Assembly: GCA_024639185.1 (NCBI GenBank)
Contig: JAHEIW010000008.1
Coordinates: 2,843 to 66,842 of the forward strand
Source: Deltaproteobacteria bacterium
GTDB lineage: Bacteria > Desulfobacterota > Desulfobacteria > Desulfobacterales > JAHEIW01
Length of the DNA stretch: 64,000 nucleotides
Direction of reading: 5' to 3'
Both the position numbers and the translations under genes were made by a program. A model generated the notes under the pieces. The model did not search any database, was not told the origin of the DNA, and saw only the letters and a list, made by a program, of their open reading frames with translations. This document shows positions 1 to 64,000 of the stretch, one piece after another (the first letter of the stretch is position 1; each line of letters starts with the position of its first letter).

Positions 1-118
1 TGATTTTGGAATCATCGCTGGCGTCTGCACAGACCGCATCATAAAATTGTCCATACAATAAAATTGAGAACTTTCAAAACAACTTTTCCAGACGTAACCC
101 TATTTACAAAAAAGTTTT

Positions 119-1072
119 CTAAATACTCTTTTCGGATAAAGCAGCCAATCCGCCGATAGCTCCCATATTCATCGATTCCAGCGCAGAGCTGGGGACAATG
201 ATCAATGATCCTTTTTCTTTAAGCCCTTCAAAAAGCATATTCATACCCCTCAATTGGAGCGCAACCGGATTGTCCAGGTATTTCTGGCTGGCCTCTGCAA
301 ACTTCTCCGATATTTCGGTTTAAGCCGTACCCAGGATAATTCTGGCCTGACGCACCCGCTCGGCCGGCGCCTGTTTGCTCATGGCATCTGAAAGCGCCTC
401 TGGAATGATGATATCTTTAATGCCAACATTTTGACAGGTAATACCCCAGGGATTTGTATGTTCGTCAAGGGTGTGTTGCAGGGCTTCGGCAATTTTATCA
501 CGATGCTGCAATAAATCGGCTAACTCATGTCTGCCAATAATGTCCCGCAGACCTGTTTGGGCAATATAGGTAACAGCATGCACATAGCGCCGGACCTCCA
601 GGGCCGCTTTTTCAACATCCCATACCGTCCAATAGACCACTGCATCAACATCCACCGGCACCGTGTCTTTGGTTAAGGTTTTTTCGGCGCTAAAATCCGT
701 AACGCGCACGCGTTGATCGATATAATTGTCGACCCGGTCAATAATGGGTATGATGAAGAAAATGCCAGGTCCTTTCAATCCGAGAAATTTTCCCATTCGG
801 AGGACAACGGCTTTTTCCCATTGATCGGCAATCCGAATCGAAGCCGCGATAAACAGCAAAATCATAACACCAATGATTGTAAACTTCATAACCGACGATA
901 ATCCGGTAATGCTCCAGCTGGTGATATCAAAGTGAATCAGCGCGATGGCAGCGGCTATCGCTAAGACGATGAGCGTTATTGAAATCGGGTTGAGTCGTTT
1001 TTTGATTTCTTCATCTGAATTCAAGGTTCCACTGTCATGAACATGTTTTTTGGTTCCTTTACTTGAACTCAT
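119..1072 (-). pseudogene. Slipin/stomatin-like SPFH (band 7) membrane protein, interrupted by an in-frame stop
   Basis: Two N-terminal hydrophobic segments (about residues 30-48 and 64-82) precede a band 7/SPFH domain (about 85-240) with the slipin signature around DQWEKAVVLRMGKF. Slipins organise membrane microdomains and oligomerise at the inner membrane. The frame stops at a TAA (320-322) exactly where the family continues with Glu after ILGTA. Reading on in the same frame gives TEISEKFAEASQKYLDNP and a typical slipin tail, ending at a TAG at 119-121. One GAA-to-TAA change therefore explains the break; the intact protein would be 317 residues. The start overlaps the 3' end of the upstream GntR gene by 14 bp, so the two form an operon. 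A 250-residue product lacking its C-terminal oligomerisation region may still be made. Confidence 0.85.
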
Positions 1073-1448
1073 GACTTACCTCCTTGACTTTTTTAAGTTC
1101 ATTTATCATTTCCTCAATGCTGAACCCATAACTGGAGGCGATACTGTAAAACTCAGCACAGATATTGGCGAGCTTGTTTTGACGTTCAGAATCGGGAATT
1201 TGAACGCTAACCGGTCCGATAAATGTTCCGGTACCCTGCTGGGTTTCTAAAACACTTTGAATCTCAAGTTCTTTGTAGGCTTTGTTGACGGTATTAAGGT
1301 TGACTTTGAGCTGAACGGCCAGGGCTCTGACGGTGGGCAACTGCTCCCCTACTTTTAATCTCCCGCTGGCAACCCCATAGCGAATCTGATCGATAATCTG
1401 CCGATAAAAGGGAACCCCGGATTTAGGGTCTAACTTAAATTCAATCAT
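1059..1448 (-). CDS. GntR-family transcriptional regulator, short YtrA-like type
   Basis: This 129-residue protein has an N-terminal GntR winged helix-turn-helix (about residues 10-75; GVPFYRQIIDQIRYGVASG and GEQLPTVRALAVQL are typical). A short C-terminal part (about 80-129) follows instead of a large ligand-binding domain, which is the YtrA-type layout. Such proteins usually repress their own operon, often one for membrane or transporter genes. Here the operon partner is the overlapping slipin gene. The spacer upstream carries three copies of TATACAA that may be its operator. The effector is unknown. Confidence 0.88.
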   Translation of the reverse strand: MIEFKLDPKSGVPFYRQIIDQIRYGVASGRLKVGEQLPTVRALAVQLKVNLNTVNKAYKELEIQSVLETQQGTGTFIGPVSVQIPDSERQNKLANICAEFYSIASSYGFSIEEMINELKKVKEVSHEFK

Positions 1449-1463
1449 GGTTCTTACCCTGTC

Positions 1464-1510
1464 TATACAAACATATAAATATACAATTGTTTTTATAATG
1501 AAATATACAA
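1464..1510. promoter_or_regulatory. Candidate operator: three TATACAA boxes
   Basis: TATACAA occurs at 1464-1470, 1480-1486 and 1504-1510, in an AT-rich stretch 16-62 bp upstream of the GntR start codon. Spacing is 16 and 24 bp. Reiterated boxes here suit autoregulation by the GntR protein, but no clear dyad was found, so this is inference. Confidence 0.35.
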
Positions 1511-1706
1511 CTATGACATTAAAACACTATTGTCAAGAAAAAATGTCTTTTTTTTGTTATTTTTTTAGGGCGTTTAGCGGGGATAATTGGGAGGCATGAA
1601 TCGCTAAATATCAATGGAGTGCGTTTTAGGAATATAATTATTAAAGCCAAACTGATTGAAAAACGCTTACATTTTGCTCGAGGGGTCTGGATATAATTTT
1701 AAAACC

Positions 1707-1852
1707 AAAACTGCTTTGTAAAGGGTTAGGTTTTGTTTGAGAGTAAGGCGCAAACCGCTTCAAAAGTGGAGCGTACACGTAGTACGTGAGCATTTTGAAG
1801 CGGTTTGTAACGCAACTATCGAGCAAAAGATAGCCCTTTACAAAGCAGTTTT
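1707..1852. repeat. Nested palindromic intergenic element (family A, copy 1)
   Basis: The outer arms are a perfect 19-bp inverted repeat (AAAACTGCTTTGTAAAGGG at 1707-1725 and its complement at 1834-1852). Inside them is a perfect 15-bp inverted repeat (CAAACCGCTTCAAAA at 1751-1765, complement at 1793-1807) around GAGCGTAC...GTACGTGAGC. A second copy of the core lies at 8428-8514. The right arm contains the stop codon of the adjacent permease gene. No transposase is present; it looks like a MITE- or REP-type element. Confidence 0.85.
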
Positions 1853-2738
1853 AGGCTTTGCGCTGAATTTTGGGGTTAAGCTCTTCCCGCAGCCAATCCG
1901 CAAACAAATTAATTCCGATCACCAGCAGAATCAGGGCCGCACCCGGAAAAACAATCATCCACCACATGCCGGCATAGATGTAGTTTTTACCAATCGATAT
2001 CATCATCCCTAAAGAGGGCTCAGTCAGCGGCACCCCCACGCCCAAAAAACTCAACGTGGCTTCGAGCATAATCACCACGGCCAGATCGATGGCCAGCACC
2101 ACAAAGATCGGTGGAATGGCATTGGGCAGCAGGTGGCGCAGCAGAAGCCTCATATCACCGGCGCCGGTGGATTTGGCGGCCATGATGTAGGCATTTTCTT
2201 TGACTTCCAATACGCTGCCGCGCATGGTGCGGGCATAGCGTACCCAGCCGGCAATGCAAATAGCCAGAATGACAATCAATTTGCTGCCGCCGCCGGCAAT
2301 CCCCAGAAATAAAAAGGCCAACAGGGTGGTTGAAAAGGAAAACAGGGTGTCAGCCAGACGCATGGTGATCGCATCGATCCAGCCGCCATAGTATCCGGCC
2401 AAAAGCCCGATGATCACACCGAAAGTCCCGGCGATCAACACCACACTGAAACCCACGACCAGGGATGTGCGGCAGCCGAAGATGATGGTGCTGAAAATCC
2501 CGCGCCCCTGATCGTCAGTGCCCAGCAAATAAGGCGTCTGTCCCTCTTCCATCCATAGCGGCGGGGTCAGAAAATGTTCCAGGGTCAGGGTTTCAAGATC
2601 ATAGGGATTTTGAGGTGTAATCCAGGGCGCCAGCAAAGCCGCCAAAATAAACACCACCAGAATGACACACCCCAAAATGGCAGAGGGATCGTGCAAAAAG
2701 CTGTGCAGCATTCTGGATTTAATGCGTCTGTTACGCAT
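1851..2738 (-). CDS. Peptide/nickel-type ABC transporter permease (OppC/DppC family)
   Basis: This 295-residue inner-membrane permease has an N-terminal membrane segment (about residues 20-40), the OppC/DppC-specific periplasmic stretch with LLGTDDQGRG (about 72-80), and a BPD_transp_1 core of about five further helices. The cytoplasmic EAA loop that docks with the ATPase is at about 183-206 (AAKSTGAGDMRLLLRHLLPN). It pairs with the OppB-type permease, whose 3' end overlaps its start by 8 bp. Substrate cannot be read from the permease; peptides, nickel chelates or sugars are all known for this family. The stop codon lies in the arm of a palindromic repeat. Confidence 0.93.
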   Translation of the reverse strand: MRNRRIKSRMLHSFLHDPSAILGCVILVVFILAALLAPWITPQNPYDLETLTLEHFLTPPLWMEEGQTPYLLGTDDQGRGIFSTIIFGCRTSLVVGFSVVLIAGTFGVIIGLLAGYYGGWIDAITMRLADTLFSFSTTLLAFLFLGIAGGGSKLIVILAICIAGWVRYARTMRGSVLEVKENAYIMAAKSTGAGDMRLLLRHLLPNAIPPIFVVLAIDLAVVIMLEATLSFLGVGVPLTEPSLGMMISIGKNYIYAGMWWMIVFPGAALILLVIGINLFADWLREELNPKIQRKA

Positions 2739-3696
2739 AACGAATCTTGGGGTTGATCACCGCGTAAAGAATATCGACGATGATGTTCATGGTAATGATG
2801 ACCACTGCCGCCAGCATGATATAGGTGACTATCACCGGTTGATCGTTTTCGCGGATGGAGGTCAGCAGCAAATTGCCCATCCCGGGCCACTGAAAAATGG
2901 TTTCGGTAATAATGGAAAAAGCGATCAATTCGCCGAATTGCAAACCAGTGATGGTGATTACCGGAATCAGGGCATTGCGCAGGGCATGTTTGAAAATCAC
3001 TTTTCTGGGCGACAGACCCTTGGCCCATGCGGTTTTAATGTATTCTTCGGTCAACACCTCACGCATACCCGCGCGGGTCAGCCGTAAAAGTACCGCCAGC
3101 TGATACATGGCCAGTGTCAGGGCGGGCAGGATCAGATGACTGATACCATTGAGATTTAAAAATCCGGTGCGCCAGAAGCCCACCTGCGTCGTCTCGCCGC
3201 GCCCGAAGGGCGGTAATATCCCCAGGTAAACCGCAAACACCATAATCAATAAGATACCCATTAAAAAAGTGGGGATGGAAATACCCCCCAGGGAACCGGC
3301 CATTATCAGCCGGTTACGCATCGCATAGGGTTTCAGTGCAACCAGAACACCCAGGGCCACACCGACTATAAAAGATAAAATAACGGCCGTTGATGCCAAT
3401 TCGAAGGTGGCCGGAAAGCGCTCCAGGATGAGCCCCAAAGCCGGCACCCGGGTCACATAGGATATGCCGAAATTGCCCCGGGCTGCATTGGCCAGAAATC
3501 GGACATACTGCACATGCATGGGCTTATCCAGGCCCAGGCTGCGTCGCACTTCTTCAACTTCATGAGCGGTGGCATAGCGCCCCGCCAATGTAATGACCGG
3601 ATCCCCCATAAAGCGAAAAACGATAAAACATAAAAGGGACGCCACAAGCAGGACGACAATTCCCTGAATCAGTCTGCGTGCAATATAAGTGGCCAT
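2731..3696 (-). CDS. Peptide/nickel-type ABC transporter permease (OppB/DppB family)
   Basis: This 321-residue permease begins with the diagnostic OppB/DppB N-terminus (MATYIARRLIQGIVVLLVAS) and the GDPVITLAGRYAT region. About six transmembrane segments follow, with an EAA loop near residues 210-245 (EYIKTAWAKGLSPRKVIFKH). It forms the heterodimeric channel with the downstream OppC-type protein. The gene follows the binding-protein gene after a 270-bp spacer that holds a strong GC-rich hairpin, so permease expression may be lower than that of the binding protein. Confidence 0.93.
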   Translation of the reverse strand: MATYIARRLIQGIVVLLVASLLCFIVFRFMGDPVITLAGRYATAHEVEEVRRSLGLDKPMHVQYVRFLANAARGNFGISYVTRVPALGLILERFPATFELASTAVILSFIVGVALGVLVALKPYAMRNRLIMAGSLGGISIPTFLMGILLIMVFAVYLGILPPFGRGETTQVGFWRTGFLNLNGISHLILPALTLAMYQLAVLLRLTRAGMREVLTEEYIKTAWAKGLSPRKVIFKHALRNALIPVITITGLQFGELIAFSIITETIFQWPGMGNLLLTSIRENDQPVIVTYIMLAAVVIITMNIIVDILYAVINPKIRYA

Positions 3697-3921
3697 GGTG
3701 GTGAATACACTTTAAATGGGTTTGATTACAATAAAGTCATCAGGTTGTCGGATTGACTTTAGTTATAGGCTCACTGGAGTAATGGAGTATTGTAATAACC
3801 TAAAAAATGATATTGAACAGCGTAATGTTCAGGAGACTCTATTACCCAAATCATCCAGCCAATTTTAACGGAACCAATTCTTTTTCCGAACAGAATGATC
3901 TTCGAAATTTTTTAATGTTAG

Positions 3922-3949
3922 GTCGGGGCCGCAAGATTCCGGCCCCGAC
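3922..3949 (-). terminator. GC-rich hairpin between binding-protein and permease genes
   Basis: Inverted repeat GTCGGGGCCG / CGGCCCCGAC (10-bp perfect stem, 8-nt loop) lies 18 bp past the stop codon of the binding-protein gene. There is no run of T directly after it on the minus strand. It is therefore more likely an mRNA-stabilising or attenuating hairpin than a full terminator, which is common after binding-protein genes. Confidence 0.6.
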
Positions 3950-3966
3950 TTCGGGTTGCGGCTAAA

Positions 3967-5499
3967 TTATTTTGAGATTTCCTTATACACCATCCAGCGG
4001 TCCGGCCGGGGTTGAAATTTGATGCCCTTGCCTTTTTGAATGGCATACAGGTCTTCCTGGTAGTGCAGCGGAATCCAGGCGATCTTATCGACCATGGCCA
4101 TCTTGTTGAGCTGCTGCAGCACCTTGCCGCGTTCCTGCGGATTGACAATATCAGCAGTAGATTTCAGCAGTTTATCGATATCCGGATCGCTGAAATTGGC
4201 ACCGTTGAAAAACCCATGACCGGTTTCATCATCGCGGGTATGGGCCAGCTTGAAATAGGTGCGTCCCATGTCAAAGGTGCCGTCAAACCAGCCGATTAAA
4301 TAAAAGTCCAGCTTGCCACCGGTCACTTCCGGAAAAAAGACCGACTTGGGTTTGACATCCAGCGTCGTTTTTATACCGACCTTAGCCAGGTATTTGGCCA
4401 CAGCCTCGGCTATTTGGGCATCCTGGACATAGCGGTCATTGGGACCGGACAGCGTAATTTCAAATCCCTTTTCATAACCGGCTTCTTTGAGTAGCTTTTT
4501 GGCTTCCGCCGGATCGTATTTGAGCCGTTGAATATTGCCGTTATAGCCGATGGTGGGTGGATCCGGGATCTGGGCCGCCGGAGCCGCGTGGCCGCGCATC
4601 ACCTTTGCGATGATCTCATCTTCATTGATGGCCATATACATGGCTTTGCGAACCCGGATATCAGCGGTCGGGCTGCCCGGCTTGTTGTTCAATGCCAGAA
4701 AGATTGACCGCCGCGCGGGCCGGCTGACCACATCCAGCTTGGGATTCTTGACAATCTTATCGAACAGTTCCACCGGCACGCCGGTAACGATGTCGACCTG
4801 GCCAGAGACCAGCGCGGCAAAGCGGGTGGAAGATTCAGTAACCGGACGAATTTCAACCGTTTTTAGCGGCGGGGCGCCTTCCCAGTAATCGGCGTTGGCT
4901 TCCATCCGCACGTAGGAGCCTTTGACCCATTCCACCAATTTATAAGCCCCGGTACCGATGGGTTTGACCATCACCTCCCCGGAATCGCGGGATTCGGTGG
5001 ACTCTTTGTCCATAATAAAAACCTGATGCATGTTGTTGGCAAACCAGGGAATCGGCTCCTTGGTTTTAATGACCACCGTAAAGTCATCCAGTGTTTCCAC
5101 GCCCGTAATCGATTTACCGGTGTTAATAAACTCGGAAACATCCGGATTGCTTAAACGCTCAAATGAGAACTTGACATCGGCGGCCGTAAAGGGGTTGCCG
5201 TTATGGAATTTAACACCTTTGCGCAGATAAAACTTCCAGGACAGCTGATCCAACCGCTCCCAGCGCTCGGCCAGAGCCGGTGCCAGGGTCCCATCCGGGC
5301 CTTTGCGCTGCAGCAGGCCGTCAAAAAAGTTGGCCATGTATTGCAGACCGGCATCGGAATCATCCCCATGGGGATTCATCATCCGCGGCGGTGTATCCTG
5401 GGCAACCACCAGAGAAGAGGCCGCCAGTACAGAAGCGCTCGATGCGAATACCATCACCGCAACAGCGATGGCGATAAGTAAATAACATGTCTTTTTCAT
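3967..5499 (-). CDS. ABC transporter substrate-binding protein, family 5 (OppA/DppA-like)
   Basis: A 510-residue periplasmic binding protein of the SBP_bac_5 family. It has a classical signal peptide (MKKTCYLLIAIAVAVMVFAS, cleavage probably after VLAA) and no lipobox cysteine. The family signature near residues 75-110 (LAPALAERWERLDQ, then KGVKFHNGNPFTAADVKFS) is clear, and the length is normal. The ATG at 5499 is preceded by AAAGGAGGAACATCA; an in-frame ATG 84 bp further upstream lacks both a ribosome site and signal-peptide logic. It delivers substrate to the OppB/OppC-type permeases. The ligand (oligopeptide, dipeptide or other) is not predictable from sequence. Confidence 0.93.
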   Translation of the reverse strand: MKKTCYLLIAIAVAVMVFASSASVLAASSLVVAQDTPPRMMNPHGDDSDAGLQYMANFFDGLLQRKGPDGTLAPALAERWERLDQLSWKFYLRKGVKFHNGNPFTAADVKFSFERLSNPDVSEFINTGKSITGVETLDDFTVVIKTKEPIPWFANNMHQVFIMDKESTESRDSGEVMVKPIGTGAYKLVEWVKGSYVRMEANADYWEGAPPLKTVEIRPVTESSTRFAALVSGQVDIVTGVPVELFDKIVKNPKLDVVSRPARRSIFLALNNKPGSPTADIRVRKAMYMAINEDEIIAKVMRGHAAPAAQIPDPPTIGYNGNIQRLKYDPAEAKKLLKEAGYEKGFEITLSGPNDRYVQDAQIAEAVAKYLAKVGIKTTLDVKPKSVFFPEVTGGKLDFYLIGWFDGTFDMGRTYFKLAHTRDDETGHGFFNGANFSDPDIDKLLKSTADIVNPQERGKVLQQLNKMAMVDKIAWIPLHYQEDLYAIQKGKGIKFQPRPDRWMVYKEISK

Positions 5500-5729
5500 T
5501 GATGTTCCTCCTTTCCAATTAATTACACATTGTTTATGTGTTTCCCGGTATACCGCGAAGTCTGTGGCCTTGCGATGCCCCATAAAACCGGGAAGCTATT
5601 CCCCTCACCCAATGCTGCATTACGCCAATGATCTAGTACGAAGATCTTCAAGTAAAAATTAAATGGATAGAATACATTTATAATCATACAGCAAAATCCT
5701 TTTTAAAATTTGAAACGCTCAATTTAGAT

Positions 5730-6692
5730 TTAATATAGATAACAGGCAACCTGGTGATTGCTGCCAATATCCTTTAACTCCGGTACCTTTTGGTCACAGA
5801 CGTCCATGCGATGCGGGCACCGCGGATGAAACGCACAGCCGGACGGCGGGTTGATCGGGCTGGGCACATCGCCTTTTAAAATCATACGTTCCTTTTTTAC
5901 CCTGGGATCCGCCACCGGAATCGCCGACAAAAGCGCCTGAGTATAAGGATGCTTAGGAATCGCGTAGACGTTATTATAATCTGACAATTCCACAACCTTG
6001 CCTAGATACATCACCGCAATGCGATCACAGATATGTTCAACCACTGCCAGATCATGGGCAATGATAATATAGGACAGATGAAATTCTTGCTGCAGATCGA
6101 TCAGCAGGTTGATAATTTGGGCCTGGATGGACACATCCAGCGCGGAAACCGGTTCATCGCCGATGATCACCTGGGGATTGAGGGCCAGCGCCCGGGCAAT
6201 GCCGATACGTTGGCGCTGGCCGCCGGAAAATTCGTGGGGATAACGCCGGCCCTGCTCAGGCCGCAGGCCGACTTTCTCCAGCAAGTAGGCGATCCGCTCT
6301 TTTCTTTCAGCCCCCGGATACATGTCGTGGATTTCCATGGGATCCCTGAGAATATGATTGACCGTCATGCGGGGATTCAGTGAAGAATACGGATCCTGAA
6401 AGATCATCTGGATTTCTTTTTTAAGGGCCCTTAATTCGGATGTGCTCAGGGCGGTGATGTCAGTCTCCCCAAAGCGGACAGTACCGGCAGTCGGTTCGAT
6501 CAACCGCAAAACGGCCAGACCGGTGGTGGTCTTACCACAGCCGCTCTCTCCGACAATGCCAAGTGTTTCCCCCTTTTGAAGGGTGAGGGAAACGCCGTCA
6601 ACCGCGTAAACATAGCCAGCGGTTCGCGAAAGCAGCCCTTTCTTAATGGGGAAATGGACTTCTAAATTTTCAACTGACAGCAGTGTTTCCAA
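5730..6692 (-). CDS. Oligopeptide/dipeptide ABC transporter ATPase (OppF/DppF family)
   Basis: An ABC ATPase with Walker A GESGCGKTTTG, Q-loop IFQDPYSSLNPRM, signature FSGGQRQRIGIARAL and Walker B VIIGDEPVSALD. The oligopeptide-family C-terminal motif (PSPINPPSGCAFHPRCPHRM) is present, with four cysteines typical of the OppD/F C-terminal region. A start at TTG 6692, giving 320 residues, is preferred because AAGGA lies 7 nt upstream. The longer frame from ATG 6824 would add 44 residues encoded by a palindromic repeat that have no counterpart in OppF. It partners the OppD-type ATPase encoded just upstream. Confidence 0.9.
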   Translation of the reverse strand: METLLSVENLEVHFPIKKGLLSRTAGYVYAVDGVSLTLQKGETLGIVGESGCGKTTTGLAVLRLIEPTAGTVRFGETDITALSTSELRALKKEIQMIFQDPYSSLNPRMTVNHILRDPMEIHDMYPGAERKERIAYLLEKVGLRPEQGRRYPHEFSGGQRQRIGIARALALNPQVIIGDEPVSALDVSIQAQIINLLIDLQQEFHLSYIIIAHDLAVVEHICDRIAVMYLGKVVELSDYNNVYAIPKHPYTQALLSAIPVADPRVKKERMILKGDVPSPINPPSGCAFHPRCPHRMDVCDQKVPELKDIGSNHQVACYLY

Positions 6693-6716
6693 CCCAAAAT
6701 CCTTCTTTTTAGAGGT

Positions 6717-6894
6717 GGTTTCAAAACCCTTTTGGGGTTCATTTTGCGGCCTTTTGCTAAAAGCGCTTAGCAAAGTGGAGCGCAAAATCTTGAACTGCTT
6801 GAGGGTGCTGTCCCGAGTTTTCAAGATTTAGCGTAATGAGTTTAACGCTTTTCAAAAGCTGCAAACCAACAAAAAAGGGATTTTGAAACGGCTT
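6717..6894. repeat. Nested palindromic element (family B) between oppD and oppF
   Basis: The outer arms are GGTTTCAAAACCCTTTT (6717-6733) and, near 6877-6894, an imperfect complement (AAAGGGATTTTGAAAC). Inside lie CTAAAAGCG...CGCTTTTC and AAATCTTGAA...TTTTCAAGATTT inverted pairs around GAGGGTGCTGTCCCGAG. The element starts about 6 bp after the oppD stop codon and supplies the spurious upstream extension of oppF. Confidence 0.7.
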
Positions 6895-6899
6895 CCAGC

Positions 6900-7883
6900 T
6901 TAATATAAAAAACATCTGACCCAGTGGCCATCGCCCAGGTCTGTCATCTGCGGCGGATTTTGATTGCAGACCCCCATGGCATGCGGGCAGCGTGGCGAAA
7001 AATGGCAGCCCGCAGACAAATCATATAAGCTGGGCACAATACCCGCTATTTCTTGAAGGCGCTGACGGCCATGCTGTGACCGCTCCCCCAATTTTGGAAT
7101 CGATTGCAGCAAGCCCTGGGTATAGGGGTGTTTGGGGTCTTCAAAGATGTCAATTCCTTTGGCTTCTTCCACCACCTTACCGGCGTACATCACAATGACA
7201 CGTTGGGCGATCTCGGCAATCACGCCCAGATCGTGGGTAATCATCATAACAGCCGTATCATAATCTTCTCTGAGCTGCAGCATCAAATCCAGGATCTGGG
7301 CCTGAATGGTCACATCCAGGGCGGTGGTAGGCTCGTCGGCGATCAGTATTTCCGGGTTGCAGGCCAGCGCCATGGCGATCATGGCGCGCTGGCGCATTCC
7401 ACCGGAAAGCTGATGCGGGTATTCATGCACTCTTTTTTCCGCAGCGGGTATCTGAACCTTTTTCAACATCTCAATCGAACTGTTCCAGCTGTCGCTTTTG
7501 GATTGCTTTTCATGCAGGATAAACATTTCCGATATCTGATCACCAATAGTATAAACCGGATTCAGGGAGGTCATCGGCTCCTGGAAGATCATAGCAATGC
7601 GTTTACCGCGAATCGTGCGCATCTGCTCCATGGACAGCTGGACAATATCGGTGCGGTCAAATAGTATCTGGCCCTGGACAATTTTGCCCGGTGGCTCAGG
7701 TATCAGGCGCATAATGGACTGGGCTGTTACGCTTTTACCGCAGCCGGATTCTCCCACAATGCCAAGCACCTCACCTTTGTCGACATGAAAGGTGACATCG
7801 TCCACCGCTTTGGCAACGCCCTCAAAGGTAGAAAAATGGGTTTTGAGATCTTTGACTTCAAGCAGGTGAGAGGGTTCGCTCAT
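6900..7883 (-). CDS. Oligopeptide/dipeptide ABC transporter ATPase (OppD/DppD family)
   Basis: A 327-residue ABC ATPase, first gene of the importer operon. Walker A is at residues 44-51 (GESGCGKS), followed by the Q-loop [14 protein letters not shown], signature [15 protein letters not shown], Walker [13 protein letters not shown] and H-loop MMITHDLGV. The C-terminal oligopeptide-family region ([19 protein letters not shown]) contains the usual cysteines. The start codon follows GAAAGGACAC, a good ribosome site. With OppF it forms the heterodimeric motor at the cytoplasmic face of the OppBC channel. Confidence 0.93.
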
Positions 7884-8535
7884 GTGTCCTTTCGAATATG
7901 GTTTTAATCGAATATGAACAAAAATGATAGGGGTAAATAGTGGACGCTAGAAAAGGTTAAATGCGCGATTTAACTTAATTAGCACTACATCAATACCTCT
8001 GCGGGTCGCTGTGTGTCAATAGAAATAAGCCCAAAACAGCGCCGAATTCGGCCTCCAAATAGTTATCGACTTGAAGAGATCTATAGATATCTTTTTCTAT
8101 TTTTTAGAAATGATTGTTTGAGAAAAGATAACCAAACTGGTCTAAAGATTTTTAGATATTGTTCGAGGGAAGGCGTGAGCCGCTTCAAAAGCGGAGAATT
8201 CAAAAACTCACAATTTAGATTACGTTAATTTGGCCTTTGGTTTTTACTTTGACAATAAATTGCGAATAACCCTATTTTTTTTAAGTAAATGGCTTTAGCA
8301 GTGCTTAGATTTTGTCTGATAGCCCCGCCATTTGGCGGGATTTCACATCTGATCTTAGTACATTAAGGTGTTCAACAAGCGTGAATTTATAGAACCTATC
8401 TTAAAAATAGTAGATCGCGTCCAAGGGCAAGGCGAAAACCGATTCGAAAGTGGAGCGTACACGATAGTACGTGAGCATTTCGATGTGATTCATAACGCCG
8501 CTATCGGGCAAAAGATGAGTGCTTTTAAAGCAATT
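7884..8535. other. 650-bp spacer: possible promoter and repeats, no gene
   Basis: No convincing reading frame. On the minus strand, upstream of oppD, TTGACA (plus-strand 8014-8019) is a candidate -35 box, but the -10 region 17-18 bp on is poor (GTATTG/TATTGA). A short stretch at 8160-8190 resembles one arm of the palindromic elements (AAGGCGTGAGCCGCTTCAAAAG). The family A copy occupies 8428-8538. Confidence 0.5.
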
Positions 8536-8538
8536 TTA
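8428..8538. repeat. Nested palindromic intergenic element (family A, copy 2)
   Basis: The core at 8428-8514 matches 1744-1832 at roughly four of five positions, including AAGTGGAGCGTACACG, TAGTACGTGAGCATTT and GGGCAAAAGAT. The palindrome is more decayed than copy 1. It ends in AGCAATTTTAG against AGCAGTTTTAG in copy 1. As in copy 1, those last bases contain the stop codon of the neighbouring minus-strand gene. Confidence 0.75.
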
Positions 8539-9873
8539 GATGTTTTTCAACAGCTTGTTGGCCGGCGAATGCTCCATGGCTTCGCTGAATCCCTGTAAAG
8601 CATCTGAAAGTGCCTGGTATTCCGCCGTATGCGCCACAGGAATATCCTCGGTTCCCTGTTGATCAAGCGCCTCCAGAACAGACTGAATCGACAGTTGATT
8701 GATGTCCCGGGCGGGCTGGTAGGCAAACTCCTTGTCGGTCTCGGTGCGAATTTCTGATACCAGGCGACTTTCGACCAGCTCGAATAGAATTTTATGTACC
8801 AGGCGGATCGGTATTTCCAGCAATGATGAAATTTTAGAATCGGTGAGGGGTTTGTCACCATTTGAAAATTTGTTAATTAACAGGTGCATAATTTGCAAGG
8901 TTAATAATTTTTTAAAGCCCGGGCTGACCTTAAGGCTGTCGGGCTCATACTCATAGGTATCCACATTTTGGTTGGCAAAAGATAATTCAGCACCGAAAAG
9001 AACAATCCACCAGCTGATCTGGAGCCACAATAGAAAAAGCGGCAGGGCGGCAAAACTACCGTAAATAGCATTGTATCTGGCGGCACCGATTTGAAAACTG
9101 ATGTACAACCCCTGGGCAATCTGGTAAAGCGTTCCGGCGACCACCCCGCCGAGGAAACCGGCTTTGAATTTGACCCGAGTATTCGGCATGATCAGATAAA
9201 GAACCGTAAACAAGATCCAGATCAATACGTACGGTATAAGTTTCAGTAAAAAAGAAATCAGGGGACTCAAAACGCCCAGCAGGGCAAATTCCTGGGTGAA
9301 CTGCGTCACCCGGGTGGTAATAAAAACCGTTACCGAGCCGCTCATCAGGATTAGAATCGGAGCAATCAGCATGATCGACAGATAGTCGCTGAATTTTCGG
9401 CCCCAGCTGCGATCTTCTTTTATTTCCCAGATATCGTTAAAGGCCATTTCAATGTGCCCCAGAACCTTGAGCACAGACCAGAACAGAACCAGCAAACCGA
9501 TACCGGCAATCAGACCGCCCCGGGTCTGTTCGAGCAGTGAATTTGCAAAATTGATGACCTGGCCTAAAATTTCCTCCTGTCCGGCAAATTTGTCAAAAAG
9601 CTCTTTTTCCAGCGTTTTTTCGAAACCAAATCCTTTGGCCACGCCGAAAAACATGGCCACGATGGGCACGATCGAAAGCAGGGTGTAGAAGGTCAAAGAT
9701 GATGCCCGCAGCAAGCAGCGGTCTTCATCGTAGCTGCGAATCGCCAGGAGAATGATTCGCAATTGCCTGAGCAAAAAGGATTTACCGAATGGCAAATCGG
9801 CCAGTCGAATCCGCCAGATATCAACCCGGAGAAAAGCCAAGAATTTGGTTATATATTCTAAAATCTTTTGCAT
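8536..9873 (-). CDS. YihY/UPF0761-family inner-membrane protein
   Basis: A 445-residue protein of the YihY (formerly misnamed RNase BN) family. A cytoplasmic N-terminus precedes about six transmembrane helices between roughly residues 60 and 300. The conserved ASSLTFYTLLSIVPIVAM segment follows the first helix region, and GAARYNAIYGSFAALPLFL is a second family hallmark. The C-terminal 120 residues look like a winged-helix-type domain (LTDSKISSLLEIPIRLVHKI), known from longer members of the family. The molecular function is not settled; RNase activity has been disproved for the E. coli relative. The ribosome site is weak, so the exact start is uncertain. Confidence 0.85.
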   Translation of the reverse strand: MQKILEYITKFLAFLRVDIWRIRLADLPFGKSFLLRQLRIILLAIRSYDEDRCLLRASSLTFYTLLSIVPIVAMFFGVAKGFGFEKTLEKELFDKFAGQEEILGQVINFANSLLEQTRGGLIAGIGLLVLFWSVLKVLGHIEMAFNDIWEIKEDRSWGRKFSDYLSIMLIAPILILMSGSVTVFITTRVTQFTQEFALLGVLSPLISFLLKLIPYVLIWILFTVLYLIMPNTRVKFKAGFLGGVVAGTLYQIAQGLYISFQIGAARYNAIYGSFAALPLFLLWLQISWWIVLFGAELSFANQNVDTYEYEPDSLKVSPGFKKLLTLQIMHLLINKFSNGDKPLTDSKISSLLEIPIRLVHKILFELVESRLVSEIRTETDKEFAYQPARDINQLSIQSVLEALDQQGTEDIPVAHTAEYQALSDALQGFSEAMEHSPANKLLKNI

Positions 9874-9935
9874 AAGGGCGGGCTTTCTTTTTAACGCTTA
9901 AGGATTCGAGCTACGGCAACCTGGCTAGTTATATT

Positions 9936-10032
9936 CTATACCGGACTAAAAATACCACGAAAACACGAAAAAAGGAAAGCATGAAAATAAAAACTAACTT
10001 TCGCGTTTTTGTAATTTCGTGCTTTGGTAGTA
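9936..10032. repeat. Imperfect palindromic repeat, CCACGAAA type
   Basis: ACCACGAAAACACGAAAAAAGG is answered by an inverted CTTTCGCG...ATTTCGTGCTTTGGTA downstream. It lies in the spacer between the yihY-like gene and the CMD gene. It encodes nothing recognisable and could fold into a long imperfect hairpin. Confidence 0.5.
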
Positions 10033-10084
10033 AAAAGAGTTCAGCTTTGAAAGCCAAAAACAGCAAGCAGGTGTTGAAACTGCA

Positions 10085-10393
10085 TTATTTTACACTTTTG
10101 AGCACCGCATAGGACTTCATAAATGCCGGAAAGCCGGCAGTCGGTATCAGCAACAGCAATGCATGCTTGATTTCATCTTCGGCGACACCGGCTGCGGCTG
10201 CTTTGCGAATGTGGGTTTCAAGGGCTCGCATATGATTGCAGGCAGCGGAAATCGCGATTTTGATCAGCCAGCGGGTTTCTTCCGGTAGCGGTCCGCCTTT
10301 TTCATGAACTTCTTCACCCAGAGCCGCATGCTTTTCATGGATCCCGGGAAACTCTTTTTTGAACTCGCTGAAAATTTTGTGAACATCTTTCAT
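10085..10393 (-). CDS. Carboxymuconolactone decarboxylase (CMD/AhpD-like) family protein
   Basis: A 102-residue single-domain CMD protein. The conserved helix pair reads TRWLIKIAISAACNHMRALETHIRKA. The CxxC redox pair of AhpD-type members is absent: only one cysteine lies at that site (AACNH), so a peroxidase role is unlikely. The His of the ExxxxxH region is kept (LETHIRKA). Family members act as hexameric lactone decarboxylases or as uncharacterised partners of acyl-CoA enzymes. It lies downstream of the SDR, DUF35 and thiolase genes on the same strand, with spacers of about 160 bp. Function remains unassigned. Confidence 0.8.
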   Translation of the reverse strand: MKDVHKIFSEFKKEFPGIHEKHAALGEEVHEKGGPLPEETRWLIKIAISAACNHMRALETHIRKAAAAGVAEDEIKHALLLLIPTAGFPAFMKSYAVLKSVK

Positions 10394-10556
10394 AGTGTTT
10401 TTCCCCTAATGCTGTTAGCAACAGGTTATTTACAAAACAAGGCCTTATTATGAGTCGCTGCCAATATGCTGACAACTGAATGCTGACCTGAAACTATGGA
10501 AATTCTGATATTCAATAAACTTGGATAGACTAAAATAGGCCGGCGTCAATCTGATG

Positions 10557-11321
10557 TCAGGTGCCGACGACGATGCCGCCGTCAACCCGCAAGGTTTCGC
10601 CGGTAATAAAACCGGCTTCATCGGATGCCAAAAAGAGATAGGCATTGGCAATATCAAGCGGCTGCCCCATGCGCCCCAACGGCGTCCTTGCCTTCATGCC
10701 ATCAATGATTTTAGGCGGCATAGCGGATAAAATGTCAGTGGCCGTAAATCCGGGCGCCACCGCATTGACACGAATATTGTAGCGGCCCAGCTCACGCGAC
10801 CACACCTTGGTCATGCCGATCACACCGGCCTTGGTGGCCACGTAATTGGTCTGGCCTAAATTCCCGTCGATGCCGACAACGGATGTGGCATTCAGGATCA
10901 CACCGCTCCCCTGCCGGATCATGATCGGAGCCACGGCCTGGGTGCAATTAAAGACACCTTTGAGATTAATGGCGATCACCAGATCAAAATCCGCTTCGGG
11001 CATCTGTTTTACCAGTTCTCCTTCTTTAACCTTTACCAGCAAACCATCGCGCACAATCCCGGCATTGTTGACCAGCACATCGATCCGACCGGATGCATCC
11101 ATTACATTAATCATCCATTTTTCAACTGACGCTTTATCGGTCACATCCACCCGGAAAAATTCAGCATTATGACCGATTTCATTGATGGCTGCTTCACCTG
11201 CATTCTGATCCACATCACAGATCACGACATGGGCCCCTTCTTCGGCAAAGCGCTCCGCTGTAACCTTGCCAATTCCGGCCGCACCGCCGGTGATCAGACA
11301 GACTTTATCCTTTAAACGCAT
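10557..11321 (-). CDS. Short-chain dehydrogenase/reductase, FabG/PhaB-like
   Basis: A 254-residue classical SDR with the nucleotide-binding TGGAAGIG at 11-18, NNAG at 85-88, catalytic Ser147 and the Tyr160-x3-Lys164 pair (YVATK), then PGF and the C-terminal DGGIVVGT. Asp at the end of beta-2 (CDVDQN) suggests NAD(H) preference. Such enzymes interconvert 3-ketoacyl and 3-hydroxyacyl thioesters, which fits a location next to a thiolase. It could supply (R)-3-hydroxyacyl-CoA for the PHA synthases nearby or act in beta-oxidation; the sequence does not decide. AGAGGAGGAGCCC precedes the start codon. Confidence 0.9.
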   Translation of the reverse strand: MRLKDKVCLITGGAAGIGKVTAERFAEEGAHVVICDVDQNAGEAAINEIGHNAEFFRVDVTDKASVEKWMINVMDASGRIDVLVNNAGIVRDGLLVKVKEGELVKQMPEADFDLVIAINLKGVFNCTQAVAPIMIRQGSGVILNATSVVGIDGNLGQTNYVATKAGVIGMTKVWSRELGRYNIRVNAVAPGFTATDILSAMPPKIIDGMKARTPLGRMGQPLDIANAYLFLASDEAGFITGETLRVDGGIVVGT

Positions 11322-11467
11322 GGGCTCCTCCTCTTGTTAAATCATATAATGGTTATGATATCTTTCACTGTTTTTTTGTTATGAGCCTTATACACGAATT
11401 TGCGCGGGCTTCGCGGGCGATTATTCATGTAGCGGCCAAATCGAAAAGTCTCCGACTCCTCAAATGA

Positions 11468-11884
11468 CTATAGGGGCTCAAACGCCAGAAAGGTCTCCTC
11501 TTTATCGCCTACTTCCGTATGCAGATATTTGACTTTCAGCGGCATGCCGACTTTGATGTCTTCCGGTTTGTTGGGATCCAACCCTTCGATACGCGCATCC
11601 ACCCGCCCACCCTCTTCCAGCTCCACAACACCGGAGATATAGGGATTTTTGCGGTTGTAGCCCTGGGCAATCATAAAAGGCGGTGCAATGGTGATGCAGG
11701 TAAATGCGGCCAAGCGCCCGGTGCCTTTCATCTCGACCCATTCCATATCGGAACTGAAGCATTGGACACATATAGAGCGCGGGGGCACATAGGCGGCTTC
11801 ACATTCGGTGCATCGCGACCCCATCAACTTTTCTTCTTTCAGGTACTGCTCATAGGTAATATCGCTAAAGGATTTTTCTTCCAT
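11468..11884 (-). CDS. DUF35 zinc-ribbon/OB-fold protein, thiolase partner
   Basis: A 138-residue protein with an N-terminal zinc ribbon (Cys25, Cys28, Cys39, Cys42; CTEC...CVQC) followed by an OB fold (about 50-138). DUF35 proteins form complexes with thiolases: they scaffold the archaeal acetoacetyl-CoA thiolase/HMG-CoA synthase complex, and BbsA pairs with the BbsB thiolase in anaerobic toluene degradation. Here the gene follows an SCP-x-type thiolase by about 170 bp on the same strand. It is therefore probably that enzyme's partner and needed for its activity. Confidence 0.9.
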   Translation of the reverse strand: MEEKSFSDITYEQYLKEEKLMGSRCTECEAAYVPPRSICVQCFSSDMEWVEMKGTGRLAAFTCITIAPPFMIAQGYNRKNPYISGVVELEEGGRVDARIEGLDPNKPEDIKVGMPLKVKYLHTEVGDKEETFLAFEPL

Positions 11885-11930
11885 TGCTTGTCTCCTTTCA
11901 TCAACGGTTCAAAAGTTAGTGTCCTGGGGT

Positions 11931-12025
11931 CAGTGTTTACGGCCGCTGGCTTCTCGCCACTGGCAGCTGGCCGAAATTCGGTAGCCAGCAGCAAGCAGCC
12001 AGTAGCCGACAGCCGGTAGTCTCTG
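11931..12025. repeat. Low-complexity palindromic repeat between thiolase and DUF35 genes
   Basis: Reiterated CTGGC/GCCAG units in both orientations (GGCTTCTCGCCACTGGCAGC against GTAGCCAGCAGCAAGCAGCC) fill the spacer. No coding potential is seen. Confidence 0.5.
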
Positions 12026-12055
12026 AGCCTTTTAACTTTAAACCTTTGAGAAACA

Positions 12056-13321
12056 TTATTTTCTTTCTAAAATCGTGAACGTGCAGGTTCCGCCGGTGCC
12101 ACCCAGATTGTGGGCTGCGCCTATCCGCAAATCGCCGGCCGGCACCTGCCGTGCGCCGGCCAGGCCGCGCAGCTGGGTCCAGACCTCATAAAGCTGGGAA
12201 ATCCCGGTAGCCCCGACCGGATGCCCCTTGCATTTGAGCCCGCCGGATGTATTGATGGGCTTGATACCGTCCAGCCGCGTCGCCCCGTCGGCAATGGCCT
12301 TGTAGCCCTGGCCGGGTTTGAAAAAGCCCAGATCCTCGACGTGCACCAGCTCTGCGATCGAGAAACAATCATGCACTTCGGAGAACTGGATGTCATCCGG
12401 CGTCAATCCGGACATCCCGTAAGCCTCCCGGGCCGCATAGCGCGTGGCTTCAAAATAAGTCAGATCGTCACTGGCATGAAAACCCCGTCCGCTGCCCTGC
12501 CCCAACCCGGCCACAAAAATCGGATCGTCGGTAAAGTTTCTGGCGATCTCTTCAGCCACCAGCAGCATGCAGCTGGCCCCATCGCTGATCGGGCAACAGT
12601 CAAAAAGGTGCATGGGCCAGGCAACCACCGGATTGGCCCGCGCATCAGCCAGAAAATCTTTTTCGGTCTGCCAGTCCGGTGCGGCGCCCTCCCTCTTTTG
12701 CAAGCTCTCCTTTTTTTTGTTCATCAGATCCGCGATGGTAACCGGAAACTGGGCTTTGGGATTCAGCGGTGCATTGTTGTGGCTTTTGATCGTAATATTC
12801 ATCAGATGTTCACGATGGGCGCCGTATTTTGCAAAATAGGCCGTGGCCACAGCGCCAAAAACACCGGGAAAGGTAAAACCGGCCCGTCCTTCATAGGGCA
12901 CCGTCGCCAGTGCCAGTCCCTCGGCGACCTCCTCGGTGGTGCGTTTGGACATCTCCTCCACACCGCCGACCAGAACCATATCGTAAAATCCGGAGGCAAT
13001 CGCAAAAACACCCTCTCTGAAGGCCAGCGCACTGGATGCACAGGCACCTTCGGTGCGGGTCGCCGGCTTGGGTGCAATGCCCACCAAATCCGATATGATC
13101 GGCCCCCAGTGAGCCTGATGCATAAAATAATCATTGCTGAAATTGCCCAGATAAAGGGCATCAACGTCTTTGGGATCAAAACCCTTGTCCACCGAAACGA
13201 TCAATTCCCGGAAGGCATCGGCAAACAGATCTTTGGAATCCTTATCTCTAAACATGCCGAATTTGGACATACCCGCCCCGACGATGGCTACGCCTCGGCC
13301 GAGTTTCCTGTTTTTTTTCAT
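12056..13321 (-). CDS. Thiolase-family acetyl-CoA acetyltransferase (SCP-x-like, DUF35-dependent type)
   Basis: A 421-residue thiolase. The acylated nucleophile is Cys94 in EGACASSALAF. Downstream are the HDCFSIAELVHVEDLG segment and the C-terminal GHPVGATG histidine motif. The second catalytic cysteine of classical PhaA/FadA thiolases (CxGGG near the C-terminus) is replaced by GTGGTCTFTIL, as in SCP-x/archaeal-type enzymes that work with DUF35 partners. It would condense or cleave acyl-CoA and acetyl-CoA in the cytoplasm. ATG 13321 is chosen because GGGAG lies 9 nt upstream; an ATG at 13330 overlaps that site. Confidence 0.9.
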   Translation of the reverse strand: MKKNRKLGRGVAIVGAGMSKFGMFRDKDSKDLFADAFRELIVSVDKGFDPKDVDALYLGNFSNDYFMHQAHWGPIISDLVGIAPKPATRTEGACASSALAFREGVFAIASGFYDMVLVGGVEEMSKRTTEEVAEGLALATVPYEGRAGFTFPGVFGAVATAYFAKYGAHREHLMNITIKSHNNAPLNPKAQFPVTIADLMNKKKESLQKREGAAPDWQTEKDFLADARANPVVAWPMHLFDCCPISDGASCMLLVAEEIARNFTDDPIFVAGLGQGSGRGFHASDDLTYFEATRYAAREAYGMSGLTPDDIQFSEVHDCFSIAELVHVEDLGFFKPGQGYKAIADGATRLDGIKPINTSGGLKCKGHPVGATGISQLYEVWTQLRGLAGARQVPAGDLRIGAAHNLGGTGGTCTFTILERK

Positions 13322-13613
13322 TACATCCATCTCCCTATTTTACGGTTATGATTTACGTTTGGGGGCAAGAAAATCGTGAAAAAGTTATAAAACCCATATG
13401 CACTTCACGTTAATGTAAAGGGTAGAGAATTCGGCCGGTTGTGGTAAAGCCATTAGCAGGAATATATTTTTATATCAACAATTTTGCAAGTGCCGAATAT
13501 GGATGCAAAAGTAAAACCATTTTTTGAAACGGATCCTTGCGGGAGGGCTCCGTTGACACCGATGAGAAACTTTTGTTAACGTGCGATTAAGCAGTGCCAA
13601 TGGAGAGTTTGAA

Positions 13614-14693
13614 ATGATTGTAAAATCCGGGACCTTAAAACTTGCTGACCCGTTCATTACCGAAAAAGGAGAAGTGCTCAAGGAAGCTGTCGTAGCCTAT
13701 GAAGCATATGGACAAGAGGGGAAACCGACAGTATTCATCACGCATGGTGGACTGAGCAGCCATCATGCGGCCGGTCGATATACGCCACAGGACCCCTTAC
13801 CTGGATTCTGGAACGATATCATCGGCCCTGGAAAAGTAATTGACACCCATCAGTACCGCGTTCTGACTGCCAATTCTCTGGGAAGTATGTATGGTTCTGC
13901 CAGCCCCTTAACAAGCAATCCGGATACCGGCAAGCATTACGGCCCGGACTTTCCAGAAATAACGCTCATCGATATGGTTCGTTTTCATAAGGCCTTTCTG
14001 GATCAGATGGGCGTCACAAGACTTGCAATGATTGCCGGACCCTCCATGGGTTCTTTACAGGCCCTTCAGATGGCGGCCCTTTATCCGGATTACATCGATT
14101 CCGTCGTTGGCGTTGCAACAGCAGGCAGAATGACACCATCCGGGATGTGCATCCATCATTTTATGATTAATGCACTTCAAATGGATCCGGCGTTTAATAA
14201 CGGTTGGTATGAAATTGGAACTCCCAAATTAGGGCTTCACTTAATACAACAAGTTGCCAGAATATATTATACCCATGAGCGCTTTGTTAAAGAAAGATAC
14301 TGGGATTCAGTACCGGAAGGCAAAGATTCGCAAGCCAAAAGAAGTCTCAACGCCAGGGATTATTTGCTTACTGGAGTCGAAGAGCAAATAGAGGGTAGAG
14401 ATCCGAATTGCTATATCCGGGTTCTGAATGCGATTAACAGCTATGATCTGGGAAGCGATGTGGGAGACTATGAAAAAGGGGCTCAACGCATAAAATGCCC
14501 GGTTTTGCTTATTAATTTTTCTACAGACACCGAATTTCCGCCCTACTGGGCCGAGGAACTCTCAGAGATACTCAACCGAAAAAATCCGGGTCAGGCTCAA
14601 GTTAAAATAATAGATTCCATCTGGGGGCACATGGGGTGTGTTCAAGAAGGGACGGCCATTGCCAAACATATAAGGCAATTTTTATGCAGATAA
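13614..14693 (+). CDS. MetX-like alpha/beta hydrolase (homoserine O-acetyltransferase family)
   Basis: A 359-residue alpha/beta-hydrolase with MetX architecture. The N-terminal strand region holds THGGLSSHH, and NSLGSMYGSASPLTSNP is the MetX family hallmark. The nucleophile elbow is GPSMGS with Ser144. The acid is Asp305 (STDTEFPP) and the base His339 (GHMG). MetX proteins acetylate homoserine, but many paralogs hydrolyse or transfer other acyl groups. The position beside the PHA genes, not methionine genes, suggests an acyl-CoA or ester substrate. ATG 13614 has GGAG 8 nt upstream; a GTG 33 bp earlier lacks one. It runs divergently from the thiolase group. Confidence 0.8.
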   Translation: MIVKSGTLKLADPFITEKGEVLKEAVVAYEAYGQEGKPTVFITHGGLSSHHAAGRYTPQDPLPGFWNDIIGPGKVIDTHQYRVLTANSLGSMYGSASPLTSNPDTGKHYGPDFPEITLIDMVRFHKAFLDQMGVTRLAMIAGPSMGSLQALQMAALYPDYIDSVVGVATAGRMTPSGMCIHHFMINALQMDPAFNNGWYEIGTPKLGLHLIQQVARIYYTHERFVKERYWDSVPEGKDSQAKRSLNARDYLLTGVEEQIEGRDPNCYIRVLNAINSYDLGSDVGDYEKGAQRIKCPVLLINFSTDTEFPPYWAEELSEILNRKNPGQAQVKIIDSIWGHMGCVQEGTAIAKHIRQFLCR

Positions 14694-14725
14694 CCAAAGC
14701 AGTTTGGAAGCAGATTTACTGAAAT

Positions 14726-14823
14726 CATTTAATTAAGGGGTCGGGGAGATTTTCTTAACACGTTCGCGGCATGAATCATCTGAGACTTCATCGTGTAAAC
14801 TCATGGTAAAGGAAGTGCAGCGG
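14726..14823 (+). repeat. Partial copy of palindromic element family D
   Basis: This 98-bp stretch matches the reverse complement of 24376-24472 at roughly three of four positions. Shared blocks include GGGGAG, GACTTCATCGTG, AAACTCATGGT and the terminal TTAATT. It lies between the metX-like and phaR genes. Only one half of the element is present here. Confidence 0.7.
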
Positions 14824-14885
14824 AAGCTTTAGCGCGCAATCAAGACCCTAATCCGGCAAAATTTGCCGTGTCACGGTGACATCTG

Positions 14886-15356
14886 TTATTCCTGATCCTC
14901 CTCTTTTCCGGTTTTTTTTTCCTTTGTCAGTTTTTCAAATATCCCCTGAAATGGATTTGCTTCCATCAGGTTTTTTTGAGCCACCTCGGAAAAGCCCATT
15001 CCCATATCCAGCCACTTTTTAAACTGGTCGTCCATCGAGCCTTTGTAAGCCAGATAACTTTTGAAAGCTTGCTGGAGATAATTCTCAAAAAAATCCACCA
15101 GCACGTTGTCGCCATACTGAATGATCATATAAAGGAGTGGCACCGGCAGCAGTACGTTTTTATTTTTAGCTTCCTCCAATACAATCTGGGTCAGGATAAA
15201 GGCGGTAACATCTGCTTTGGTTTTGGCGTCGATGATCTCTACCTGTTGACCATTGCGGATGCGCTCGGCAACTTCATTAAGCGTCACGTACCTGCTCTTT
15301 TTGGTGTCGTACAATCGCCGGTTGGCATATTTTTTTAGCAGAATTTTTTCAGGCAT
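14886..15356 (-). CDS. phaR: Polyhydroxyalkanoate synthesis repressor PhaR
   Basis: A 156-residue protein beginning with the PhaR DNA-binding domain (residues 3-62; ILLKKYANRRLYDTKKSRYV is nearly invariant in the family), followed by the PHB accumulation regulatory domain (about 65-110). PhaR binds DNA near phasin and pha genes when no polymer is present and is titrated off DNA by nascent PHA. It is transcribed away from the phasin-like genes across a 259-bp spacer containing a perfect palindrome beside a promoter, so it probably controls those genes and itself. CAGGAAAGC precedes the start. Confidence 0.93.
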   Translation of the reverse strand: MPEKILLKKYANRRLYDTKKSRYVTLNEVAERIRNGQQVEIIDAKTKADVTAFILTQIVLEEAKNKNVLLPVPLLYMIIQYGDNVLVDFFENYLQQAFKSYLAYKGSMDDQFKKWLDMGMGFSEVAQKNLMEANPFQGIFEKLTKEKKTGKEEDQE

Positions 15357-15512
15357 TTTTGCTTTCCTGTTGATTGTTACATTGCAACAATATTTTATTG
15401 TTTAACATTCCAGGCTTTTAGAATATAACATGTTTAAATATTATTTTATAATTATTTCAATACAATATAATATATACAAAAGTATCCGAAAATAAAAAAA
15501 TAAAAACTTTTT

Positions 15513-15527
15513 TTGTGCAGTGCACAA
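15513..15527. promoter_or_regulatory. Candidate PhaR operator, TTGTGCA-G-TGCACAA
   Basis: A perfect 7+1+7 palindrome with TGC...GCA halves ends 7 bp upstream of the -35 box of the phasin promoter. PhaR sites described in other bacteria are TGC-rich with similar symmetry. A second dyad (ATTGTT...AACAAT around 15376-15396) lies close to the phaR start. Assignment to PhaR is inferred from position and symmetry. Confidence 0.55.
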
Positions 15528-15534
15528 TTTTTTA

Positions 15535-15563
15535 TTGACAAATCAAATTCGCACCATCATAGT
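15535..15563 (+). promoter_or_regulatory. Candidate sigma-70 promoter for the phasin-phaC operon
   Basis: TTGACA (15535-15540) is followed after 17 bp by CATAGT (15558-15563). This is a perfect -35 box with a moderate -10 box, about 50 bp ahead of the first phasin-like start codon and directly downstream of the palindrome. Confidence 0.55.
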
Positions 15564-15615
15564 ACGTCTCAAATGGCCAAAACACAAATTTCTAATAGTA
15601 GGAGGAAACTTTAGC

Positions 15616-15879
15616 ATGGACTCAAGTCAGATTGCAAAACAAATGATCGATTTTCAAAAATCAACCTTTGACAACATGTACAATTCCATGGTTATGCTTC
15701 AGGACCACACGGAAAAATTAGCCAGCACGCTTGTTGAGCAGGCCACCTGGATTCCAGAGGAAAGCAGTCGTGTCATCACCCAGTGGACAGAGACCTTTAA
15801 AACGGGTCGCAATGACTTTAAAGTCGCAATGGATGATATCTTCAGCAACATGGAGCAAATGCTGACAGCCGAAAAATAA
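15616..15879 (+). CDS. Phasin-like PHA granule protein 1
   Basis: An 87-residue, all-helical, cysteine-free protein (QIAKQMIDFQKSTFDNMYNS, then EQATWIPEESSRVITQWTET). It is a clear paralog of the next gene (IAKQMI-F-K--FDN---M shared). Small amphipathic proteins encoded between phaR and a PHA synthase are expected to coat granules as phasins; this is inferred from context and composition. AGGAGGAAACTTTAGC precedes the ATG at 15616, which rules out the longer frame starting upstream inside the promoter. Confidence 0.75.
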   Translation: MDSSQIAKQMIDFQKSTFDNMYNSMVMLQDHTEKLASTLVEQATWIPEESSRVITQWTETFKTGRNDFKVAMDDIFSNMEQMLTAEK

Positions 15880-15925
15880 GCCCGCTCGCAAATTTAAAAA
15901 ATCACCCCATAGAAAGGAAGTACCC

Positions 15926-16195
15926 ATGATGGATCAAAAACAAATCGCAAAGCAGATGATTCAGTTTAACAAAACCGCTTTTGACAACAGCTTTAACGCC
16001 ATGACCATGGTATACGAACAGAACGAGAAAATGGTCGGCACGTATCTGCAGCAGGCTACCTGGATGCCCGAAGAGGGTCGCAAAGCCATCGAAAACTGGA
16101 TGCAGTCGTACAAAAAAGGCTGTGAAGATTTCAAAAAACTGGCGGACGAAAATTATCAGAAAGTAGAGGCGTTTTTCGCCGGTTCTGGAGAATAA
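15926..16195 (+). CDS. Phasin-like PHA granule protein 2
   Basis: An 89-residue helical protein, tandem paralog of the preceding gene and 46 bp downstream. Shared blocks are KQIAKQMI-F-K-AFDN, QQATWMPEEGRKAIENWMQS and a terminal EAFF/EQML segment. About two in five residues match by eye. AAAGGAAGTACCC precedes the start. The pair looks like a recent duplication that may give two granule proteins of different affinity. The role is inferred from position between phaR and a PhaC-like gene. Confidence 0.75.
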   Translation: MMDQKQIAKQMIQFNKTAFDNSFNAMTMVYEQNEKMVGTYLQQATWMPEEGRKAIENWMQSYKKGCEDFKKLADENYQKVEAFFAGSGE

Positions 16196-16221
16196 GACGT
16201 TATCAAGTCAAGACGGATACA

Positions 16222-16257
16222 TGCAAGGTTCATGGCTTTCAGGCCATGAACCTTGCA
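16222..16257 (+). other. Perfect 15-bp hairpin between phasin 2 and the PhaC-like gene
   Basis: TGCAAGGTTCATGGC, a TTTCAG loop, then the exact complement. It lies 27 bp after the phasin stop and 27 bp before the next start codon. No T-run follows, so it more likely stabilises or attenuates the phasin message, lowering synthase expression, than terminates fully. Confidence 0.65.
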
Positions 16258-16283
16258 GTAAATTTGCATAGGAGTGGCGCCTT

Positions 16284-17885
16284 ATGAACGAACACAAAAA
16301 ACCTTCTGACTATTCATCATTTCTGGCCCAGACCCTCGACAAAAACGCTACTGCAGTTTATCAACTCGTTAACGCCACCCAAAACTACCTCACCGGGCTC
16401 TCCAAATATGCCGGTGATTTCATGATTCCTTATCTGATTTCCACCAGCTATTTTAAAAAAGTGGAGGATGAAAAACTATCGCAAACCTCCCCGTTGGATA
16501 GTCTTGCTGCATACCTGAAGCTATTGGATTTCAACCTTAATATATTCAATCGAGGCTTTTTCGGCGGTCTGGCATCCATCAACGGCTATGCCCAATTTGA
16601 AATGGGCAGTTTCATTTCCGCCGTTTATAATACCTTTTTGAATATGGAAGGCGAAGATCTATATACCTTCGCCGAGCGCCAGGCGCGCCTAATGGACCTG
16701 GTCGTAAATATCTACCCCCAGGCTATCCAGGCCATTGAACCCGAGTACGGCTTTCATTTTGAACGCGGAGAGCATAAACTGGTGGCAGAGACGGACCATT
16801 TTTACCTTTACCGAATCTCTCCCACAGATAAAACAGTAAAAATAAAAAAATCCGGAAAACCGGTTATCATTATCCCCCCGTATGTCCTGGGCGCCAATAT
16901 TCTGGGCTTTTTGCCCGGTGAAAACAGAAGTTATGCGCACTGTTTTGCCAACCGCGGAATTCCCACATATATCCGCATTTTAAAAGACATCGCAACCACA
17001 GAAGCCCTCCAGGTCATGACCGGGGAAAATGACGCCCGCGATACCCGGCTGTTTTGTGAGACCGTCAAGCAAAACCATGGCAAACCGGTTACCTTAAACG
17101 GCTATTGCCAGGGCGGATTTTCGGCATTGTGCAATCTGCTTTCCGGCGAGTTGGACGGGCTGGTGGATGCATTTATTACCTGTGTGGCTCCCATGGATGG
17201 TACGCGCAGCAAGGGGCTGGCAAATTTTCTAAAAACCCTGCCCCGGCGGTTTAACGACCTGACCTACGGCACCAAGACGCTGCCCAACGGTAATCGGGTA
17301 GCAGACGGCAAATTGATGGGCTGGGTCTATAAGCTCAAGAGCATCGAGAGCGAATCACCGATTTCCGCATTTTACCGGGATCTGATGATGTTCGCCCGGC
17401 AGGGCAAGAAAAATATTCAAATTAGCAAAACCGCGCAGGGCCTGAATTTTTGGCTGAACAATGAACGTTTCGACCTGCCTCTGGAAATCACCAAGCTGAG
17501 TTTTGCCTCCTATAACGTTCCGATTTCAGGTGATGGGACGCTTCCGGTCAAATTGTTTGACAAAAAACTCAATCTAAAGCGCCTCAAAGAGATGGCCATC
17601 CCCTGGCTAATTTGCTACGGCGAAGGCGACGATCTGGTGGAAAAAGAAACCGCCCTGGCTCCGCTGGACTACATCGAGGCTGAAGTCACTCCTTTCCCAA
17701 AAGGGCACGTGGCCATGGCAACCTCGTGGTCCGACCCCAAATCGGCCTGTGCCCTGCACACGCGGTTCGGAGATGGGAACTGGCGCGGCCCGGTTCGCTT
17801 TCAGCTGGATCTGGATCGCTCATCTTCAAAGTCCCGGTCACAGAAAGGGCCCGCAAAGACCAAAGGGAAACGCAGCAATGGATAG
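16284..17885 (+). CDS. Divergent PHA synthase-like protein (PhaC family alpha/beta hydrolase)
   Basis: A 533-residue protein with a PhaC-type catalytic layout. The Cys nucleophile is Cys275 in a lipase-like box GYCQGG. The acid is Asp449 or Asp450 (YGEGDDLVEKE) and the base His475 (FPKGHVAM). A roughly 180-residue N-terminal region precedes the hydrolase core, as in class I/II synthases, whereas the two other synthases here are the shorter class III type. Class I hallmarks beyond the box look weak, so polymerase activity is probable but not certain; a depolymerase or transferase role is possible. It starts 27 bp after a hairpin and ends overlapping the next start by 8 bp, in one operon with the phasins. 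Confidence 0.75.
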   Translation: MNEHKKPSDYSSFLAQTLDKNATAVYQLVNATQNYLTGLSKYAGDFMIPYLISTSYFKKVEDEKLSQTSPLDSLAAYLKLLDFNLNIFNRGFFGGLASINGYAQFEMGSFISAVYNTFLNMEGEDLYTFAERQARLMDLVVNIYPQAIQAIEPEYGFHFERGEHKLVAETDHFYLYRISPTDKTVKIKKSGKPVIIIPPYVLGANILGFLPGENRSYAHCFANRGIPTYIRILKDIATTEALQVMTGENDARDTRLFCETVKQNHGKPVTLNGYCQGGFSALCNLLSGELDGLVDAFITCVAPMDGTRSKGLANFLKTLPRRFNDLTYGTKTLPNGNRVADGKLMGWVYKLKSIESESPISAFYRDLMMFARQGKKNIQISKTAQGLNFWLNNERFDLPLEITKLSFASYNVPISGDGTLPVKLFDKKLNLKRLKEMAIPWLICYGEGDDLVEKETALAPLDYIEAEVTPFPKGHVAMATSWSDPKSACALHTRFGDGNWRGPVRFQLDLDRSSSKSRSQKGPAKTKGKRSNG

Positions 17886-18351
17886 GCAGTTTCTTGAATT
17901 CCTGGGAAGTTTTTTTCTCAATGCCGCCAAGGGTCAAAAACAGCTCGAAGATATGACCCGATGGATCGGCGACGGATTCAGCGGTTTCGACGACTTAACG
18001 CGCATGTTTCGCAAATTCTATGGCATGAATGCGCTGCCGCTGGCTTCACCGGATTACGCCAGGGCCTGGGAAAAGGCATCGGAAAATTTCAAGAAATCCT
18101 ATCATGAGTGGTTGAATCTCATGAACGTCATTCCCCAAAGCGAGTATAACGCCCTTAAGAAAAAATGCGAGGCTCTCGAAGAAAAAGTCGCAACCCAGGA
18201 TAAAACCATCCAACATCTGCGAGATCTGCTATCTGAAAAAGGCCTGCCTTATGCCGATGCGGTAAAGGGATTTACCGAAATGATGGAGCAGCAGGGACAC
18301 CAGTTCCAGGAACTCATGGACAGCGTGGGAAAGGCCTTTACAAAGGAATGA
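17878..18351 (+). CDS. Small PhaE/PhaR-subunit-like coiled-coil protein
   Basis: A 157-residue protein with an amphipathic N-terminus (FLEFLGSFFLNAAKGQKQLED), a central region resembling PhaE (SPDYARAWEKASENFKKSYHEW) and a C-terminal coiled coil (about residues 85-120: ALKKKCEALEEKVATQDKTI). The ATG at 17878 overlaps the end of the PhaC-like gene by 8 bp, implying translational coupling and a physical partner. It is about half the length of the PhaE proteins at 20.8-21.7 and 24.5-25.5 kb. Accessory-subunit function is inferred. Confidence 0.65.
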   Translation: MDRQFLEFLGSFFLNAAKGQKQLEDMTRWIGDGFSGFDDLTRMFRKFYGMNALPLASPDYARAWEKASENFKKSYHEWLNLMNVIPQSEYNALKKKCEALEEKVATQDKTIQHLRDLLSEKGLPYADAVKGFTEMMEQQGHQFQELMDSVGKAFTKE

Positions 18352-18464
18352 TTTTCTATTTCCTGGGCGGTATTGTTTGGGTGGTCTGAGCACGGCCTGA
18401 ACGCCCTGAATCATTACGCCGTTTGTCATCAATTCAACTGTGGCAGCATGCCTTCGACGCCTAC

Positions 18465-19511
18465 CTAAAACCAGGAGCGGTGGCTCCAGATATCCTGCTC
18501 CAGGTCTTCTTTGTCCTTTTGAAGGGTTAGATACATGGAAGCGTTCTGGATGGCCAGGGCACCTTGATGGGCCAGGGCTTGAACCAGGGTAACAAAATCC
18601 TGCGGAAACTCCCGTTTAATTTTGGTATACAGCCGCAACACCCCGATAATCTCATCCCGCGACTTAATCGGCGTAACGATCATAGAGACGATGCCTTCCT
18701 TCTTCATCTCTTTTTTGTATTGTATGCGTTTGTCTTTGGTTGCATCTTTGATCAAAAGGGTTTCGCCTTGAAGCGCCTGGGTGGCGCTTTGGGTAGCCGA
18801 TACCGGCCCCTTGTTTAAAAATTCATCACTGAGGCCATAGCTGGCCACCAGTTTCAAATCGCCGCTTTGTTTATCCAGCAAACGGATGGCCGCGCCTTTC
18901 ATTCCCAGCGCCTGGCTGATATCGACTGTCAGGTTGTTTAAGATCTTCTTTATATCCAGACTGGAATTAATATGCGAAGCCAGATCAAGAAAAAGGGTGG
19001 CGTTTTTCTGGATCCGGCCCACCAGCCGGGCATGCTCAATGGCAATGCCGCCCTGTTCGGCAAGGGCGGATAAAAAATCAATCTCATCTTTGCTGAAATC
19101 CCTGGTCTTGGCGGTATACAGGGATAAGATTCCCTTGGTCTGGTCTCTGACAATCACCGGTACGCTCAGGATTGTGGCAATACCTTCGGCTTTTTTGGCG
19201 TCATGATGTTCCAGACGCGGATCGGAGGTGGCGTCCCGAAAATGAAGATGGCCCGCCTTGATGATTTCCTTGACAAGCCGCTGGGCTTTCAGCGGTTTCT
19301 GGTGCAAATAGTTATCGGATAGCCCCTCCTGGGCCATGGGAACAAAGATATCCTTTCCCGCCTGGGCCAGAAACAAACAGGCGGCTTTGGCATCCATGGT
19401 TTCGATGGCGCTCTGTACAATTAAATCCAAGAGTTTTTCACTGGAAAGGGTCGTTCCAAAGGCCTTGCTCACCTTGCAAAATGTTCTGAAATAATCCTTT
19501 TCCTTTGCCAT
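18465..19511 (-). CDS. Tandem GAF-domain protein
   Basis: A 348-residue cytoplasmic protein with two GAF domains (about residues 22-160 and 172-320), each with the fold markers AKAACLFLAQ / MKGAAIRLLD and IGVLRLYTK / KGILSLYTA. No kinase, GGDEF, HD or DNA-binding domain follows, so it is a stand-alone sensor or ligand-binding protein. Its start lies 14 bp after the stop of the class III phaC gene, with GAGGAGA as ribosome site, so it is the last gene of the phaE-phaC operon. A role sensing redox or nucleotide state for PHA metabolism is speculation. Confidence 0.8.
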   Translation of the reverse strand: MAKEKDYFRTFCKVSKAFGTTLSSEKLLDLIVQSAIETMDAKAACLFLAQAGKDIFVPMAQEGLSDNYLHQKPLKAQRLVKEIIKAGHLHFRDATSDPRLEHHDAKKAEGIATILSVPVIVRDQTKGILSLYTAKTRDFSKDEIDFLSALAEQGGIAIEHARLVGRIQKNATLFLDLASHINSSLDIKKILNNLTVDISQALGMKGAAIRLLDKQSGDLKLVASYGLSDEFLNKGPVSATQSATQALQGETLLIKDATKDKRIQYKKEMKKEGIVSMIVTPIKSRDEIIGVLRLYTKIKREFPQDFVTLVQALAHQGALAIQNASMYLTLQKDKEDLEQDIWSHRSWF

Positions 19512-19525
19512 AAACTATCTCCTCA

Positions 19526-20719
19526 TTAGCCGGATCGTTGGGTATCCTTTCGAAGCCGTTGGGATGATTTAGATCTTCCGGCGGTCTTTACTTTTGTCTT
19601 TTTTGGGGCAGTTGACTTTTTCTTGCGCGGTTTTTGATCGGGCGCGTCTCTTTCTGCAAGCCAGGCTGCTATGCGCGGCGCAAATTCCTGCTGGCATTTG
19701 GAGCTCACATAGATACCGATATGCCCCGTTTCCAGGCAGACATCGGTTGTATCCTTACTGCCGACGCGGCTCGTCAGAAGCTCACAGGCTTGCGGTGGGA
19801 CCAGATGATCATATTTGCCATAAAAATTAATTAATGGCATCCTGAGATTCTTCAGATCAACCCGTCTGTCCCCTACTTCGAGCTTGCTTTGAATCAGCAG
19901 ATTTTTCTGGTAGAAATCCTTAATAAACTGGCGGAATGTTTCTCCTGGAAGATCCGGACTGTCAAAGATCCATTTTTCCATGCGGACGAAATTTTCGACA
20001 AACTTTTTATTGTCCATATTCTCAAGGAATCCCACGTATTTGTCGATCATCAAGCGGGCCGGATTCAGCAGCAGAAAGCCGAAGTTCATAACATCACCGG
20101 ATATATTGCCAAAGGTGTCGGTGAGGTGGTCCGGATCGACGGCCTTCATCCACACATGCAAAAGCCCTTTATCGGTGTCGAAATTTGTCGGGGTTACGGT
20201 GGTGACCAAATTCTTAATTTTGGCGGGATTTAAAGCCGAATAGATCACACTGAAGGTTCCACCCATGCAGATCCCCATGAGGTTTATCTTTTTCAGATGG
20301 TGTTTCTGCCGAATGAAATCAATCATGGTATCCATATAGCCATTGACATGGTCATCGATGGTCAGAAAACGGTCTTTGCGGGTCGGATAGCCCCAATCGA
20401 TCATGTAAAGATCGATACCGTGAGCCAGCAAAGTTTCAACAACGCTTCTTCCCGGTTGAAGATCCAGCATGGTTTCCCGGTTGATAAGCGCGTAAACCAC
20501 CAGTAACGGTGTTTTTAATTTGATATCGGTCACCGGTTTATAATGCTTCAGCTTTACCCGGTCTTCTTGACACACGACTTCGTATGGGGTTGCGGCAATT
20601 TCTGAATCCAGCGGCCCGAGCAGAACATCTGAAGCCTTGTGTGCCCGTGCGCGGGCTTTATCGGCATCTTCGACGAGCTTTGACAGGATAAGATCTACTG
20701 GAATTTTAGGCTCACCCAT
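19526..20719 (-). CDS. phaC: Class III PHA synthase catalytic subunit (copy 1)
   Basis: A 397-residue class III PhaC. The lipase-like box GICMGG carries the nucleophile Cys151; Asp304 (YGKYDHLVPP) and His333 (TGHIGIYVS) complete the triad. Class III landmarks LLVVYALINR, LQPGRS and DWGYPT are present. It polymerises (R)-3-hydroxyacyl-CoA at granule surfaces as a heteromer with PhaE, encoded just upstream. It has a 50-residue Lys/Arg/Ser-rich C-terminal tail (KPRKKKSTAPKKTKVK) absent from canonical PhaC; the tail could bind polymer-associated nucleic acid or granule proteins. Confidence 0.93.
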   Translation of the reverse strand: MGEPKIPVDLILSKLVEDADKARARAHKASDVLLGPLDSEIAATPYEVVCQEDRVKLKHYKPVTDIKLKTPLLVVYALINRETMLDLQPGRSVVETLLAHGIDLYMIDWGYPTRKDRFLTIDDHVNGYMDTMIDFIRQKHHLKKINLMGICMGGTFSVIYSALNPAKIKNLVTTVTPTNFDTDKGLLHVWMKAVDPDHLTDTFGNISGDVMNFGFLLLNPARLMIDKYVGFLENMDNKKFVENFVRMEKWIFDSPDLPGETFRQFIKDFYQKNLLIQSKLEVGDRRVDLKNLRMPLINFYGKYDHLVPPQACELLTSRVGSKDTTDVCLETGHIGIYVSSKCQQEFAPRIAAWLAERDAPDQKPRKKKSTAPKKTKVKTAGRSKSSQRLRKDTQRSG

Positions 20720-20772
20720 GATGTCACCCCGCTTTTTTGGGAATTAGGAATAGGGATTAAGCGATGGTCATA

Positions 20773-21666
20773 TTAATGCTTCAATTTTTTTTCCAATGCC
20801 TTTATTCGCTTTTTCAGCAGGTAAATATCCTTATAGAGATCATCCATATCTTTTTGTTTCGGGATGGGCAACATGTTTAGCATATCTTCCAGAAGGTCAT
20901 TTTTCGCGGCCGAAAATTCAGACATGGCATCCAGGGTTTTGCCCATTGTTTCAATATATTCGGTAGATTGGAATAGGGTCATGTAATGTCCCTCCAATAT
21001 TTTTATCCACATTTGATAATATTTTTGTGAATCTTCAGGCAACTCTCCTGCTTCAGAGAGCTCAGCGAGCTTTTCCTGAACAACACTGAATGACTTTGTC
21101 ATCGGCAGATATAGCAACCGAATGAACTCGCCAATGGCTGTCTGAAATAAATTGAATTTGTCCAGGGTCTGGTTTACTTTTTCCTGATAAAAACGGGTCA
21201 GTCCGAGTTGGGGAATATTGAAAAATTGCCTGAATTCTTTCTGGTAAATCTCATTCCAGGCTCTGAATGCATTTTCGTCAAGATCCTCAAATGTATAAGC
21301 CTCGGTTGATTTGCCGATCCGGCCCGCCCTTTCAAACCATTTCTGCTGGAACTCCATAAATCCGGCAAGAGTCGATTGGGCCAGCTGCATCAAAATTTCG
21401 GGCATGGTGCCGGATCCTTTAAACATGGAATCCATGATCTCGGGTCGGTTCATTGTCGACGACAGGACCTGCCAGGCTTTCATGGCGGCATCCAGCGACG
21501 CCTGTGCATGACTGGATGCGCCACCTGGAGATGCAGCCGAGGGCCTGATGGTAGCAGTTGCATCGGACCAACTCCGAAACATATTGCCCCAAACATCACC
21601 GGTCATCTTCATCCAGGCTGAAAGAAAATCTGGTCTGGTTTCATTTTTATCATGCTTTTCATTCAT
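20773..21666 (-). CDS. phaE: Class III PHA synthase subunit PhaE (copy 1)
   Basis: A 297-residue helical protein of the PhaE family. The conserved central part (FNIPQLGLTRFYQEKVNQ, about residues 150-170) is followed by a C-terminal coiled coil ending DDLYKDIYLLKKRIKALEKK (about 272-292), the region that activates PhaC. There is no catalytic motif, as expected. It precedes phaC copy 1 by 53 bp in the same operon. GAGGGGCGATCA precedes the start codon. Confidence 0.9.
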   Translation of the reverse strand: MNEKHDKNETRPDFLSAWMKMTGDVWGNMFRSWSDATATIRPSAASPGGASSHAQASLDAAMKAWQVLSSTMNRPEIMDSMFKGSGTMPEILMQLAQSTLAGFMEFQQKWFERAGRIGKSTEAYTFEDLDENAFRAWNEIYQKEFRQFFNIPQLGLTRFYQEKVNQTLDKFNLFQTAIGEFIRLLYLPMTKSFSVVQEKLAELSEAGELPEDSQKYYQMWIKILEGHYMTLFQSTEYIETMGKTLDAMSEFSAAKNDLLEDMLNMLPIPKQKDMDDLYKDIYLLKKRIKALEKKLKH

Positions 21667-21854
21667 TGATCGCCCCTCGCCCGGTTCCCGCAGAAATTTT
21701 TCGGTAACCGATCACAGCTGTTTACCGGATATCGAAGTTGGGGCCGTTTGTCAACGCAGCAGTTACTGTAAATACAGGACTGTCAGATTAACAGAAGAAG
21801 TCACTCAGAAACAGCGGAGCAGGTGTGCTTGTGTTGAGTTGGCTCAACCGGTTT

Positions 21855-22709
21855 CTATTTTGTAATGAATTTTTGAATCGCCTTATCCCGCATTTCGTTC
21901 GGCTGAAATAAAATCGAGAAATGATTTGTGCCGTCTACGTTTAGGCAATGCGCATTGGGGATTTCTGAAACCATCTTTTCAACAGCTGATTCGGGTAAAA
22001 CGAGGTCATCGCGGCTTAAGATACCATTTGTAGCCCGCAGGATCAGCACCGGGCAGGAGACTTTTGGATAGTATGCGGAGGGAACTTCCTGCTGGATATT
22101 TTGGATCTCCTCCCGGATGTGTTCCGGATTGATTCTTGAGCGCAGCCCGCCTTCCACCGCTTCTGACTCGTACTGGAAGTAGTCCTCGATCGCCTGTGAC
22201 CAGGGTTGCAGAAAAGGCGCCCGTTTCATATGGGCCACATAGGCATCGAAGGAGCGAAAAACTTGCCCCAATCGGTCCAAGGAAGGTTTTATAGCAACCG
22301 TAACCTTTTCCCATTGATCTTGCGTAAGTTGTCCGCCGCCATCCATCAGAATAATTTTTTCGGTCCGCTCGGGATAATGGGCTGCGAATGCCAGTGAGAT
22401 AAATGCGCCCAGGGAATGGCCCATCAGGACAATTTTCTCCTGCTTGAGCTCATCTAATACGCACAAAATATCCTGGGTGTGATGCCGCATAGCGTATCCG
22501 GCGGAGGGCTTATCTGAAAGTCCCCTGCCGCGCAGATCGATGGCCAGAATCGTATTTTCAGGGGTCAAGGATGATGCCATCACATCCCAACAACGGCAGT
22601 TTGCGGTGAGGCCGTGGATACAAAGTACCTGACGGCCCTTCCCTTCCCAGATGGCCATCTGCATTGCTATTCCGTCCCCATTGACTTTTCGCATGATGGG
22701 CTCGGTCAT
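21855..22709 (-). CDS. Alpha/beta-fold hydrolase
   Basis: A 284-residue alpha/beta hydrolase. The oxyanion-region motif is CIHGLTAN, the nucleophile elbow is MGHSLGA with Ser99, and the likely catalytic base is His263 (GTNHFSIL). DLRGRGLSDKP is typical of the epoxide hydrolase/haloperoxidase-like group. It sits between the two phaE-phaC pairs, 34 bp downstream of phaC copy 2, so it may act on hydroxyacyl esters or oligomers, for example as an intracellular PHA oligomer hydrolase. That role is inferred from position. ATG 22709 is preferred, with GAGGA 6 nt upstream; ATG 22715 abuts that site. Confidence 0.8.
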   Translation of the reverse strand: MTEPIMRKVNGDGIAMQMAIWEGKGRQVLCIHGLTANCRCWDVMASSLTPENTILAIDLRGRGLSDKPSAGYAMRHHTQDILCVLDELKQEKIVLMGHSLGAFISLAFAAHYPERTEKIILMDGGGQLTQDQWEKVTVAIKPSLDRLGQVFRSFDAYVAHMKRAPFLQPWSQAIEDYFQYESEAVEGGLRSRINPEHIREEIQNIQQEVPSAYYPKVSCPVLILRATNGILSRDDLVLPESAVEKMVSEIPNAHCLNVDGTNHFSILFQPNEMRDKAIQKFITK

Positions 22710-22743
22710 GGTCATTCCTCTATGTTTTCGGTTCTTTTAAGGT

Positions 22744-23805
22744 CTAACGCTTTTTAATCCACTTCGCAATTTTAGGGCTTATGGTTTTATAGGATTTGCT
22801 GCCCACAAATATGCCCACATGACCGGTGTCAACGCCAATCGTGGTGACATCTTTGGACCCTACTGCCTTCGAGAGGGGTTTGGCAGTAGACATGGGTGCA
22901 AGATAATCGTTTTTGCCAAAAACATTTAGCAGCGGGCATTTAATTTTGCCCAGATCCACTTTTTGACCGTCCAAAATGAGGCGGTTCCGTATCAGCAGGT
23001 TCTGTTGCAGGAAGTCTCTGATCCACTCTCGAAAGACTTCACCTGCCATATCGGGGCTGTCAAATATCCATTTTTCCATACGTAAAAAGGTACTGACGAA
23101 TTTAGGATTTTCAATGCCCTCCAAAAGCTGGATATATTTAGTTGCCGTGGCAACGGGCGAGACAAGCAGATACAGGATATTGGCCAGGTCTCCGGGCAGA
23201 TTACCGAGTCCTTCCACGGCCTTGTCCACATTGAAACCCTTGGCCCATAAAAACAGACCGGCGTCATCGATGTCAAACTCGGTTGGTGTTGCCAGCGTGA
23301 TCAGATTCTTAATCTTTTTACGGTGCAGGGCGGTATAAATCACACTGAAGGTTCCCCCCATACAAACGCCCATTAAATTGATCTTTTGGGTTTTGGTTTC
23401 AGATCGAATCCATTTCACCGCCGTGTCCATATAATAATTGATGTAATCATCTATACCCAAATACCGATCCGCACCCGTCGGGTAGCCCCAATCGATCAAA
23501 TACACATCCAGGCCCTCGTTGAGCAGATTTTGGATGAAGCTTCGGCCAGGCTCCAGATCGAGCATGATGTATCGATTGATGAGTGCATAAACAATTAAAA
23601 CCGGTGTGGCATGTATTTTTTTCTTTTTCACCCGGCGGTGATAATGCAACAGCTTCATCTTATCTTCGGTATAGACAACATCAGCGGGCGTCTTTGCGAC
23701 TTGATAATCCGGATTGTCAGCGAGCACCTCGGTCGCGCGGAATACTTTTTTCGGAAATTCCTTTAGATCTTTTTCGATGCTTTCAATGATATCCTGATAA
23801 TTCAT
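22744..23805 (-). CDS. phaC: Class III PHA synthase catalytic subunit (copy 2)
   Basis: A 353-residue class III PhaC, close to the usual length. The nucleophile is Cys148 in GVCMGG, with Asp300 (FGKNDYLAPM) and His329 (DTGHVGIFVG). It shares the VLIVYALINRY, LEPGRS and DWGYPTGADRY segments with copy 1, so the two are clear paralogs, but it lacks the basic C-terminal tail. A 655-bp spacer full of palindromic repeats separates it from its likely partner phaE copy 2. The ribosome site is weak (no clear GGAG), which may lower its expression or mean the start lies elsewhere. Confidence 0.93.
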   Translation of the reverse strand: MNYQDIIESIEKDLKEFPKKVFRATEVLADNPDYQVAKTPADVVYTEDKMKLLHYHRRVKKKKIHATPVLIVYALINRYIMLDLEPGRSFIQNLLNEGLDVYLIDWGYPTGADRYLGIDDYINYYMDTAVKWIRSETKTQKINLMGVCMGGTFSVIYTALHRKKIKNLITLATPTEFDIDDAGLFLWAKGFNVDKAVEGLGNLPGDLANILYLLVSPVATATKYIQLLEGIENPKFVSTFLRMEKWIFDSPDMAGEVFREWIRDFLQQNLLIRNRLILDGQKVDLGKIKCPLLNVFGKNDYLAPMSTAKPLSKAVGSKDVTTIGVDTGHVGIFVGSKSYKTISPKIAKWIKKR

Positions 23806-24460
23806 TATGAGTAACCGTTCATAGGTTCTGGGATTACGATAATTCCTGTTATCGCAAACGGGTGCGATGTTCCATAAAATTCGTGCCGGTCATGTCATTT
23901 TCTGAAAGGCGCTATGAATCTCAAAGTAGCTGTGCCCCGATATTTGGGATTCGACCCACCACAAAAATTGAACCAAATACTTCGGTGCCCATCATCCCAA
24001 ATATCGGGACACTGTGTCGCTAATCGGTTAATAATCAGCATATCGCCTTTCAGAAAAAATCATGCCCGCCAGGCAGCTTCAGCGGAGGCAACTTCTATGT
24101 TGGCTCGCAATGGATCCTGGCAATATTGAAGATTATTCATAGGATGCAACACTTGTAGCTGTTTAAAAAAGTATCAATTAATCAATCGAGGGGTCGAGGC
24201 GTTTTTCCATCCAATCCCTCAAAATAGCGGAATGAATTATCAGCAGCGAAATCGTGCACTGTCTGAATGGTTTAGGGCGCGTTGCGAAAGAACAGCAATA
24301 ACCCCAAAGCTACGAAAGGGGGCAAATTTGAAGTTGCGTCCAGCCCATTATTTTATATTTGAATTCTGTTCTTTTGCTACACTCCCTTAACCATGAGTTT
24401 GCACGATGAAGTCGCTGATATTTCATTCTGCGATCGATTAAAGAAAAACTCCCCGAACCC
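23806..24460. other. 655-bp spacer between phaE2 and phaC2, filled with repeats
   Basis: No supportable gene. Two nested palindromic elements (23897-24060 and 24176-24471) take up most of it. The open frames here read through the palindromes and have no protein-like character. Confidence 0.7.
23897..24060. repeat. Nested palindromic element with terminal inverted repeats (family C)
   Basis: The ends are ATTTTCTGAAAGGCGCTAT (23897-23915) and its near-complement (24040-24060). Inside is a perfect 15-bp inverted pair CCCGATATTTGGGAT (23936-23950) / ATCCCAAATATCGGG (23994-24008). At about 164 bp with no coding sequence it looks MITE-like. Confidence 0.75.
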
Positions 24461-24471
24461 TCAATTAATCA
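24176..24471. repeat. Palindromic element with terminal inverted repeats (family D, full copy)
   Basis: The left end (TTAATCAATCGAGGGGTCGA then GGCGTTTTTC) is an imperfect complement of the right end (GAAAAACTCCCCGAACCC then TCAATTAATC). Inner arms CAGCGAAATCGTGCA / TGCACGATGAAGTCGCTG are also inverted. A half copy lies at 14726-14823. The right terminus contains the stop codon of phaE copy 2. Confidence 0.7.
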
Positions 24472-25483
24472 TCTTGGACTTTTTCGCTTTTTTAGAAGCT
24501 TTAGCCGCGGCTTTTGATTTTAGGCGCCGCTTCGCCTCAGATTTTACCGATGGCTTTTTCTTAGACAAACCGCTCTCAACGATTTTCAATTTTCGTTTCA
24601 GCGCTTTTATCATCTTTTTTTGCTCACGGATCAGGTCGTCCTGTTTGCGCGTCTTTTTTTTCAGATCATAGATTCCCTTGTAAACATCTTCCATTTCTTT
24701 TCTTGTTGGAATCGAAAGCGACCGGAACCAAATATCCCTGGTGATGTTGTGCTTTTTCTTATACTCTAAATATTTTTCAACCAGGTCCACCACATTTTTT
24801 ACACCATCGGGGGATTTGATATATTCGTCATATCTTTTCTCAAGAATGTTGACCGCATAATCATAGATTTCTTTAGCGCTTTTGAAGCCGTCCTCAGCCT
24901 TTTCTCTGCGTTTAATCGCCTGTTGCAGCACGTCCAGGGCATCTTTTAAAGGCATGCTGAATTTCACTATAAAATCTCCAACAGCCCCCATGAATTGGTG
25001 ATAAGAATCAATGGCGGCCATGATCTGATGCTGGGCTTCTCTGTGAATACCGAATTGGGGAACACCGACGAACTTGCCGATATTTGCCTGATAAAGGTTT
25101 AGATACTGTTGTGTCATTTTATCGTAGATCTCATTCAGCATTTCGTCAGTATCATCCCCGGCATAAGTGGCCTTGGCCGCCTCTAAGACGGTATTCATGA
25201 ATTCGATATACATATGTCCGTTTTGAATGAGGCTTTGCAAGATTTTATTTTGGGTCTCAACATCGATAGAAGACCCACCTTTTGACAGAGCTTCCTGCAG
25301 GCCTTCCATCCAGGACTTAAATAAGGCTTGGGCATCTTTTCCTTTGGCCTTGGCGGATGGGTCGGCAAAGAAATTTTGGCCGGCTTTTTGAAACCATTCC
25401 CAATATTTTTCGGGGTTCGTTTCTGAATATCCCGGATATAACCCTTTTAGCATTTGTAGAAAAAGATCTGCTCCGCTGTCCAT
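24461..25483 (-). CDS. phaE: Class III PHA synthase subunit PhaE (copy 2)
   Basis: A 340-residue PhaE-family protein. It carries the conserved VGVPQFGIHREAQHQI segment (about 140-155) equivalent to that in copy 1, and a coiled-coil C-terminus with DVYKGIYDLKKKTRKQDDLI. A strongly basic tail of about 35 residues follows (KPSVKSEAKRRLKSKAAAKA and onward), similar in character to the tail on PhaC copy 1. The tail may contact DNA or the granule surface. The last codons run into the terminal repeat of the palindromic element. AGGAGCCCTGAT precedes the ATG. Confidence 0.88.
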   Translation of the reverse strand: MDSGADLFLQMLKGLYPGYSETNPEKYWEWFQKAGQNFFADPSAKAKGKDAQALFKSWMEGLQEALSKGGSSIDVETQNKILQSLIQNGHMYIEFMNTVLEAAKATYAGDDTDEMLNEIYDKMTQQYLNLYQANIGKFVGVPQFGIHREAQHQIMAAIDSYHQFMGAVGDFIVKFSMPLKDALDVLQQAIKRREKAEDGFKSAKEIYDYAVNILEKRYDEYIKSPDGVKNVVDLVEKYLEYKKKHNITRDIWFRSLSIPTRKEMEDVYKGIYDLKKKTRKQDDLIREQKKMIKALKRKLKIVESGLSKKKPSVKSEAKRRLKSKAAAKASKKAKKSKMIN

Positions 25484-25590
25484 ATCAGGGCTCCTATTGC
25501 CAATAAGATCGCAACGACTAAATGCAAAAATAATGAATATTAAACCCGCTCACTTTAAAGATGGAATTGAAAATTGAATATTTTAAGCAT

Positions 25591-27114
25591 CTAATCGGTG
25601 TCGGCTCGGCCGTGTTTGTCTTTAAGAATAAACTTTTGAACCTTTCCCGAGGCCACTGTGCGCGGCAGTTCATCTATGGCCACCATATATTTGGGAATCT
25701 TGAATTTGCCCAAACGCTCGCTTAAAAACTCTTTTAGTTCCTCGAAGCTAAGTGTGCTTCCGGCATGAAGCTCAACAACCGCCTTACCCACCTCACCCCA
25801 TTTGTCATCCGGCACCCCGATAACGGCAACACCGGCGACGGCCGGATGCATCTCGATGGCTCGCTCGATCTCGGCCGGATATATATTGGCACCGCCTGAA
25901 ATGATCATATCTTTGAGCCGCCCCACAATGGCAAAATGGCCATCGGCATCGATGCGACCAAAATCTCCGGTTTTAAACCAGCCTGCGGATATCGCTTCAG
26001 CGGTCTCCTCGGGTTTGTTCCAATATCCGGCGCAAATGTGAGGACCGCGCAGCCAAATTTCCCCTTCTTCTCCGGTTGGTACCTCATTCCCCTCCGGGTC
26101 CACAATCTTTGCATCGACATGCGGCATGGGATGACCGACCGATCCGAGTTTCCCGTTGGCCAGAAAGTTATTGGGACCGGCTTCGGTCAATCCGTAACCC
26201 TCCCAGATTCGGATGGACTTCTGGTTTTTAAAGGTTTCCAGAATATCCTGGCCCAGCGGTGCACCCCCCGCAACCATAAAACGGATGCTGGAAAAATCCG
26301 TTGAATCAAACTTGGGAGAGTCCATCAGTATCTGAAACATGGTGGGCACACCGAAAAAAATCGTCACCCGCTCATGTTCGATCAGATCCAGGATCAAATC
26401 CGCTTCAAAGCTTTTGATCAGAATATTCGCACCGCGGCCATAAAAAAGCGGTAAGGTAAACACATTCCAGCCGGCGGTATAAAACATGGCAGCGTGCAGG
26501 ATGGTTCTATCGGTCGAGCGCAAATCCCAGCCCAGATGGGTATTGATGGCGTTCCAGGTGAGCATCCTGTGGGTTAAAATAACGCCTTTGGGCAGACCGG
26601 TGGTGCCGGAAGTATAGATGATCAACTGGGGGTCTTCCGGTCCGATCTCGATTTCAAGGGGCGGTTCAGCAGACAGCGCCGACCAGGCGTTTGGCAAGGC
26701 CTGCCCAACGGTGTCACCTTCATCAAAGCAGACATAGTGTTCCACATCGGTTTTGCTTTTAAAGCCGTCTACATTTTCCTGGTGAGCCTTATCAAAAAAG
26801 ATCGCTTTGGGTGCGGCGTCTTCCAGATAATAAATGAACTCTGCCGGCGCCAGTCGGAAGTTCAGCGGAACCAGAATGGCGCCCAAGCGGCTCAAAGCGA
26901 AAAATAGCTTGATATACTCTACCCGATTGAATGAAAGCACAGCCACCCGATCGCCGGGGTCGATACCCAGGTGGTTGCTCAAAAAGTCGGCCATGCGATG
27001 GATATCATCGCTCAATTCGCCGTAAGTATAGCGGCGGTCATCGATAACATCTACCAGGGCTTCCTTCTCAGGAAGGCTTCGTCCCCAGCGTCCGATCCAG
27101 TCGCCATAAAGCAT
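25591..27114 (-). CDS. AMP-forming acyl-CoA synthetase (FadD-like), copy 1
   Basis: A 507-residue ANL-superfamily ligase with the P-loop YTSGTTGLPKG at 167-177, the adenylate motif GYGLTEAGP, the TGDFGRID motif and the C-terminal lysine region SGKVQKFIL. It activates a carboxylic acid via acyl-AMP to the CoA thioester; chain length or aromatic specificity cannot be read. It stands directly upstream of livM in the same direction, separated by 182 bp, and could activate what the Liv system imports. GAAAGGAGAGTCAGCAG precedes the start. Confidence 0.92.
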   Translation of the reverse strand: MLYGDWIGRWGRSLPEKEALVDVIDDRRYTYGELSDDIHRMADFLSNHLGIDPGDRVAVLSFNRVEYIKLFFALSRLGAILVPLNFRLAPAEFIYYLEDAAPKAIFFDKAHQENVDGFKSKTDVEHYVCFDEGDTVGQALPNAWSALSAEPPLEIEIGPEDPQLIIYTSGTTGLPKGVILTHRMLTWNAINTHLGWDLRSTDRTILHAAMFYTAGWNVFTLPLFYGRGANILIKSFEADLILDLIEHERVTIFFGVPTMFQILMDSPKFDSTDFSSIRFMVAGGAPLGQDILETFKNQKSIRIWEGYGLTEAGPNNFLANGKLGSVGHPMPHVDAKIVDPEGNEVPTGEEGEIWLRGPHICAGYWNKPEETAEAISAGWFKTGDFGRIDADGHFAIVGRLKDMIISGGANIYPAEIERAIEMHPAVAGVAVIGVPDDKWGEVGKAVVELHAGSTLSFEELKEFLSERLGKFKIPKYMVAIDELPRTVASGKVQKFILKDKHGRADTD

Positions 27115-27296
27115 CTGCTGACTCTCCTTTCTGAGTTAGATCCTAAAATGCTATATTTTCCCTTTTTCTGCAAAAAATTCAAATAAGGGTAATTGGGGGT
27201 CGGATTTTTCTCTACCGTATCTGAACCGATGACAACAACCGGCAATCAGGGTACATCGATCGCGGCGACAGAAAAATGCCGGAAATAGTCCCCGGT

Positions 27297-28394
27297 CTAT
27301 ATCGACGGGGCTGTCTTACGCCGTGCCATGAAATCCTGGACCGACCCGATGATTCCTTTCGGAAAAAAGAAGACCACCATGATAAAAAGAATTCCAAAAA
27401 TAAGCAGCCAGCGCTCCATAGCCGCATGCAGAAAATGAGCACCCGGAAAGAGGCTTTTGGCAAAATTCTGAAGATCAGGCAGAAAAGAGTGGGCAAATTC
27501 CAGGAAGGCAGCGCCGGCAAGCCCGCCGTACAGGGTCCCCATCCCCCCAACAATTTCCATCAGAAGGACATCGAGCATGATTGGAATACCCAGGACCGAC
27601 TCCGGATTGGCATATCCCACCCACATGGCGTACAACCCGCCAAGGATGGTGGATACCAAACAGCCGAAACAAATTGAAATACTCTTGACAATAAATGTTT
27701 TATAACCGATGGCCTCGGCTCTGGGTTCGTTATCGCGAATGGCCTGCATGACGCGGCCCAGCGGGGAATTGATAAAACGGATCATGAGCAGAAACAATCC
27801 CAGGCAGACAACCAGAATAAAATAATAGGTGATCAGCCTGCCGGTAATCTCGACGCCCAAAAATTTTCCCATATTAAATGACACCTTGAAGATTCCCGGC
27901 ATGCTCATGATGATGCCGTCTTCTCCACCGGTAAAACCACTCAATTTAGTGGCCAGGATGATGGCAAACTCGGCGATCGCCAGGGTCACCATGGCAAAGA
28001 ATATGGCCTTGACCCGCAGCGAGAGAAAGCTGACAATCAGGGCCAGGGCTGAAGTAATGCCCAAGGCAACGATGAAACCGATGACAAGATTAATATAAGT
28101 CGGGTTGCCGTATTTGCCGATCAGCAAGGCAACACTGTAAGCCCCAATACCGAAAAACATGACATGCCCAAAAGACAGAATCCCCGTATAACCCAGCAGG
28201 ATGTCGAAACTGGCCACCAGGACGGCAAAAATCATGATTTTTAAGGCCAGATCCAACGATTTGAACGATGGAAAAAGGAAGGGCACCAGAATAAAAAGGA
28301 GCAATACGGCGAGCTTCAAAAAGAAGGTGCCGCTGCGGTATTGCTTCTGTCTTTCCTGTCTGCGAAAAATTTGAACCGGTGTCTGCTCTGCCAT
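27297..28394 (-). CDS. livM: Branched-chain amino acid-type ABC permease LivM
   Basis: A 365-residue inner-membrane permease with about ten hydrophobic segments (first about 24-42). LivM hallmarks are GYTGILSFGHVMFFGIGAY (about 69-87) and the ATPase-docking stretch GRVMQAIRDNEPRAEAIGY. The GGMGTLYGGLAGAAFLE segment is also typical. The last gene of livKGFHM in transcription order, it starts 12 bp after livH. A short extension after the last helix (FFPKGIIGSVQDFMARRK) is normal. The substrate may be a branched amino acid or, given the acyl-CoA synthetases around it, a short or aromatic acid. Confidence 0.93.
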   Translation of the reverse strand: MAEQTPVQIFRRQERQKQYRSGTFFLKLAVLLLFILVPFLFPSFKSLDLALKIMIFAVLVASFDILLGYTGILSFGHVMFFGIGAYSVALLIGKYGNPTYINLVIGFIVALGITSALALIVSFLSLRVKAIFFAMVTLAIAEFAIILATKLSGFTGGEDGIIMSMPGIFKVSFNMGKFLGVEITGRLITYYFILVVCLGLFLLMIRFINSPLGRVMQAIRDNEPRAEAIGYKTFIVKSISICFGCLVSTILGGLYAMWVGYANPESVLGIPIMLDVLLMEIVGGMGTLYGGLAGAAFLEFAHSFLPDLQNFAKSLFPGAHFLHAAMERWLLIFGILFIMVVFFFPKGIIGSVQDFMARRKTAPSI

Positions 28395-28406
28395 AGCTTG
28401 ACCTCG

Positions 28407-29396
28407 TTATTTTCCGGCCGCGAAAAGACCCGTCGGCTTGATCAGAAGAATAATGACCATAATCAAGATATTGACGCCTACCGCCAGCGAGGGCAAAAGG
28501 TAAGCCACATAATTGTATGAGAGACCAACGATCAGGGCCCCTACCAGGGATCCGGTGACACTTCCCAACCCCCCGATAATAACAATGATAAAGGCGAAAA
28601 TAAGGTAGGCCCCCCCCATGTCTGGGTATACCTGTAGGTTGAAGATGGCCATCGTCAGACCACCGACAGCGGCCAGCCCGGCCCCAACTGCAAAGACGCC
28701 TGTAAATATCAGGAAGATATTGTGACCCATGGCCTGCACCATTTCCGGATTCTCCACCCCGGCCCGCACGATTTTGCCGACTTTGGTCTTTTTCAAAATG
28801 AGCTGTATGACGGCATAAACGATCAGCCCCAGCGCAATGGCATAAATGGGATACTTTAAAATAATAATGTCAAAGATGTTCCAGTTCCCGGCAAATGACA
28901 CCGGCTTGGGCATCACCTCGTCATTCGGTCCCCAGATAATGCGGATCAGTTCGGTCAGCACGACCATACCGCCAAAGGTAATCAGGATCTGAAACAGATG
29001 GGAGCCGTATACCCGGCGGACCAGCACCCTTTCGACAACCATCCCCACCACCGCAACAACGATGAAAGCGGCGACGATGGCAATGAAGAAGATCCCAAAG
29101 TTCAGAAAGACCGAATCCGCCGTTACCCAGGCGTTAAGATACTTAAAGACACTAAAAGCCACATAGGCCCCATAGGCAAAGCAAACCCCGTGGGCAAAAT
29201 TAATGACATCCATCAACCCAAATATGATGCTCAGCCCGGAAGCCACCAGAAACAGCATCATCCCCATGGCCAGGCCCGCAATCGTAAGGGTCATATAGGT
29301 ACTGAAGTCCATGCCCAATAGGGGAAGCAAATAGAGAACAATAGCCCCTGCGATGGCCAGTTTAGATCCCCACTGTTTAAGTATTGTCTGCGCCAT
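28407..29396 (-). CDS. livH: Branched-chain amino acid-type ABC permease LivH
   Basis: A 329-residue permease with the LivH signatures GLSIIFGLMDVINFAHGVCF (about 53-72) and GGLGSVTGSLVGALIVG near the C-terminus. The docking loop region reads VRAGVENPEMVQAMGHN. It forms the channel heterodimer with LivM. It follows livF by 21 bp; GAAAAGGAATGATTTT provides the ribosome site. Confidence 0.93.
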   Translation of the reverse strand: MAQTILKQWGSKLAIAGAIVLYLLPLLGMDFSTYMTLTIAGLAMGMMLFLVASGLSIIFGLMDVINFAHGVCFAYGAYVAFSVFKYLNAWVTADSVFLNFGIFFIAIVAAFIVVAVVGMVVERVLVRRVYGSHLFQILITFGGMVVLTELIRIIWGPNDEVMPKPVSFAGNWNIFDIIILKYPIYAIALGLIVYAVIQLILKKTKVGKIVRAGVENPEMVQAMGHNIFLIFTGVFAVGAGLAAVGGLTMAIFNLQVYPDMGGAYLIFAFIIVIIGGLGSVTGSLVGALIVGLSYNYVAYLLPSLAVGVNILIMVIILLIKPTGLFAAGK

Positions 29397-29417
29397 AAAA
29401 TCATTCCTTTTCTAACC

Positions 29418-30137
29418 TTACACAGATTTAGAGATGCCCAAATATTTGCTTTGCATCTCCTCATCTTGGACGAGTTCCGCCATGGCCCCGCTGTGAACGA
29501 CCTTGCCGTCGTCCAGGATAAAAAAATAATCCCCCACGCTGCTGGCCATGTAAAAGTTTTGTTCTACCAAAACAACGACACTGTGCTGTTTAATCTGATT
29601 GATCGCATCGATAAGCGCATTTATAATAATGGGCGCCAGCCCCTTTGTCGGCTCATCGATAAGCAGCAAAGCGGTGTCGTTTATGATGGCCCGGGCGATG
29701 GCAAGCATCTGTTTCTGCCCGCCGCTGAGAATACCGGCTTTGGCGCGCCAGAAATCCCGCAGAGCGGTAAACATCTCCAGGACGCTTTCCAGCCTTTCGG
29801 CCGTAGCAGCATCTTCCCGCAGCATGGCCACCTGCATGTTCTCTTCGACCGTAAGGTCTGCGAAGATCCCCATATTCTCGGGCACAAAGCCGATCCCCAG
29901 CCGGGCAATGTCGTACGGTTTCCTGGATTGGATCTCTTTGCCTTTGAAGATGATTTTTCCCTCAGAAGCCGGAAGCAGCCCCATCACTGTTTTGAGGGTC
30001 GAGCTTTTGCCCGCTCCGTTGCGGCCGATCAGAACCGTCACGGCATCGGCCCTGGCCTCAAAGGAAACTCCTTGCAGAATATGGTGCTGGCCGATGAAGG
30101 TGTGGATCGCCTCGGTTTTCAAAATAGTCTCACTCAC
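29418..30137 (-). CDS. livF: Branched-chain amino acid-type ABC ATPase LivF
   Basis: A 239-residue ATPase with Walker A GRNGAGKSSTLKTVMG, the LivF-specific FVPENMGIFADLTVEENMQV, signature LSGGQKQMLAIARAI and Walker B LLIDEPTKGLAP. GTG at 30137 is chosen: GGAGGAACCACCC precedes it, the length becomes the family norm, and it overlaps the end of livG by 8 bp. The longer frame from 30206 would add 23 unrelated residues. Confidence 0.93.
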   Translation of the reverse strand: MSETILKTEAIHTFIGQHHILQGVSFEARADAVTVLIGRNGAGKSSTLKTVMGLLPASEGKIIFKGKEIQSRKPYDIARLGIGFVPENMGIFADLTVEENMQVAMLREDAATAERLESVLEMFTALRDFWRAKAGILSGGQKQMLAIARAIINDTALLLIDEPTKGLAPIIINALIDAINQIKQHSVVVLVEQNFYMASSVGDYFFILDDGKVVHSGAMAELVQDEEMQSKYLGISKSV

Positions 30138-30906
30138 GGGTGGTTCCTCCTCCCAGATAGGCTTCCTGGACGGCCTCACTTCGGTAAATCTCATCGGGCT
30201 CACCATCGGCGATGATGCGGCCCTCTTGCAGAACCATGATGGTGTCTGAAAGCGACATGATCATGTCCATCTTGTGTTCCACCAAGAGCAGGGTCCGGTC
30301 ACGGGCCTCCTTGATGCGCTGCAGGATCTCCAATATGGCCGGAACCTCCTCCTGGCCCATGCCCGCGGTGGGCTCGTCCAGAAAAAGAATTTCCGGCTTG
30401 AGCGCCAAGAGAATGGCAATCTCCAGTTTGCGCTTTTCTCCATGGGTTAATTCGGCGGATGTGGCGCTCCACTTTTCATCCAGGAGGACCTCTTGAAGGA
30501 GTTCGTAGGCCTCATCTTCGGCATCTGAAAAATGAAGATAACTTTTCCAGAAGTTCAAGCCAAAGCCTTCACGGGACTGGATGGCCACGCGCACGTTTTC
30601 TAGAACAGATAACATCGGAAAAATATTGGTCAGCTGAAAGGAGCGCCCCATGCCCAGCCGGGTTCTGTCGGCCGGGCTCAGGTTGGTGATATCCTGGCCT
30701 TTCAGAAAGACCTGTCCTTCGGTCGGTTTGTACTGGCCCGTCAGCATATTGAAAAAGGTCGTCTTGCCTGCCCCGTTGGGGCCGATAATGGACTTGAGAG
30801 TGAAAAGCTGCATTTGAAAGTTTACATGGTCAACAGCCACGTGACCACCGAAACGGATGGTCAGATCCTTTGTCTCAATGATGGGTTCTGTATTTTTCGC
30901 ATTCAT
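30130..30906 (-). CDS. livG: Branched-chain amino acid-type ABC ATPase LivG
   Basis: A 258-residue ATPase with Walker A GPNGAGKTTFFNMLTGQ, the LivG-type insertion SFQLTNIFPMLSVLENVRVA, signature LTHGEKRKLEIAILLAL (an LTHGE variant of LSGGQ, usual in LivG) and Walker B ILFLDEPTAGMG. ATG 30906 gives the normal length; another ATG at 30957 would add 17 residues, and neither has a strong ribosome site. It is separated from livK by about 200 bp containing a hairpin. Confidence 0.92.
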   Translation of the reverse strand: MNAKNTEPIIETKDLTIRFGGHVAVDHVNFQMQLFTLKSIIGPNGAGKTTFFNMLTGQYKPTEGQVFLKGQDITNLSPADRTRLGMGRSFQLTNIFPMLSVLENVRVAIQSREGFGLNFWKSYLHFSDAEDEAYELLQEVLLDEKWSATSAELTHGEKRKLEIAILLALKPEILFLDEPTAGMGQEEVPAILEILQRIKEARDRTLLLVEHKMDMIMSLSDTIMVLQEGRIIADGEPDEIYRSEAVQEAYLGGGTTRE

Positions 30907-30993
30907 TTTGCAAAGCCCAAGATAACGCTTAACCGATCCGGCACATATCAGCCCCATCTGAATTTGGGGGCTAACACACCGAGGGAAAGGAGC

Positions 30994-31040
30994 ACCGGAG
31001 TGTTACAATTTTCAATATTTCTATGTTACTCCGGCACTCC
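30994..31040. repeat. Imperfect hairpin in the livK-livG spacer
   Basis: CCGGAGTGTTACA (30994-31006) is answered by TGTTACTCCGG (31024-31034), leaving a small bulge. It follows the binding-protein gene, as in the Opp operon, where hairpins often set binding protein over permease expression. Related GGAGTAATGGAGT wording occurs near 3775-3790. Confidence 0.45.
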
Positions 31041-31108
31041 ATCACTTCAAGGATGCACCTGGATGGGCGCAAATTTTAGCGCTGATTTCTGATATGATCG
31101 GCTAGCAC

Positions 31109-32308
31109 CTATTGTTGGTTCATGATTGGCGGTGCCGTCTCCTCCATACTCATAACCCTCGTCAGTTCGGGAATGGCCCACTCGACATCGGGTTTTACTT
31201 TAAGCTTAAAGGCGAACATGGCCTGCAGGGCTTGGTGGTCTTCCTTTCTGAACTTCATCATGCCCTTGGGTGTCATGAACTCCATACCCTCCATGGTCGC
31301 GATCAGTTTTTCGGTATCCGTGCCACCCGCCGCTGTGATGGCCTTGACAATAGCGCTGGCAGCCGCAAAACCGCCACAGGTAAAAAAATCCGGCGGTTCA
31401 TTGAAGCGCTTCATGTGTTCGGCGACCAGCCAGTCATTGACTTCATTTTTCGGGTTCTCGTAATAGTAGTAAATGGAACCGACCATCCCCTCTAACGGTT
31501 TCCAGGCTTTGAGCGCCGCCAGCACGTTGCCGCCGCTGGTAATCTGGATGCCGTACTTATCCAGCCCGCTTTCCTGAAGCTTGTTCATGGGGCTGTTTTT
31601 CCCGGCCCAGATTACAAAGACGTACTTGGGCTCCGGTTTATCCTTGAGCGCTCCGATGACCTTCTGAATTGCCGCTGCAAAATCCGTGGCTTTGGGATCG
31701 GCATATTCCTCATGAACGATCTTGGCGCCGAGTTTCTCCGCCGCCTGCTTGTAGGCGGCTACCCCGTCCCGCCCAAAAGCATAATCTTGAGCAATGGTGG
31801 CGATGCTGACACCCGGTTTGGCTATGGCGACTGCATTGGAGATGGCATCCTGGCCAGAATTGCGGCCGGTTCGAAAGATGTAGCGGTTCCAATTTTTGCC
31901 GGTGATGGAGTCCGCCACGGCAGGCTCCACAATCAGGATCTTCTTGAACTCCTGAGCCACCGGCAGGCAGGCCAACGCCACGCCGCTGCTGGTGGGACCC
32001 ACAGCAATATCCACCTTGTCATCGCTGTATAGTTTGGTCAGCAGCATCTTGCCTCTGGCCGGTTTGAGTTGGGTATCTTCCGCAATGATCTCGACATCCC
32101 TGCCAATGATCTGGTTGGTGCCCTTGGTGAAATATTCCAGTCCCAACTTAAATCCGGTGACCTCCGCCTTCCCGTATATTTCATAAGCACCGCTCAATCC
32201 CTGAATAATACCGATTTTTATCGGCTCGGCCGACATTGCCGGAGACACCAATAGCCCCAAAATCAGCAATACCGAGATCAGTAAATAATGTTTTTTTCTC
32301 CCTTTCAT
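31109..32308 (-). CDS. livK: Liv-type ABC transporter periplasmic substrate-binding protein
   Basis: A 399-residue type I periplasmic binding protein (Peripla_BP_6). It has a signal peptide (KKHYLLISVLLILGLLVSPA, cleavage after AMSA) and the two-lobe core beginning PIKIGIIQGLSGAYEIYGKA. GPTSSGVALACLPVAQE lies in the ligand cleft region. It delivers substrate to LivHM. Its ligand could be a branched-chain amino acid, but homologues next to acyl-CoA ligases often bind aromatic or short organic acids. AAAGGAGGCTTAAA precedes the start codon. It is the first gene of the importer operon. Confidence 0.92.
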   Translation of the reverse strand: MKGRKKHYLLISVLLILGLLVSPAMSAEPIKIGIIQGLSGAYEIYGKAEVTGFKLGLEYFTKGTNQIIGRDVEIIAEDTQLKPARGKMLLTKLYSDDKVDIAVGPTSSGVALACLPVAQEFKKILIVEPAVADSITGKNWNRYIFRTGRNSGQDAISNAVAIAKPGVSIATIAQDYAFGRDGVAAYKQAAEKLGAKIVHEEYADPKATDFAAAIQKVIGALKDKPEPKYVFVIWAGKNSPMNKLQESGLDKYGIQITSGGNVLAALKAWKPLEGMVGSIYYYYENPKNEVNDWLVAEHMKRFNEPPDFFTCGGFAAASAIVKAITAAGGTDTEKLIATMEGMEFMTPKGMMKFRKEDHQALQAMFAFKLKVKPDVEWAIPELTRVMSMEETAPPIMNQQ

Positions 32309-32424
32309 TTTAAGCCTCCTTTCTGGTGATTATAGACAGCGTTAATTGATGCACAGCACGTACAAGTTCAGCTCCTTTCAAGTTGCACAGACAAAATGTT
32401 TCAAATACCAATGGTTGCTTTAAC

Positions 32425-32522
32425 AATTGAATATTGTATATTGTAAATTTAAGGAATTCTTTCTATTTTAAAAAAATTGAGCGACACGACATCCACCAAT
32501 ATTCAATTTGCAATGTTCAATT
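32425..32522. repeat. AT-rich inverted repeat, AATTGAATATTG type
   Basis: CAATTGAATATTGTATATTG (from 32424) and AATATTCAATTTGCAATG (from 32498) are imperfect complements about 70 bp apart. They fill the spacer upstream of livK, where its promoter should also lie. I could not pick a convincing promoter. Confidence 0.45.
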
Positions 32523-32553
32523 ATTTTACCGAGCCTCGTCTCGGTAAAATAAT
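32520..32553 (-). terminator. Hairpin terminator after acyl-CoA synthetase copy 2
   Basis: ATTATTTTACCGAG / CTCGGTAAAATAAT is a perfect 14-bp stem with a CCTCGT loop, starting 6 bp past the synthetase stop codon. The 3' arm ends in AATAATT on the minus strand, giving a weak T-run. Confidence 0.6.
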
Positions 32554-32559
32554 TGCGAC

Positions 32560-34077
32560 TCAGGAATAGTCCTCCCGCAACTTATTTTTAAGCACCTTGC
32601 CGGCCGCGTTGCGCGGCAGCTGGTCGACAAAAATAACCTGTTTGGGAACTTTGTACTTGGCCAATCTTCCTTTTAAAAAATCGACGACCGCGGCCTCCTC
32701 CAGTTGCTCGCCTGCTTTGAGCACGACAATCGCCCGACCGACTTCGCCCCACTTCTCATCTTTGATCCCGATAACCGCTGTCTCGGCTACCTGCGGCAGC
32801 TCAAAGATGGCATTCTCGACTTCAGCCGGATAGACATTTTCACCCCCGGAAATAAACATATCTTTTTTGCGATCGACGATATAAAGGTCCCCGTCCGGGT
32901 CCATGCGTGCAATATCACCCGTATGAAACCAACCGCCTTCAAAAGCCTCGTGCGTGGCTTCGGGCCGGTTCCAGTAAGCTTGCATCAGGTTGGGGCCGCG
33001 GATAACGAGCTCGCCTTCAGCACCGGTCGGCACGTCGTTCATGTCGCCGTCCACAACTCTGGCATCGACATGAAATAAGGCCCGGCCGATGGAGCCGGCT
33101 TTCTTAAGCGCCAGGTCCTTGCTCAAGGTGGCAATACTCGGCGCGGCTTCACTCATGCCAAATCCTTGTTGAAGTACAATTCCGGCTTGATGGTATTGTC
33201 TGACCAGACTTTCGGGAAGCGGCGCGCCACCGCTCATAACAACACGCACATTGGCAAAAGCCTCGGCGCTGAAATCGGAATGTTGGATCAAAAACAGAAA
33301 GACCGCCGCTACCCCAAAAAAGAGCGTGATTTTCTCCTTTTTTAGCAGATGCAATGTTTCGGCCGGGTCAAAGGTGCGCTGGATGACAACCGTCCCCCCC
33401 ATATAAAGCACGGGCAGGGTGAATAGCCCGATGCCTCCGATATGAAACATGGGTAAAACCGAAAGGTTGCGATCATTGGGGGTGAAGTTCATGTCCAGCG
33501 TAAGGTTGATGGCGTTCCAAAAGCTTGCCCCCTGGCTCAGAACGGCGCCTTTGGGTCTGCCGGTGGTGCCGGCCGTGTACATGATGATGTGGGCGGTGTC
33601 CAGCCCAACCGGTTGATCGACTGTCGGTTCATCATCCGACTGGCGGGCCAACAGATCCGCGTACACTTCGGCATTTGGAAAGGTCTGATTGCCCAGCACG
33701 ATCATGCGCTTGATGGTCGTCTGCTCTTGTAATTGCGCCACAACCTCGGCGAATTCAGCATCAAAAATCAGGGTGTCGCTGCCGCTGTCGGAAAAGTTGA
33801 AAGCCAACTCAGCCGGTGAAAGCCGCCAATTCAGGGGAACCAGTGTTAAACCCAGCTTGGCGGTGGCAAAAATCACTTCGACATACTCCAGGCAGTTGTA
33901 AGCCAGAATGGCGCAGCGGTCGCCATGCGCAAGACCCAGCGCCTGAAGTGATCTGGCCAGTCGGTTAACCCGTATGTTCAGCTCAAGATAGGTCAGGTGA
34001 CGCTCGCCATCCACCAGGGCTTCCTTGTCTGGACCCAGAAACGCCCTTTTTGTGAGCCAGAACCCGATGCCTTGCAC
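32560..34077 (-). CDS. AMP-forming acyl-CoA synthetase, copy 2
   Basis: A 505-residue ANL ligase: P-loop YTAGTTGRPKG (about 172-182), adenylate motif QGFGMSEAAP, hinge TGDIARMDPDGDLYIVDRKKD, and the catalytic C-terminal lysine in NAAGKVLKNKL. It starts with GTG at 34077, preceded by GGAGGATAACG. Paralogous to the copies at 25.6 and 35.7 kb, it probably activates a related acid. It follows the flavoprotein gene by 154 bp across a palindromic repeat and precedes livK. Confidence 0.92.
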   Translation of the reverse strand: MQGIGFWLTKRAFLGPDKEALVDGERHLTYLELNIRVNRLARSLQALGLAHGDRCAILAYNCLEYVEVIFATAKLGLTLVPLNWRLSPAELAFNFSDSGSDTLIFDAEFAEVVAQLQEQTTIKRMIVLGNQTFPNAEVYADLLARQSDDEPTVDQPVGLDTAHIIMYTAGTTGRPKGAVLSQGASFWNAINLTLDMNFTPNDRNLSVLPMFHIGGIGLFTLPVLYMGGTVVIQRTFDPAETLHLLKKEKITLFFGVAAVFLFLIQHSDFSAEAFANVRVVMSGGAPLPESLVRQYHQAGIVLQQGFGMSEAAPSIATLSKDLALKKAGSIGRALFHVDARVVDGDMNDVPTGAEGELVIRGPNLMQAYWNRPEATHEAFEGGWFHTGDIARMDPDGDLYIVDRKKDMFISGGENVYPAEVENAIFELPQVAETAVIGIKDEKWGEVGRAIVVLKAGEQLEEAAVVDFLKGRLAKYKVPKQVIFVDQLPRNAAGKVLKNKLREDYS

Positions 34078-34131
34078 CGTTATCCTCCTTTATGGGATCT
34101 AAAATTGAATGCATTTTGTGGCAAAGATCTC

Positions 34132-34205
34132 GCCACTAAGCCACAAAGGCGCAAAGACAAATAACACCTAAAGGTTTCACTTTGTGTCTTGGTGCCTTTG
34201 TGGCC
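34132..34205. repeat. Inverted repeat, GCCACAAAGGC type
   Basis: GCCACAAAGGCGCAAAGACA (34140-34159) faces GTGTCTTGGTGCCTTTGTGG (34184-34203) as an imperfect complement. It lies between the flavoprotein gene and acyl-CoA synthetase copy 2 and has no coding potential. Confidence 0.6.
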
Positions 34206-34231
34206 ATCTTTTCCAGCTGGTCCGTGTTCGG

Positions 34232-34816
34232 TCATTCGTTAAAAAGTTTTTTCATCAAGTCGGCCATGTTGTGGGCAAAATTGATAACGGTTTGAAGTCC
34301 TTCAGCATCATCGGCTGCATCCCGGGCGCCGCCAGCACCGGCCAAACCAACGTTCCAGTAGGTGGACCCGGGTACGATCAAGCCGTTAAAGAAAAACCAC
34401 AATAACAGCTGTGAGAACGCCACGTTGTGGCCGGCCCTGCGGGCAACGGTAATCGGTCCGCCCACTTTACCGGCAAAAAATTTATCACTCCAATATGCCA
34501 CGAATGTGGCCCGGGCCAGCAAGGCCATCATCTGGGGTACGACCGAACTGAGATAAACCGGGGACCCCAGAATCAACCCGTCGGTTTGCCGCATTTTGGC
34601 AAATATAGCGTTGAAATCGTCCCCTTCGATGGTGCAAACACCCTTTTTTTTATTAACGCAATCATAGCATCCAGTACAAGGCTTAATCTCTTTTCCTCTG
34701 AGCGAAATCAGCTCCGTCCGAATACCTTCTCCTTTAAGGACCTTTAAGCCGGTTTTGACATAATGCAGGGTGTTACTTCTGGCTCGCAAACTGCCTGCGA
34801 TTCCAATGACCTTCAT
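34232..34816 (-). CDS. Iron-sulfur flavoprotein (ISF/NADPH-dependent FMN reductase family)
   Basis: A 194-residue flavodoxin-like protein. The FMN phosphate loop is GSLRARSNT (residues 8-16). The compact cysteine motif Cys47-x2-Cys50-x2-Cys53-x7-Cys61 matches the iron-sulfur flavoprotein pattern for one [4Fe-4S] cluster, and SPVYLSSVVPQMMALLAR continues the FMN fold. Such proteins carry electrons in anaerobes. The ATG overlaps the end of the MaoC gene as ATGA, with GGAGG upstream inside that gene, implying coupled translation. Electron transfer linked to acyl-CoA metabolism is inferred from context. Confidence 0.85.
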   Translation of the reverse strand: MKVIGIAGSLRARSNTLHYVKTGLKVLKGEGIRTELISLRGKEIKPCTGCYDCVNKKKGVCTIEGDDFNAIFAKMRQTDGLILGSPVYLSSVVPQMMALLARATFVAYWSDKFFAGKVGGPITVARRAGHNVAFSQLLLWFFFNGLIVPGSTYWNVGLAGAGGARDAADDAEGLQTVINFAHNMADLMKKLFNE

Positions 34817-35694
34817 AAGCGTTTTACCTCCAGATCCCGAACGAGCACCAGCGATTGCGCCTGGCAAACCCATTCACCATTTGAGTTTGTGCACGTGCCG
34901 ATTAAATTCACCAAATCTTTCTGCGGCCTTAACCGAACGATTTCAACCCTTGCGGTAATTTCGTCACCCAAGTAAGCCGGTGCCGGAAAATGTAATTTTT
35001 GCTTCAGCCAGTTGGTTCCCCTGCCGGGTAATTTTGTTCCCAACAGGTCGGAAAACATGCCGCTGAGTAACGGTCCGGGGATAATGCAGTCCTGAAATCC
35101 CTGCTGACGTGCAAATACCGCATCGTTAAACAACGGATTGGTGTCTTTGGTTAAATCAGCATACTCAGCCAAATCCCCGTCGGCAAAAATCCTCTTTGCA
35201 GCAGCGCTCTGGCCGATTTCCAGATGCTTCAACGATCGCGCTTCTGAGTCACCGGTGGTCGTCATGCTTCCATCAACTCCCGGAAACCCGCCCTGCCACC
35301 CCGGTAAATGAATCGTTGTGCTGCCATCGCAGGCCAGTTTACCGTCTGGAAGCCCAATCACCGTATTCATATCAACCCGTTGCTGGTCGGGCTGGAAATC
35401 CGCAACTTCAAGTTTTACCGTAATCTCTGTATCCGTGTAGGTTGGATACTGAAACATCATATCCTGCTTTATTTGCAGGATCCCGGGGCCTGGATATTGG
35501 GTGCTTAACCCCCGGCAGATGGTACTATACAGCAGCATCCCGTGCGCAACGGTCTGTCCGAAATGCGTGCGAGCAGAAAATTCGGGATCTACGTGAATGG
35601 GATTGTTATCACCGGTAAGATCGGCAAAACGGTTAAAATCTTCCTGCGTAAAGCTGCATTTTAAGGTTTCAAGATGTCCCTTTTTAACCGTCAT
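34813..35694 (-). CDS. Double-hotdog MaoC-like (R)-enoyl-CoA hydratase
   Basis: A 293-residue protein with two MaoC/hotdog domains (about 10-145 and 155-290). The first carries an intact hydratase 2 motif, GDNNPIHVD...TVAHGML, with Asp29 and His34 matching the PhaJ catalytic pair. In the second the motif is degenerate (KDTNPLFND...IIPGPLL): His is Phe and the AHG is lost. Such enzymes hydrate trans-2-enoyl-CoA to (R)-3-hydroxyacyl-CoA, the PHA synthase substrate. It lies between acyl-CoA synthetase copy 3 (35 bp upstream) and the flavoprotein, in one operon. Confidence 0.85.
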   Translation of the reverse strand: MTVKKGHLETLKCSFTQEDFNRFADLTGDNNPIHVDPEFSARTHFGQTVAHGMLLYSTICRGLSTQYPGPGILQIKQDMMFQYPTYTDTEITVKLEVADFQPDQQRVDMNTVIGLPDGKLACDGSTTIHLPGWQGGFPGVDGSMTTTGDSEARSLKHLEIGQSAAAKRIFADGDLAEYADLTKDTNPLFNDAVFARQQGFQDCIIPGPLLSGMFSDLLGTKLPGRGTNWLKQKLHFPAPAYLGDEITARVEIVRLRPQKDLVNLIGTCTNSNGEWVCQAQSLVLVRDLEVKRL

Positions 35695-35729
35695 AGCATT
35701 TCCGATGACCCCAAAAGAGCGATTGGCGA

Positions 35730-37247
35730 TTACTTATAGTTATCGCGCATAATGCGCTTGAGGGTTTTACCGGCCACATTGCGGGGGAAATCTGCCATGA
35801 TGGCAACATCATGAACCCGCTGGAACTTGGCGGCCACCCGTGCATTGATCCAATCCCTCAGCGCTTCGGCTGTGACACTGCCGGGTTTGTGCAAAATAAC
35901 CGCGGCCACCGGTGTTTCACCCCACTTTTCATGCGGAATGCCCAAAACGGCCACTTCCTGGACTTCCGGGTGCTGGGCTACGATTTCTTCAATGTCGCGC
36001 GGATAGACGTTGACGCCGCCGGAAATGATCATATCTTTCATGCGGTCCACCAGATACAGAAAGCCGTCATCATCGACATACCCCAGATCGCCGGAATGCA
36101 GCCACCCGTCAACGATGGCGGATTCTGTCAGATCCAGGCGCTTGTAATACCCCGGCATCAAAATCGGGCCTTTACCGCAAATTTCGCCGACTTCACCGGC
36201 CGGCACTTCGTTTCCGCTTTGATCCAAAATTTTCATTTCAAAAAAAGGCGGCGGCACCCCGACCGAATCCGGTTTGGCTGCATAATCTTCTTTGTCAAGG
36301 ACGGTCACGAATCCCTCGGTTAAGCCATACAGCTCATAAAACCTGCCGGGCAAGCGTTTGTTGAGATCATCTTTGTGTTCTTTAAGCAAAGGTGCACCCA
36401 GCGAAAGAATCATCTCGAGAGAATCCAGGGCTTTTGATGAAAAATTGGGGGCATTCAGGATGGCGATAATCTGAGCGGGCACCAGCATGACGTGGGTAAC
36501 CTTTTCGCGTTCGATGGTCTCGATATAACTGACGGGGTCAAACTGGCCCAACAGAATATAGGTGGCGCCAACATACATGGTGGGCATCAGATCAACAAAA
36601 GCGCCGTTGAAGACAATCGCGCCGGCATGCATCGTAATGCTTTCCGGTGTCATGCGATAGGCGGCTGCAAATGTCGCTCCGTACCAGCTCCTGACATAGT
36701 GGCTGTGCACAATCCCTTTGGGCAATCCGGTGGTTCCGCTGCTGTACATGATATTGAAGGGATCGTCGTCGTTGATACCCCTGTCCTCCGGTTCATCGTC
36801 TGTAGCAGACGCTTTCAGGTCGTGATAATCACGATAGCCTTTTTGGCCGGAATAATCCGTAAGAATATAGCGATCCTGCGCTATGGCCTGCAGATCAGAC
36901 TTGATTGAATCAATCTTTTCGACGAACTCGGAGTTGGTCACCAGCAGAACGCTATCGGAATCATTCAGAAGGGTTTTCATGGCCGGTTCAAGCAGTAGCG
37001 TACTGGATGGCACCACCACTGCACCGATCTTGGCAACAGCCCAGTAAACTTCGAGCAGCTCCAGACAATTGGGCAAAATTGTGGCGACCTTATCCCCTTT
37101 TTGGATGCCCAGGTTGCTAAAGGCGTTGGCCAGGCGATTAATCTGCTGGTTGAATTCAAGCCAGGTCAGCCGCTGGTCTTCAAACACAACAGCAAGATGG
37201 TGGGGGCGATATCTGGCATGGCGTGAAAATAGGGACCCGATATTCAT
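35730..37247 (-). CDS. AMP-forming acyl-CoA synthetase, copy 3
   Basis: A 505-residue ANL ligase: P-loop YSSGTTGLPKG, adenylate motif YGLTEGFVTVLDKE, hinge SGDLGYVDDDGFLYLVDRMK and the C-terminal lysine in NVAGKTLKRIM. It is more diverged from copies 1 and 2 than they are from each other around the adenylate motif (TEGF for TEAG/SEAA), suggesting a different acid. GCGAGGTCGCC precedes the start. It heads the operon containing the MaoC hydratase and the flavoprotein. Confidence 0.92.
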   Translation of the reverse strand: MNIGSLFSRHARYRPHHLAVVFEDQRLTWLEFNQQINRLANAFSNLGIQKGDKVATILPNCLELLEVYWAVAKIGAVVVPSSTLLLEPAMKTLLNDSDSVLLVTNSEFVEKIDSIKSDLQAIAQDRYILTDYSGQKGYRDYHDLKASATDDEPEDRGINDDDPFNIMYSSGTTGLPKGIVHSHYVRSWYGATFAAAYRMTPESITMHAGAIVFNGAFVDLMPTMYVGATYILLGQFDPVSYIETIEREKVTHVMLVPAQIIAILNAPNFSSKALDSLEMILSLGAPLLKEHKDDLNKRLPGRFYELYGLTEGFVTVLDKEDYAAKPDSVGVPPPFFEMKILDQSGNEVPAGEVGEICGKGPILMPGYYKRLDLTESAIVDGWLHSGDLGYVDDDGFLYLVDRMKDMIISGGVNVYPRDIEEIVAQHPEVQEVAVLGIPHEKWGETPVAAVILHKPGSVTAEALRDWINARVAAKFQRVHDVAIMADFPRNVAGKTLKRIMRDNYK

Positions 37248-37762
37248 GGCGACCTCGCTTCAGAGTGGATGGGTTTTTATCGAAAATCAGGAGATCGATT
37301 CATCTTCTTCTGGGAATTTTCTAAGCGAAATCTATGCCAGAATATCCGAATTGAAGTGCCGTTCCAATGGATGGATCAAATGACCCATTTATTTGATATT
37401 TATAATATTTTCGGTTTAGTACGATTTTTCATGAAACAGCGTTAACAAGAAACGAGGGTCGTTAATGTGTAGCAAAAAAAAGACATGTAGCCAGTTTGAA
37501 ACCAAGAACTTATCGGAATGACAGCGGGAACGGCATTAACAGCCGATGAATACGTTGGTTTTCATCCAGCATAAGCCGTAAACATGTATGATGGTAAAAG
37601 TCGAAACCGTTTTCTGAAGCTATCTGACGATCTGTCGTGATGAAAGACTTGCGCTAAGCTCCCGATTGTCAGGGCTTGACCTCAGCCAGACAAAACAACA
37701 GCATTGCATGAGCCAACAGTCTTTGTACCAATTTTGATACAATCCGCTTCTGGTGGCGCGTA
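37248..37762. other. 515-bp spacer, nothing recognisable
   Basis: No gene, strong hairpin or repeat family was identified. The promoter for acyl-CoA synthetase copy 3 should lie near 37250-37450, which is AT-rich, but no clear boxes stand out. Confidence 0.5.
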
Positions 37763-38287
37763 TTACTCAGCTTCGGGCAAGCGCACCAGCATGACCGGGA
37801 TGCTGCCTCGTCGAAGCACCCGGCGGGTCGTGCTGCCCAAAACAGCCTCTCCTAATTTACCGCGATCCTGGTATCCCATTACAATCAAATCGCATTTTTT
37901 TTCGCGACCGACGGCCAGTATTTCATCCACAACATTACCCCGGGTGACGATCGTTTCATCGGTCATAAACTCACACTCATCATGGTCTTTTTGAACGCTC
38001 TCACAAAACTCTTCGAGCGCCGCCTTGATCATGGCACCTTCCCGGCGTTTACCGACCAGAATCTGTTTGGCTTCTTGCGCGTGGGATTCCTGCAGTTGCT
38101 GCCATTGTTCTTCGCCCAAAAACGATTTGATATGAACATCTGAATAATGCGACACCTCTTCAATAACGTGAAGAACCGTAATTACCGCGCTGTAACGGTT
38201 TGCCAGACTAACCGCATAATCAAATGCCTTGCGGGCGTTCGGAGAAAGATTGGTCGTGAACAGTATCTGTTTAATTTCAGGAACCAT
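37763..38287 (-). CDS. Universal stress protein (UspA family), copy 1
   Basis: A 174-residue single-domain Usp. The start EIKQILFTTNLSPNARKAFD and the end GSTTRRVLRRGSIPVMLVRL are typical. The nucleotide-binding loop reads GYQDRGKLGEAVLGS, so the G-x2-G-x9-G pattern is partly altered (QDRG). It is a clear paralog of the Usp at 47.2 kb, and the pair flanks the lactate cluster. An AGGAGG site precedes ATG 38287; an upstream in-frame ATG at 38320 lacks one. Usps help survival in stasis; the specific role is unknown. Confidence 0.88.
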   Translation of the reverse strand: MVPEIKQILFTTNLSPNARKAFDYAVSLANRYSAVITVLHVIEEVSHYSDVHIKSFLGEEQWQQLQESHAQEAKQILVGKRREGAMIKAALEEFCESVQKDHDECEFMTDETIVTRGNVVDEILAVGREKKCDLIVMGYQDRGKLGEAVLGSTTRRVLRRGSIPVMLVRLPEAE

Positions 38288-38612
38288 GATGATCCTCCTT
38301 TTAATTAAGAAAACACTCACCCCATCGCTTTAATTTTTCGCAACTCCTGTGCCACTTTTGAGGCGATGCCCTGACCTGATGCTCTTGGATATATACCATT
38401 TCTGAAGAAATGTCCGGAAAAACTTTAAGTTGATTACAACTGCACACTCTTGTAAGAAAATCAACAAGCAACAATGTCTTGCCAAATCCTGATTTGTCCG
38501 ATTTTTACGAAATTCGTCAAATTTTTATTTGCCGAAACGGTAAAATGTAAATAGATTATACTCTGCCATTTTGTCTAATCGTGAAAACCACAATGTCAAC
38601 CGGTGAACGCTT
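38288..38612. other. Divergent promoter region between usp1 and lutA
   Basis: This 325-bp spacer separates oppositely transcribed genes and must hold both promoters. TATACT at 38557-38562 is a possible -10 for the lut genes, but no good -35 lies at the right distance. No repeat element was recognised. Confidence 0.4.
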
Positions 38613-39365
38613 ATGCCACAGGAATCTCAAAAACCTGAAAAAGTCTATTATTTCGGTACCTGCCTGATGGATTCAATTTATCCCGAAGCCGGATTGGCCG
38701 GTCTCAAACTCATCCAGCGCGAAGGCGTCCAGGTCATCTTTCCGCGCGAACAGAGCTGTTGCGGACAGCCTGCCTATAATTCCGGTTTTCCGAAAGAGGC
38801 CCAAAAGGTCGCTCTGAAGCAAATTCGATTGTTTGCTGAAAACTATCCGATCGTGGTACCCTCTGGTTCCTGTGCCGGAATGATGAAACATCACTACCCC
38901 TTGTTATTCGAAGGCGATAAAAACCTGCAACGGGTTCAACAATTCTCAGAGCGGGTGGTTGAGCTTTCGGAATTTTTGGTGCAATCGCTGGACATACAAT
39001 TGGCGGACCGCGGTCAACCGATCAAAGTCACCTGGCATTCGTCCTGCCATGCATTAAGGGAAATGCACATCATCGAATATTCAAAAGCGCTCATCCGTCA
39101 GCTGCAAAACGTTGAGCTGGTCGAGCTGCAAAACGAGCATGAATGCTGCGGATTCGGCGGCACCTTTGCCATCAAGCAGCCGAAAATCTCCGGCACCATG
39201 GTCGCTGACAAAGTTAGCGATATCCGACAGACCGGTGCCGAGCGTTTGCTGGCCGGTGATTGTGGCTGCCTGATGAATATCAGCGGAGCAATGGATTATC
39301 AAAACGTCTCGATTCGAACTCAACACCTGGCCGAATTTATCTGGGAGAGAACCCATGCCAAATGA
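38613..39365 (+). CDS. lutA: Lactate utilization protein A-like Fe-S oxidoreductase
   Basis: A 250-residue protein with two cysteine-rich CCG domains: QSCCGQPAYNSGF (about 47-59) with WHSSCHAL (about 140-147), and ECCGFGGTFAIKQ (about 178-190). This is the LutA/LldE/YkgE layout. With LutB and LutC it forms an electron-transfer complex for L-lactate oxidation or for passing electrons from a lactate dehydrogenase. It is the first gene of a tightly overlapping operon (11-bp overlap with lutB). Confidence 0.92.
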   Translation: MPQESQKPEKVYYFGTCLMDSIYPEAGLAGLKLIQREGVQVIFPREQSCCGQPAYNSGFPKEAQKVALKQIRLFAENYPIVVPSGSCAGMMKHHYPLLFEGDKNLQRVQQFSERVVELSEFLVQSLDIQLADRGQPIKVTWHSSCHALREMHIIEYSKALIRQLQNVELVELQNEHECCGFGGTFAIKQPKISGTMVADKVSDIRQTGAERLLAGDCGCLMNISGAMDYQNVSIRTQHLAEFIWERTHAK

Positions 39366-40785
39366 TACCGGACCCAATTTTCAACAAAATGCTTCCCGGG
39401 CTTTAGACGATCAACAGTTACGCAAAAATTTCAAATTTGCCATGGGAAATTTTATTCTCAAACGCAAGCAGATTTTTTCAGATGAAAGTGAAACCGAACA
39501 GTTGCGGCAGATCGGCAACACCATCAAGCAGCGGGCCCTGAGCCAATTACCGCAATTACTCGAGCGGCTTGAGCAAAATTGCAGCCGCAATGGTATCCGG
39601 GTGCATTGGGCTGAAACCACCGCAGAGGCCAATCAACAGGTTTTGCGCATTATGAATGCCAACGAGGCCAACCGCCTGGTAAAAGGCAAGTCCATGGTTT
39701 CCGAAGAAATGGGGCTCAACGAATTTTTACAGGAGCGTAAGATTGAGGTGGTCGAAACCGATCTGGGTGAGTTCATCATCCAGTTAAACGATGAGAAACC
39801 CTCGCACATCATTGTGCCTGCCATCCATAAAAACAAGCAACAGATTGCCGACATATTTCACCAGAAATTACCGGATACGCCTTATACCGAGGATGTCGAA
39901 GAGCTCAATGCCATCGCCCGCCGCACGCTGCGCCAAAAATTTTATAGAGCCCAGGTGGGTTTGAGCGGTGTTAATTTTGCCGTGGCCGAAACCGGCACCC
40001 TCTGCCTGGTTGAAAACGAGGGTAACGGCCGCATGAGCACAACAGTGCCGCCGATTCATATTGCGGTGATGGGATTGGAAAAAGTGGTTGAACGTTTGGC
40101 TGATATTCCACCAATGCTGCGACTGCTGACCGGCTCGGCCACAGGGCAGCTGATCACCACCTATGTCAACATGATCACCTCACCCCGCAAGCCGGGAGAA
40201 AAAGACGGGCCCAAAGAAGTCCACCTTATTATTCTCGACAATGGTCGCTCTGCAATCTTATCCGACCCGCAACTGCGCCAAACGCTGCAATGTATTCGCT
40301 GCGGCACCTGTTTGAATCACTGTCCGGTATACACGCGTATCGGCGGGCATGCTTACGGGTTTGTTTATCCCGGACCGATCGGCAAAATCTTGAATCCTCA
40401 AATCGAAGGTTTAAAAAAAGCCGGTGAGCTGGCGACGGCGTCCAGCCTGTGTGAGGCCTGTGCTGAAGTCTGTCCGGTCAAAATACCCATTCCGCAACTG
40501 CTGCGCCGATTGCGCAATGAAAGCTACACAAGTGAACACCTGGCAACGGTTAAGGATGGCGGCTGCAAAAAAAATCTGATGGAAACCATCGCATGGAAGG
40601 GCTGGGAGATAATCAACACCCACCCGCAGATTAATGCCATCGGAAACAAAATCATGAGCCGCCTGGGTGCCAGATTACCCCGAATCGGTCCGTTAAAACA
40701 GTGGACGCGCTACCGCACCGCACCTAAACTGGCACCCAAAAGCCTGCACCAACTGGTTGATGAGGAAGGAATTCGGCATGAGTGA
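39355..40785 (+). CDS. lutB: Lactate utilization protein B-like iron-sulfur protein
   Basis: A 476-residue LutB/LldF protein. The N-terminal LUD domain (about 60-300) includes the AETGTLCLVENEGNGRMSTT stretch. Two [4Fe-4S] motifs follow: CIRCGTCLNHCP and CEACAEVCP. A C-terminal DUF3390-like segment (about 390-476) carries basic and tryptophan-rich sequence. GGGAGAGAACCC precedes the ATG. It is the iron-sulfur core of the LutABC complex on the cytoplasmic side of the membrane. Confidence 0.93.
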   Translation: MPNDTGPNFQQNASRALDDQQLRKNFKFAMGNFILKRKQIFSDESETEQLRQIGNTIKQRALSQLPQLLERLEQNCSRNGIRVHWAETTAEANQQVLRIMNANEANRLVKGKSMVSEEMGLNEFLQERKIEVVETDLGEFIIQLNDEKPSHIIVPAIHKNKQQIADIFHQKLPDTPYTEDVEELNAIARRTLRQKFYRAQVGLSGVNFAVAETGTLCLVENEGNGRMSTTVPPIHIAVMGLEKVVERLADIPPMLRLLTGSATGQLITTYVNMITSPRKPGEKDGPKEVHLIILDNGRSAILSDPQLRQTLQCIRCGTCLNHCPVYTRIGGHAYGFVYPGPIGKILNPQIEGLKKAGELATASSLCEACAEVCPVKIPIPQLLRRLRNESYTSEHLATVKDGGCKKNLMETIAWKGWEIINTHPQINAIGNKIMSRLGARLPRIGPLKQWTRYRTAPKLAPKSLHQLVDEEGIRHE

Positions 40786-41449
40786 TAGTTCGCGTGATCA
40801 AATCCTAAACCGATTGCATGCCGCCATTGGCGAACAACCGCAGGTTATTCCTGAGCCGGCTGATCTACCGCAGGAATCGCTCGACCGGTCTCAAAAAATT
40901 GAAAAACTCAAAGTATTGATGGAAGCCGTGCGAACCGAGGTGCATGTCATTGAGAATCAGGATTGGACGACGGTTTTAAAAGACATCCTGAAGAAGCGGG
41001 ACCTCAGAACGTTGCTCTACGCTCCGGGCACACCTGTCGGCGACCGGCTACAGGAGGCATGGATGCAAGAATCCGATGAATTGCCCGAGCTGGTGACCTA
41101 TGATGGTGATATCGAAGATTTTAAGGAACACCTTTTTGGCATCGATGCCGCCGTCACCTCGACTGTCGGTGGGATTGCCGAAACCGGTGCGGTGATTCTG
41201 TGGCCCGATGAAAAGGAACCGCGCTTGATGTCTCTGGTGCCGCCTATTCACATTGCCGTTTTGCAGGCCGATAAAATTCACAGCACATTTTCCGAGGCCA
41301 TCGAAGCTGAAAACTGGGCGCAACGGCTGCCCACCAATGTGGTGCTGATATCCGGCCCTTCCAAAACAGCCGATATTGAATTAACCCTGGCCTTCGGCGT
41401 GCATGGGCCCAAAGAACTGATTGTTTTAATTTTGCATGAAAATAGATGA
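40778..41449 (+). CDS. lutC: Lactate utilization protein C-like (LUD domain)
   Basis: A 223-residue LutC/LldG protein consisting of one LUD domain. The conserved GGIAETGAVILWPDEKEPRL and the C-terminal SGPSKTADIELTLAFGVHGP are both present. ATG 40778 overlaps the end of lutB by 8 bp, with GAAGGA upstream. Its stop codon overlaps the start of the Dld-type gene as ATGA, so four genes are translationally chained. Confidence 0.93.
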   Translation: MSDSSRDQILNRLHAAIGEQPQVIPEPADLPQESLDRSQKIEKLKVLMEAVRTEVHVIENQDWTTVLKDILKKRDLRTLLYAPGTPVGDRLQEAWMQESDELPELVTYDGDIEDFKEHLFGIDAAVTSTVGGIAETGAVILWPDEKEPRLMSLVPPIHIAVLQADKIHSTFSEAIEAENWAQRLPTNVVLISGPSKTADIELTLAFGVHGPKELIVLILHENR

Positions 41450-44277
41450 GAATGTTAACTGACAATTACAGCCAATTTTACAGCGATCTGCACGCATTTA
41501 TTCCCGACCGGAGGCTATTCACCGATCCACTGCGAACGCTGACCTACGGTACAGATGCCAGCTTTTATCGCCTGATCCCCAAAATCGTCATCAAAGCCGA
41601 TTCGGAAACAGAGGTATCCTGGATTTTAAAGAAAGCCGATCAACACAACATTCCCCTCACCTTTCGGGCGGCCGGCACCAGTCTTTCGGGCCAGGCCGTA
41701 ACCGATTCGGTCCTGGTCGTCTGCGGCGGCAGCTGGAACAACTACGAAATTCTGGACAACGGCAATCGTATCAGCCTGCAGCCGGGTGTTATCGGCGGAC
41801 AGGCCAACAAATATCTGGCACCATTTGGCAAGAAAATAGGCCCGGACCCGGCATCCATTAATGCCGCCATGATCGGCGGCATTGCCGCCAACAATGCCAG
41901 CGGGATGTGTTGCGGTGTGGCCCAGAATAGCTACCAGACCATTCACAGCATGCGGATTTTGTTTCATGATGGCACGTTGCTCGATACGGCGGGCGAAGAA
42001 AGCCGCGCGCATTTCAAACGAAAGCATCCAGCGCTGGTAGACAGCATTCAGCAACTGGCCGAAACGGCAAAGGCCAACTCCCCGCTGACAGAACGCATCC
42101 GCCAGAAATTTAAAATTAAAAACACCACCGGCTACAGCCTCAACGCCCTAGTTGATTTTGAGGATCCGATTGACATTTTGCTGCATCTGATGATCGGATC
42201 TGAGGGCAGCTTGGGGTTTATTTCGGAAATAACCTACGACACCGTGGTTGAGCACCCCAACAAAGCCAGCGCCCTGATGATTTTCCCGGATATTGCCAGT
42301 GCCTGCAGCGCCGCCGCAATCGTAAAGGAAGGACCGGTGGACGCGGCTGAGATCATGGATCGAGCCGCCTTACGCTCGGTTGAGGACAAAGCGGGCATGC
42401 CGGATTATATCAAGTCCTTTTCACAAAAAACCACCGCTCTGCTGGTAGAGACCCGGGCGCATACGGGTGAGGAACTGCAGCACAATATCGAAACGGTCAA
42501 GCGTTCGCTAACAGAGCTACCCACCGAGCGCCCGATCGCATTCACCGATAAGGTGGCTGAATACACCCGGCTGTGGAATATTCGCAAGGGACTGTTTCCG
42601 GCGGTGGGGGCGGTGCGTAAAATTGGGACCAGTGTCATTATTGAAGATGTCGCCTTTCCGATTCACCACCTGGCCGATGCCACAGTCGAGCTGCAGGACC
42701 TGATGGGCGCTTACCAATACCATGAGGCCATCATTTTTGGCCATGCCCGCGAGGGCAATCTGCATTTTGTATTCACGCAGGATTTTGCCACCCAAAAAGA
42801 AGTCGATCGTTACCGCCATTTTATGGACGATGTTTGCCGGATGGTGGTCGAAAAATATGATGGCTCTCTGAAAGCAGAGCATGGCACCGGGCGAAACATG
42901 GCCCCCTATGTGGAAATGGAATGGGGCGCCGAGGCCTATGAATTGATGCGCCGAATTAAAAAAATATTTGACCCCAAAAACCTGTTGAATCCCGGTGTGG
43001 TCATAAATTCCAACCCCAATGTGCATGTGGAAAACCTGAAACCGCTGCCGCCAACCAACCCGATTGTCGACCGCTGCACCGAATGCGGTTTCTGTGAAGC
43101 GTATTGTCCGTCAAGAGATCTTAGCCTTACCCCGCGGCAACGAATTGCAGCCCAGCGTGAAATTTCACGCCTGAAAGCGACCCGGGAAAATCCGCAGCGA
43201 TTGGCCGCGTTTATCAAAAACTATGATTATCTGGGCGAGCAAACCTGTGCGGCGGATGGCATGTGTGCGGTGGGCTGCCCCATCGATATTAATACCGGCG
43301 AACACACCAAAGAGCTTCGCTCTTTACAACAGGGACCGCTTGCCCAACGCGCCGCAGCATTTGTGGCAAATCATTTTGCGCCAGTTTCAACCGCAGCCCG
43401 CCTGGGATTAAAAATGGTTGCTCACATCCATCATTTGCTGGGCTCCCGCAACCTGCAACGGATATCTACAGGGATCAGGCGACTGAGTAATGGACGGGTG
43501 CCCTGCTGGAATCCTTATATGCCCGGCGCTGCCGGACAGGTCCCGCTGCCCAACCCGCATGCCAACGGATCAGATAGAGTCGTCTACTTTCCAAGCTGTG
43601 TCAGTCGCACGATGGGATCTGCCCGGGGAGACCCGCAAACAGAGTCGCTGCCAGCGGTAACGATGCGGTTGCTTGGAAAGGCCGGTTACGCGGTGATTTT
43701 TCCGGATAATATGCACCAGTTTTGCTGCGGCACGCCGTTTGAAAGCAAAGGTTTTATCGAACAGGCCGACGCCAAACTCAAAGAACTGGAAACCGCCTTG
43801 CTGCAGGCATCCGATAACGGCCGTGTCCCGGTGCTGTGTGACACCAGCCCCTGTTTGTATCGCATGCGCCAGCATATGGACGCGCGTATCAAACTTTATG
43901 AACCGGCCGAGTTTATTTATGATTATCTGATGGAGCGGCTACAGTTTGTGCCGCGGGACACGACCGTTGCCCTGCATCATACCTGTAGCAACATGAAAAT
44001 GGCGTTGGAGCATAAACTACTTGCGGTTGCCCAGGCCTGTGTAAAAAATGTCATTGTGCCGGATCTAGTCGGCTGCTGCGGCTTTGCCGGTGATCGCGGA
44101 TTTACCCATCCTGAGTTAAATCAATCTGCCCTCAAGGAATTGAAACCGGCGCTCAAAGAACAGTGTACCGCCGGGTATTCAACCAGCCGCACCTGTGAAA
44201 TCGGTCTATCACAGCACAGCGGTCTGTATTATAAATCCATTGTGTATCTGGTTGATGAGTGCACGCGCGCCATTTAA
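41446..44277 (+). CDS. Dld-II-type FAD/Fe-S D-lactate dehydrogenase
   Basis: A 943-residue fusion enzyme. An FAD_binding_4 domain (about 35-270; AAGTSLSGQAV) and FAD-oxidase C-terminal domain (about 275-530; GHAREGNLHFVF, AEHGTGRN) are followed by a two-cluster ferredoxin-like part (CTECGFCEAYCP; CAADGMCAVGCP) and CCG domains (FCCGTPFESKGF, GCCGFAGDRGF). This matches the D-lactate dehydrogenase Dld-II of Shewanella, whose gene also adjoins lldEFG (lutABC homologs). It should oxidise D-lactate to pyruvate and pass electrons toward quinone. The start overlaps lutC by 4 bp. Confidence 0.92.
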   Translation: MRMLTDNYSQFYSDLHAFIPDRRLFTDPLRTLTYGTDASFYRLIPKIVIKADSETEVSWILKKADQHNIPLTFRAAGTSLSGQAVTDSVLVVCGGSWNNYEILDNGNRISLQPGVIGGQANKYLAPFGKKIGPDPASINAAMIGGIAANNASGMCCGVAQNSYQTIHSMRILFHDGTLLDTAGEESRAHFKRKHPALVDSIQQLAETAKANSPLTERIRQKFKIKNTTGYSLNALVDFEDPIDILLHLMIGSEGSLGFISEITYDTVVEHPNKASALMIFPDIASACSAAAIVKEGPVDAAEIMDRAALRSVEDKAGMPDYIKSFSQKTTALLVETRAHTGEELQHNIETVKRSLTELPTERPIAFTDKVAEYTRLWNIRKGLFPAVGAVRKIGTSVIIEDVAFPIHHLADATVELQDLMGAYQYHEAIIFGHAREGNLHFVFTQDFATQKEVDRYRHFMDDVCRMVVEKYDGSLKAEHGTGRNMAPYVEMEWGAEAYELMRRIKKIFDPKNLLNPGVVINSNPNVHVENLKPLPPTNPIVDRCTECGFCEAYCPSRDLSLTPRQRIAAQREISRLKATRENPQRLAAFIKNYDYLGEQTCAADGMCAVGCPIDINTGEHTKELRSLQQGPLAQRAAAFVANHFAPVSTAARLGLKMVAHIHHLLGSRNLQRISTGIRRLSNGRVPCWNPYMPGAAGQVPLPNPHANGSDRVVYFPSCVSRTMGSARGDPQTESLPAVTMRLLGKAGYAVIFPDNMHQFCCGTPFESKGFIEQADAKLKELETALLQASDNGRVPVLCDTSPCLYRMRQHMDARIKLYEPAEFIYDYLMERLQFVPRDTTVALHHTCSNMKMALEHKLLAVAQACVKNVIVPDLVGCCGFAGDRGFTHPELNQSALKELKPALKEQCTAGYSTSRTCEIGLSQHSGLYYKSIVYLVDECTRAI

Positions 44278-44291
44278 TATCTGAATTTGCA

Positions 44292-44516
44292 TGAAAATTA
44301 ATGAGAAGTTAGATTAGGTTAAACTTTATAAATAAAGCAATCTATAAAAGTACAATAAAATATCGATTAAGTCTAAAGGATGGAAATCATTTTATCTCAT
44401 TAATTTTCACCCCATGGGCGAATCGAAGGCTTCCATCTGCTGCGTTATTAGGGGCGAAGCATAGTTGACTATAGCTTCGCCCTTAAGTGCCTTGCATATG
44501 AAAGCCTCGATTCGTG
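44292..44516. repeat. Nested palindromic element (family E) between the two lactate/glycolate oxidase genes
   Basis: There are two parts. TGAAAATTAATGAGA (44292-44306) and its exact complement (44395-44409) are one inverted pair. CGAATCGAAGGCTT (44419-44432) pairs with AAAGCCTCGATTCG (44501-44514), enclosing GGGCGAAGC / GCTTCGCCC (44452-44460, 44474-44482). The inner part would fold into a very stable hairpin ahead of the next gene. Confidence 0.7.
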
Positions 44517-44545
44517 CAAAGTTCAGATATTACGGAGAACCTGCC

Positions 44546-45931
44546 ATGGAAGAATTTACTGCCGATCAAATTGCGGCACTGTCTAAATTTGTATCCTCCG
44601 AAAGATTTTCAACCGGTCAGTCCAGCCGCGAACTGCATTTGCATGATATCTCCGCTCATCGTGGGCTCATACCCGCCGGTATTATCTGGCCGGTGTCCAC
44701 TGAAGAAATTTCAAAAATCTTGACTTGGACTTATGATCAGAATGTGCCGGTCACCCCTTGGGGCGCAGGCACCAGTACAGAGGGCAATCCTGTGCCCACC
44801 CGTGGCGGCCTTGTCATGGACCTGACCCGCATGGATAAAATTATTGAAATCCGTCCCCGGGACCTGCAGGCCGATGTCCAGCCCGGTGTTTTGCGCAAAG
44901 AACTCAACCGCCAGGCCGGCCAGCAGGGGCTTTTTTTCCCTCCCGACCCCGGGGCTGACGCCACCATCGGTGGCATGATCGCCAATAATGCTTCGGGAGT
45001 TCAAACCGTCAAATACGGAGCCACCAAAGATTATGTCATGAAACTTACGGTGGTGCTGCCCGGCGGCAACATTATTCACACCGGTTGCAAAGCGCATAAA
45101 TCCTCTTCGGGATATGATCTATCCCGCTTATTTGTTGGATCCGAGGGCACCCTGGGAATCGTGACCGAAGCCACCCTGCGGTTGACCGGCATCCCCAGCC
45201 ACCACCTGGCGGTTACGATTTCCTTCAGTCAGCTGGATGAGGCCTCACAGGCTGTGGCGATCATGATCGGCTCCGGATTGGAGCCGGCCGCCCTGGAATT
45301 GCTGACACCACAGCTGATCCATCTGATGAACCGTGAAAATAATATAGGGCTTCCGGAGGCGCCAACGCTTTTTTGCGAATTTCACGGCATCAGTGCGGCC
45401 ACCCTGCAGGAAACCGCCGACCTGACCCGGGAATTATGTGAAGATTGCGGGGCCACCGGATTCAAGTCCGGCGTTGAGGCCAATGAACGCGCCCAGCTCT
45501 GGCGTGCGCGTCATGAAGCCTGGGAAACCATTCACCGTGCCCACCCGGGCAAGGAGACCCTGATCGTGGATGCAGCGGTGCCCATCTCACGCTATCCGGA
45601 GATGATCATCTTCTCGCAGAAACTGGTGGATGACAAAGGGGCTGCCGGTTATATCTTTGGCCATGCCGGCGATGGCAATTTGCATGTTGTTCTGGTGGGC
45701 GATCCGGACAACGAAAAAGAGTGGTCTCTGCTGGAAGATATTAACACCCGGGTTGTCACCCGGGCGGTTCAACTGGGCGGCACCTGCACCGGCGAGCACG
45801 GCATCGGTATCGGCAAGCGCAAGTTTATGCAACTCGAGCACGGTGACAGTTATCAGTTGATGCGCCGGATCAAGGATCTAATCGATCCCAAGGGATTGCT
45901 CAATCCGGGGAAAATATTTATGGAACCTTAA
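44546..45931 (+). CDS. FAD-binding oxidase, GlcD/D-lactate dehydrogenase family
   Basis: A 461-residue flavoprotein with the FAD_binding_4 domain (about 40-215; PWGAGTSTEGNPVPTRGG) and the FAD-oxidase C-terminal domain (about 220-460) with GHAGDGNLHVVL, CTGEHGIGIGKRKF and DPKGLLNPGKIF. This is the GlcD/D-2-hydroxyacid dehydrogenase fold without fused iron-sulfur domains. Likely substrates are D-lactate, glycolate or another 2-hydroxyacid. ATG 44546 has GGAG 8 nt upstream; an upstream ATG at 44465 lies inside the palindromic element. It could use the LutA-type proteins as electron acceptor. Confidence 0.9.
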   Translation: MEEFTADQIAALSKFVSSERFSTGQSSRELHLHDISAHRGLIPAGIIWPVSTEEISKILTWTYDQNVPVTPWGAGTSTEGNPVPTRGGLVMDLTRMDKIIEIRPRDLQADVQPGVLRKELNRQAGQQGLFFPPDPGADATIGGMIANNASGVQTVKYGATKDYVMKLTVVLPGGNIIHTGCKAHKSSSGYDLSRLFVGSEGTLGIVTEATLRLTGIPSHHLAVTISFSQLDEASQAVAIMIGSGLEPAALELLTPQLIHLMNRENNIGLPEAPTLFCEFHGISAATLQETADLTRELCEDCGATGFKSGVEANERAQLWRARHEAWETIHRAHPGKETLIVDAAVPISRYPEMIIFSQKLVDDKGAAGYIFGHAGDGNLHVVLVGDPDNEKEWSLLEDINTRVVTRAVQLGGTCTGEHGIGIGKRKFMQLEHGDSYQLMRRIKDLIDPKGLLNPGKIFMEP

Positions 45932-45990
45932 ACGGCTGGGGTAAAAAAAATTTCGTCAAAAATACTTCACGAGCAGGCAAAATGAAACAG

Positions 45991-46090
45991 GCATAAGGCC
46001 CAAGGCGCAGGGCGCAAGGATAAGACCTCGAATCTGAATCGTTTTTACTGTCGGCCGTGTGCCTTACGCCGTGCGCCGAACACGTAAGAC
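45991..46090. repeat. Imperfect palindrome, AAGGCGCAGGGCGCAAGG type
   Basis: GCATAAGGCCCAAGGCGCAG and GGGCGCAAGG are mirrored by GTGCCTTACGCCGTGCGCC about 55 bp on. No coding sequence is seen. Confidence 0.5.
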
Positions 46091-46152
46091 CACCGTAAAT
46101 AGAAATACATTCTTGTGGCAGGAATTTCGAATAACATTCAACGGAGGTAATT

Positions 46153-47028
46153 ATGAAAATTGCATTTATCGGACTGGGAACCATGGGTGTGGGCATGTCG
46201 CTCAATATTCTTAAAGCCGGCCACGAGGTCAGCGTGCACAACCGCACCCGTGAAAAAGAAAAAGCCGTCGCCAAAGAAGGGGCCCGGCGGGCCGTATCAC
46301 CGCGGGAGGCCGCAGAAGGTGCCGAAATTATGGTGACGATGGTCAGCGATACGCCCGATGTTGAAGAAGTCGTTCTGGGCACTGACGGGATCATCCATGG
46401 CGCGCCCCGGGGCGCGATTGTGATCGACATGTCCACCATCAGCCCGGCTGCCACACGCAAAATGGCGCAGGCGCTCGGTCAAAAAGGCATCAAAATGCTG
46501 GATGCGCCGGTTTCCGGAGGACCGGAAGGCGCCAACAATGGAACATTAGCTATTATGGTGGGCGGAGATTCGGACGATTTTGCAAAAGCCTTGCCGATCC
46601 TGGAAATCATGGGCAAAACCGTTACCCACGTGGGGCCCATTGGCGCCGGACAAATTACCAAGGCCATCAATCAAATTATCATTTCCGGTACCTATCTTAG
46701 CGTGGCGGAAGGATTAACGCTGGGCATGAAAGCCGGGCTGGATATGGAAAAAGTGATCGCGGCCATCAATGGCGGTGCAGCCAGCTCGTGGGTTTTACAC
46801 AACCGCGGCATCAATGTGGTCAACAATGACTACCCGCTGGGTTTCCGCGTCAAGCTGCACCACAAAGACCTGGGAATCGCGCTGCAAACGGCACGCGAAT
46901 TGGAAGTGACACTTCCGGTCACCGCTTTCGTCGAACAAATCGAAAATGGTCTTATTGCCAGCGGCTACGGGGACGACGATGTATCTGCTATCGGTCGTGC
47001 AATACGAAAGCAATCCGGACTAGATTAA
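46153..47028 (+). CDS. 3-hydroxyisobutyrate dehydrogenase-family NAD(P)-dependent beta-hydroxyacid dehydrogenase
   Basis: A 291-residue enzyme. The Rossmann motif is GLGTMGVGMS (7-16), the substrate-binding DAPVSGGPEGANNGTLAIMV lies at 117-136, and catalytic Lys170 sits in GAGQITKAINQI. Asn31-Arg32 after beta-2 (HNRTREK) suggests NADP(H) use. Family members handle 3-hydroxyisobutyrate, tartronate semialdehyde, 3-hydroxypropionate or glyoxylate. Proximity to glycolate/lactate oxidases favours tartronate semialdehyde or glyoxylate reduction, but this is inferred. ACGGAGGTAATT precedes the start. Confidence 0.88.
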   Translation: MKIAFIGLGTMGVGMSLNILKAGHEVSVHNRTREKEKAVAKEGARRAVSPREAAEGAEIMVTMVSDTPDVEEVVLGTDGIIHGAPRGAIVIDMSTISPAATRKMAQALGQKGIKMLDAPVSGGPEGANNGTLAIMVGGDSDDFAKALPILEIMGKTVTHVGPIGAGQITKAINQIIISGTYLSVAEGLTLGMKAGLDMEKVIAAINGGAASSWVLHNRGINVVNNDYPLGFRVKLHHKDLGIALQTARELEVTLPVTAFVEQIENGLIASGYGDDDVSAIGRAIRKQSGLD

Positions 47029-47150
47029 TAGAACCTACGGGTTATCCGTCAGCAGTTCATTGTATTTGAAAGGGCTGTTATTCGAACTTATGATTAAAGC
47101 TGGCTTTTGTTTTGATGCACTCGCGATCGCAGAGCCCTATGGGAGAAACA

Positions 47151-47639
47151 ATGATACCTGAAATAGAAAAGATCCTGTACACCACCGACCTTTCAGAAAA
47201 TGCGCGCTATGCCTTCAGCTATGCGGCCAGTCTGGCCAACCGCTATGATGCCGGCATCACCATCCTGCATGTGTTGGAAGATATATCGCCCACCACCGAC
47301 AACCTGGTGGTTGGCATCATAGGCCGGGAGAAATGGAATGAGCTCAGGGGCAACAATGAAAAAGAGGTTCTGGCCACCCTTAAATCAAGGCTCACCGAGT
47401 TTTGTGAAGATGTGCAGGCAGAGCTCCCATCGTGTCCGTTTATCACCGACAGCATCAAGGTCAAAATCGGCAAGCCGGTCGCTGAAATTTTGCAGGAAGT
47501 TGAAAATAACGACTACGATATGGTCGTAATGGGTGCCTACGGCCATGGTGCTCTGTCAGATGCGGTGATGGGCAGCGTTTCGCGGCGGGTGGTCCGGCGC
47601 TGCAAGAAGCCGGTATTGGTGGTTAGACTTCCCGAGTAA
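47151..47639 (+). CDS. Universal stress protein (UspA family), copy 2
   Basis: A 162-residue Usp, paralog of the one at 37.8 kb; the two share EI-+IL-TT-LS-NAR-AF-YA-SLANRY. Its ATP-binding loop GAYGHGALSDAVMGS fits G-x2-G-x9-G-S, so nucleotide binding is likely here even though the loop is altered in copy 1. GGGAG precedes ATG 47151. It closes the lactate region on the plus strand and is followed by an AT-rich hairpin. Confidence 0.88.
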   Translation: MIPEIEKILYTTDLSENARYAFSYAASLANRYDAGITILHVLEDISPTTDNLVVGIIGREKWNELRGNNEKEVLATLKSRLTEFCEDVQAELPSCPFITDSIKVKIGKPVAEILQEVENNDYDMVVMGAYGHGALSDAVMGSVSRRVVRRCKKPVLVVRLPE

Positions 47640-47662
47640 AAATTGGTTTAGAAACCAATTTT
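47639..47662 (+). terminator. Hairpin after usp2
   Basis: AAAATTGGTTT / AAACCAATTTT surrounds a 2-nt centre directly at the stop codon and is followed by TTGGTTATT. The stem is AT-rich, so this is a weak terminator candidate. Confidence 0.4.
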
Positions 47663-47664
47663 GG

Positions 47665-47746
47665 TTATTGGTTAATCGTTATTCGTCATTGGCATGAGAT
47701 GCGTCTCCGTTTTCCTCTAATAACTAATAACAAATAACGAATAACT
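47665..47746. repeat. Inverted repeat, TTATTGGTTAATCGTTATTCG type
   Basis: TTATTGGTTAATCGTTATTC (47665-47684) is answered by AATAACTAATAACAAATAAC and GAATAAC (47720-47746). It lies between the convergent usp2 and truncated synthetase genes. Confidence 0.5.
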
Positions 47747-47786
47747 TAACATAAGGTGGCGGAATGTGACTTAATTTTGCACAATA

Positions 47787-48452
47787 TCAAACACCTTTAT
47801 ATATCTTTTTGACTTCCTGTTCTTTTAAGTCCTTGCGCATAATTTTGCCGGTGGCCGTCATCGGCAGCTCGTCGACAAATTCAATCTGCCGCGGGTACTC
47901 ATGTGCAGCCAGGCGCACCTTAACAAATTCCTTAATGTCAGCGGCGACATCATCACCGGCTGCAACATCCGATTTAAGGGCGACAAAAGCCTTGACAATT
48001 TCGGTCTGCACGTCATCCGGGCTGCCGACAACCGCCACCATGCCCACATGCGGGTGCTTCATAATACAATCTTCGATCTCGGCCGGCCCGATGCGATAAC
48101 CGGCGCTGGTGATCACATCGTCCTTGCGACCCACAAACCAAAAATACCCCGCTTCGTCCTGTTTGGCCAGATCGCCTGTCAGGCGCCAAGCGCCTACAAA
48201 TTTATCAGCCGTGGCCTGCGGATTTTTCCAGTATTCTAAAAACATGACCGGGTCAGGCTGGTTGGACAGGCGCTTTAAATCCGCAAACGTATATTTTTCG
48301 ACCCGGCCGTCTTCATTTTTATATATCAGGGCCAGCCGGTCGGGCTGTGCAGCCCAGCGGTCACAGATGTCCACACCAATGTTGTAATGCTCGGGAATTT
48401 CCCAGCGAAATTGGGTAACGACATCCTCGTAAGTATTGCCGGGTGTTAGCAT
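47787..48452 (-). pseudogene. Acyl-CoA synthetase (medium-chain/AcsM-like) with an in-frame internal deletion
   Basis: This 221-residue frame joins the first 64 or so residues of an acyl-CoA synthetase (FRWEIPEHYNIGVDICDRWA, YTFADLKRLSNQ) straight to the C-terminal domain of the same kind of enzyme (DPVMFLEYWKNPQATADKF, LTGDLAKQDEAGYFWFVGRK, lysine at about 203 in TGKIMRKDL). About 330 residues, including the P-loop and substrate pocket, are missing. The frame is preserved and AGGAG precedes the ATG, so a product may be made, but it cannot form acyl-adenylate alone. It is most likely a deletion pseudogene; an assembly collapse is possible. Confidence 0.8.
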
Positions 48453-48527
48453 AACCGCATCTCCTCAGCATCAATTTATGCTGGCCCCAACATCAATAGG
48501 GGGTCGGAATGAATACAACCGCTCTCT

Positions 48528-49766
48528 TTATTGACCTCGGGCTGCTTTTATTTCGGCCTCGGGTCGCCAGTTTTCAGGTGCTTTGAGTTCCAGCAGGTCA
48601 TGATAGATAGGGAACGGATATTGGGGATTGTCAGCCACCCGTCCGAAGTATGTTGAACAGCTCAATTGATTGTCGATGGTGCGGAAAAAGAGCTTTCCGC
48701 GGGTGGTGTCAATGGTCATTCCTTTCATGGCATCTTTGACCTTTTCGACATCGATGCTGCCGGCTTTTTCAACACCCTGTTTAAGGGCATAAACACCGTC
48801 ATAGGCCATCACCACCCAATCGCTGGGATAGGTGCCAAATTTGGCATGATAGGTATCCACCAATTTGGCCATCATGGGGACATCCAGGTGGGCAAAAAAG
48901 GGCGCCCGGGTCCGACCATACTGGCCTCTACGAATGCTTCTGGCCTGTGATTTCAATTCGGCGAGGCTGATCAGACCACCCGGATATTCAACCTGTTTGA
49001 ATAACCGATAGTCTCTGGCATCCCTCATCCAGAAGGTATTGTCCGTGCCCGCAATGGATCCGAGGACAAAATCAGGCTTTTGGGCCAGAATATCGACAAT
49101 AAAGGAATTAAAGCGCGACTGACCCAACCTTGGCCAGTAGGTGCTCACCAGCTCTAAATTCGGTGCGACCTGTCTTAAAAGATCGACCTGCACCTCCTGG
49201 CTGGACCGGCCCCAGGCATAGTCGGAGGCAATGGTCGCATATTTTGTCCAGTTATTTTCCTGGGCCAGATTGGCAACTCCGACGACGACTCCCTTGGACA
49301 TCATATAGGTGTTGGGGACAACCGAAAAGGTATACGGGCTGGGGTCCATCTTCGTAATATTTTCCGAATTGCTGATCGTTGCAATGTGCAGGACTCTGTT
49401 CTGGCGGCAAATGGGTTTGATGGCCAGGGCCGTCGCACTGGAATAGGTTGCGATAATTGCTCGAACCTTATCGTTTTGAATCAGACTATTGACCACCTGT
49501 CGGGCAACTTCCGGTTTGGTCCGGGTATCTCGGATATGAAGTCTAATCCGATGCTCTCCCAGCAAGCCACCCGAAGCATTGATCTCATTGACGGCGATTT
49601 CGATGCCCTCCACCGCTTCCTTTGAGTAGGGAGCTCCGGTTCCGGAAAGGCCCAGCGCAACACCAAGATGGAAAGCGTCGCCGGCAAAAGCGCTGTCAAA
49701 AAGTATCACACCCGGTAAAATGATTGACAGAATGACGGAAATAGCGACAAAAGAATTCGTTTTCAT
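48528..49766 (-). CDS. Liv-type ABC transporter substrate-binding protein (orphan)
   Basis: A 412-residue Peripla_BP_6 protein with a signal peptide (VAISVILSIILPGVILFDSA, cleavage after FAGDA) and the core LGVALGLSGTGAPYSKEAVE. It differs from the LivK at 31.1 kb and has no permease or ATPase genes beside it: the neighbours are a TRAP transporter upstream and a broken acyl-CoA synthetase downstream. It may feed the LivHMGF system or serve as a sensor. AGGAGGCGCGTC precedes ATG 49766. Confidence 0.88.
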   Translation of the reverse strand: MKTNSFVAISVILSIILPGVILFDSAFAGDAFHLGVALGLSGTGAPYSKEAVEGIEIAVNEINASGGLLGEHRIRLHIRDTRTKPEVARQVVNSLIQNDKVRAIIATYSSATALAIKPICRQNRVLHIATISNSENITKMDPSPYTFSVVPNTYMMSKGVVVGVANLAQENNWTKYATIASDYAWGRSSQEVQVDLLRQVAPNLELVSTYWPRLGQSRFNSFIVDILAQKPDFVLGSIAGTDNTFWMRDARDYRLFKQVEYPGGLISLAELKSQARSIRRGQYGRTRAPFFAHLDVPMMAKLVDTYHAKFGTYPSDWVVMAYDGVYALKQGVEKAGSIDVEKVKDAMKGMTIDTTRGKLFFRTIDNQLSCSTYFGRVADNPQYPFPIYHDLLELKAPENWRPEAEIKAARGQ

Positions 49767-49866
49767 GACGCGCCTCCTCACCGATGGTTACGTTGTGAGC
49801 GGTGCTCCCCTCCATAACGGCCGAGAACCGTTGGTCGCCAGGGCGCGACAGGACGCCGTTTTGGGC

Positions 49867-51252
49867 TTAGCCGTAAGCCAGGGCCGGCAGCCAGATGACC
49901 AGCTGCGGCCAGATCGCGATTATGACCAGCCCGATCAATTGCAGGATGATAAACGGCACCACGCCTTTGTAAATATCAACCAGCTCCACTTCAGGCGGCG
50001 CCACACCCTTGAGATAGAAAAGGGCAAATCCAACAGGAGGCGTTAAAAATGAGGTTTGCAAACTTACGGCAATCAGGACCACAAACCAGACCAGCTCCGG
50101 ATTATCCACGACGCCGTGCCCCTCGATCTGAAATCCCAGGTTAGAGACAACCGGTGCAATCAAGGGTAAAACGATTAAGGTGATTTCGATCCAGTCTAAA
50201 AAGAATCCGAGTAAAAAGACAGCGCCCAGAATGACGGCCATGATGCCATAGGGCCCCAGCGGGATTCCGGTTAAAATTCTTTCGATGAATTCATCGCCCC
50301 CCAGGCTTCGCAGCACCAGGGCAAAACAGGTGGCCCCCAGAAAAATAGCGAAAATATAGGCGGTGGTATTAAAGCAGGCCTTCATGACTTCGGTGATGAC
50401 CTTAAAATTGAGCTTTTTATTGATGGCTGCCAAAATGGTGGCACCCAGGGCGCCGACCCCGCTGGCTTCCGTGGGGGTCGTAATGCCGGCAAAGATGGAG
50501 CCCAGCACGGCAATAATCAGGGCTGCCGGGGGCAAAATGCTTTTGAGTACATCCCAGATCATGCGCCAGGCGATCGGCTCACGCTCGGGATCAAGCGGCG
50601 CTGCTTTGGGATTTAAAAAACTAAAAATCAGAATATAAGTGATATATAAGGAGCCCAGGATGACGCCGGGTACGACGGCGCCCATAAATAAATCTCCCAC
50701 AGACAGACCCAGCTGATCGGCCATGATGACCAGCATGATACTGGGCGGAATCAGAATGCCCAGCGTTCCGGAACCGGCGATGGTTCCGAGGGCCAGGGTT
50801 TTGGAATACCCCTGCTTCATCATCGCCGGCAAAGACAAAAGCCCCAGCAGCACCACCGAGGCCCCGATAATGCCGGTTGACGCCGCCAGGATGATGCCGA
50901 TGGTGGTCACCGTTACCGCCAGCCCGCCGCGCACCTTGCCGAACAAACTCTGCATGGACTTCATCATGGTTTCAGCGATCCCCGAGCGGTCGAGCATCAG
51001 GCCCATGAAGATGAACATGGGCAGGGCCACCAGAACCCAGTTATCCATGAATTTATAAATCCGATTAACCACCATCCCCAGCGTCAGGTAGTCCAGCCCG
51101 GTAATGGTGCCAAACCAGAGATCTGAATAATAGCCCACCAGGGTAAATAGCATGGCCACGCCCCCCAGCACCCAGGCAACCGGAAAACCGGTGAACAAAA
51201 GTCCGACAAAGGTCAAGAACATAGCAATGACGAGGTAATCATTGAATTCCAT
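49867..51252 (-). CDS. dctM: TRAP transporter large permease DctM
   Basis: A 461-residue protein with about twelve hydrophobic segments. DctM hallmarks are the LPMFIFMGLMLDRSGIA region (about 77-93), GTLGILIPPSIMLVIMAD (about 156-173) and TPPVGFALFYLKGVAPPEV near the C-terminus. It is the ion-coupled transport subunit of a tripartite (TRAP) importer of organic acids. It starts 3 bp after dctQ, so the two are translationally coupled. Confidence 0.94.
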   Translation of the reverse strand: MEFNDYLVIAMFLTFVGLLFTGFPVAWVLGGVAMLFTLVGYYSDLWFGTITGLDYLTLGMVVNRIYKFMDNWVLVALPMFIFMGLMLDRSGIAETMMKSMQSLFGKVRGGLAVTVTTIGIILAASTGIIGASVVLLGLLSLPAMMKQGYSKTLALGTIAGSGTLGILIPPSIMLVIMADQLGLSVGDLFMGAVVPGVILGSLYITYILIFSFLNPKAAPLDPEREPIAWRMIWDVLKSILPPAALIIAVLGSIFAGITTPTEASGVGALGATILAAINKKLNFKVITEVMKACFNTTAYIFAIFLGATCFALVLRSLGGDEFIERILTGIPLGPYGIMAVILGAVFLLGFFLDWIEITLIVLPLIAPVVSNLGFQIEGHGVVDNPELVWFVVLIAVSLQTSFLTPPVGFALFYLKGVAPPEVELVDIYKGVVPFIILQLIGLVIIAIWPQLVIWLPALAYG

Positions 51253-51255
51253 GAT

Positions 51256-51783
51256 TTAGGTTCTCCTCAGGGAGAGAAACGTACGAACGGCACGCGAAAC
51301 GGTGGCTATGCCCAGCAGAGCGAATGTGATCGGTATCACGCTTTTTATTGCCCAGCGCCAGGGAAGCCCCATGGGGGCATCGGAGCGTTCGTTGACCCGC
51401 CAGGATTCCCAGACAAAGTCCAGGCTCTGATGAAAGATGATGATGATAAACGGCAACAGCAGAACGACGGTGCCGAACAGGTCCCAGCGGTACTTCCATT
51501 TTTGGGAGAGGCGGGCGTGGATGATATCCACACGAATATGCGAATCCAACATCTGGGCATATGAGGCCCCGAACATGATACCCAGGGCATACAAATGCCA
51601 CTGCAATTCTTCCAGGACAACCAGGCCGCGGCCGAATCCATAGCGCAAAACGACCTGCAGAATAATCACAACAATAAGGATGCCATTGGTCCACATAACC
51701 ACATGCCCGATGGAACGAATAATGGCATCCAGGGTGTCGCAAAACTTGTTGGGAACCTGTTCCTGGTTGACTTCAGCGTTCAT
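51256..51783 (-). CDS. dctQ: TRAP transporter small permease DctQ
   Basis: A 175-residue protein with four transmembrane segments. The DctQ signature spans the second helix region (EELQWHLYALGIMFGASYAQ), followed by SHIRVDIIHARLSQKWKYRW. It binds DctM and is needed for transport. AAGGAGATCACC precedes ATG 51783. It follows dctP by about 140 bp. Confidence 0.92.
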   Translation of the reverse strand: MNAEVNQEQVPNKFCDTLDAIIRSIGHVVMWTNGILIVVIILQVVLRYGFGRGLVVLEELQWHLYALGIMFGASYAQMLDSHIRVDIIHARLSQKWKYRWDLFGTVVLLLPFIIIIFHQSLDFVWESWRVNERSDAPMGLPWRWAIKSVIPITFALLGIATVSRAVRTFLSLRRT

Positions 51784-51925
51784 GGTGATCTCCTTGAAGT
51801 ATAGGGACTTCAGTAAATCATCCCGTCCCTTCAATCATTGACCGGAAGTTTGGCATGAGCGGCGCGGTAGTCGATACACACGAACCTATCCGCGCCGCTC
51901 CGAAAAGATTCTTAAAGCAGCCAGA

Positions 51926-53008
51926 CTACTTGATCGGTTTGGGCCTCGGCAGGAACCCGTATGACTGCCAGAAGCTGTAATTGGTGCGAAATGCGCTGAG
52001 ATCATCCCAGGCTTCCTTAAACATCGGAGATTGAGCGGACAGTTCGACCGCGACTTCCTGCCAGGCCTTTTTGAAGGCGTCCAGCATGTCATCCGACCAG
52101 TAGTGAAGCGTCACGCCGCGCTGTTCGACATTTTCCCTAATCACCTGTCCCTGAAGAGCCTCGGTGTAAGCAAAGGAATCAGCCGTCGCGGCCACACACA
52201 TCATTTCAATGATCATCTTCTGTTGATCGCTCAGGCCGTTCCAGACATCCTTATTGATCAGCAGCTCAAAGAGGGTGGCCTGTTGATGCCAGCCGGGGAA
52301 ATAATTATGTTTGACCACTTTGTAAAAACCGAGACGGGCGTCGATGGCAGGCATCGAGAATTCGGTCGCGTCAATGGCTTTTTTCTCCAGAGCAGGAAAA
52401 ATTTCACCGCCCGGTAGCAGACTGACCGAAACGCCCAGCTTCTGCACGGCCTTGCCGCCCAGGCCATAAAATCGCATCTTCAATCCTTTAAGATCATCGA
52501 TGGAATTGATCGGACTGCCGAACCAGCCGGATGTTTCCGGTGCGATAATACCGCAAGGTATCACGTGCACGTTATAGCCGGCATCATCATACATTTTCTG
52601 GTAAAGTTTGCGACCGTTTCCGTACCACATCCAAGCCAGAAATTCGCCGGCTTCAGGTCCGAACGGAACGGTGGAAAAAATGGATGCACCCGGTATCTTG
52701 CCTTCCCAGTAACCCGATATGCTGTAACCGGCATTGACTTTTCCTTTCGAGACCGATTCCAGAATCTCAAACGGGGCAACAAGTTTGCCAGGTTCGTACA
52801 CTTTCATTTTTACGCTGCCGCCGCTGGCAAGGTTGATTCTGTCTTCTATCCATTTAATCGTTGAGCCCAGACCCGGCAAAGCAGTGGCAAAGCAGATGGG
52901 CACTTTCAACAACACCGGTTTATCTTTGGCCATTGCAGGGCCGGCTGAAAAACCAAAAACAGCTCCAAACAAGAATAAGCAAACGATGACCATACTCAGT
53001 TTTTTCAT
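51926..53008 (-). CDS. dctP: TRAP transporter periplasmic solute-binding protein DctP
   Basis: A 360-residue DctP-family protein with a signal peptide (KKLSMVIVCLFLFGAVFGFS, cleavage near AMAK). Family features include GKLVAPFEILESVSKGKVNA, the specificity stretch FGSPINSIDDLKGLKMRFYG and GGEIFPALEKKAIDATEFS. The FE/SWEPA-like region suggests a monocarboxylate or 2-oxoacid ligand, such as lactate or pyruvate, but this is a weak call. AAGGAGAAACCGAG precedes ATG 53008. The promoter could be its own or the sigma-54 promoter upstream of the SDR. Confidence 0.9.
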   Translation of the reverse strand: MKKLSMVIVCLFLFGAVFGFSAGPAMAKDKPVLLKVPICFATALPGLGSTIKWIEDRINLASGGSVKMKVYEPGKLVAPFEILESVSKGKVNAGYSISGYWEGKIPGASIFSTVPFGPEAGEFLAWMWYGNGRKLYQKMYDDAGYNVHVIPCGIIAPETSGWFGSPINSIDDLKGLKMRFYGLGGKAVQKLGVSVSLLPGGEIFPALEKKAIDATEFSMPAIDARLGFYKVVKHNYFPGWHQQATLFELLINKDVWNGLSDQQKMIIEMMCVAATADSFAYTEALQGQVIRENVEQRGVTLHYWSDDMLDAFKKAWQEVAVELSAQSPMFKEAWDDLSAFRTNYSFWQSYGFLPRPKPIK

Positions 53009-53195
53009 CTCGGTTTCTCCTTTCAATCTGATTTTAACTTTTGGATTTGTTGATCAGTGGAATGGACAGGTTGACAGAAAAGCAATCACCTCCCCCCTTT
53101 AGTAGCTTTAGTGCTCAAAAAATGCAAGTATCGTTTCGGTTATATAAAAGCAGATATTGAGATTGCGGTATTTTCCCCCTCATTTGCGACAGGGT

Positions 53196-54050
53196 TTACG
53201 CTTTTTTTTGGGCATAGGTCTTCACCATGCCCCCATCAAACAACAGGTCTCCGCCGATCAAATATTTGGCAAAACGTGAAAATCCAAATATGAACAGGTT
53301 GGCCACCTCGATGGGCGCCATCATTTCCTTGATGCGCGAAAATCCCATCATGACATCCCGCACCACTTCCTCAGGCGTGATCCCCCGTTGTTCTGCCTGG
53401 GCAGGGATCTGATTCAATGTCAGGGCGGTTTTGACAAAGCCGGTGCTAACGGTAAATGAGCGAATCTTGCCTTCGCCTTCGGCGGCAATCGACTGGGTCA
53501 AGGCCCGCAGCCCGAATTTGGTGATGTTGTAAACCGGCTTGTTAAGGGTGCTGATATGGGCATGCACGGAAGCCATGTTGCCGATGGCGCCGACCCCGTC
53601 GGTGCTTTTTTTGATGTGCGGAATGCTCAATTTGGACAGATAAAAGGGAGCCCGCAGCATCAAATTCTGCATGTAATCGTATTTTTCCATCGGAAAATTG
53701 TCGACCGAATCAATGTGCTGAATGCCGGCAATATTGGCCACGAATTTAATGCTACCGAGTTTGGCCGCCTCTGCGACGGCATGTTCGATGTCTGCGTCCC
53801 GGCACAGATCGGTCTTCACAAAAATCATCTGCCCGCCCATTTCACGGGCCAGCTTCTGGGTTTTTTTCCCCTCGGTTTCGTTAAAATCCAGACCGACGGT
53901 CATCAAATTGTTAGCGGCAGCAGCAATGGCTGTCGCCCGGCCAATACCGGTACCCGAACCCGTGACAATACAGACATTTTGGGTATTGAAATTGTCATCC
54001 TCGAGGGTCAAAATGTCGTCACGCTTAATCTCTGGCTCGCGGATATCCAT
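53196..54050 (-). CDS. SDR-family dehydrogenase, 3-hydroxybutyrate dehydrogenase-like
   Basis: A 284-residue SDR with TGSGTGIG at 30-37, NIAG at 106-109, Ser161 (ASVHAH) and Tyr174-x3-Lys178 (YNITK). Asp54 after beta-2 (GLDFNE) favours NAD(H). The QIPAQAEQRGITPEEVVRDV stretch and DGGMVKTY tail resemble D-3-hydroxybutyrate dehydrogenases, which link PHB breakdown products to acetoacetate. A 28-residue N-terminal extension precedes the Rossmann fold. AAGGAGGAACCGCG precedes the start, and a GG-N10-GC sigma-54 promoter lies about 75-90 bp upstream. Confidence 0.82.
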   Translation of the reverse strand: MDIREPEIKRDDILTLEDDNFNTQNVCIVTGSGTGIGRATAIAAAANNLMTVGLDFNETEGKKTQKLAREMGGQMIFVKTDLCRDADIEHAVAEAAKLGSIKFVANIAGIQHIDSVDNFPMEKYDYMQNLMLRAPFYLSKLSIPHIKKSTDGVGAIGNMASVHAHISTLNKPVYNITKFGLRALTQSIAAEGEGKIRSFTVSTGFVKTALTLNQIPAQAEQRGITPEEVVRDVMMGFSRIKEMMAPIEVANLFIFGFSRFAKYLIGGDLLFDGGMVKTYAQKKA

Positions 54051-54123
54051 CGCGGTTCCTCCTTGAAAATAAGCTCAGATTCGATTGATAAGATGTAATT
54101 AAGGGTGGGTCTATCTCAAAATC

Positions 54124-54140
54124 TGCAAATTTTGGACCAA
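54124..54140 (-). promoter_or_regulatory. Candidate sigma-54 promoter for the SDR/TRAP genes
   Basis: On the minus strand TTGGTCCAAAATTTGCA gives GG-N10-GC with TTGG at -24 and TTGCA at -12. Transcription would begin near 54113, about 60 bp before the SDR start codon. A sigma-54 activator gene is divergently transcribed right next to it. Confidence 0.65.
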
Positions 54141-54267
54141 TTGATTGGATAAATTCATTTGGTTGTGGATCGAATGAAATCGTTTCTAAAGGTCTTACGG
54201 GTGCCGTTTTACGATCGACATTCATTTTTTTCTCGACAATACCAGCGGATATCAGTATACGCTAATA

Positions 54268-54303
54268 TGTATCAATCAATATACATGTTGTCATATTGAT
54301 ACA
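54268..54303. promoter_or_regulatory. Candidate activator-binding palindrome
   Basis: TGTATCAAT (54268-54276) and ATTGATACA (54295-54303) form a perfect 9-bp dyad with 18 bp between. It lies about 155-190 bp upstream of the expected sigma-54 transcription start and 13 bp before the activator's own start codon. That position suits both enhancer binding and autoregulation. Confidence 0.55.
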
Positions 54304-54315
54304 AAAGGGGGAGCT

Positions 54316-55776
54316 ATGAAAAGCGGTCAAAAGAAAGGCGCGGCTCCAGAAAAAGTGATCCCATTTCAATCCCAGTCAGACCCTGCCGGTCCCATCGCGA
54401 TTCAAGATCAACTGGAAGCTTACCGGCTGATTTTTGAAAGCATCTATAACGGCATCATGGTCACCGACGCCCGGGGAATCATTACCCATTTCAATAAACC
54501 TTACGGCCAGTTTTTAGGGCTTGATCCGGCGGCCCAGATCGGCAAGCATTGTACCGAAGTCGTTGAAAATACGCGCATGCATATTGTGGCCAAAACCGGA
54601 AAGCCCGAGATCAACCAGACCCAGCGGATCAAGGGACAAAATATGGTCGTGCAACGCATCCCCATCAAAAAGGACGGTCATGTCATCGCCGTTTTCGGGC
54701 AGGTGATGTTCAAAGATGTCAAAGATGTCACCAAGCTGGCCGATCGGCTTTCCCTGCTGGAATCCAAGGTAAAACACTATGAAGAGGAACTGATCAACCT
54801 GCGTTCCACCCGCTATACGTTTAACAGCATCGTGGGCAACAGCCTGATCATTCGGGAGCTGAAAAAAGAAGCGCTACAAGCGACGGCCAATCAATTTCCG
54901 GTGCTGATCACGGGCGACAGCGGTACCGGCAAGGAGCTTTTTGCCCAGGCCATTCATCATGCCAGCCCGCGTAAACTTTACCCATTTGTGCGCATCAACT
55001 GCTCGGCCATCCCCAAAGATCTGCTGGAATCAGAGTTGTTCGGATACGAAAAAGGTGCCTTCACCGGCGCTAAATCCGAAGGCAAGCCCGGTAAATTTGA
55101 AATTGCCAATCAGGGCACGGTTTTTTTAGATGAAATCGGGGATCTGCCGCTGGTGATGCAGCCAAAGCTTTTGCGGGTTGTCGAAGAAAAGGAGTTTGAA
55201 CGCGTCGGGGGAACCAAAATCATCCGCTCGGATTTTCGGGTCATCGCGGCCACCAATCAAAATCTCGAAGACATGCTGACCAATGAGCGCTTCCGCAGGG
55301 ATCTGTTTTATCGCTTGAATGTCATACCGTTGCATATCCCGCCGCTGCGGGAACGCAAAAGCGATATCATACCACTGGTCCAGCACTTCTTAGAGCAAAT
55401 GACAACCGAGGCCAATCTTCCAGAACTATCTCTGGATAAAGATGCGGCCGGGGCCCTGAAAAAATATGCCTGGCCCGGAAATGTCCGAGAATTGTTAAAC
55501 GTCCTTGAAAGAGCCCTGTCTTCAATTGAAGGCGACAGAATTCATTTGTGCGATTTGCCTTTTTATGTCAGCCGCGTTCAAAAAAGCCGTCCCAAACAGA
55601 ATCAAACGGCGATCGACATCAAGGGGGTGCAAGCCCGCGCGGAACGAGATGCCATTCGATATGCCCTGAAAGAAACAAACCACAATAAGGCCCGGGCAGC
55701 CAAATTGCTGGGAATTCATCGCACCCTTTTGTATAAAAAAATGAAAAAACACAACATTGCGCTCAACCCCGAATAG
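54316..55776 (+). CDS. Sigma-54-dependent transcriptional activator with PAS sensor domain
   Basis: A 486-residue enhancer-binding protein. A PAS domain (about residues 32-140; [20 protein letters not shown]) and a short coiled linker precede the AAA+ domain (about 165-400) with Walker A GDSGTGKE (about 199-206), the sigma-54 contact loop GAFTGA (about 247-252), and Walker [10 protein letters not shown]. The C-terminus is a Fis-type helix-turn-helix (about 452-483; [20 protein letters not shown]). There is no receiver domain, so the PAS domain is the likely input. GGGGGAG precedes the ATG. It probably drives the divergent SDR/TRAP genes. Confidence 0.93.
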
Positions 55777-55813
55777 CTGATCCGGCATCTGTAGTCCGAT
55801 TGCTACACGTTAC

Positions 55814-57820
55814 TTATCGCTTCTTCAATGCCTGCCGGGCCTCCTGGCTGCTTTCATAGATATGCGCGGCCACATCCCGTTTTTTAAGGGCATCGCCGAG
55901 TTTCATGCGCAAAAAGGTGCTGGTGGTGTAACGGGTCACACCCGAATAATAGTGATCAACCAGATGTTTGACCATATCGGTGTATTCATCCACAATATCA
56001 GGCACGATCGTAAAATTATCATAGTTAACGATGGTATAGACTTTTTTCCCTACCGGCTTAACGATCCCTTCCACCGCCTCCTTGACGGCCTGGACATCCT
56101 GGGATGATTGGATTGCATAGCCTTCAAAATTGACAAAAAACAGGTTTTCGGCTGGATCATACGTCAGGCGTTCTTCTAACGTCAGGGTCAGAAGATCAGC
56201 TTTCAAATCCATGGGCAGCGTGCCAAAGATGCGTTCATCCATTAGCGGCGGTTGTCCCTTAACGATCGGCTCAAACGCCATCTGGGCCAGGATATCTTTT
56301 TCCAGATCAACACCTGGAGCGATTTCAACCAGTGCCATGCCGTCGGCAGTGAGTGCAAATACACAACGCTCGGTGATGTAGAGCACGGGTTGCTTTTTTT
56401 CGAGCGCATAGCGGCCGCTGAAGGTGACATGCTCCACCTGATCAATGAATTTTTTCACCTTGCCCTCCTGAATAACCTGAAGTGCACCATTATCAATACA
56501 AACCTTTAAACTGGCAGCGGTAAAGGTTCCCAGAAAAATGACCTTTTTGGCATTCTGGCTGATATTGATAAACCCGCCGGCACCGGCCAATTTGGGGCCA
56601 AATTTGCTGACATTCAGATTTCCCGTTTTGTCGGCCTGGGCCAGACCCAGAAAGGCCATATCCAGGCCACCGCCGTCATAAAAATCAAATTGATTGGGCT
56701 GATCAATAACCGCTTCGGTATTGGTGGCCGCTCCGAAATTCAGTCCGCCGGCCGGAATCCCGCCGATCACTCCCGGCTCGGCCGTCAGCGTAAGATAATC
56801 CAGAATTTTTTCTTCGTTGGCAATATTGGCCACGCCCTCAGGCATGCCGATACCCAGATTCACCACGCTATTGGCTTTCAATTCAAAGGCCGCCCTGCGG
56901 GCGATGATTTTACGCGGGCTCATCTCCATGGGCTCGATGGATTGCATCGGAATTTTATGTTCACTGCTAAAAGACGGGTTGTATACTTCCGCAAAGGTCT
57001 GCCAGTGGTTTTCGGGTCGCGACACAACCACGCAATCGACCATAATGCCCGGAATCTTGACCTGCCTGGCATTCAGGGTTCCGCGGTCCGCAATGCGCTC
57101 CACCTGCACGATCACAAACCCATTGGAATTTTTGGCGGCCGTGGCAATGGCCAGTGACTCCAATGTCAACGCTTCTTTTTCCATGGTGATGTTACCGTCG
57201 GTATCGGCGGTGGTGCCGCGCAGCAGGGCCACATTGATGGGCAGCGTTTTGTAAGCCAGATATTCATTGCCATCGAATTCAATCAGCTCCACGATATCGT
57301 CGCTGGTCAGCGCATTAATTTTGCCACCGCCGTTGCGCGGATCGACAAAAGTGCCCAGGCCAACGGTGGTGATCGTACGGGGTTTATGGGCCGCGATATC
57401 GCGGTACATGTGTGAGATGACCCCCTGGGGCAAATTATAAGCCACAATTTTATTCTCGATTGCCAGTTTTTGCAGTTTGGGCACCAGGCCCCAGTGGCCG
57501 CCGATCACCCGTTGAACCAAACCTTCATGCCCTAAATGGTTCAAGCCCCTTTCAGCGCCGTCACCCTGTCCGGCCGCATACAGCAACGTCAGGTTCTTGG
57601 GCTTTCCGTTTTTGGTGAAATAGGTTTCAAGCGCCATGGCGAGCTCCTCGGCGAATCCGATACCCACAAAACCGCCGGTCGCCACCGTATCGCCGTCTCG
57701 AATGACGCGCACGGCTTCTTCGGCTGACACGACTTTTCCTTTTTTAGCACGTGCCCCGGGCAAATTGGAAAGCAACGGATGCGCATGTTCTTTTTCTTTA
57801 CCGATATTTTCCTGAGTCAT
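55814..57820 (-). CDS. Propionate CoA-transferase-like enzyme with extra C-terminal domain
   Basis: A 668-residue family I CoA-transferase. Residues 30-540 align along their length, from memory, with propionate CoA-transferase (Pct) of Clostridium propionicum: [33 protein letters not shown] and the catalytic Glu348 in [15 protein letters not shown]. It moves CoA between acids such as acetate, propionate, lactate or 3-hydroxybutyrate. Residues about 541-668 ([20 protein letters not shown], then [15 protein letters not shown]) are additional and resemble a small alpha/beta domain of unknown role. ATG 57820 follows AAGGAGGTGCCAA. It is the last gene of the operon. Confidence 0.9.
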
Positions 57821-57914
57821 TTGGCACCTCCTTGACCAAAATGATGATTTGAAAACAATAGGGTAACCGAATCCGCAGTCCCATGCAGAAACGCTCAAAA
57901 ACCACTGGATCCTG

Positions 57915-58616
57915 TTACTTTAAATAGTTTTTGTAAAACGCAAGGGTCAATTCCCATGAATCCTGATGGGCCATTGGATTATATTTATCGCCTGGCCACA
58001 CGAATGAGTGATTGACATCGGGATAAAGAACATAATGGTGATCGACGCCGTATTTTTTACAGGCCAGATCCAAATCGATGGTATTTTCAGCGGGAACGAC
58101 CGTATCCAGTTTGCCGTGAAATGATAGAACCGGGCAGGACAGGTTCCGGATAAAATCCAGCGGCTCTGATTGATTTAATGGCAGATGATCAAATTCTTCC
58201 AGGCCATTTTTCCAGGCGGTCAGCCCGAAGTAGTTAACGACGGCCTTAACCCGGGGAATCAACGATGCCATAATCAACGCCAGGCCACCACCCCGGCTGA
58301 AGCCGATCAACCCCAGTTTATTTGCATCCACTGATGATTTTTGTTTTAAAAATGCGATTGATTGCAAAATATCATCAGCGCGAAGTTCGCTCCAATGGGA
58401 ACGGGCCGAGGCGCCGCCAAACCAGGAAACCGCCAGAGCAGCGAATCCCTCCGCGGCCAGCCTGCGGGCAATTTGTTCGTGGTTGGGTTTGAATCCATCG
58501 CTACCATGCAAAACAACGATTGCCCCACGGGTTGATTGCCCCTTCGGCAGACATAAAAAGCCGGGAACATTGATACTCCCGGCAGGATATGAAATCGATT
58601 TCGCGGACAAATCCAT
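57915..58616 (-). CDS. Dienelactone hydrolase-family protein
   Basis: A 233-residue alpha/beta hydrolase of the dienelactone hydrolase group. The nucleophile sits in GFSRGG as Ser107, where true dienelactone hydrolases have Cys (GYCxGG). The acid is in [10 protein letters not shown] and the base in [10 protein letters not shown]. The Ser form points to an esterase or thioesterase. Its ATG abuts the stop codon of the upstream unrecognised gene (TAA-ATG), so they are coupled. It may release or trim a CoA ester or lactone in the same pathway as the CoA-transferase 94 bp downstream. Confidence 0.85.
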
Positions 58617-59969
58617 TTATCTGCCGGTATACATCTTTTCCTGAATATGACGGACGGCAAAATTAAACTCACCGCCGAGGGTTATGGCCGCTGCGGCAGT
58701 GGCATAGTCTTTAGCGCTATGGATACCGGCCATTTTTAAGGCTTCTCTGGCCATCGGCGATATGATGCCTTCCGGGCTCGAGGTGATACCCACCTCAACA
58801 TTGGGCAACTCAACACCAAATACCAAATCCGATCCGCGAATATACGCATAAACCTTCTGGTAACAGGATACCAGATATGGCCTGGGGTTGTTTTTCATGG
58901 TGCGATAGAATGCGGGAATAATTTCCCCGCCCATACCGGTGTAAGCCGGCCATCCGATTTCTTCCAGGACCCCCTGGCGATCGAGCTCGATATAAGACAA
59001 AAAATCATCGATCGGGCGCTTGATCATTTTTTCAAACTTTTTTATGGGAATGTTTTGTTGTGCGGAAACATAGCGACCGCGTCGATTGCGTGGAGAGGGT
59101 TTGAGATCACCATCTCTGCCCATGGCAACCACCGAAATCCGGCATTTGATATTCTGCCGGGCAAACAGATCATCGATTAGATTTTTCGCCAATCCCACCG
59201 CATGGGATGTCTGGCCATGGCCGCGGTGATCGGCAAAACGGGTATAAAAACAACAATGTAAAATGCGATCCGCATGATGCTGTTTGTGTAAAAAATCAAC
59301 CTCAAAAACCTCTCCGCTCCATTCGGCCAGCTGCGCCTGGGTCATCTGTTGGATAATATCTGCAAGGTTTTCTTTGATCAACGCCTGAGCCTTTTCGCGC
59401 TCGTCTTCGGTATCAAACACAAATGCTAAATTTCTGGCAGCCTGGCCCCAATCAGACACTTTCACTTCGACCGGCCCGTATTGATTGATCTTGAAGCATC
59501 CAACACTGATTCCCAGATGCCCGACACCCGGGCCCCAGCACAGAATATTTTGAAAAGTCTTTTCAACATCACCGCAGACGGTAACTTCGCCGGCATAGCT
59601 GTAATAATCCTCCACTCCGCCGATATAGTTGTTGACCAGAGGTTTGTGGCGCTCGTTTTCCGGCAGCACATCCAGTGGCGTGGCGCAAAGCCCGCATCGC
59701 ACGTACGTATCATCCGCTGCCAGGGTCCAGAGCGTACCGTCTTTGGGACACCGGTAAGCCGTATGATACGGATTTTCCGGCAGTTCGATATGATAAAATT
59801 TATGGCCGCATTTTTCTTCGACAAAGGCGCGTCGGGCCATAGTCCCCACAGCGATATTCTCAGGCACCCCAATACCCATTTTGGCAGCCTCATCCTCGGC
59901 CTTCCAGGGAGGGATTTCATCATTTATCATGGCTTCTTTTATTTGCTTTATGGCATCATCCCGATTCAT
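58617..59969 (-). CDS. Unrecognised 450-residue protein with Cys- and His-rich putative metal sites
   Basis: I do not recognise this family. Visible features: Cys54, Cys74, Cys92 and Cys95 (CGHKF, CPKDG, CGLC) could form a zinc ribbon within residues 50-100. A glycine-rich stretch CWGPGVGHLGISVGCF lies at 144-159. A His/Cys cluster HKQHHADRILHCC (228-240) followed by HRGHGQTSH (248-256) could bind a metal. GWPAYTGMGGEIIPAFYR is at 339-356. No signal peptide or membrane segment is seen, so it is cytoplasmic and possibly a metalloenzyme. GAAGGAGGAAGCG precedes ATG 59969. It is coupled to the downstream hydrolase gene and sits with CoA-transferase and hydratase genes. Confidence 0.75.
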   Translation of the reverse strand: MNRDDAIKQIKEAMINDEIPPWKAEDEAAKMGIGVPENIAVGTMARRAFVEEKCGHKFYHIELPENPYHTAYRCPKDGTLWTLAADDTYVRCGLCATPLDVLPENERHKPLVNNYIGGVEDYYSYAGEVTVCGDVEKTFQNILCWGPGVGHLGISVGCFKINQYGPVEVKVSDWGQAARNLAFVFDTEDEREKAQALIKENLADIIQQMTQAQLAEWSGEVFEVDFLHKQHHADRILHCCFYTRFADHRGHGQTSHAVGLAKNLIDDLFARQNIKCRISVVAMGRDGDLKPSPRNRRGRYVSAQQNIPIKKFEKMIKRPIDDFLSYIELDRQGVLEEIGWPAYTGMGGEIIPAFYRTMKNNPRPYLVSCYQKVYAYIRGSDLVFGVELPNVEVGITSSPEGIISPMAREALKMAGIHSAKDYATAAAAITLGGEFNFAVRHIQEKMYTGR

Positions 59970-60146
59970 CGCTTCCTCCTTCAAGGCTTTCATTCGCAGT
60001 CAGTTGCTCTCAATGGCTTCCAATATTGGTTTTTATACTGTATTCAAGTCCTGGCTGAACTTTGCGCAAAAAAGATCATCCCCTGATTGACTTTTTAGTT
60101 AAATCCAAAGGCAAACGTTTCAAATTGTTAATATGATACGCTCAGT

Positions 60147-60572
60147 TTAAACGGGCTTTTTTGGCGGGCTGACGGTCGCCTCGCCACCGATGATCTGGAG
60201 GCCGTCCTGATTAAAACAATCGGTTTTGAGCCGAACCCGGTTTTTAGCAGACACGATCTCAATAACCTCAACCTGCGCGGTGACGGTATCGCCGATTAGC
60301 ACCGGTGCCAGAAAATTCAGTTCTTGACGTATATAGATGGTGCCGTAACCCGGCAGTCTGTTTCCGAGAACTGCAGATATCAGGCCGGCGCACAGCATGC
60401 CATGAGCGATACGGGTTTTAAAAAACGTTTCCCGGGCATAAGACTCATTGATATGCGCAGGATTCTGATCGCCGCTAATCCCTGCATACAGGTAGACGTC
60501 TGATTCAGAAATAGTTTTCGCAAACTCGGCTTTATCCCCCACTTTGATTTTATCGATGGTTTTTCCGATCAT
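60147..60572 (-). CDS. PhaJ-type MaoC (R)-specific enoyl-CoA hydratase
   Basis: A 141-residue single-hotdog protein with a complete hydratase 2 motif: GDQNPAHINE...RIAHGML, catalytic Asp35 and His40. It hydrates trans-2-enoyl-CoA to (R)-3-hydroxyacyl-CoA, so it could feed the PHA synthases of this window or serve a pathway with the dehydratase genes across the divergent spacer. ATG 60572 is preceded by AAAGGAGGGAAATACGCG; the longer frame starts with a TTG inside that ribosome site. It is the first gene of the minus-strand operon leading to the CoA-transferase. Confidence 0.88.
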   Translation of the reverse strand: MIGKTIDKIKVGDKAEFAKTISESDVYLYAGISGDQNPAHINESYARETFFKTRIAHGMLCAGLISAVLGNRLPGYGTIYIRQELNFLAPVLIGDTVTAQVEVIEIVSAKNRVRLKTDCFNQDGLQIIGGEATVSPPKKPV

Positions 60573-60652
60573 CGCGTATTTCCCTCCTTTCAAGTTTTGC
60601 CATTTAGATGAGTATAAAAATAAAACTAATAATAATCATGCTGCAAGAAAAA

Positions 60653-60669
60653 TTCAAAAAATGTGCCAA
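60653..60669 (-). promoter_or_regulatory. Possible sigma-54-like promoter for the hydratase/CoA-transferase operon
   Basis: TTGGCACATTTTTTGAA on the minus strand matches the -24 element well (TTGGCAC) with correct spacing, but the -12 element has GA where GC is normal. It lies about 85-100 bp before the hydratase start. Because GC is rarely replaced, this is tentative. Confidence 0.35.
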
Positions 60670-60757
60670 CAAAACAGATTTCATACGATCGGATGCGAGT
60701 TCTAAAATTGGCGAATGGAAGGCCAAATCATTTTCTTACCGTTTTGGGCAATTTTTA

Positions 60758-60787
60758 TTGACATAATATAGCGTAAACGTATTTATT
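60758..60787 (+). promoter_or_regulatory. Possible promoter for the 2-hydroxyacyl-CoA dehydratase genes
   Basis: TTGACA at 60758-60763 is followed after 18 bp by TTTATT, a weak -10 box. It is 54 bp ahead of the first dehydratase gene, in an AT-rich stretch. Confidence 0.35.
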
Positions 60788-60840
60788 GAACAAAAATGGG
60801 AAAATATGTTCGTGCCCCGTTTCTCAAATAGGAATGATGA

Positions 60841-61899
60841 ATGACAAAGGTCAATATCGCAAAAATAGGTTACGCTTGCGCATATACGCCCCTGGTATTG
60901 CTCGCTGCTGGCGGCTACACGCCCTATCGTATCCTGCCGATGAGCGATTGCCCGGACCAGGCCGGTCAGCTGCTGCACGACAACCTCTGCCCGCATGTCA
61001 AACGTATTCTGGATCGCGCCATCAGCAAGGATCTGCCGGATCTTGAAGGTATCGTATTGATGAACAGCTGCGATGCCATGCGGCGCTTGGCGGATGCATG
61101 GGCACACGTCAGACCGGATGATAAGATCATTTTTCTGGATCTGCCGGCGACGGCAGACGATGCGGCCATCGCCTATTTTACAGGCGAATTGAGCCGCCTG
61201 AACGATGCGCTTTCTGAGTGGTGCGGACACACCATCACCCAGCGCCATATAGCAGCAAGCATTGCGCTATACAACAAATTGCCGCCCCTTTTCAGTCGGT
61301 TCAGCGAACGCTTACGCCGGGGCCAGCTGAAAGGCGGTAGCGCCAGAATGCAAACGCTTTATAATGCGGCGATGTCGCTACCGTTTGACAACAGCCTGGA
61401 AACCTTGGAGCAGATTCTGGCGGAACCGCAATCAAAAGACCCGCAGCTTGACAGCATCCCCGTATTTCTTTTTGGCAACGTCCTGGCAGACCCGGAAGCG
61501 TTAAGGTTGTTTGAGTCCTGCGGGGCCCGCATTATCGAAGATGATCTTTGCACCGGCTCAAGGCTGTTTACGTCGATAGAATTTGATGAAAACCGGGATG
61601 TATTACCGCAAATTTCACGCAACCTGTTAAACCGACCGCCCTGTGCCCGGACATTTGATCCGGCTCAACCGCTGAAGATGGCCGAAGACATTTTAGGCCG
61701 TGCCCGGGCTTCGGGCGCCCGCGGCGTCATCGGCCAGACGATTAAATTTTGCGACCCTTACCTGGACCGCCTGCCGGCCGTGCGCGAAACCTTGCGGCAG
61801 GCCGGCATCCCGTTATTGCTGCTTGAAGGCGACTGCAGTCTGGGAACGATTGAACAGCAACGAACCCGAATCGAAGCCTTTATCGAAATGCTTGATTAG
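60841..61899 (+). CDS. 2-hydroxyacyl-CoA dehydratase subunit (HgdB/BcrC/FldC-like)
   Basis: A 352-residue HGD-D family protein. The conserved cysteines are in IGYACAYTP (12-20), HDNLCPHV and MNSCDAMRRLAD, the usual ligands for a [4Fe-4S] cluster. The C-terminal PLLLLEGDCSLG followed by QRTRIEAFIEML is the family ending. With its partner it should remove water from an (R)-2-hydroxyacyl-CoA by a ketyl radical route, or reduce an aromatic CoA ester if benzoyl-CoA reductase-like. No activator ATPase (HgdC/BcrAD type) is in the window, so one must act from elsewhere. Confidence 0.88.
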   Translation: MTKVNIAKIGYACAYTPLVLLAAGGYTPYRILPMSDCPDQAGQLLHDNLCPHVKRILDRAISKDLPDLEGIVLMNSCDAMRRLADAWAHVRPDDKIIFLDLPATADDAAIAYFTGELSRLNDALSEWCGHTITQRHIAASIALYNKLPPLFSRFSERLRRGQLKGGSARMQTLYNAAMSLPFDNSLETLEQILAEPQSKDPQLDSIPVFLFGNVLADPEALRLFESCGARIIEDDLCTGSRLFTSIEFDENRDVLPQISRNLLNRPPCARTFDPAQPLKMAEDILGRARASGARGVIGQTIKFCDPYLDRLPAVRETLRQAGIPLLLLEGDCSLGTIEQQRTRIEAFIEMLD

Positions 61900-61929
61900 A
61901 AATGGCTTCAAAATCCCATCTAAGGCCCA

Positions 61930-63162
61930 ATGATGTACCAATATTTTAAAGATATGGCCGCCGGTATTGAGGCCAAAATTCAACAGGATCCGGATTTGCC
62001 CAATCCCAGAAAAAAATATGCGCTGGAGACGGCCCGGCTTGGCAGTCGCCTTTATTCCGGAAAAGACACGGTTGCCTGGTGTGGCATTGCCGTCCCGTTT
62101 GATCTGCTCAACGCCATGGGCATTACCTCCTGTTTTGTTGAATTCGTGGGCGCCGTGCTGGCTGCAACCGGCATGGCCGAACCCTTCCTTGAAGAAGCCG
62201 AACAGGCCGGCTTTGTCGGCGACACCTGCGGATTCCATCGCACGGTCATTGGCGCCGCCCGCAAACAAATCATGCCCGAACCGGATTTTCTGATCGCCAC
62301 CACCTGCCCCTGCTCGGGTGGGATTGCCATTATGGAAAACCTGGCGCGTATATTTAACAAGGAACTATTTGTGTTGAACGTTCCCCAAACAGATGAACCG
62401 CGGAATGTGCGTTATCTGGCGGATCAATTAAAGGATATGGTCGAATTTATCAGCCGTCACACCGGCAAACCGTTAGATCTGGAGCGTCTGCGCAGGGCGA
62501 TTGAGTGCACAAATAAGGCCAGCGCGACAATGAAGGCAGCCTATCGTCTCGCCCAACAGATACCATCGCCGACAAATGGCCGTCTGCTCATTAATTTTGG
62601 AATCGTCTGGCCCCTTTTTATGGGCACACCGGCCGCAATCGAAATTGCCCAGGCGTATCTCGACGAATTCATAGCCCGCATTAAAAACGGGGCTCCGGGT
62701 GTCGCGGATGAAAAGCTACGACTATTGTGGATTCAAAACCGTATTCAATTCAACAATCCGCTGGTCGAGCTGCTGGAAAAGGAGTATCAGACCAACATCG
62801 TCTCGGATGAATTAAACGATATCTACTGGGATCCGATTGACCCTGATGATCCCTACCCCGGCATGGCCCGCCGCGCCATAACCATTCCATTTAACGGCAA
62901 CATACAGGACCGCATTAAACACCTGCGGAAGCTGGCACGGGCCTATCAATTGGACGGGGCTATCAACCCATGCAACTGGGGCTGCCGTCAGGGTACCGGT
63001 GCTAAAGGAATGATCAGCGAAGGTCTTAAAGAAATCGGTATACCGGTGTTAAACTTAGAGGTGGACTGTGTGGATAAGCGCAATTTTGCCGAGGGCCAGT
63101 TACGAACCCGCCTGGAAGCTTTCATCGAAATGCTGGAGAACCAACCCCGCCCGCAGCATTAG
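61930..63162 (+). CDS. 2-hydroxyacyl-CoA dehydratase subunit (HgdA/BcrB/FldB-like)
   Basis: A 410-residue HGD-D family protein, partner of the preceding gene, 30 bp downstream. The N-terminal region has WCGIAVPFDLLNAMGITSCF, then FVGDTCGFHRT, TTCPCSGGIAIMENLARIF, and the C-terminal NPCNWGCRQGTGAKGMI and QLRTRLEAFIEMLE, which mark the family. Cysteines in CGF, CPC and CNWGC are candidate cluster ligands. The pair differs enough from each other to be distinct subunits of a heterodimer. Two ATGs are adjacent (61930, 61933). Substrate is undetermined: lactoyl-, 2-hydroxyglutaryl-, aryl-lactoyl- or benzoyl-type CoA esters are all known. Confidence 0.88.
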   Translation: MMYQYFKDMAAGIEAKIQQDPDLPNPRKKYALETARLGSRLYSGKDTVAWCGIAVPFDLLNAMGITSCFVEFVGAVLAATGMAEPFLEEAEQAGFVGDTCGFHRTVIGAARKQIMPEPDFLIATTCPCSGGIAIMENLARIFNKELFVLNVPQTDEPRNVRYLADQLKDMVEFISRHTGKPLDLERLRRAIECTNKASATMKAAYRLAQQIPSPTNGRLLINFGIVWPLFMGTPAAIEIAQAYLDEFIARIKNGAPGVADEKLRLLWIQNRIQFNNPLVELLEKEYQTNIVSDELNDIYWDPIDPDDPYPGMARRAITIPFNGNIQDRIKHLRKLARAYQLDGAINPCNWGCRQGTGAKGMISEGLKEIGIPVLNLEVDCVDKRNFAEGQLRTRLEAFIEMLENQPRPQH

Positions 63163-63702
63163 CACTACGCTATATTAAATTGCATTACCCTAATGACACA
63201 AAGCTTGTCTTAAAAGCTTTCAGGTGTCAGTGTTCAGGTTTCAGCTAAAAGATGGTGTCAGGTGTCGGGTGTCAGTCCCCTGGTTCAAGGTTCAGCGTTC
63301 AAAGGTTCAGGGGTTGGATCTCTGCGGTCAGATGACAGATATGAAAAACAAGAATGGTCTATCAAGGATTGATCAGCCAGAAGCGAGCAGCGAAGGGCGA
63401 TAACCCTTGAATCTTGAACCCAGAACCTTTCAACCCTGAACCTGTGAACCCAGAACCTTTGAACATTGACAACCCGGTGTGTATCAGATAGGATTTGTTG
63501 ATTTTTAAAAGGTTTAGGATCGGGGGCAACAAAGACTGGCCTTTGATATTCCGGTTTCAGCCTGTGAATTCTACCAGAATCTGGGACACCACTGGTATCA
63601 GAAAGCTGAAACCCAGCGCTTCGATTTTAAATCCTTGCAGGATCGAAGCATTGATGACGATTATGTTGAGAATAAAACATAGCCGATGGAAAAGACACGA
63701 TT
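63163..63702. repeat. 540-bp spacer with GTTCAAGGTTCAG-type short repeats
   Basis: From about 63220 to 63470 the sequence repeats GGTGTCAG and GGTTCA(A)GG units, then their complements (CCCAGAACCTTTGAACC, TCAACCCTGAACCTG), making a large imperfect palindrome. The rest is AT-rich with no convincing gene. Repeat units are irregular, so this is not a CRISPR array. Confidence 0.6.
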
Positions 63703-64000
63703 ATGGCCAAGCCATTAATTGAAGATCAGCATTTTAACGATAAGAAAAATAGCGATCAAGCAGAGCAGCCGGCTACCAGCGAGGTTCTGCTGACGGAAGC
63801 ATACCGGCAGGATGCCCTTCGGTTTCGAACCATTTTTGAAGCCGCACCCCTGGGGATCGTGATTGCCGACCCGCAAGGGTACATCCTTGAGGCCAACCAG
63901 GCTTTTTCCCAGATGCTGGGGTATCGCCACCGGCAGGTTAAAAGCATGACGTTTATTGATATAACACATCCGGATGACCGTGAGGAAACCATCAAATTGA
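63703..64000 (+). CDS. PAS-domain signalling protein, 5' end only
   Basis: An open frame from ATG 63703 runs off the window edge (99 codons visible). After a charged leader, residues about 37-99 form a PAS domain: FRTIFEAAPLGIVIADPQGY, EANQAFSQMLGYRHRQV, FIDITHPDDREET. This is the start of a sensor, probably a histidine kinase, diguanylate cyclase or sigma-54 activator; the effector domain lies outside the window. GGAAAAG upstream may serve as ribosome site. Confidence 0.8.
   Translation, partial: MAKPLIEDQHFNDKKNSDQAEQPATSEVLLTEAYRQDALRFRTIFEAAPLGIVIADPQGYILEANQAFSQMLGYRHRQVKSMTFIDITHPDDREETIKL

Follow-up and report, generated by a model that had tools for sequence, protein, structure and literature searches.

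The window examined here, the whole 64,000-nucleotide stretch of DNA that was analysed, contains a PHA locus with the gene order phaR, two phasin-like genes, C3 and CC, followed by GAF-PhaC1-PhaE1, a serine hydrolase gene, PhaC2 and PhaE2. All open reading frames named in the first-pass annotation were present and their coordinates were right, but the layout described there, with the third system between the two class III pairs, is wrong: the C3 system lies at one end of the gene order. The PHA synthesis repressor gene phaR (14886..15356, minus strand) is divergent to the C3 operon and was recognized by PF07879 (91.4 bits; cut-off 25), and its score against TIGR01848 was slightly below the cut-off (98.2 vs 109.45 bits). 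Two genes on the plus strand encode small phasin-like proteins of 87 residues (15616..15879; listed as an open reading frame from 15520, with the probable start at the ATG at 15616) and 89 residues (15926..16195), which belong to the same family (hhalign E = 6e-51). The 89-residue protein, kept upstream of C3 in relatives in 1–3 copies, matched Phasin_2 at E = 0.085 only; the 87-residue protein had no library match above cut-off and is presumably a phasin, judging from its position and size. C3 (16284..17885, plus strand) encodes a divergent PhaC-superfamily enzyme of 533 residues with an alpha/beta-hydrolase core, and CC (17878..18351, plus strand) a helical partner. On the minus strand, a two-GAF-domain protein of the class III operon (18465..19511; PF13185/PF01590) adjoins PhaC in most relatives' loci as well. 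A serine alpha/beta hydrolase with a GHSLGA motif (21855..22715, minus strand) sits between the two class III pairs; in the NCBIfam comparison its top matches, PcaD (84 bits) and an intracellular nPHAscl depolymerase (72 bits), were both far under cut-off, and the protein is possibly a serine-type PHA depolymerase. Promoter and terminator scans gave sites no more frequent than in shuffled sequences.

The two class III PhaE-PhaC pairs of the first-pass annotation are indeed there. PhaC1 (19526..20719) and PhaC2 (22744..23805), both on the minus strand, scored 434.7 and 410.5 bits against TIGR01836 (cut-off 365.3), and PhaE1 (20773..21666) and PhaE2 (24461..25483), also on the minus strand, scored 83.5 and 99.1 bits against PF09712 (cut-off 25.7). 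Both pairs, PhaE1-PhaC1 and PhaE2-PhaC2, are class III PHA synthases of the ordinary kind. PhaC2 is 48% identical to PhaC1 and PhaE2 32% identical to PhaE1; PhaC2/PhaE2 is an additional pair, and relatives showed no such second pair in their C3 loci.

A crosswise distribution of basic tails had been taken as a sign of division of labour or of complexes that mix PhaE and PhaC from the two class III pairs. The tails themselves are real, with a Lys-rich tail on PhaC1 and a Lys/Ala-rich one on PhaE2 and none on PhaE1 or PhaC2, but the pattern is incomplete because the C-terminal tail of C3 is basic as well (net +7 across the last 30 residues). In relatives without the second pair a basic tail is usual on PhaC1 and usually missing on PhaE1, so that no exchange of partners is needed to explain this arrangement. 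Given also that PhaE1 and PhaE2 share so little identity and that the second pair is an addition missing from relatives' C3 loci, the tails give no support to division of labour, and we regard swapped complexes as very improbable. A different regularity, one basic tail per C3-CC pair, was also considered: the uncorrected counts were 0 pairs with both tails, 13 with a tail on C3 only and 20 with a tail on CC only (Fisher p = 8e-4), but the pattern did not hold once relatedness was taken into account, with 5 independent pairs of which none was significant.

The third PhaC-like protein that had been pointed out, with C275 in a GYCQGG box, proved to be highly divergent. No model of the Pfam and NCBIfam libraries reached its cut-off with C3: the likeness to TIGR01836 was marginal (E = 8.6e-5, 21.7 bits), and neither the class I/II models (TIGR01838, TIGR01839 and PhaC_N PF07167) nor those of PhaZ (TIGR01849 and PF06850) and DUF3141 (PF11339) matched. 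C3 nevertheless has its own family: the alignment A1 holds 55 members, 53–91% identical to C3, with 78 invariant columns, which excludes chance. Members were found here in Desulfobacterota only; we found none in plasmid records, and no description of the family in the open-access literature, to which the search was confined. All A1 members share the triad C275/D449/H475, which lines up with that of PhaC classes I, III and IV. The nucleophile box is GxCxGG as in the synthases, whereas the PhaZ and ZL rows have CQP. The catalytic Asp is followed by a second Asp in 12 of 13 C3 rows, as in the depolymerase-side families, and by His in 27 of 28 rows of classes I, III and IV; PhaC2 of this window has Tyr there. 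His is typical of synthases at this position, not universal. A further candidate marker of synthases, W-x(3-7)-[DN]-LP, was dropped, as it occurs in only 17 of 67 sequences from class III and 1 of 14 from class I.

Profile comparison placed class III PhaC nearest to C3 (E = 3e-11), followed by class I (2e-5), DUF3141 (3e-3) and PhaZ (0.1). By sequence, with phmmer and a profile search, no solved PhaC structure was found; fold comparison alone revealed PhaC. The predicted fold of C3 is PhaC-like: the AlphaFold model has a pLDDT of 89, and the top 15 Foldseek matches among solved structures were all PhaC (E from 3e-12 to 1e-8), above any hydrolase. The N-terminus is modelled as long helices (residues 8–150), and this region showed no homology to PhaE, the phasin-like proteins or CC (E of 0.1 or worse).

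The small coiled-coil partner described earlier is also present, as the helical protein CC directly after C3. Its longest open reading frame begins at 17749, but the conserved start is the ATG at 17878, giving 157 residues and an overlap with the C3 stop (ATGGATAG at 17878–17885). CC (alignment A2, 36 members) resembles the C-terminal region of PhaE weakly (hhalign E = 3.6e-4, probability 37%); it did not match PF09712, and the fold search gave no meaningful match. CC was present in 23/27 genomes with C3 and in 12/367 others.

C3 was found in 27 of the 394 Desulfobacterota genomes sampled, and cultured species such as Desulfosarcina alkanivorans have it. The operon is conserved as phaR, phasin-like gene(s), C3 and CC, often beside GAF-PhaC-PhaE, and phaR adjoins C3 in most relatives' loci. 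A canonical synthase, of either class III or class I, accompanied C3 in 25 of 27 near-complete C3 genomes. In one genome, G080 (99% complete, 40 contigs), phaR, two phasin-like genes, C3 and CC were present and no other PhaC was recognized (TIGR01836 best E = 0.039; PF07167 nothing at 1e-4). Two further apparent cases, G033 and G229, were set aside as drafts; the G033 contig breaks off within the GAF gene, which usually comes before phaC. X and ZL, depolymerase-side enzymes from other lineages that score above the PF06850 cut-off, occur in 18 C3 loci, and DUF3141 in some. In the window's own genome we found no canonical PhaZ, and a true DUF3141 gene lies elsewhere in it.

We built a tree with classes I, III and IV, class IV being represented by one PhaC (Priestia). 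In the free tree C3 formed a clade of its own (100/100) whose stem measured 4.2 substitutions per site; this clade lay outside the group of classes I, III and IV (98/93), which took in the Priestia PhaC, and did not group with PhaZ. However, AU tests left three sister placements of C3 unrejected: with the PhaZ group (p = 0.23), with X (0.21) and with class III (0.33). Since synthase and depolymerase sisters were accepted alike, phylogeny is not decisive for the placement of C3: tree and AU tests decide neither for nor against the grouping with non-PHA hydrolases considered at first. As C3 is outside classes I, III and IV in the free tree and fits no library family, the earlier proposal of an undescribed synthase class is still tenable.

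The reading we prefer, with a probability of roughly 0.48, is that C3 and CC form a two-part PHA-granule enzyme apart from class III PhaEC, in which C3 most likely polymerises hydroxyacyl-CoA. C3 is a cysteine enzyme of the alpha/beta-hydrolase fold and PhaC superfamily; in this reading C275, activated by H475 and D449, would take the acyl group, and the chain would grow on C3 as in PhaC. The aligned triad, the GxCxGG box, the Foldseek list headed by PhaC structures and the nearness of the class III profile all speak for it. CC may be a small subunit, PhaE-like or like PhaR of class IV, that binds C3, and the long N-terminal helices and basic tail of C3 may anchor the complex to the granule, perhaps also to the nucleoid. 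C3-CC would act alongside the class III synthase, probably with a different choice of monomers or in different conditions. The operon of G080 suggests that it could make PHA without PhaEC, and we tentatively propose, at somewhat less than even odds, that C3-CC is a further synthase class, a deep Desulfobacterota PhaC lineage that combines a helical N-terminal domain with a dedicated small subunit.

The main rival reading makes C3 an intracellular PHA depolymerase of the Cys type, or another chain-cleaving hydrolase, acting on a granule made by the class III enzymes, with CC as its granule anchor. Such depolymerases are a known kind (PMC2666664), and C3 is nearly always accompanied by another synthase; a second synthase would rarely be indispensable in the 25 genomes that have a canonical one, which counts against a synthase. 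As in PhaZ, X, ZL and DUF3141, the catalytic Asp of C3 is followed by Asp in place of His, and its nucleophile by Gln; the C-to-D spacing of C3, 174 residues, is longer than those of the PhaC triads of C. necator (161) and C. vinosum (153) (PMC6403647). The unrejected PhaZ sisterhood and the lack of a canonical PhaZ in the window's genome point the same way. On the other hand, the GxCxGG box in place of CQP, the failure to match PF06850, the greater profile distance to PhaZ than to class III and a PhaE-like partner in the operon do not fit a depolymerase well. X and ZL in the 18 C3 loci make C3 unnecessary as the sole depolymerase there. The idea that C3 replaces a missing depolymerase found no support in co-occurrence: among class III genomes, X/ZL-type genes occur in 3/6 with C3 vs 0/13 without, which runs opposite to substitution, the three being one family and not independent. 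The conserved operon with CC, the other-lineage depolymerase candidates and G080 favour a synthase, and we therefore consider a depolymerase doubtful, if a serious contender. It is unlikely that C3 is a non-polymerising granule acyltransferase or thioesterase, for example in acyl release or loading, or a PhaEC regulator that retains the fold and triad; the very long stem, the unusual invariant residues and the regular company of class III or class I synthases would suit such a role, but the triad is fully conserved, the operon is laid out like a synthase with its small subunit, and G080 has C3 without another synthase. Further points that weigh against a synthase are the Asp after the catalytic Asp, the AU p-values, the single genome behind the C3-only case and the weak likeness of CC to PhaE.

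PHA synthases are divided into four classes. The C3 lineage would either add a class, possibly with a new monomer range, or reveal an overlooked PHA-cleaving enzyme. The family, which many sulfate reducers and syntrophs have retained, may be a new bioplastic synthase class or serve to break down or trim PHA, and either outcome would correct the annotation of carbon storage in their genomes, as the C3 gene fits no curated family model.

Among known systems, class III PhaEC (TIGR01836/PF09712) shares with C3-CC the PhaC fold, the GxCxGG box, the aligned C/D/H triad, the nearest profile and a small helical partner gene within the operon. C3 differs from it in being 28–30% identical to PhaC1 and PhaC2 (pairwise alignment), in its 155-residue N-terminal helical region and in lacking His after the catalytic Asp, and CC differs from PhaE in its small size and weak likeness. 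Class I synthases (TIGR01838) provide the top fold matches (5hz2, 5t6o, 5xav, 6k3c, 9knj-9knl), a similar length (about 590 residues vs 533) and an N-terminal helical domain preceding the catalytic one, but C3 has no PF07167/TIGR01838 match, forms a separate clade and comes with its own partner gene in most genomes. The likeness to class IV PhaRC of Bacillus is one of subunit size (CC about 18 kDa, PhaR 22 kDa; PMC6403647), and the Priestia PhaC falls with classes I and III (98/93), away from C3. Cys-type PhaZ (TIGR01849/PF06850) belongs to the same superfamily, has a Cys-Asp-His triad and places Asp, Glu or Asn next to its catalytic Asp, at the position where C3 likewise has Asp; it differs in its CQP box and its profile distance (E = 0.1). 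DUF3141 (PF11339) is of the same superfamily with a Cys nucleophile, but its members exceed 700 residues and form a distinct clade.

C3, the divergent 533-residue protein of the PhaC superfamily, is encoded at the end of a locus that reads, from left to right, phaR (14886-15356, minus strand), two small phasin-like genes (15616-15879 and 15926-16195, both plus), C3 (16284-17885, plus), CC (17878-18351, plus), a two-GAF-domain gene (18465-19511, minus), PhaC1, PhaE1, a serine hydrolase gene, PhaC2 and PhaE2, so that the first-pass annotation was wrong to place it between flanking class III pairs. These pairs lie on the minus strand to the left (PhaC1, 19526-20719; PhaE1, 20773-21666) and right (PhaC2, 22744-23805; PhaE2, 24461-25483) of the serine hydrolase gene and are ordinary: both PhaC proteins score above the class III PhaC cut-off, and both PhaE proteins above that of the Pfam PhaE model. 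The stop codon of C3 overlaps the start codon of CC (ATGGATAG), an arrangement that suggests translational coupling. The assembly, 91.8% complete, belongs to Desulfobacterota and totals 5.09 Mb over 443 contigs.

The serine alpha/beta hydrolase (21855-22715, minus), oriented like the pairs on both sides, is a candidate serine-type PHA depolymerase of this genome. PhaC2 and PhaE2 are separated by 655 bp (23806-24460) without a convincing gene, and the PhaE1-PhaC1 gap is 53 bp. A downstream cluster (25591-37247) with three acyl-CoA synthetases, a branched-chain amino-acid-type ABC transporter and a MaoC-like dehydratase could supply hydroxyacyl-CoA to the PHA enzymes.

C3 matched no Pfam or NCBIfam model at cut-off, its sole specific trace being class III PhaC (E=8.6e-5). 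The nearest named relative found, from an uncultured Desulfobacterales bacterium, is 91% identical. Scanning one genome per species with short peptide patterns, which remote relatives elsewhere could escape, gave 63 C3-related loci, every one in sulfate-reducing or syntrophic "Deltaproteobacteria"; within the phylum, C3 is present in 27 of 394 genomes. An alignment of 55 members has 78 invariant columns, including C275, D449 and H475. Within the stretch examined per locus, many of them cut by contig ends, C3 was accompanied by phaR in 64 of 90 loci, a ph89-group phasin-like gene in 75, CC in 63 and a class III PhaC in 60. CC, predicted to be all-helical (pLDDT 82) and, at the profile level, weakly similar to the PhaE C-terminal region, occurs in 23/27 genomes with C3 versus 12/367 without. 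CC is a strong, not an exclusive, associate of C3: several of the 12 matches are short, and a class III phaE-phaC pair has a full-length CC-like gene beside it in at least one case (genome G057). The C3-CC pair is a real, conserved and unannotated PhaC-superfamily system. C3 also occurs alone or as a second copy, away from phaR and CC (loci L099, L004/L020, L162, L035, L040, L051 and L053), and genome G161 and the Olavius Delta 3 symbiont have two copies each.

Basic C-terminal tails are found in the window on C3, PhaC1 and PhaE2. Most loci of relatives have one on PhaC1; some have one on C3, others on CC. The crosswise tails of the class III pairs, once read as division of labour or mixed complexes, need no special explanation, as C3 is tailed too and the PhaC1 tail recurs in most relatives' loci. 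C3 and CC were never both tailed in one locus (0/53 pairs), a pattern lost after correction for relatedness. Since the granule proteins PhaM and PhaF have Lys/Ala-rich tails that bind DNA, nucleoid anchoring is, by analogy, a reasonable guess.

Depolymerase-side enzymes lie near C3 in 18 loci (13 of a PhaC/PhaZ-like group, X, and 5 of a PhaZ-like group, ZL), mostly adjoining phaR, and DUF3141 proteins in four (L003, L016, L020 and L152). X and ZL pass PF06850, the PHB depolymerase C-terminal model, and C3 does not match it. A PhaC/PhaZ-like family of 360-410 residues with a GLCQGGW box is encoded beside phaR, on its upstream side, where Syntrophales-type genomes carry C3 (L089, L090, L091, L032, L043-L047, L054, L055 and L059); it scores ~130 bits with TIGR01836 and ~74 bits with TIGR01849, both below cut-off, and 58 bits with PF06850, and probably represents a separate group of depolymerases. 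A 470-residue PhaZ-like enzyme with a CQPGPL box (PF06850, 79 bits), found near C3 loci (L002:7114-8535, L037, L039, L042 and L154), falls in a clade with PhaZ (100/98); the window genome lacks a close copy. That genome encodes a 740-residue DUF3141 protein (contig C76, L067/L103) in which the nucleophile is a Cys (NCQAGW) and the C-terminal part includes a TerB-like stretch.

C3 most likely represents a separate class of PHA synthase, for which CC would be the subunit and which would act on the same granules as PhaEC. The main rival is that C3 is a Cys-type depolymerase or a chain-cleaving hydrolase. In profile comparisons C3 came closest to class III PhaC (E=3e-11) and X (3e-10), followed by class I (2e-5), DUF3141 (3e-3), PhaZ (0.1) and ZL (0.25), with its triad aligned to those of all compared groups. 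By the same yardstick class I matched class III at 1e-38 and PhaZ matched class III at 2e-15, which places C3 at a greater distance from class III than the Cys-type depolymerases. The AlphaFold model (pLDDT 89, pTM 0.86) predicts long helices over residues 8-150 followed by an alpha/beta-hydrolase core; its best 15 matches among solved structures were all PhaC (TM-scores 0.57-0.61 for the catalytic domain, target-normalised), and Bacillus thuringiensis PhaZ and other hydrolases came next. No Cys-type PhaZ was among these matches, and a relation of C3 to PhaZ is therefore compatible with the fold comparison. In a tree with one class IV PhaC and class II unsampled, C3 formed one clade (100/100; stem, 4.19 substitutions per site) outside the class I/III/IV clade (98/93), but AU tests did not reject its union with class III (p=0.33), PhaZ+ZL (0.23) or X (0.21).

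Another PhaC was present in 25 of 27 near-complete C3 genomes, as class III over cut-off in 22 and as class I-like matches only in three (G082, G306 and G326), in which no CC match was seen. No other PhaC was recognisable in G080 (99% complete), which carries C3 and CC together with phaR and two phasin-like genes; none was found in G033 either, but there the contig stops at the expected place of phaC. Among class III genomes of the 198-genome sample, PhaZ-lineage matches (TIGR01849, E<=1e-10) occurred in 3/6 with C3 versus 0/13 without (p=0.02), a contrast that is only suggestive because all three genomes belong to one family. As judged from sequence, the character states of C3 are mixed, synthase-like and depolymerase-like, and so do not settle its reaction. 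With synthases C3 shares the GxCxGG box and the Leu-Val behind the Asp pair, whereas with depolymerases it shares an Asp, not His, behind the catalytic Asp and a Gln behind the nucleophile, the latter also seen in 4 of 21 class III rows.
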